Of a stretch of 19,189 nt of DNA, positions 1 to 19,189 are shown one piece after another (the first letter of the stretch is position 1; each line of letters starts with the position of its first letter). The DNA lies in contig JANJXE010000375.1 in assembly GCA_024709185.1 (NCBI GenBank), positions 1-19,189 of the forward strand, written 5' to 3'. This DNA is from Paludibacter sp. GTDB taxonomy: Bacteria; Bacteroidota; Bacteroidia; Bacteroidales; Paludibacteraceae. Below the pieces are notes generated by a model. It had not been told where the DNA came from. It saw only the letters and a program-made list of their open reading frames with translations, and did no database searches. The position numbers and the translations under genes are program-made.

Positions 1-117
1 CTCACCATTAAGTATATCTGCTTCGAACCCGATACTACCAACCTGCTTCAGGAACCGGATATCGAAATCGAACACGATAGCTATCGGAGCTTTGGCCGAA
101 ACAACAATAACAAATGA
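1..117 (+). CDS. trmB: C-terminal end of tRNA (guanine-N7)-methyltransferase (partial, probable)
   Basis: Frame 1 is open from the window edge to TGA at 115-117, followed at once by TAA. It encodes 38 residues beginning LTIKYICFEPDT. The stretch TIKYI.F resembles the last conserved strand of Bacteroidota TrmB, which makes m7G46 in tRNA with S-adenosylmethionine in the cytoplasm. TrmB also commonly precedes mrp in this phylum. Both points are recalled family knowledge, not search results. The tail after the conserved strand is Asn- and Glu-rich and looks disordered. The catalytic part lies outside the window, so the call rests on a short match plus context. Confidence 0.55.
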   Translation, partial: LTIKYICFEPDTTNLLQEPDIEIEHDSYRSFGRNNNNK

Positions 118-121
118 TAAA

Positions 122-158
122 TGTTTAATGATTAATAATTAAACATTAATAATTAAAA
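122..158. repeat. Heptamer-repeat arms, back to back, before mrp
   Basis: The 47-bp gap between the trmB-like stop and the mrp start is almost filled by the 7-bp repeat family of this window. It reads TTTAATG-ATTAATA in one direction and then AACATTAATAATTAA in the other, with no core between. It ends about six bases before the mrp ATG, so the mrp ribosome-binding region is largely repeat sequence. No Shine-Dalgarno-like purine run is seen. Confidence 0.75.
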
Positions 159-164
159 ACACAT

Positions 165-1274
165 ATGACACTAACAACACAACTCGTTTTAGATGCGCTT
201 ACCCACGTACGGTATCCCGGTACCGGAAAGGACATCGTTTCCTCCGGCATGATTTATGGCGATATTATCATAGAAGGAAAGAAAATTTCACTTTCGCTCC
301 TGTTCGAAAAGCCCAACGATCCCTTTGTGAAATCGGTGGTGAAGGCGGCCGAAACAGCCATCCTGACTTATATCGGGGAGGACGTGGATATCAAGGGAAA
401 TATTACGCCTTTCCACAAGGAAGCGCCCAAAGCCAAGGTGAATTCCATCCTGCCCGATGTGAAAAATATCATCGCAGTATTTTCGGGAAAAGGCGGCGTG
501 GGAAAATCGACTGTGTCGTCGAACCTGGCTATTTCGCTGGCTAAACTGGGTTACAGGGTGGGTCTCCTCGATGCCGATATCCACGGTCCGTCGATGCCCA
601 AAATGTTTGGCGTGGAAGATGAACGGCCCTACATGGAGGAATTCGATGGGAAAGAAATGATTGTTCCTATTGAAAAATATGGCGTTAAACTGCTGTCGAT
701 AGGTTTTTTTGTAGACCCCGAAAATGCCCTGGTTTGGCGGGGTGCCATGGCCAGCAATGCCCTCAAACAGCTTATTACCGATGCGCACTGGGGTGAGCTC
801 GATTACTTTGTAATGGACCTTCCTCCCGGAACCGGCGATATCCACCTTACCCTGGTGCAGACCATGGGCATTACGGGTGCCGTGGCTGTTACCACCCCTC
901 AGGACGTGGCCCTGGCCGATGCCCGCAAAGGAGTGAATATGTTTACCGGCGATAAGGTGAATGTGCCTGTGCTGGGTCTGGTCGAAAATATGGCCTGGTT
1001 TACTCCGGCCGAACTTCCTGAAAATAAGTATTATATCTTCGGAAAAGATGGTGGAAAGAAGCTGGCCGAAGAGCTGGGACTTCCCCTGCTGGGACAAATA
1101 CCCATTGTGCAAAGCATTCGCGAAGGGGGCGACGAGGGCCGACCGGTAGCCTTCAGTGCCGATTCCATTACCGCACAGGCCTTCCTGCACCTTGCCGAAA
1201 AGGTGGTGGAACAGGTGAACCTGCGCAACGAAACCCAGGCGCCCACGCAAAAGGTGGAGATTACACACAGGTAA
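165..1274 (+). CDS. mrp: Mrp/NBP35-type P-loop ATPase, Fe-S cluster carrier family, without cysteines
   Basis: The 369-residue protein has an N-terminal MIP18/DUF59-like domain (about 1-80) and a MinD-type ATPase domain. The deviant Walker A is GKGGVGKST (108-116), the switch region is DADIHGPSMP (136-145), and the Walker B-like segment is DLPPGTGD (218-225). The family is known to bind and pass on 4Fe-4S clusters through a CPxC motif after the VENM segment. Here that place reads VENMAWFTPAELPENKYY (273-290) with no cysteine, and the whole protein contains none. From memory, related Bacteroidota Mrp proteins look similar at this site. The ATPase role is certain; direct cysteine-ligated cluster binding is doubtful. 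The ATG at 165 gives the full N-terminal domain. It is probably cotranscribed with the upstream trmB-like gene, 47 bp away. Confidence 0.9.
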   Translation: MTLTTQLVLDALTHVRYPGTGKDIVSSGMIYGDIIIEGKKISLSLLFEKPNDPFVKSVVKAAETAILTYIGEDVDIKGNITPFHKEAPKAKVNSILPDVKNIIAVFSGKGGVGKSTVSSNLAISLAKLGYRVGLLDADIHGPSMPKMFGVEDERPYMEEFDGKEMIVPIEKYGVKLLSIGFFVDPENALVWRGAMASNALKQLITDAHWGELDYFVMDLPPGTGDIHLTLVQTMGITGAVAVTTPQDVALADARKGVNMFTGDKVNVPVLGLVENMAWFTPAELPENKYYIFGKDGGKKLAEELGLPLLGQIPIVQSIREGGDEGRPVAFSADSITAQAFLHLAEKVVEQVNLRNETQAPTQKVEITHR

Positions 1275-1306
1275 ATTCCGAAAAACGTGTTTCAACCAAC
1301 GTAGTT

Positions 1307-1329
1307 AAATCAGAATAAGTTGATTTTTT
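1307..1329 (+). terminator. Weak Rho-independent-like terminator after mrp
   Basis: AAATCA (1307-1312) pairs with TGATTT (1321-1326) across an 8-nt loop and runs into a T tract. The stem is A+T-rich and short, so this is a modest candidate. It fits the end of the trmB-mrp unit and precedes a new promoter at 1373-1402. Confidence 0.35.
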
Positions 1330-1372
1330 ACTTCCCGATTGTTGAAATCCGGACAATTTGGAAATTTCGATA

Positions 1373-1402
1373 TTGTGAGTTGCGAAAATTTAGGTATTTT
1401 TG
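1373..1402 (+). promoter_or_regulatory. Bacteroidota-type promoter for the barrel gene at 1457
   Basis: TATTTTTG (1395-1402) matches the -7 consensus TAnnTTTG of the primary sigma factor in Bacteroidota. TTG (1373-1375) lies 19 bp upstream, the expected spacing for the -33 element. The start codon is about 55 bp downstream, leaving an A+T-rich leader. Confidence 0.65.
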
Positions 1403-1456
1403 CAACTCTGCTATTTTATAAATAAGTTTTAATCTTACATCATCATTTTATTTCCT

Positions 1457-2263
1457 ATGAAGAAGTTCTATGTAGTACTTATGTTGGTGGCACTTACCAG
1501 CACCTTATCAGCACAAAAATCGCTTACTGAAGGGGCTTTCGAAAATGGTCGCTGGTCGGTAGCCGGCGAGTTGGGTTTCAGTCGCTGGAACGGCGATTTT
1601 CATCCTACCACGGATCAATTCCTGAATGGTTTTGTGCGTAGTCCGCTCATCGGACTGTCGGCCGAGTACAACATCAGCCCGCTATTGGGAATGGGTGTTA
1701 TGATGGGTGGCTATTTCCTGAACCAAAACGACGATAACGAACGGTATGTAGCGCGGGGTGTCTATGTTGCTCCTTATTTATCGACCGATATTTTCGGGTT
1801 ACTGAATGCCGAAAAACTTAAATACTGGAGCCTGTGGGGCAGTGCAGGGGTGGGTATTATCAATCCGATACGTACCCGCTACGGGCGTGCTACTGCTCCG
1901 GGCAATGGCTCCGACATTCCTGTTGCCACTATTGCAGCTCCACCGGCAATGTTGATGCTACCCTTTTCGCTTACCCTCGAGCGCAAAATATCTCCCACCT
2001 TATCCCTCGGCCTGTCGGCCCGCTTCAATGCTTCGAACTCCGACGAGCTCGACGGATTGGTACGCGGCGACTTCAACGACCACTTTCAGAACCTTGCCCT
2101 ACAGGTTCGCTACCGCATCCTACCCGAAAGCCAGGATCATTTCCGCGATAAGAAATTCATCTACCAATCGCCCTACATACGTGCCATACAAAAAAACATG
2201 GAACGGATAGAGGAGTTGGAGCGGAAAGTGGAAAAACTGGAAAAATTAATGATTAATGATTAA
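1457..2263 (+). CDS. Outer-membrane beta-barrel protein with C-terminal coiled coil
   Basis: This 268-residue protein starts with a clear Sec signal peptide (MKKFYVVLMLVALTSTLSA, cleavage near residue 19-20). The mature part has alternating aromatic/hydrophobic strands and Gly-rich turns typical of a small 8- to 10-strand barrel (residues about 30-225), such as OmpW- or OprF-like porins. The final 30 residues (RIEELERKVEKLEKL) form heptad-patterned charged helix, probably a short periplasmic coiled coil. No named family is claimed. It has its own promoter at 1373-1402. The last five codons and the stop (2246-2263, LMIND then TAA) are made by the heptamer-repeat array, so the original C-terminus was probably altered by repeat insertion. 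Confidence 0.75.
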   Translation: MKKFYVVLMLVALTSTLSAQKSLTEGAFENGRWSVAGELGFSRWNGDFHPTTDQFLNGFVRSPLIGLSAEYNISPLLGMGVMMGGYFLNQNDDNERYVARGVYVAPYLSTDIFGLLNAEKLKYWSLWGSAGVGIINPIRTRYGRATAPGNGSDIPVATIAAPPAMLMLPFSLTLERKISPTLSLGLSARFNASNSDELDGLVRGDFNDHFQNLALQVRYRILPESQDHFRDKKFIYQSPYIRAIQKNMERIEELERKVEKLEKLMIND

Positions 2264-2278
2264 TGATTAATGGGTGGG
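2245..2278 (+). repeat. Heptamer-repeat arm (left) with GGTGGG flank
   Basis: Four perfect tandem copies of ATTAATG occupy 2245-2272, followed by GGTGGG (2273-2278). The same order (array, then GGTGG) occurs at 7712-7722 and 17398-17411. The array overlaps the 3' end of the barrel gene and supplies its stop codon. It points toward the OLD gene, with an opposed arm after that gene. Confidence 0.85.
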
Positions 2279-2316
2279 TTTAAGAGAGGATGCTGGTTTG
2301 TTGAAATTAAATTTTC

Positions 2317-2324
2317 TATCTTTG
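2317..2324 (+). promoter_or_regulatory. Bacteroidota -7 box for the OLD-family gene
   Basis: TATCTTTG is a full match to TAnnTTTG, 19 bp before the GTG start. A TTTG at 2297-2300 is the nearest -33 candidate but is only 16 bp away, shorter than usual. The box lies inside the interval bounded by the opposed repeat arms, so the gene brings its own promoter. Confidence 0.5.
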
Positions 2325-2343
2325 TTCGAAAATTTTAAACTAC

Positions 2344-4023
2344 GTGATACACAAATTAATTTTAAAGAACTTCAAGAAAATCAAAGAAGAAGTTTTTAAC
2401 TTTAATAGCTTTGATTTGATAGTTGGTGCCAATAATAGTGGAAAAAGCACTTCATTACAAGCATTGGCGATATGGCAATATTGTGTGGATCAGTTCAGAA
2501 TGGCCAAAAAAAAGGGGAGTCGTGGAATCCAGGTTGTATTACCAAATTTTACAGCATTGCCTTTGCCCGAATTTAATTTGTTGTGGAACGACAGGATTGG
2601 TCAGGCAAACAATAATTACATCTACATCGAAATTGATGTTTTTTGGATGGATAATGTTAATACTGAGCAACACTTTTGTGTGCAATTACGATATCAATCG
2701 CCGCAATCTGTTTATGCTATTCCCAAAGATGGATGGAAAGATGTTGCAAAAAAGCAGGAAATGCCGGAATTTCCCAGGGTTGTTTATGTTCCTCCGTTTT
2801 CAGGGATAGAACCGCATGAGAAGTGGATGGACGATGGCAATGTTCGTCAGAATGTTGGTAAAGCCCAACCGGGTTCGGTTCTTCGAAATTTACTTTACAG
2901 AGTAATCGACCGTCCAGAACCTATACACGACAATGTCAATTGGCAGGAAATTGTGAAAAAGGTAAAGGAGTGGTTTGATGTTGACATGCAGGCTCCTGAA
3001 TATGAAAAAGGTTTAAGTACTGAAATTACAGCAGAGTATAAGGTTAATAAAAAACCATTTGATATTATTTCAGGAGGTAGTGGATTTCATCAGATTTTAA
3101 CCCTGCTTGCATTTATGTATGGGTATAAAGGGGCTACAACCCTGCTTTTTGATGAACCGGATGCTCATTTACATGTGAACCTGCAACGCCAGATAATCAA
3201 TTATTTCAAACAAAATGCTCAACTCCAGTTTTTGATTGCTACGCACTCCGAGGAGTTTATTAAGGGGGTTGAAATTGATTCTATCCTTTCAATTCTTTCC
3301 GGAAGTCCCAAAAGAGTTCAGTCAAATGTGTCTGTTATTCAGGCTTTAAGCAGTGTTGATAATATTGATGTGGTTCGTACACAGGATTCCCCGTTTATCC
3401 TTTATTTAGAAGGTGAAGATGATGAACGAATATTAGCTGCCTGGTCCAATACATTGGGGAAAACGGAGATTTATCAGAAATTTTATCCATACGTTTTAGG
3501 TGGTTCTACAAAAAGAGAAATGAAAACAAAAGCTGATACGCATTTTGCAGCGTTGAAACTTATTGTGCCTGAGTTGAAGAGAGCCATCCTGCTGGATTAT
3601 GATAATGAAGAATCGGCCTTGAATCCTCCTGCTAATCAACATACGCTCAACGAATGGAGGCGTAAAAATATCGACAACTATTTATTGGTTTCCGATGCCT
3701 GGAAACGAGCTGCAGCAATCAATTTTGACAGCGGATCGCTGCAATCCTGTCTCGATATAATCGATAATGTGTTTAACGGGCAAAATCTTATACTTCCGCC
3801 GGGCAGTACCTGGAAAAACGTAACAGCGCAGATTTTTTCGGTTTTAGATGGTAAAAAGTTACTGTTTGAAAATAATGATTCGCTGTTTAATCAGATAAAA
3901 CACTTGAACAAGTCCGATGTAAAATTAAACCGCAGCGCCATTGCAAATGCGATGTTACCCGAAGAAATTCACCAGGATGTAGAGTCGTTCTTTCTAAATC
4001 TCGAAGCAATAGCAAATTCATAA
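2344..4023 (+). CDS. OLD-family ATP-dependent nuclease (ABC-type ATPase plus TOPRIM)
   Basis: The 559-residue protein begins at GTG (2344); the N-terminal MIHKLILKNFKKIK is a typical first strand of this ATPase family, and no better upstream ATG exists. Walker A is GANNSGKST (28-36), Walker B is LLFDEPDAHLH (around D270-E271), and the H-loop is ATHSEE (H301). A TOPRIM domain follows: the acidic motif LYLEGEDDE (E356) and the metal-binding DYDN (D418, D420). OLD-family proteins are DNA nucleases with anti-phage roles (P2 Old, GajA). No UvrD-like helicase follows, so this is not a Gabija pair. A stand-alone (class 1-like) OLD nuclease or a distinct subfamily fits best. The gene is visibly A+T-richer than mrp and the receptor gene and is framed by inverted repeat arms, which suggests acquisition. 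Confidence 0.85.
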   Translation: MIHKLILKNFKKIKEEVFNFNSFDLIVGANNSGKSTSLQALAIWQYCVDQFRMAKKKGSRGIQVVLPNFTALPLPEFNLLWNDRIGQANNNYIYIEIDVFWMDNVNTEQHFCVQLRYQSPQSVYAIPKDGWKDVAKKQEMPEFPRVVYVPPFSGIEPHEKWMDDGNVRQNVGKAQPGSVLRNLLYRVIDRPEPIHDNVNWQEIVKKVKEWFDVDMQAPEYEKGLSTEITAEYKVNKKPFDIISGGSGFHQILTLLAFMYGYKGATTLLFDEPDAHLHVNLQRQIINYFKQNAQLQFLIATHSEEFIKGVEIDSILSILSGSPKRVQSNVSVIQALSSVDNIDVVRTQDSPFILYLEGEDDERILAAWSNTLGKTEIYQKFYPYVLGGSTKREMKTKADTHFAALKLIVPELKRAILLDYDNEESALNPPANQHTLNEWRRKNIDNYLLVSDAWKRAAAINFDSGSLQSCLDIIDNVFNGQNLILPPGSTWKNVTAQIFSVLDGKKLLFENNDSLFNQIKHLNKSDVKLNRSAIANAMLPEEIHQDVESFFLNLEAIANS

Positions 4024-4070
4024 CCTTAAGCACTATACCTGTTTCTATTGCTACATAAATCACCCCCCCC

Positions 4071-4124
4071 CTCAACCCCAACCATTAATCATTAATCATT
4101 AATCATTAATCATTAATCATTATT
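4071..4124 (-). repeat. Heptamer-repeat arm (right) after the OLD gene
   Basis: CTCAACCCCAACC (4071-4083) leads into five perfect CATTAAT units (4083-4117) and a degenerate sixth (to 4124). The corresponding end of the complete element reads CTCAACCGCAACC before the array at 7788-7800, so this is the same right end. Nine consecutive C residues (4063-4071) sit just before it. The arm is inverted relative to the one at 2245-2278. Confidence 0.85.
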
Positions 4125-4394
4125 GATGTTATATTCTGTAATGCTTTTTCGTCATATCACTGTAGTTTCCCAAAATCATAAAAAACGTAAAAGTTGGATG
4201 CTTCTACATCCCGATGCGTAACCGATTGCGTCTATACTACAAACATCGATGTTAGTTTCATTTCACAACGCCTGAGTCGACCGGTCGGTCAGCCTGTGGT
4301 ACACCCGTACCGGTCGATTTATGCACTTGTTTAACAAATTTTCAATCCTGGCTTCATACATTGTGCAGGTATTGAAAGAAAAAATTAATGTCGT
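4125..4394. other. Gene-free stretch before the exported protein at 4395, with a G+C-rich palindrome
   Basis: No convincing gene is seen on either strand. A small hairpin GGATG/CATCC with a 6-nt loop lies at 4196-4211. The main feature is an inverted repeat, TCGACCGGT (4277-4285) against ACCGGTCGA (4309-4317), with a 23-nt loop. The stem can be extended by CGG/CCG across a one-base bulge. It is much more G+C-rich than its surroundings and lies 78 bp before the ATG at 4395. It could be an operator or an mRNA leader structure. It has no following T run, so it is not a standard terminator. No good TAnnTTTG box was found here. Confidence 0.5.
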
Positions 4395-5033
4395 ATGAAA
4401 ACCATTGCTTTCTTTCCATTTCTGTTGGCACTTTGCCTCGTAGCAGCTCCTGTTTCGCTTATTGCCAACTCGCCTGTCGAATCGTCCGATGCCGCTGAGT
4501 ACGATGCTCAATATTCGGCTAAAACCGAAGCTTTCCTCGAAGCGACTACCAAAGCTACTCCTTCTAAAAGTCTTGCCTCCCTGCCGCTGGTGCGTTTCTT
4601 TACAGCCGATACCATTGTGGTGGTAAGTCCCGAAAAGTGTACTATCACTGCTGCCGATAAAGCCGATATAGAAAAGGCTGTGTACTGGGATAATTTTCAA
4701 ACCCGCCCTGTGTATGTGTATAAAACCGAACGCGAACTTACTAAAAAAGATGCCCGCCGGCACCTTATGTTCGTGGGTTGCCTCCACCAGTTTAAGCGTA
4801 CGAATCTTTTTCAGATTCCTGTAACGAAGGCTTCGAAAGGTTTTCGCTTCGATAATCGTCAGTTCGATAACCCGCAGGACTCTTTTTTCTACATCAACCC
4901 AGGTGCCAACCGTATGTACCTGTGTAAAAACAATCCCGAAGCCCGTCACGCTTTCTTTGCTATCGGTGGCACGCCCTTCGCGCTGCATGTGTTCCGCAAC
5001 AACCGCCTGATTATGACCGGTTACAATATTTAA
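4395..5033 (+). CDS. Exported protein of unknown function
   Basis: I do not recognise a family. The 212-residue protein opens with a Sec signal peptide (MKTIAFFPFLLALCLVAAPVSLIA, about 24 residues). A low-complexity Ser/Ala/Thr/Glu segment follows (about 25-65) and then a compact mixed alpha/beta-looking region (about 75-212). Two cysteines occur in the mature part, in the segments SPEKCT and FVGCLHQ, and a third in YLCKNN, so a disulfide is possible. There is no lipobox, no metal motif and no membrane span after the signal. The second half is rich in aromatic and basic residues (RFDNRQFDNP, FYINPGANRMYL). It is followed after 126 bp by the receptor-like gene in the same direction, so shared transcription is possible. 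Confidence 0.6.
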   Translation: MKTIAFFPFLLALCLVAAPVSLIANSPVESSDAAEYDAQYSAKTEAFLEATTKATPSKSLASLPLVRFFTADTIVVVSPEKCTITAADKADIEKAVYWDNFQTRPVYVYKTERELTKKDARRHLMFVGCLHQFKRTNLFQIPVTKASKGFRFDNRQFDNPQDSFFYINPGANRMYLCKNNPEARHAFFAIGGTPFALHVFRNNRLIMTGYNI

Positions 5034-5159
5034 TTCACAAAAAAACTATTTATTCTTGCTCCATTACGAAACGAGCATGTTAATACATCACATTCAGGAT
5101 GATGGTAATTTTGGCATGCGAGTTCCATACGACCTTTAAAAAAATCAATCATTACCGTT

Positions 5160-7685
5160 ATGAAGTCAATCCGTTTTTTATTCTTGCTTTTTATTTTGTG
5201 TGGTGTTGTTAACAGCTCCCTCCTGGCCACCGCTGTTGCCGAAATGGCCATCGTTAAAGGTAAAGTGGTAAACGATAAAAATGAACCTGTCGAATATGCA
5301 ACTGCTGTTCTCCTGAGTCCGGAAACCGGCGAAGTGGTGAAGGGCGAAGTGTGCAACGATAAGGGCGAATTCGCTATCTCACGGGTTAACAAAGGCAACT
5401 ATGTGCTGGCTGTAAGCATGGTGGGCTACAAACAAAAGGATGCTGTTAACCTGGTGGTGGATGGAAAACTGTCGGTAATCGAACGCACCATAGTTCTCAA
5501 CGAACAGGTGGAACAGCTTCAGACGGTGGAAGTGGTGGGTAAAAAGGATTTTATCGAACAGGCCGTGGATAAGGTGGTGATAAACCCCGATGCATCGGTA
5601 ACCACTGCGTCCGAAAATGTGTACGATATCCTGCGTAAACTCCCCGGTGTGAGCATCGATAATAACGATAATATTACACTGAAGGGAATGCAGGGCGTGC
5701 GGGTGCTTATCGACGATAAACCAACTTACCTCACCGCGCAACAGCTGGCTTCGTGGCTCAAAAGTATGCAGGGCAAGGAGGTGGAACGAATCGAGATCAT
5801 CGAAAATCCTTCGGCCCGCTACGATGCGGAGGGCAACTCAGGCATCATAAATATTAAAACAAAACATATCAAAGCACCGGGTTTCAATGGATCGGTTAAT
5901 GGCGGACTGATGCTCAGCGAAGCCTATCGCCCGCAGGCGGCTCCCAATTTCGATGGAACCGCCGGAATAGCTGGTGCATCCGGTACTGCGCAGGTTCTTG
6001 CTCCGTTGGCAACTACTACCCAACCCGAAGCGGCTCCCTTCGGCGGCAACGGTGGCATCAACCTGAATATGAACTACGGTAAACTGAATCTCTACGGAAA
6101 TTACTCCAACTACCACTGGGCGGGATGGAATACCATGGACGCGGTGCGCCGCTATACGGGTACCGAATTGCAGGGGGCCTCGCAACTGATTACCAATAAG
6201 GGCGACTTCCGCGGCAGTTCGCACAACTACAAGGCCGGTGCCGATTATTTTATTGCCAAAAACCATGTGCTGAGCCTTATGGTGCGCGGAAACAGTGGGA
6301 ATAGTAAGGAGGACTTTCGCAATCAAACCAATTTCAGGGATGCTGACCTGAATACCGATTCACTGCTCATTACCGATTCCAAAGGTCACAACAACTGGAG
6401 CAATACCACTTACAATATGAATTACAAGTGGGATATCGATTCGCTGGGGCAGTCGCTGCTGTTCGATATCGACTACGCCCGCTTTCATTTCAATGGTTCC
6501 AACAACCAGGAAGGCCAATACTACCGCCCCGACATGACCGAACTCAACAAGGATCTGCTGGTGGTTACCTCTCAGGGCAACGATATCAGCATCCTGAGCT
6601 CGAAACTCGACCATGTGTGGCCGGTGAGTAAACAACTGCACCTCGAATCGGGATTGAAATTCAGTACGGTAACTACCGAAAGTTTTATCGATATGGATGG
6701 AACCATGACGCAAAACGACCGTTTTATTTATCAGGAAGATATTCAGGCGGCTTACCTCAATGCGCGCTGGCAACTCCGTAAAACAAGCCTGCAACTGGGC
6801 CTTCGTCTCGAAAATACGCTCTCGAAAGGTAATTCGGTGACTACAAATCAGGTGAACGATACTTCCTACCTCAAACTGTTTCCATCGTTTTTTGCACAAC
6901 AGCAACTTACCGATAAGCACAACCTGAATTTCCGTTACAGCTACCGCATTGGCCGTCCCAACTACCAACACCTCAATCCTTTTAAGTGGATGGTCGATCC
7001 GTATACGTTCAACGTAGGTAATCCTAACCTGAAACCGCAGTTTACGCATACTGCCGCGCTTACCCACTCGTACCAGAATAAGCTGATTTCGGCCCTGGGA
7101 GTGAATTATACCGATGGGTTGTTTACCCAGATTATTCGTCAGAACGACGAAAACCGCACGGTGTACCAAACCATGGAAAACCTGAACAGCTCGCTGGATG
7201 TGACCCTGTCGGAAACGCTGCAACTGCAACCTGCAAAATGGTGGCGACTCAATGGTACCCTAACGGGAATGTACAAAACGATCGATTTGGGCGATAACGA
7301 CCCGCTCAGCCGATTCAGCGTGATGGGAAATATGAGCAATACCTTCACCCTTCCCTGGAAAGTGGATCTGGAAGTGAGCGGCCGCTACAGCTCGTCGCAA
7401 CTGGTGAGTAATGTGATTATGCGTCCGCGCTATTCCATCGATCTGGGTGTTCAGCGCAGCTTTTTCAACCGCAAGGGTATGCTGAAACTGGCGGTCAACG
7501 ATGTGTTTAATACCAACCGCGGTAGCGCTTATGCCCGCCACGCCAATGTGGACATCGATGTGCTCAACGGCTGGAGCTCGCGCCGTCTGAGCCTGAGCTT
7601 CAACTACCGCTTTGGCAAAGATGATTTCAAGACACGCGCCAACAGGGCCACTTCCTCGAGCGACGAAAGCCAACGAATCAACTAG
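5160..7685 (+). CDS. TonB-dependent-receptor-like outer-membrane beta-barrel protein
   Basis: The 841-residue protein has a Sec signal peptide (about 1-27), a carboxypeptidase-regulatory-like Ig fold (about 31-115, VKGKVVNDKNEPVEYATAVLL), a plug domain (about 130-240, with YDILRKLPGVSIDNN and VERIEIIENPSARYDAEG), and a long barrel to about residue 815. This order matches the Bacteroidota outer-membrane barrel family related to TonB receptors (PF14905-like). The substrate cannot be read from sequence, and no SusD partner is adjacent. An Ala/Gly/Thr/Pro-rich insertion (about 253-300) lies between plug and barrel and looks like a disordered loop. The polypeptide runs about 25 residues past the last strand in a Ser/Arg-rich tail. 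The stop (7683-7685) is followed immediately by a heptamer-repeat element. It is convergent with the DUF2271 gene. Confidence 0.85.
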   Translation: MKSIRFLFLLFILCGVVNSSLLATAVAEMAIVKGKVVNDKNEPVEYATAVLLSPETGEVVKGEVCNDKGEFAISRVNKGNYVLAVSMVGYKQKDAVNLVVDGKLSVIERTIVLNEQVEQLQTVEVVGKKDFIEQAVDKVVINPDASVTTASENVYDILRKLPGVSIDNNDNITLKGMQGVRVLIDDKPTYLTAQQLASWLKSMQGKEVERIEIIENPSARYDAEGNSGIINIKTKHIKAPGFNGSVNGGLMLSEAYRPQAAPNFDGTAGIAGASGTAQVLAPLATTTQPEAAPFGGNGGINLNMNYGKLNLYGNYSNYHWAGWNTMDAVRRYTGTELQGASQLITNKGDFRGSSHNYKAGADYFIAKNHVLSLMVRGNSGNSKEDFRNQTNFRDADLNTDSLLITDSKGHNNWSNTTYNMNYKWDIDSLGQSLLFDIDYARFHFNGSNNQEGQYYRPDMTELNKDLLVVTSQGNDISILSSKLDHVWPVSKQLHLESGLKFSTVTTESFIDMDGTMTQNDRFIYQEDIQAAYLNARWQLRKTSLQLGLRLENTLSKGNSVTTNQVNDTSYLKLFPSFFAQQQLTDKHNLNFRYSYRIGRPNYQHLNPFKWMVDPYTFNVGNPNLKPQFTHTAALTHSYQNKLISALGVNYTDGLFTQIIRQNDENRTVYQTMENLNSSLDVTLSETLQLQPAKWWRLNGTLTGMYKTIDLGDNDPLSRFSVMGNMSNTFTLPWKVDLEVSGRYSSSQLVSNVIMRPRYSIDLGVQRSFFNRKGMLKLAVNDVFNTNRGSAYARHANVDIDVLNGWSSRRLSLSFNYRFGKDDFKTRANRATSSSDESQRIN

Positions 7686-7832
7686 TAATGTTTAATTATT
7701 AATGATAAATGATTAATGGGTGGTATTGTAGTTTCGATTTACATTTAAGCAGTTTTGTAACCAAGATTATTTAAAAGTATATCGCCTCTCAACCGCAACC
7801 ATTAATCATTTATCATTAATCATTAAACATTG
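7686..7832 (+). repeat. Complete inverted-arm element, copy 1 (34-bp arms, about 81-bp core)
   Basis: The left arm (7686-7719) and right arm (7799-7832) are inverted repeats matching at 32 of 34 positions by my hand count. Each is built of 7-bp units: ATTAATG, ATAAATG, ATTAATG, TTTAATT from the core outward on the left. The core begins GGTGGTATTGTAG and ends CTCTCAACCGCAACC. A second copy with a recognisably similar core, in opposite orientation, is at 15163-15320. No coding capacity is seen. It lies between convergent genes and starts at the first base after the receptor gene's stop codon. As RNA it would fold into a long A-U hairpin with an 80-nt loop. Confidence 0.85.
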
Positions 7833-7840
7833 ATTGAGGT

Positions 7841-7867
7841 CATTAATAATTAATCATTAATCATTAA
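7841..7867 (-). repeat. Extra heptamer arm overlapping the DUF2271 gene's 3' end
   Basis: CATTAAT-AATTAAT-CATTAAT-CATTAA units follow the right arm of element copy 1 after an 8-bp break. The array overlaps the last codons of the - strand DUF2271 gene; bases 7867-7850 read TTAATGATTAATGATTAA, giving LMIND and stop. The identical 18 bases end the barrel gene at 2246-2263. Confidence 0.85.
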
Positions 7868-8617
7868 AGTGCTTCTTTGTTTGCTCTGGTCGTGTACTAC
7901 TACCATATAGCTTCCTTTGGGTAGGGTGCTGATGTTGAAGGTGGGAACCTTGCTGGTGAAGAGCAGGCGGCCGTTGAGGTCGAAGAGCTCGGCATACCTG
8001 AAACCGGGCGCTTCAACAATAAGCTGTGTGCCTTCCTGATTGCGGTGTACCTTTACATTGTCGTCCGTTACGTTGTCTACAGCGGTGTTCACAGGCCTCC
8101 AACTGATGGAGATGTTGCTGTATCCCGACGTTGTAGCCGGAGTAAGGGTGGCCGCTGTCGGACCCTTGGTGAAGGTAAACGATGCTCTGTTGTGCTTTAC
8201 GCCATCGTTGTCGGTAAGCTCCATGTGTAGCGTGTAGGTACCATCGGGAGCCGAAGCTCCCAGGCGGTCCTTGCCGTTCCAGGTGCAACTGCGGGTGGCA
8301 TGCGAGGTTTTTGTGGCGCCGGTCACCGCATCCACGGTATTGTAGGCCGAACCCGCCACAGTGGTTACGTTCTTCCAGTTGGTCAGGTATTGCTTGCGTT
8401 CGCCTGCATAGGCCAGCAGCGTTTTCACAAATTTGTTCTGACTGTCGAGGATGTATATCGCCAGGATGTGCTTGGGGGCATATTCGGGTGTCGATGTCTG
8501 GGATGTGGTGGCCGATACGGTAAGTTGTCCTTCGGTGATGACAGCAGGAACTGCTTCCTGACTAACCAGATTACCGACTACAGCCGAAAAAAGAAGTGTT
8601 ACAAAAAGAGTCTTCAT
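7850..8617 (-). CDS. DUF2271 protein with ApbE flavinylation motif and T9SS sorting tail
   Basis: The 255-residue protein has a Sec signal (about 1-19) and a DUF2271-like domain (about 30-145, with PKHILAIYILDSQNKFVKTLL and an APDGTYTLHMELTDNDG turn). It ends in a C-terminal type A T9SS domain (about 183-255: VEAPGFRYAELFDLNGRLLF ... STLPKGSYMVVV). Residues 96-102 read DAVTGAT, followed by KTS. This matches the Dxx[ST]GAT motif where ApbE attaches FMN through phosphoester to the last Thr (T102 here). The gene is last in an operon that also encodes ApbE. I infer a covalent flavoprotein exported through the outer membrane and anchored or released at the surface. The final residues LMIND come from the repeat array. 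A 115-bp gap with tandem repeats separates it from the DUF3570 gene. Confidence 0.8.
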   Translation of the reverse strand: MKTLFVTLLFSAVVGNLVSQEAVPAVITEGQLTVSATTSQTSTPEYAPKHILAIYILDSQNKFVKTLLAYAGERKQYLTNWKNVTTVAGSAYNTVDAVTGATKTSHATRSCTWNGKDRLGASAPDGTYTLHMELTDNDGVKHNRASFTFTKGPTAATLTPATTSGYSNISISWRPVNTAVDNVTDDNVKVHRNQEGTQLIVEAPGFRYAELFDLNGRLLFTSKVPTFNISTLPKGSYMVVVHDQSKQRSTLMIND

Positions 8618-8682
8618 TGAATATAAAATATTGATGTTGAACGTAGGATTTCAGATTGGATACATTGATGTTGAACATAGTG

Positions 8683-8758
8683 TTTGATCCCGAAACCGAT
8701 AAACTTAATATTTGATTGCAAAACCGTTAAACTTAATATTTGATCCCGAAACCGAGGT
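8683..8758 (-). repeat. 28-bp tandem duplication of the DUF3570 gene's 3' end
   Basis: Units 8683-8710, 8711-8738 and 8739-8758 (partial) share TTTGAT..C.AAACCG and, in the first two, TAAACTTAATA. The unit at 8739-8758 plus part of the middle unit is the real 3' end of the DUF3570 gene (GFGIKY, stop at 8733). The others are non-coding copies just downstream. A second small direct repeat, TTGATGTTGAAC, lies at 8631-8642 and 8665-8676. Confidence 0.8.
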
Positions 8759-10106
8759 TTAAACTCACATTGAAAGCCTGCAGCCCTTTGCTTTGGGATG
8801 GATCGGCCGAAACGAAAGCCTTCAGGTCGGTACTGCGGGTGTAATAGGCCCCCCGCAGTTCAACATATTTAAACTGAAAGATGCCTATAAAGTCGAACGA
8901 CCGGGGCGACCGCAGGATGGCTTCGTTGGGATAGTACTTCACGCCCATGCCGATGCGTTGCGTCTCCATGGCCGATAAATCGTAGTCGGAGGTGTAATAC
9001 TGCTGGTTGGAAGTGTGGGTTTTATACGGCGCGAAATAGGTCGCTGCGGTTTGTGTGTGGAAGCGGTAGAAGGGCGACAGGGTCCACTCGTTGCTAAGCT
9101 TCAGGGGTGTTTCAATATTCCAGGAATGAGCCGCGATGCCGAAATCGTCGGTGTAGTACCGGTAAAAGGCCCGCAATACCAGAAAGTCGAAGGGGAAATA
9201 ATTCAACCTTATGCCCAGCGGTATTTTCAATCGTGATGAAGGCAGACGTTCAATGTCGAAGGCAAATTCTTCTTTGTCTGCAAAATACACACTGTGAAAT
9301 GGGGTGGAAAGCAGTCCGGTCATGTAGATGAGCTCTGCCGACACGCCAATCTGAAGGCGTCGACTGAGGGTTTGCGACAGAAAGAGGGAAGCATTGTACG
9401 AATGTCGCTTCGGGTCGCTGTGCATCGCATAACCCAGAAAATCGCCCAGCCATAGTTCGGGATAAATCAACTGATTACTGTGCTCTTTCCCCAGCCATTT
9501 GTCGAAAAAGGCCTGCCCGGTGAGGTTCAACCCTGTATTTCCATTGTTCCATTCTTTATTATAGGATATGCCGGTGGAAAAGGATTGATAGTCGTATTCG
9601 CGCGAAACGCCTCCCCGTACGCCCCACGATGAGCTCCTCTTCAGGTTTTTACGGGTGTAGCCCAGTGTTCCGTAATTGCGGGTGTCTTGGTACGAGGCCG
9701 ATGATACATTGCTGTCGATATTGTCGGTGGAGGCCGAGGTGTAGGTGTCCGACCCTGCCAGCAGACTAATCGCATTCACGCTGTCGAGCGGTACATTGAT
9801 GATAAACACATTCGAGAAATCATTCAGTTTCTCGGTACCTATACCCCCCGTTACAGGCGAATTGTTTCCATCCTGCTGGTAATAACCGCTCAGGAAGTTG
9901 GCGTCGATGTCGCGAAAAGGTTCTTTGCCTTTGGGGGAGGAAGCTGCGGGCTGTGCAAGCATTGATTCCACGGGCGTCTCTACCGCTGGTTGAACTGTCA
10001 TAGTCTCCGCGGGTAGTACGGCCGCAGGAGCCACGGGTGTTTCTGCCATTATCTGCTGAACTCCCATCAGAAGAACTAATCCCATTGCTCTATGTATATT
10101 CTTCAT
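8733..10106 (-). CDS. DUF3570 outer-membrane beta-barrel protein
   Basis: The 457-residue protein has a Sec signal (about 1-21), an Ala/Pro/Val/Thr-rich linker (about 22-60, PVAPAAVLPAETMTVQPAVE) and then a barrel with many alternating strands up to the terminal GFGIKY, ending in an aromatic residue as outer-membrane barrels do. Segments such as YYQQDGNNSPVTGGIGTEKL followed by DTYTSASTDNIDSNVSSAS fit DUF3570, which I recall travelling with DUF4266, ApbE and thioredoxin genes. Its biochemical role is not established. As a large barrel next to a redox maturation set it might be a porin or scaffold for the flavoprotein. The start is 8 bp after the DUF4266 stop, with GGAG just before the ATG, so translation is probably coupled. 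Confidence 0.8.
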   Translation of the reverse strand: MKNIHRAMGLVLLMGVQQIMAETPVAPAAVLPAETMTVQPAVETPVESMLAQPAASSPKGKEPFRDIDANFLSGYYQQDGNNSPVTGGIGTEKLNDFSNVFIINVPLDSVNAISLLAGSDTYTSASTDNIDSNVSSASYQDTRNYGTLGYTRKNLKRSSSWGVRGGVSREYDYQSFSTGISYNKEWNNGNTGLNLTGQAFFDKWLGKEHSNQLIYPELWLGDFLGYAMHSDPKRHSYNASLFLSQTLSRRLQIGVSAELIYMTGLLSTPFHSVYFADKEEFAFDIERLPSSRLKIPLGIRLNYFPFDFLVLRAFYRYYTDDFGIAAHSWNIETPLKLSNEWTLSPFYRFHTQTAATYFAPYKTHTSNQQYYTSDYDLSAMETQRIGMGVKYYPNEAILRSPRSFDFIGIFQFKYVELRGAYYTRSTDLKAFVSADPSQSKGLQAFNVSLNLGFGIKY

Positions 10107-10114
10107 ACTCCTTT

Positions 10115-10342
10115 TTAATTACAACCGCATCCGCCGCCTACCTTGCCGCCATTGGCTCCCGAAGCGCCTTCGCGGTAGGTCTCGTAATTTGTTTCAAACA
10201 TCTCAATCTTTTTGGCCGAAAGTTCCATCTCGGCATCGTTGAGGTACATTTTCTGCCAGGGCTTTACCGTGCTGCAGGCCGACAGTACCAGCGCGGCTGC
10301 GAGGAGTATCGGGATTGTTTTCTTGTTACTGAGCATTGCCAT
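10115..10342 (-). CDS. DUF4266 small lipoprotein
   Basis: The 75-residue protein has a lipoprotein signal: a hydrophobic stretch (about 9-21) ending in the lipobox LSAC (C at residue 22). The mature part is only about 53 residues, with KPWQKMYLNDAEMEL and the Gly/Cys-rich end GGKVGGGCGCN. The PWQ...L.D..M motif and the CGC(N) end fit DUF4266. The two C-terminal cysteines could bind metal or form a disulfide; their use is unknown. The start overlaps the end of apbE by 17 bp and the stop is 8 bp before the DUF3570 start, so tight cotranslation is expected. Confidence 0.85.
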   Translation of the reverse strand: MAMLSNKKTIPILLAAALVLSACSTVKPWQKMYLNDAEMELSAKKIEMFETNYETYREGASGANGGKVGGGCGCN

Positions 10343-11381
10343 AATAGTTTATTTGCATATTTTTGGAAGGGTGCAGCTGGTTATCTTCATCGATAATCAG
10401 GCCTTCCACCCCGTTTAACTGATTGATCAGGTACAACCCGTCGTCGATGCCTAACACCGAAACCGAAGTAGCCAGTGCATCGGCCAGCTCGGCATCGGCA
10501 CAAATGATGGTCACGCTTTTCAGACCCACCACTGGATAACCGGTTCGGGGGTCGATGATGTGGGAATAGCGCTTGCCGTTGCTGGTGAAATAATGTTCGT
10601 AATCGCCGGAGGTTACTATCGACATGTTATTGAGCCGTATCCAGCCGATGGGCTTTTGTCGCGAGTCGGGATTGGCAAGCTGCACCGACCATCCATCGGG
10701 ATGATTGCTTTGTCCCCAGGCGGTCAGGTCGCCACTGGCATTCACCACGCCACCCACTACCCCCGGTAGTTGCTGCATTTTGTGCTTCGCCCGGTTGGCT
10801 GCATAGCCTTTACCGATGGCGCCAAACCCGATGCGCATGCCTTGTTGAGTCAGAAATACGGTGTTGCGCGCGGTGTCGACTTGTATGTTTCGCCAGTTGA
10901 TGTGCTGCGATGCCTGTTGCACCACCGTGCTGTCGGGCAGGGGATGCTCTCTGCGGTCGAACTTCCACACCTTGGCCATGGAGGCAAAGCTGATGTCGAA
11001 AGCACCGCCGGTAAGCTTCGAAACCGACAGGGCACGACGGATTAAATCGACCAATTCGCGGTCTACTTTCACAGCCCGTATCCCGGCATTGCGGTTGATG
11101 GCTGCGGTTTGCGAGGTAGAATCCCACTCGCTGATGAGTTTTTCGATGCGTTGTATTTCGGCAATGGCTATCCCCACCGCCTGCTGCGCTGTGGCTTTTT
11201 CGGTGGCAATGGCGGTTATTTCAAAACCGCTGCCCATCAACATAAGCGACTGCTTGTGCGATTCGATGGCATGCAGGGGAATATCAGCCACTAATATTAC
11301 GAAAGCTGCAAGGGCAAGGCGCAACGAAACCAGCCGGATTTTCGCCCACTGATCTATCGATCCTGAATCTTGTTTCCCCAT
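10326..11381 (-). CDS. apbE: FAD:protein FMN transferase (ApbE)
   Basis: ApbE hydrolyses FAD and transfers FMN to a Thr/Ser of extracytoplasmic target proteins, using Mg2+. The 351-residue protein shows the family landmarks in order: MGSGFEITAI (49-58), EWDSTS (85-90), GAIGKGYAANRA (188-199), NASGDL (214-219), HIIDPRTGYPV (274-284) and ADALATSVSVLG (300-311). The N-terminus is longer than usual: about 20 charged residues precede a hydrophobic segment (about 20-38). It is not a lipoprotein; it is either Sec-exported or held by a signal anchor facing the periplasm. A shorter start cannot be excluded. The likely substrate, with motif DAVTGAT, is encoded three genes downstream in the same operon. 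Confidence 0.92.
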   Translation of the reverse strand: MGKQDSGSIDQWAKIRLVSLRLALAAFVILVADIPLHAIESHKQSLMLMGSGFEITAIATEKATAQQAVGIAIAEIQRIEKLISEWDSTSQTAAINRNAGIRAVKVDRELVDLIRRALSVSKLTGGAFDISFASMAKVWKFDRREHPLPDSTVVQQASQHINWRNIQVDTARNTVFLTQQGMRIGFGAIGKGYAANRAKHKMQQLPGVVGGVVNASGDLTAWGQSNHPDGWSVQLANPDSRQKPIGWIRLNNMSIVTSGDYEHYFTSNGKRYSHIIDPRTGYPVVGLKSVTIICADAELADALATSVSVLGIDDGLYLINQLNGVEGLIIDEDNQLHPSKNMQINYYGNAQ

Positions 11382-11498
11382 AAATTCCCTCTTTTTTACT
11401 CGTATAATGCACCCGGGTCTTTAACTGCTGTTTAGCGTTGCTAAGAGCATATCAAACCAGGATGGGATGGTACTGTTAGACTACCATCAGCAGTTTCC

Positions 11499-11957
11499 TT
11501 ACTTTTGCGTCGCCAACAGTGCCTCGCACTGTTCAATAAACACTTCGGGCGTTTGGTGCTTGAACGCGATTGTCCCGATCGTCTTCCCTTCGGCTGTCAC
11601 CACCACGATGTACGGAAAATATCCAGCCTTGTTGTAAGCCGCGGCCAGCTTCTCGTTTTGCTTACGCAGCGCATCGGGCAACTGGTTCTTTTGCTGTTGC
11701 GGAAAATCGAGGTACAATACCGCTACCTTCGCCGGATGATACTGTTGAAAAGCTTCGCTGGTAAGTATCGTTTGCTTGAGCTGAATGCAGGGCTTGCACC
11801 AGTCGGAACCGGCAAATACATACAAGATAGGAACCTTGTTTTCCTGCGCATAGGCTTTTGCCTCCGTCTCGGAACTAAACCACGCTTTCGGGACAGCTGT
11901 AGCCTGAAAGCTTAAAAACAGAAATAACGCAACAGTAATTAGCGTGTGGAATTTCAT
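11499..11957 (-). CDS. Exported thioredoxin-fold protein with CKPC active site
   Basis: The 152-residue protein has a Sec signal (MKFHTLITVALFLFLSFQATA, about 21 residues) and one thioredoxin domain. The active site is WCKPC (C54, C57) after YVFAGSD, and the cis-proline is in YFPYIVV (P115). Such proteins exchange disulfides in the periplasm; the YYH-type insert of classical TlpA is absent and the domain is closer to the thioredoxin_7/DUF255-like group. It is first in the operon, 117 bp before apbE. It may keep Cys of the DUF4266 or other exported partner proteins reduced, which is inference from context. Confidence 0.85.
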   Translation of the reverse strand: MKFHTLITVALFLFLSFQATAVPKAWFSSETEAKAYAQENKVPILYVFAGSDWCKPCIQLKQTILTSEAFQQYHPAKVAVLYLDFPQQQKNQLPDALRKQNEKLAAAYNKAGYFPYIVVVTAEGKTIGTIAFKHQTPEVFIEQCEALLATQK

Positions 11958-12273
11958 ACTACACAGAATTTAAACGGAAATAAATGTACTTGATTCAAGT
12001 TCTGAATAAACCTTTAGAAAGCGCAAAAGTAGTAAAAATAAATTTCAATAATTTCTAATCAGCTTTTTTTTATTTGTGACGTTAACATTATTTGTACATA
12101 GCCTGGTTGGTGCGTTTCAAATGTGTTACATTAGTCAGCTTGGTTCTTTGAGACAGAATTCTCAATGGATTGTGGCGTAAACTATAGGAATTTATTCCTC
12201 AAAAGTTTACTTTAGTTGTGAATTTGAACCGTTAATTTGAATATATATATATTTAATTGTTGATTCATGTTAT
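11958..12273. other. Gene-free stretch between thioredoxin and Fic genes: promoter box and two hairpins
   Basis: No gene is seen here. On the - strand TACTTTTG (12031-12024) matches the -7 box TAnnTTTG, 67 bp before the thioredoxin start; no well-spaced -33 was found. Two compact palindromes lie upstream: TTGAGA/TCTCAA with a 6-nt loop (12148-12165), and AGGAAT/ATTCCT with a 2-nt loop (12186-12199) enclosed by AAACT (12179-12183) and AGTTT (12204-12208). They are possible Fic-gene terminators or protein-binding sites. Neither has a clean T run on the - strand. An AT-dinucleotide run sits at 12240-12252. Confidence 0.5.
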
Positions 12274-13398
12274 TTATCGGAATATCTGGAAGTAACGATC
12301 ATACACATATGTTCTTCCACGTTGCCCTCCTGTGATTTCTTTCAAAATTTCCAACCTTTCTAAGTCTATAATTAATTTGTATGCCGTTGGCATTGATATT
12401 CCCGTAATTTCACGAACCTTTTCTGCATTTAGTATTGGACGCTCATATAAGTAGTCAACCACTTTTTTTGCAGTTGCGGCTCTACTACCTAAAGTCTGCA
12501 GTTGTAATTCTGTTGATTTTTGCAATTGCAGAATTTTATCAAATGTTGCAATTCCATTACCAGCAGTTTGTATGATTCCTTCCAGAAAAAACTTAAACCA
12601 CTGATCTAAATCATTTTTCTCTCTCACAAGAGTCAAATTATCGTAATAAAGTTTTCTGTTTTTTTCGAAAAAGTCCGATAAATACAATATCGGTTTTTGC
12701 AAAACTCCTTTACTCACCAAATACAATGGAATTAAAAGTCTTCCAACTCTTCCATTTCCGTCGAGAAAAGGGTGAATTGTCTCAAATTGATAATGAACTA
12801 ATCCGATTTTAAGCAACTCTGGAAAATATATTTCTTCGTTGTGAAGAAATTTCTCAATGTCGCTCATCAGTTCAGGAACACTTGTAGGTACAGGCGGTAC
12901 AAAAACTGCATCATTTAGTGTAGCACCTCCAATCCAGTTCTGACTTGTTCTAAACTCTCCGGGTTGTTTTTTTTCTCCCCGTACGCCTTGTAACAATATT
13001 TTATGCGCTTCACGAATTAGTCTTGTTGAAAAAGGTAGTTTGTCCAATTCTTGCACAGCCCATTCCATTGCTTTGATATAATTTTGGACTTCCTCCCAAT
13101 CATCTCTTTTGTCTAATGGAATATCCTCTTTATCAAGTATGGCATCGTCGATACTGGTTTGTGTCCCTTCTATTCTGTTACTCTGTGTTGCTTCTTTGGC
13201 AACATGCATGCTGATAAATAGATCTACATTCGGAATATACCTGGAATACATGTCTAAGCGACCTAATTCCCTATCGGCTTTACTTAAAAGTTGCACTACC
13301 TCCATGTTGTCAATCAACAATTGCTTGTTGATGAATTCTGGTTGATAGCTTTTGTAATAGCCTTGATTAATTAAAGTTCCTGCTTTGAAAGATTTCAT
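12274..13398 (-). CDS. Fic-domain AMP-transferase-type protein with C-terminal winged helix
   Basis: Fic proteins transfer AMP or another nucleotide moiety to a hydroxyl group of target proteins. The 374-residue protein carries the core motif HPFLDGNGRVGR (209-220), with catalytic H209 and phosphate-binding D213/N215/R217/R220. Upstream, SNRIEG (73-78) matches the inhibitory motif [ST]xxxE[GN], so this is a class II, self-inhibited Fic with E77 as the inhibitory Glu. The last 65 residues (TAKKVVDYLYERPILNAEKVREITGIS...) are a helix-turn-helix/winged helix. The gene is A+T-rich compared with both neighbours, has its own promoter and no antitoxin partner, so a self-contained, acquired gene is likely. 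The target is unknown. Confidence 0.92.
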   Translation of the reverse strand: MKSFKAGTLINQGYYKSYQPEFINKQLLIDNMEVVQLLSKADRELGRLDMYSRYIPNVDLFISMHVAKEATQSNRIEGTQTSIDDAILDKEDIPLDKRDDWEEVQNYIKAMEWAVQELDKLPFSTRLIREAHKILLQGVRGEKKQPGEFRTSQNWIGGATLNDAVFVPPVPTSVPELMSDIEKFLHNEEIYFPELLKIGLVHYQFETIHPFLDGNGRVGRLLIPLYLVSKGVLQKPILYLSDFFEKNRKLYYDNLTLVREKNDLDQWFKFFLEGIIQTAGNGIATFDKILQLQKSTELQLQTLGSRAATAKKVVDYLYERPILNAEKVREITGISMPTAYKLIIDLERLEILKEITGGQRGRTYVYDRYFQIFR

Positions 13399-13404
13399 GC
13401 TAAA

Positions 13405-13473
13405 ATTTAAATAGAGCTGGTTGTTATTTAAATATTTTGCAAATATATTAAATAAGTCCGACTTTTATTTAAA
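13405..13473 (-). promoter_or_regulatory. Fic promoter with TATTTAAA-type operator candidates
   Basis: On the - strand TATATTTG (13447-13440) is a full -7 match, 42 bp before the Fic ATG. The leader between it and the gene holds ATTTAAATA (13405-13413) and TATTTAAAT (13425-13433), a perfect 9-bp inverted pair spaced 20 bp centre to centre, two helical turns. A third TATTTAAA is at 13466-13473, upstream of the -7 box. This fits binding by a dimeric winged-helix protein, possibly Fic itself. The A+T richness of the region raises the chance of coincidence. Confidence 0.45.
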
Positions 13474-13483
13474 GTTGTGCTAA

Positions 13484-15160
13484 CTAAAACCCAAAATCAT
13501 CTATTTCTTTTGTTTCGGCTTCTTCAAAGTCCAGGCTTATCGTGTTATGCGCGGTGAGGCCTTCCACGAAGATGGCTTTCCAGGGCTTGGCGGGACAGAT
13601 GTATTCGCAGCCGCCGCAGCCCACGCATATTTCGGGCTCTATCTCCGGAATGGTAAGGCTGTCTTTGTAATAGACCATGTGCACGGCCTGGGTGGGACAA
13701 TGCTCGCTGCACGCCCCGCAACTGGTTTCGTCGGTGTACACAATGCAGTTTTCGAGATAGAGCTGCACTACGCCCATCTGGTTCAGGTTTTTCTGCTCGC
13801 GGGTGAGGGGCAACAGGGCCCCGGTGGGGCACACGTCGCTACACAAGGTGCAGTCGTAATTACAAAACTGATGGTCGAAATTCATCATGGGCTGCAGCAT
13901 GCCGCCCAATCCGTAGTCGAGAAACGAGGGCTTAATCACCTGCGTCGGGCATTTGGCCACACACAGGTGACAGGAGGTGCACTTTTCGGTGAAGCGCTCG
14001 AAGTTGCCGGCTCCCGGAGGCATGATGGGCAGGGTGCGGCGGATGTCGCGCTTGGATCCCAACCGAAGGGTCATCTCGGCGGATAATCGCGCTGCGGCAA
14101 GGCCGGTTACGCCGAGGGCGGCAAGAAAACGACGACGGCTGGCAAACGCAGGTCGGGTGGTACTAACCATGGGGGCAGTAGTCCCCTGTCCGCTAATAAG
14201 ATGAGTGGATACAGTAGTTGATTCAAGAGTGGAGGTCGTGGCCGTGGCAGATGCTGTGGCGGTGGCCTTCCGCGCAGGTTTCATCCCCGGAGCATTCGGC
14301 GCTGCCAGCTTCTGAACCAGCGCCTCTCCCTTGCGCGGTAGGCGGTACTGCAAGCCCGACTCGCTGCACGAATCTATACAATTAAAACAGGTCACGCAGC
14401 GCGAACTGTCCACCGTCATGTGCTTAAAATCGATGCACGACGACTTGCAATTGCGCGCACAACTGCCACACAGCGTGCAGGCCGAGGAGTCGAACCGGAT
14501 CTGAAACAGCGAGAATCGACTCAGCAGTCCCAGCGTGGTGCCCACGGGACACACGGTGTTGCAGTAGATGCGGCCGTTGCGCCAGGCCAGTATGCTCACC
14601 GTGGCAATAGTGATCAAGGCCACCACCAGCGAAGCTATACTGAGCAGGTAAATGCCGGTTTTGTAAAAGGTGTGGTCGCCAAAAGAGGTAAAAATGCTGA
14701 AAAGTAAATTATTTCCTGCCTGGTACAGGGGCTTGAACAAATGCACCGACATCCGGCCAAAAGCACTGTAGGGGTCGAGCAAGCCTACCAACACATGGAG
14801 CCCACTCACAAAGGCCAGCACCATCAGCACCAAAAATCCGTAGCGCAGCCAGTTGAGCGGCGGCAGATATTTGTACCGTTTTTTAGTTTTCTTGTTCGAA
14901 GTCCACTTGCGCAGACGACTCACTACATCCTGATAAACTCCCAGCGGACAAACCGACGAACAGTAAATACGCCCGAACACCAGTGTAAGCACCACCAGCG
15001 CCACTATCACCACGCCATTCAGCGCCAGCAAAGCCGGCACCAGCTGCACCTGAGCAATGGCATGCACCTGCATAGGCAACAACTCCGCGAAATCCAAGAA
15101 AAACAAGCCTATCAGCACCAACAAAATGGCCGAAACCACAATTCGAATCCGACGTAACAC
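13484..15160 (-). CDS. Membrane polyferredoxin: NapH-like and NapG-like halves with internal Tat-type signal
   Basis: The 558-residue protein has four membrane spans (about 5-26, 42-64, 103-128, 168-192). Two NapH-type motifs, GRIYCSSVCP (64-72) and GRIYCNTVCP (197-205), lie by spans 2 and 4. A two-cluster ferredoxin follows (C228, C231, C234, C238; C255, C258, C261, C265), then an Ala/Thr-rich linker (about 298-338). SRRRFLAALG (341-350) before a hydrophobic stretch resembles a twin-arginine signal. The C-terminal part has four cysteine quartets (C394-C404, C433-C444, C481-C488, C512-C522). NapH and NapG are separate membrane and periplasmic Fe-S proteins of nitrate reduction, but no nap gene is nearby. 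I infer electron passage from cytoplasm to periplasm. The GTG start abuts a heptamer arm; LRRIRIVVSA fits the family start. Confidence 0.85.
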   Translation of the reverse strand: MLRRIRIVVSAILLVLIGLFFLDFAELLPMQVHAIAQVQLVPALLALNGVVIVALVVLTLVFGRIYCSSVCPLGVYQDVVSRLRKWTSNKKTKKRYKYLPPLNWLRYGFLVLMVLAFVSGLHVLVGLLDPYSAFGRMSVHLFKPLYQAGNNLLFSIFTSFGDHTFYKTGIYLLSIASLVVALITIATVSILAWRNGRIYCNTVCPVGTTLGLLSRFSLFQIRFDSSACTLCGSCARNCKSSCIDFKHMTVDSSRCVTCFNCIDSCSESGLQYRLPRKGEALVQKLAAPNAPGMKPARKATATASATATTSTLESTTVSTHLISGQGTTAPMVSTTRPAFASRRRFLAALGVTGLAAARLSAEMTLRLGSKRDIRRTLPIMPPGAGNFERFTEKCTSCHLCVAKCPTQVIKPSFLDYGLGGMLQPMMNFDHQFCNYDCTLCSDVCPTGALLPLTREQKNLNQMGVVQLYLENCIVYTDETSCGACSEHCPTQAVHMVYYKDSLTIPEIEPEICVGCGGCEYICPAKPWKAIFVEGLTAHNTISLDFEEAETKEIDDFGF

Positions 15161-15162
15161 AA

Positions 15163-15320
15163 TATTTAATGTTTAATGTTTAATTATTAATGATTAATGG
15201 TTGCAATGAAGAGATGATTTAAAATTAAACTAATCTTGTAGGGTTACATAGTAGATGAAATGTAAATCGAACCTACACTACCACCCATTAATCATTTATC
15301 ATTAAACATTAATCATTGAA
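15163..15320 (-). repeat. Complete inverted-arm element, copy 2 (about 86-bp core)
   Basis: The left arm (15165-15199) is TTTAATG, TTTAATG, TTTAATT, ATTAATG, ATTAATG. The right arm (15286-15320) is CATTAAT, CATTTAT, CATTAAA, CATTAAT, CATTGAA. Read on the - strand, the core starts GGTGGTAGTGTAGGTTCG and continues ATTTACATTT, like copy 1 with two differences over the first 26 bases or so. It also shares TGTAACC, AAGATTA, TTTAA and the final GCAACC. The middle is diverged with small indels. It lies between the DUF362 stop and the polyferredoxin start, two to five bases before that GTG, so it forms the polyferredoxin's leader. Confidence 0.85.
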
Positions 15321-15390
15321 ACTTGATGGTTTACGGATACACTACAACCTCAAATTTTAACTCGTTTAATCCGTAAACTATCAAGTTTCA
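15317..15390. terminator. 22-bp inverted repeat spanning the DUF362 stop codon
   Basis: Bases 15317-15338 and 15369-15390 are reverse complements except for one position, with 30 bp between them. The 15369-15390 arm is coding sequence for the last residues of the DUF362 protein (KLDSLRI); the other arm is beyond its stop (15350-15352) and abuts the repeat element. In RNA from the - strand the mismatch is A-C; from the + strand it is a G-U pair. No T run follows directly, so it may work as a 3'-end stabiliser rather than a classical terminator. Confidence 0.6.
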
Positions 15391-16297
15391 TTGTTCCCGT
15401 TCCATGCGCTTCGCCCAGCGATAAATGGCCCACATCGCTCAGGGGCATTTCGCGCACCTGATTAAAGAAGTTGGTGGCGGCGGTATCCACTGCGACCATG
15501 TCCTGTGACACAAAGAGGGCCTTCGAGTTCACCACATCGGCTTCGGAGCGGCCGCGCGGACCGTTGGTTTTCATAAGGCGGTAGGCATCCACCACGTTCA
15601 GCACCGGACGGCGGTCGAGCGTGCTGATGTCGGCAATGCACTGCTGCAGGTCGTTGCTGTGGAAAAACTTGCGGTCCCACACAATGCCCATCAGGTTCTT
15701 CATCGAGATGCTCATCTTGGCGCCACCGTGGTTTTTCAGCACTGGCACGTTAATCCACACATCGGCATTCAGTATTGCCTCGTGTACCTTCGTCGTTTTT
15801 AATATTTTTCCTTTGGGGATGGAAATGGGTTTGTAGTAGCTCTCCTGGTCGCCGGGAATCATTTTTCCGCCTGCCTTTTTCGTTTCCGCTTCGATACCGC
15901 TGTTGGCATAGCACTTTTGCCAGTTGTCGCAGGTATGGTCGAAAACGGTCACCTCCGAGGCACCCGCAGCAAAGCACTGCCGCACAATTTCGCCCACCAG
16001 CAGCGGATTGGTGTTGGCCGCCAGCTCAGGTGCCTTGTCCCAGCCGATATTGGGTTTCACACATACCTTTTGGCCTTTTTTGATAAACTTACCCATGCCG
16101 CCCATCTCGGTCATGGCCTTGCGGAACATCGCCACAGGTTCGCCACCCATCACGGCCACCATATCGTACTTGCCCGCTCCCGATGCAGCAGGGGCCGCAT
16201 TCATATTCTGCGACAATACGGTCATCGCGCCCGATTGCTTTACCGAGAAAGCTGCGCCGGCCAATACTGCCGCGCGTAAAAAATTTCTTCTGTCCAT
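15350..16297 (-). CDS. DUF362 protein with Tat signal peptide
   Basis: From the ATG at 16297 the protein has 315 residues and starts MDRRNFLRAAVLAGAAF, a clear twin-arginine signal; an upstream ATG at 16360 would put 21 unrelated residues before it, so I prefer 16297. The DUF362 domain covers almost all of the rest, with VKPNIGWDKAPELAANTNP, VTVFDHTCDNW, WINVPVLKNHGGAKMSISMKNLMGI and PVLNVVDAYR as recognisable conserved blocks. Some DUF362 proteins carry extra ferredoxin domains; this one does not, and the next gene is a polyferredoxin. The Tat signal implies export folded, probably with a cofactor. The biochemical role of the family is unsettled. The preceding phosphoribosyltransferase gene ends 47 bp upstream. 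Confidence 0.88.
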   Translation of the reverse strand: MDRRNFLRAAVLAGAAFSVKQSGAMTVLSQNMNAAPAASGAGKYDMVAVMGGEPVAMFRKAMTEMGGMGKFIKKGQKVCVKPNIGWDKAPELAANTNPLLVGEIVRQCFAAGASEVTVFDHTCDNWQKCYANSGIEAETKKAGGKMIPGDQESYYKPISIPKGKILKTTKVHEAILNADVWINVPVLKNHGGAKMSISMKNLMGIVWDRKFFHSNDLQQCIADISTLDRRPVLNVVDAYRLMKTNGPRGRSEADVVNSKALFVSQDMVAVDTAATNFFNQVREMPLSDVGHLSLGEAHGTGTMKLDSLRIKRVKI

Positions 16298-16344
16298 GTT
16301 TATCTTTTTACGATAAAAAATTGATGTTCGTATAATTAACGACG

Positions 16345-16809
16345 TTAGTCCGTGCGCCACGGGGTGCGGAAACAGGATTCGTCGTACAGGGAATAGTCGG
16401 CTGTGCCGTTTACCGCAAAGGTTTTTACGAGGGCTGCTTCGCTTAGCAGGGCCTTTGCCATGCGGATGGTGGAACCCGACTTAATGCGGTCGTCGACCAG
16501 CAGGATGCGGCGCCCCCGCGGATCGAAGGCCAGGGGCTCCAACAGCTGAGGGCTGTCGTACCGCGGCCGCTGGTGCTCGTCGCGCAGGTTGATCTTGATG
16601 AGCTGAAAGTCGAGCCCTAACCGCTGGTTCAGGATGCCGGCCGGGATGATGCCTCCGTTGGCTATGGCCACGATGGTGTCGAACTCGTCGGTAAACTCCA
16701 TCGCCCGAAAGCGTTCAAGCAAGGTCTCAAACGATTTAGGGCTTCTCCCGGAATCAGGTACAACTGGTTTGCCGGCGGGAGTTCCACACACAGCGCTTTC
16801 GTCAACCAT
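16345..16809 (-). CDS. Phosphoribosyltransferase (type I PRTase fold)
   Basis: The 154-residue cytoplasmic protein shows the PRPP-binding loop RILLVDDRIKSGST (101-114) and the earlier IVAIANGGIIPAGIL segment (46-60), where type I enzymes have their first PRPP-contacting loop. These enzymes join a nucleobase, or release it, at the ribose-phosphate of PRPP. The residues that would set base specificity are not readable by eye; hypoxanthine/xanthine-type enzymes are the nearest in length. The ATG lies 2 bp after the ECF component's stop, which strongly suggests translational coupling and a shared substrate. The first 25 residues look disordered, so a later start cannot be ruled out. Confidence 0.8.
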   Translation of the reverse strand: MVDESAVCGTPAGKPVVPDSGRSPKSFETLLERFRAMEFTDEFDTIVAIANGGIIPAGILNQRLGLDFQLIKINLRDEHQRPRYDSPQLLEPLAFDPRGRRILLVDDRIKSGSTIRMAKALLSEAALVKTFAVNGTADYSLYDESCFRTPWRTD

Positions 16810-16811
16810 TG

Positions 16812-17366
16812 TTATTTCTTAAACATCAGCTTCAACACTGCCCAGCCTCCGAAAATCTGCAATGCCAATCCCGGAAGTCCGATGCGGAAATCCTGCAAAG
16901 CCAGTGTCCAGCTTCCTGTAAACAGGTATTCGGCCAGGGTGCCGGGAAGCTGATAGGCCGCTACCACAATGGCCAGTGCTCCAATGCTAACTATGGAAGC
17001 TGATCTGCCTGTGCCCAGCGCTGCTTCACTCCTTGCCTGCATCCATTGCGATACCCACGCTGCCGCCAAAGCCAGCAGTACCGACTTGGTGAGCAACACC
17101 GGCAACATCTCCAGCGCGGGCATGCCAAACAGCAAATGGTTAATCAGCGGCGAGGAAAGTGCCGTTACCAACCCGGTGGCCAGACCGTAACGATAGGCCG
17201 CAATAAGTGTGAAAAAATAAATCGGTAACAGCATAGGGCCACCCAGGTGTACTAAGTGAACCAGCTGAGGTAATGCGATGTTTCCGGCTACAAACAACCC
17301 GGCAAGGGCATAGGTGCGCGTGCGGGTAAGCGCGGGAAGAAAAGCGGAAGTGAGGGGAGAAACCAT
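16812..17366 (-). CDS. ECF transporter substrate-binding (S) component-like membrane protein
   Basis: The 184-residue protein has five to six hydrophobic spans and no signal sequence. The segment GGPMLLPIYFFTLIAAYRYGLATGLVTALSSPLINHLLFGMP (about 42-83) follows the pattern of ECF S components: loop 1, two close helices with small residues, then an S-P-hydrophobic turn before a GMP motif. S components bind a vitamin or base and work with a shared ATPase/T module, not encoded in this window. The coupled phosphoribosyltransferase suggests a nucleobase or a related precursor as ligand, by inference. The ATG follows a heptamer-repeat arm almost directly; its probable promoter lies upstream of that arm. 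Confidence 0.7.
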   Translation of the reverse strand: MVSPLTSAFLPALTRTRTYALAGLFVAGNIALPQLVHLVHLGGPMLLPIYFFTLIAAYRYGLATGLVTALSSPLINHLLFGMPALEMLPVLLTKSVLLALAAAWVSQWMQARSEAALGTGRSASIVSIGALAIVVAAYQLPGTLAEYLFTGSWTLALQDFRIGLPGLALQIFGGWAVLKLMFKK

Positions 17367-17369
17367 TTT

Positions 17370-17411
17370 TTTAATGTTTAATGATAAATGATTAATGATT
17401 AATGGGTGGGG
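17370..17411 (+). repeat. Heptamer-repeat arm (single) with GGTGGGG flank
   Basis: Five 7-bp units in a row: TTTAATG, TTTAATG, ATAAATG, ATTAATG, ATTAATG (17370-17404), followed by GGTGGGG. The unit order parallels the arms of the complete elements. It lies in the leader of the ECF component gene, 3 bp before the ATG on the - strand. No opposed arm is visible up to the window end. Confidence 0.8.
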
Positions 17412-17441
17412 TGGAGAAGTGGATTCTCTTTTTTACCGGAA

Positions 17442-17449
17442 CAAATATA
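17442..17449 (-). promoter_or_regulatory. -7 box for the ECF/PRTase/DUF362 unit
   Basis: On the - strand the bases read TATATTTG, a full TAnnTTTG match 76 bp before the ECF component's ATG. No clear -33 TTG at 19-21 bp was found. If used, the transcript leader contains the whole heptamer arm at 17370-17404. Confidence 0.45.
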
Positions 17450-17554
17450 CATGCTTTCTTTGAATGTGAGTACATTTTTAACATTATTACAAGTTCATTT
17501 AGGCTTGACGAAAAAATTGCCTGCTACCAGATAGATAAAAACATCATGCGAAAT

Positions 17555-17586
17555 TTTCGTTTATAAATGAAAAAATGCTATATTTG
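17555..17586 (+). promoter_or_regulatory. Promoter for the AAA/DUF4143 gene, deciding its start
   Basis: TATATTTG (17579-17586) is a full -7 match; TTTC (17555-17558) lies 20 bp upstream as a near -33 (TTTG). Transcription would begin around 17593, downstream of an in-frame ATG at 17567. The usable start is therefore the ATG at 17603, leaving a very short leader. Confidence 0.5.
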
Positions 17587-17602
17587 CACAAAATATTCTT
17601 CT

Positions 17603-18874
17603 ATGGACGAAAATATCAGAATTCTTTCAGCCTATAATTTATGGGATTCAGGAATTTTTGAAGTGGGTTATCAGCGGACTGTATATGTCGATAAACTAGC
17701 CGGTTATGTCGGGAACAGGCTTGTGAAAGTGCTTGTTGGTCAACGACGAAGCGGTAAAAGCTATATTCTGAGACAACTGGCCAAAAAGCTTATCGAAAAG
17801 GGCGTCGATCCACAAAATACCTTGTTTGTAAACTGTGAGTTGATAGATTTTGATTTTTTGAAAACCTACAAAGACCTCGACGCTCTTATTAAATCGTACC
17901 GTCAATTACTTCAACCCACGGGGAAAATATACCTGTTTATTGATGAAATTCAATTGATTGACCAGTGGGAAAAAGTGGTCAACTCCTATTCTCAGGATTA
18001 TACTCAGGAGTATGAATTGTTTATCACCGGTTCCAATTCTACGATGCTTTCAGGGGAGTTGGCTACTCTTTTGTCGGGCCGATACGTGACATTAGAAGTT
18101 TTCCCCTTTAGTTTTACTGAATTTTGTGGCATTACAAATCAGGTGCCCGGGCGGGATGCATATATCAACTACATGAATACCGGAGGTCTTCCCGAATTGT
18201 TTATGCTTTCCAACGAAGAAGTAAAACGGAATTATGTGTCAGCAATTAAGGATACCGTTTTATTGCGCGATATTATTCAACGGTACAATATACGTGAACC
18301 CAAATTACTCGAAGATATTTTCGTGTATCTGGTTAACAATGCTTCCAACCTGTTGTCAATCTCCAATGTAGTAAACTATTTTAAAAGTCAGGGTCGGAAA
18401 GTGAGCTACGATGCTGTCGCAAATTATATCGGATATATCGAAGATTGCTTTCTCATTCATCGCTGCGATCGATACGATATTAAAGGAAAGGATGTTCTTT
18501 CAGGTACTGCAAAATTCTATACCAACGATCTTGCGTATAAAAACTACCTCTATGCAGGTCATGGATATGGTTTTGGCTATCTGGTCGAAAATCTGGTTTA
18601 CTTAGAATTACGACGTGCCGGATTTGATGTATATGTGGGTACTCTCAGGAATAAAGAAGTGGATTTTGTGGCAAAAAAGGCCGACCAGGTGATTTATGTG
18701 CAAAGCGCATATATGCTCATGGATGAAGCTACAATTGAAAGGGAGTACTCGGCTCTCGAAGTCATTAGCGATAATTTCGAAAAAATGGTTGTTTCGCTCG
18801 ATGATGTGGCTTTGCCCTTGAAAGGTGGCATAAAACACATCAGGGCCTGGGAATTAGTTGCGGCCTTACAGTAA
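17603..18874 (+). CDS. AAA ATPase with C-terminal DUF4143 (PD-(D/E)XK-like) domain
   Basis: From ATG 17603 the protein has 423 residues, starting MDENIRILSAYN. Walker A is GQRRSGKS (46-53), Walker B IYLFIDEIQ (109-117; D114, E115), and a sensor-like segment FITGSNS (140-146) is followed by LLSGRYVTLEVFPFSFTEF, the AAA_14 signature. A small winged-helix-like region follows (around SISNVVNYFKSQGRKVSYDAVANYI). The C-terminal domain has ENLVYLELRRAGFDVYVGTLRNKEVDF (written as E...EVDF), consistent with a PD-(D/E)XK-type fold. Members are common, often multi-copy, in Bacteroidota; their cellular job is not known. The gene is A+T-richer than most of the window. An ATG at 17567 would add 12 residues but lies upstream of the likely transcription start. 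Confidence 0.85.
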   Translation: MDENIRILSAYNLWDSGIFEVGYQRTVYVDKLAGYVGNRLVKVLVGQRRSGKSYILRQLAKKLIEKGVDPQNTLFVNCELIDFDFLKTYKDLDALIKSYRQLLQPTGKIYLFIDEIQLIDQWEKVVNSYSQDYTQEYELFITGSNSTMLSGELATLLSGRYVTLEVFPFSFTEFCGITNQVPGRDAYINYMNTGGLPELFMLSNEEVKRNYVSAIKDTVLLRDIIQRYNIREPKLLEDIFVYLVNNASNLLSISNVVNYFKSQGRKVSYDAVANYIGYIEDCFLIHRCDRYDIKGKDVLSGTAKFYTNDLAYKNYLYAGHGYGFGYLVENLVYLELRRAGFDVYVGTLRNKEVDFVAKKADQVIYVQSAYMLMDEATIEREYSALEVISDNFEKMVVSLDDVALPLKGGIKHIRAWELVAALQ

Positions 18875-19130
18875 GTCGCAGGTGATTTCATTTTAATCAT
18901 TTGTCCATTTGCCGGAAATAAAACTACCTGATAATCTGTTTTGTATATCAAAATGTTACTAATATCAATCTGTTAGCATATCGGATGTTTGAATTAGTAT
19001 CCGAAATTTTAACACCGTATTTCTGCATTTTTTTTTAGCCGGACGAATAAAAACTGAATTATTTAACCTATCTTTGCAAAGTGTATGATGAACTGTGACC
19101 GAGGATTGGAATTTATTGTTCAATTAACTT
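18875..19130. other. Gap after the AAA ATPase gene: weak terminator and a promoter box
   Basis: No gene is seen. TCGGAT (18981-18986) pairs with ATCCGA (18999-19004) over a 12-nt loop, followed by AATTTTAA: a weak terminator candidate. A run of T occurs at 19028-19036. TATCTTTG (19069-19076) matches the -7 box and is 55 bp before the ATG at 19131. No -33 element stands out, and no heptamer arm is present. Confidence 0.45.
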
Positions 19131-19189
19131 ATGAAAACCCGGGAAAACGAGTTGCTATTTATATCTGTTTTAATTGATTTACTGTTACT
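19131..19189 (+). CDS. Start of an unrecognised protein (partial)
   Basis: An ATG 55 bp after a good -7 box opens a frame that runs to the window edge, giving MKTRENELLFISVLIDLLL. A charged N-terminus followed by a hydrophobic stretch suggests a membrane protein. Such a beginning would fit a polyisoprenyl-phosphate sugar transferase, but 19 residues are far too few to say so. Confidence 0.4.
   Translation, partial: MKTRENELLFISVLIDLLL

What the first reader, a model, noticed from the sequence alone, without database searches (positions are those of the whole stretch)
7686..15320. An interspersed element family: inverted arrays of a 7-bp unit around a conserved 80-86-bp core
Copy 1 (7686-7832) and copy 2 (15163-15320, opposite orientation) share arms of 7-bp units in a similar order (ATTAATG, ATAAATG, TTTAATG/TTTAATT) and a homologous core: GGTGGTAkTGTAGkTTCG at one end, GCAACC at the other, and TGTAACC and AAGATTA inside. 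Copy 1's arms are inverted repeats at 32 of 34 positions. Further arms lie at 122, 2245, 4071, 7841 and 17370: seven loci in 19 kb. Heptamer arrays are known in cyanobacteria (STRR repeats), but a heptamer-armed, core-bearing element in Bacteroidota is not something I recognise. It could be a non-autonomous mobile element, a transcript-end hairpin, or a protein-binding array.
Basis: seen in the sequence. Interest (0 to 1): 0.85.

Follow-up and report, generated by a model that had tools for sequence, protein, structure and literature searches.

The report
Gene-border hairpin repeats with seven-base arms
This bacterium's genome carries dozens of copies of a roughly 150-base hairpin-shaped repeat, with arms made mostly of five seven-base units, wedged into the gaps between genes; a sister species has the same design with a different seven-base unit, so these gap-fillers seem to be renewed as species diverge, by a process not identified here.

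Summary
Both copies and all five extra arms are in the window. Its genome (3.41 Mb, 82.7% complete, Paludibacter-like) has 25 aligned copies plus half copies and solo arms. A full copy is one long hairpin: about five heptamers (WTWAATG), a core beginning GGGTG, and inverted heptamers. 0 of 59 relatives match (E<=1e-8), and 0 of 392 other order genomes match the core (coarse search).

64 of 83 outer arm ends lie within -20..+12 bp of a called gene end (random expectation 16%; inner ends of solo arms 7 of 43), and all 20 full elements abut a gene on at least one side. In the closest relative two of these gaps are only 3 and 10 bp. That relative has its own TTGTTAA-armed elements, one with a half core resembling ours (E=0.0014 in a restricted test). 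Period-7 arrays are common in the genus.

Best reading: a non-autonomous palindromic insertion element, one family in a turnover of heptamer gap-fillers. Arms supply stop codons, so insertion at gene edges is tolerated. The mobiliser is unknown. Selection for RNA pairing is not supported. Four-helix-bundle (IVP/Avd-like) genes adjoin such arrays in 3 of 4 cases met: a lead only.

The parts
7684..7718 (+). copy 1, left arm: five heptamers AGTAATG TTTAATT ATTAATG ATAAATG ATTAATG; begins at the stop codon of the TonB-type outer-membrane gene 5160-7685
7719..7799 (+). copy 1, core (GGTGGTATTGTA...TTTGTAACC...CCGCAAC), itself an imperfect palindrome
7800..7834 (-). copy 1, right arm, inverted heptamers
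7841..7868 (-). second inverted arm beside copy 1; supplies the last residues and stop (...LMIND*) of gene 7850-8617(-)
15165..15199 (+). copy 2, arm next to the GTG start of the ferredoxin-like gene 13484-15160(-)
15200..15285 (-). copy 2, core, opposite orientation to copy 1
15286..15313 (-). copy 2, arm towards the DUF362 gene 15350-16360(-)
2245..2295 (+). half element: arm (2245-2272) that supplies the stop codon of gene 1457-2263 (...KLMIND*) plus half core GGGTGGGTTTAAGAGAGGATG
4064..4124 (-). half element: half core (4064-4082) and six-unit arm (4083-4124); exception to the abutting rule (59 bp after one gene, 270 bp before the next)
17370..17430 (+). half element 3 bp from the start of gene 16812-17366(-): arm 17370-17404 plus half core GGGTGGGGTGGAGAAG
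117..155 (.). arms-only palindrome between the stop of an upstream gene and the Mrp/ApbC gene 165-1274; the gap is 47 bp here and 3 bp in sister genome G030

Best explanation
It is a non-coding, near-palindromic interspersed element of 128-186 bp: about five 7-bp units, a half core (GGGTG...GATTTACATTTAA), a short middle, the other half core inverted, and about five inverted units. SHOWN: many copies in one genome; arm outer ends mostly locked to gene edges (stop codon, start codon, a tRNA 3' end); relatives lacking the element at the junctions read; a sister species with the same design, a different heptamer and in one copy a similar half core. INFERRED: the element is copied as a palindromic unit into the short gaps (or last codons) of this genome by a machinery encoded elsewhere. 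Because an arm carries stop codons in all frames, and as a rule no ATG when read towards a gene start, insertion at a gene edge costs little. The palindrome explains why arms mostly read outward from genes. Later internal deletions leave half elements and solo arms. Families turn over, so each species fills its gaps with its own dominant heptamer version.
For: Copies: 92 matches in own genome, 25 aligned copies; arm-plus-GGGTG pattern (up to 3 mismatches) 49 + 53 matches in G000, 0 in its reversed control, at most 2 in any of 59 relatives. Hairpin: four copies folded, one on both strands, give -45 to -56 kcal/mol, z -8.6 to -11.4. Placement: 64 of 83 outer ends within -20..+12 bp of a called gene end, inner ends of solo arms 7 of 43, random base of array-free gaps 16%; 20 of 20 full elements have at least one end, and 10 of 20 both ends, in that range (counted). 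G030: DUF362-to-ferredoxin gap 10 bp against 189; gap before Mrp 3 bp against 47. Orthologous proteins align to within 0-6 residues of the end where an arm supplies or follows the stop: TonB-type 839/841, 1457-2263 262/268, C392 genes 262/262 and 380/384, C465 genes 484/485 and 121/122 (best relative each), so stops were replaced rather than genes cut. Five units in 50 of 74 arms argue for inheritance as a unit. G030 has TTGTTAA pattern matches 28 + 18 (overlapping), G000 none; G030 arms occur in inverted pairs; one G030 arm flank matches the G000 core model from its first base, E=0.0014 among 22 flanks.
Against: No autonomous partner found; PF01797 (RAYT/IS200 transposases) gives 0 matches in this 82.7%-complete genome, and other transposase families were not searched. 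No target-site duplication could be read. Arms abut genes even in long promoter-containing gaps (for example window 17370), which random insertion plus selection does not explain fully. At two junctions (C392 7350 and C465 3467) the element seems to replace older filler rather than add to it. 19 of 83 outer ends do not abut a called gene (some are missed genes, one follows a tRNA). Part of the 3'-end locking is automatic, because a reading frame that enters an arm stops within three units. The heptamers are not exclusive: 17 of 59 relatives have some WTWAATG-type arrays (at most 7 + 25 matches, against 104 + 110 in G000), and 28 of 47 other genus genomes have some TTGTTAA matches (up to 11 + 5 outside G030 in the counts shown).
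Confidence: 0.55

Rival explanations
1. Host-made gene caps: heptamer arrays are written or homogenised at gene borders by a genome-wide copying process (recombination or templated synthesis), and hairpins arise wherever two capped borders face each other; the core is secondary.
For: Arms cap borders without the shared core (G030 C112, C137, C66, C70: stems with T-runs lie between or after the arms, by reading). Arms begin 1-4 bp after a tRNA gene in both species. At 3 of 10 G000 array junctions whose G030 counterpart was read, G030 also has an array, with its own unit; some two dozen array sites are listed for G030, so a few per cent of gaps at most would be expected by chance (rough estimate). 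Period 7 accounts for 30 of 54 tandem arrays of period 4-12 in 240 kb fetched for its genes (overlapping loci, 25 of the 30 distinct).
Against: The full copies resemble copy 1 at 69-85% identity with the core included, which border-wise capping does not predict. Ten junctions are few; four of them, with two of the three shared sites, come from one element-rich contig (C465). No enzyme is known to me for it.
Confidence: 0.2
2. Transcript-end or inter-gene RNA hairpin (terminator, mRNA stabiliser or processing site) kept by selection.
For: Stable folds, on both strands for copy 1. Convergent pairs enriched among array-bearing gaps, 14 of 55 against 7 of 97, P=0.003. One copy stands where G030 has a stem with a T-run after the same gene (J7).
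Against: Arms of one copy are no more complementary to each other than to arms of other copies (0.888 against 0.888). RNAalifold finds 13 pairs, 0 with compensatory change. 33 of 83 outer arm ends face gene starts. 0 of 22 terminator-like sites in the window overlap an element. The closest species lacks this element at the ten junctions read.
Confidence: 0.12
3. A mobile unit whose protein partner is a four-helix-bundle gene of the 23S rRNA IVP / Avd-like family, carried between two hairpins.
For: In G000 contig C465 an IVP gene (PF05635, E=2.3e-20) lies between two full elements where G030 has one element and no gene. In G013 and G062 IVP genes again adjoin heptamer arrays. 3 of the 4 distinct IVP genes met in all fetched DNA do so; 0 IVP genes in an 800-kb sample of four genus genomes.
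Against: Only four genes, and the three loci were fetched because they hold arrays; the fourth (G034) was not beside a heptamer array. IVP numbers in G000, G013 and G062 as a whole are unknown. I know of no transposase activity of IVP.
Confidence: 0.08
4. Protein-binding array (nucleoid or regulatory protein) that happens to be repetitive.
For: Mostly five-unit arms with nearly invariant AAT (positions 4-6: 365, 365 and 367 of 367 units) and T2 and G7 above 90%.
Against: The dominant unit differs between sister species, and no functional class of neighbours stands out among the few annotated.
Confidence: 0.05

Closest known systems
TAACTGA heptamer direct repeats (MacGregor 2015, PMC4679880; abstract, passages and section 12 seen)
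   Same: 7-bp unit containing stop codons, intergenic, next to start codons or overlapping stop codons; in five Bacteroidetes including Paludibacter propionicigenes; strain-specific distribution; [quoted passage not shown]
   Different: There the arrays are direct repeats not predicted to form structure by themselves; here the unit differs, arms are inverted in pairs round a recurrent half-palindromic core, and the whole recurs as one element.
Long simple sequence repeats with heptanucleotide units (Mrazek et al. 2007, known to me only as cited in PMC4679880)
   Same: Heptamers as the favoured period
   Different: Slippage alone does not give the same mostly five-unit arm and the same core at dozens of sites.
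Bacterial MITEs (RUP, NEMIS, ERIC; description seen in passages of PMC3733652)
   Same: 70-300 bp, inverted termini, no coding capacity, next to genes, able to fold into a strong hairpin
   Different: Terminal repeats are tandem heptamers; no parent transposon and no target duplication found; ends locked to gene borders.
REP / REPIN elements with RAYT transposases (PMC3733652 passages; other papers as search listings with abstract starts only)
   Same: Palindromic, intergenic; singlets and inverted doublets resemble half and full elements here
   Different: REPs are 20-40 bp and go with a Y1 transposase; PF01797 is not found in this genome.
23S rRNA intervening sequences with IVP protein (PF05635; resemblance to Avd of diversity-generating retroelements from passages of PMC10053308)
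   Same: An IVP gene next to inverted heptamer repeats in G000 and G062, and between heptamer arrays in G013
   Different: Not in rRNA genes; most elements read have no such gene beside them.

Membership tests
MITE | short (70-300 bp), non-coding, inverted terminal repeats | tested here: met
   128-186 bp in the 25 aligned copies, inverted heptamer arms
MITE | multiple copies at sites that are empty in relatives | tested here: met
   25 aligned copies; none of the relatives' junctions read carries the G000-type (ATTAATG) element, though three of ten in G030 carry an array of another unit
MITE | target-site duplication | tested here: inconclusive
   flanks of copies printed and read by eye only; too A+T-rich and too diverged from G030
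MITE | parent transposon with the same ends | not tested
   only PF01797 was searched for; the stretches read are about 215 kb of 3.41 Mb and were not scanned for other transposases
REP/REPIN with RAYT | Y1 transposase gene in the genome | tested here: not met
   0 matches, genome 82.65% complete, controls ring in 5 of 14 genomes
REP/REPIN with RAYT | 20-40 bp palindrome | tested here: not met
   half element about 65 bp, full 128-186 bp; the GTAG/CGTC tag was not searched formally
TAACTGA-type heptamer arrays | tandem 7-bp units beside start and stop codons | tested here: met
TAACTGA-type heptamer arrays | unit TAACTGA | tested here: not met
   unit WTWAATG in G000, TTGTTAA in G030
intrinsic terminator | G+C-rich stem followed by a T-run | tested here: not met
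   0 of 22 terminator-like sites in the window overlap an element; window only
Rfam RNA family | match at gathering score | tested here: not met
   0 matches in the window

The most novel reading that the evidence does not exclude
Bacteria of this genus keep a genome-wide system that writes a lineage-specific heptamer cap at gene borders and rewrites it as species diverge: some of the same borders, a related half core, a new unit. An IVP/Avd-like four-helix-bundle protein, whose relative Avd is needed for retrohoming in diversity-generating retroelements, is a possible partner, which would make the arrays products of templated copying rather than slippage or ordinary transposition.
Probability: 0.1. 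Interest if true: 0.92.

Novelty: new variant of a known kind. Interest (0 to 1): 0.62.

Why it matters
Heptamer arrays in bacteria have been noted before (PMC4679880 and work cited there), with only tentative explanations for their place beside start and stop codons and their strain-specific distribution. This genus offers a natural experiment: sister species with the same genes, the same junctions and different dominant heptamers, in copies large enough to have a core. That makes the open question (slippage, transposition or templated copying?) testable by resequencing a few related strains. It also shows that at many gene gaps here the whole sequence between genes is recent repeat filler, which matters for reading promoters, terminators and gene ends: at least two annotated-style C-termini in the window (...LMIND*) are encoded by the repeat.

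Tried and rejected
RNA structure kept by selection: within-copy arm pairing equals between-copy pairing, no compensatory pair; rejected as the main explanation. Simple slippage at each site: rejected by the shared core and the mostly five-unit arms. RAYT/REPIN: rejected for lack of PF01797. Truncating insertion inside genes: rejected where orthologues could be aligned. Element or core elsewhere: 0 of 59 relatives at E<=1e-8 (at most 14 candidates scored per genome) and 0 of 392 other order genomes at E<=1e-5 (at most two candidates per genome scored, and this search found only 2 of the own copies, so it is weak). G000 core model against 93 kb of G030: best E=0.13 (best in shuffled DNA three times as long 2.5), not significant by itself; it becomes 0.0014 only when restricted to the 22 sequences next to G030 arms, a restriction chosen after the first result; the three-copy G030 core on contig C38 gives no significant match (best E=0.2). 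The reversed-pattern control is uninformative, because the unit read backwards is a rotation of itself; the reversed control rings more than the pattern in some relatives (for example G020, 29 + 24 against 0). The upstream prints were made without turning minus-strand loci, so only some rows show the true upstream region. IVP genes in the 800-kb sample: 0. Literature: the listings showed no title or abstract start on heptamer-armed hairpins; open-access library only, and only four papers were opened, in part. Not run: covariance model, structure prediction, viral-contig scans, protein homology search, other transposase families.
Full report
CHECK OF THE OBSERVATION. The window's heptamer runs are real and beyond chance: runs of three or more units at all seven loci named, none in 100 Markov-resampled windows (nine arms with the looser unit definition). 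Copy 1 and copy 2 are homologous over their whole length (score 196, best of 200 shuffles 80). The own genome (G000, 3,409,762 bases, 558 contigs, 82.65% complete, 1.4% contamination) gives 92 BLAST matches to copy 1 on both strands. I aligned 25 copies that hold most of both halves; they are 128-186 bp long. Eight further matches are half copies that end at the centre of the palindrome (...TTTAAA, by reading), and there are solo arms. An arm-plus-GGGTG pattern (up to 3 mismatches) gives 49 + 53 matches in G000, none in its reversed control, and one or two matches in each of 5 of 59 relatives.

ANATOMY. A full copy is one imperfect hairpin. About five heptamers of the form WTWAATG lead into GGGTG, then a half core (either GGGTGGTATNGTANNTTCGATTTACATTTAA or GGGTGCGGTTAAGAGATGATTTACATTTAA when read inward; my summary), a middle with TTGTAACCGTACAA, and the other half inverted. 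Four copies, one of them on both strands, fold at -45 to -56 kcal/mol, z -8.6 to -11.4. Of 74 arms anchored on the core, 50 have exactly five units. Unit 1 is ATTAATG in 62 of 74; TTTAATG rises outward to 24 of 69 at unit 4 and 23 of 61 at unit 5; the AAT inside the unit is nearly invariant. Arms therefore look inherited as units and not freely expanded. Yet the two arms of a copy are no more complementary to each other than to arms of other copies (0.888 against 0.888), and RNAalifold shows no compensatory pair, so selection for RNA pairing is not supported.

PLACEMENT. I called genes on the fetched G000 stretches by codon usage and measured each arm's outer end to the nearest called gene (66 arrays or elements, 20 of them full). 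64 of 83 outer ends lie within -20 to +12 bp of a gene end. A random base of the 97 array-free gaps in the same stretches does so in 16% of cases (P about 3e-34), and the inner ends of solo arms in 7 of 43. All 20 full elements have at least one end in that range and 10 have both, so that they fill the gap (counted). At gene ends the stop codon is often the TAA of the first, second or third heptamer (offsets -5, -12, -19); at gene starts the arm commonly ends 1-5 bp from the start codon. One copy begins a few bases after a tRNA-Arg gene, and in sister genome G030 an array begins 1-2 bp after a tRNA-Ala gene. Full elements sit in 11 tandem, 8 convergent and 1 divergent gaps; array-bearing gaps are enriched for convergent pairs (14 of 55 against 7 of 97, P=0.003). 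A caution: a reading frame that enters an arm must stop within three units, so part of the 3' locking is automatic. 19 of 83 ends do not abut a called gene.

RELATIVES. The nearest named relative is a Paludibacter sp. MAG (L128, 77% protein identity), the same contig as G030:C92 by length (40,505) and position. At the ten G000 array junctions whose counterpart in G030 could be read (before Mrp, TonB end, DUF362-ferredoxin, 17370, and C392 and C465 junctions J1, J2, J3, J4/J5, J6, J7), none has the G000 element. The DUF362-to-ferredoxin gap is 10 bp there (189 here) and the gap before Mrp 3 bp (47 here). Orthologous proteins align to within 0-6 residues of the G000 end (839/841, 262/268, 262/262, 380/384, 484/485, 121/122; best relative each), so the insertions replaced stops rather than cutting genes. 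At three of the ten junctions G030 has heptamer arrays of its own (TTGTTAA-like). This unit gives 28 + 18 overlapping matches in G030 and none in G000, but some in 28 of 47 other genus genomes counting G030. The WTWAATG pattern gives 104 + 110 in G000, none in G030, and at most 7 + 25 in 17 relatives that have any. So the units are dominant in a species rather than exclusive to it. G030 arms also occur as inverted pairs round cores, and also cap genes with no such core, with terminator-like stems between or after them. One G030 element, at the junction before the 687-residue gene, has a half core that matches the G000 core model from its first base (E=0.0014 among 22 arm-flanking sequences; only 0.13 in an unrestricted 93-kb search), in the opposite orientation to the G000 copies there. 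Another G030 core (three copies on contig C38) gives no significant match. Genome G034 fills several of the same gaps with other modular palindromes.

GENUS-WIDE. In 240 kb of genus DNA fetched for its genes, 30 of 54 tandem arrays of period 4-12 have period 7 (some loci overlap, 25 of the 30 are distinct, and part of the DNA is orthologous to G000 array junctions). In an 800-kb sample of four genomes period 7 gives 42 of 190 arrays of period 4-15: commonest in G016 (16 of 86) and G068 (11 of 47), second to period 14 in G066 (14 against 17 of 52), and only 1 of 5 in G034. The units differ between species. Heptamer arrays in Bacteroidetes, including Paludibacter, were reported before as TAACTGA direct repeats near start codons, with close relatives lacking them in two cases (PMC4679880, abstract, passages and section 12). 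The inverted, core-bearing element was not seen in the listings.

MECHANISM. The evidence for a dispersed insertion element is good: a shared core at dozens of sites, and sister-species junctions without it. How it moves is not shown. PF01797 gives no match in the assembled genome, and no target duplication is readable. The palindromic form explains why arms mostly read outward from genes, and short gaps explain abutment on both sides. Abutment in long promoter gaps is explained less well and keeps the capping rival alive; for example at window 17370 a half element lies between TATATTTG, also present in G030 and like the Bacteroidetes -7 motif as I recall it, and the start codon. A third possibility came up late: in G000 an IVP/Avd-like four-helix-bundle gene (PF05635) lies between two full elements at a junction where G030 has one element and no gene, and IVP genes adjoin heptamer arrays in G013 and G062 too. 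Only four IVP genes were met, the three loci are biased towards arrays, the fourth (G034) is not beside a heptamer array, and none occurs in the 800-kb sample. I give it as a lead. The link between PF05635 and Avd is taken from passages of PMC10053308.

VERDICT. Real, not a terminator in the ordinary sense, and not matched to a known repeat family here. It is a new variant of two known kinds at once (MITE-like palindromic repeats and bacterial heptamer arrays), with an unusual locking to gene borders and an apparent exchange of the dominant unit between species.

Noticed in passing
window 15318-15338 and 15369-15389: A 21-bp inverted repeat: the 3' end of the DUF362 gene (GAAACTTGATAGTTTACGGAT) is repeated inverted just after its stop codon, directly beside copy 2; it looks like a template-switch quasi-palindrome.
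   Followed up: no
L033:6977-7336 (G000 C465); L224:1538-1897 (G013); L216:1584-1865 (G062): IVP/Avd-like four-helix-bundle genes beside heptamer arrays or full elements; in G000 the gene is absent at the same junction in G030 and G034.
   Followed up: partly
L160 (G034) 8965-9200 and other G034 junctions: G034 fills several of the same gene gaps with modular palindromes such as AACGGATTTTCTTCGAAAATCCTAAT and GGCGCCAGCGAAGCGCGCC, a different repeat family with the same placement.
   Followed up: no
L133:1458-1502 (G010): A TTGACGG heptamer array that appears to lie inside the open reading frame of the ferredoxin homologue, so arrays without stops in that frame may enter genes.
   Followed up: no
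L288 (G008 C316), L161:15346-15412 (G068): Inverted heptamer arms with little or no core in two further species (units like ATTARYG; CACCAGA/CGCCAGT).
   Followed up: no
L278:1415-1489 and L050:1977-2051: tRNA genes whose 3' ends are followed within a few bases by heptamer arrays in two species.
   Followed up: partly
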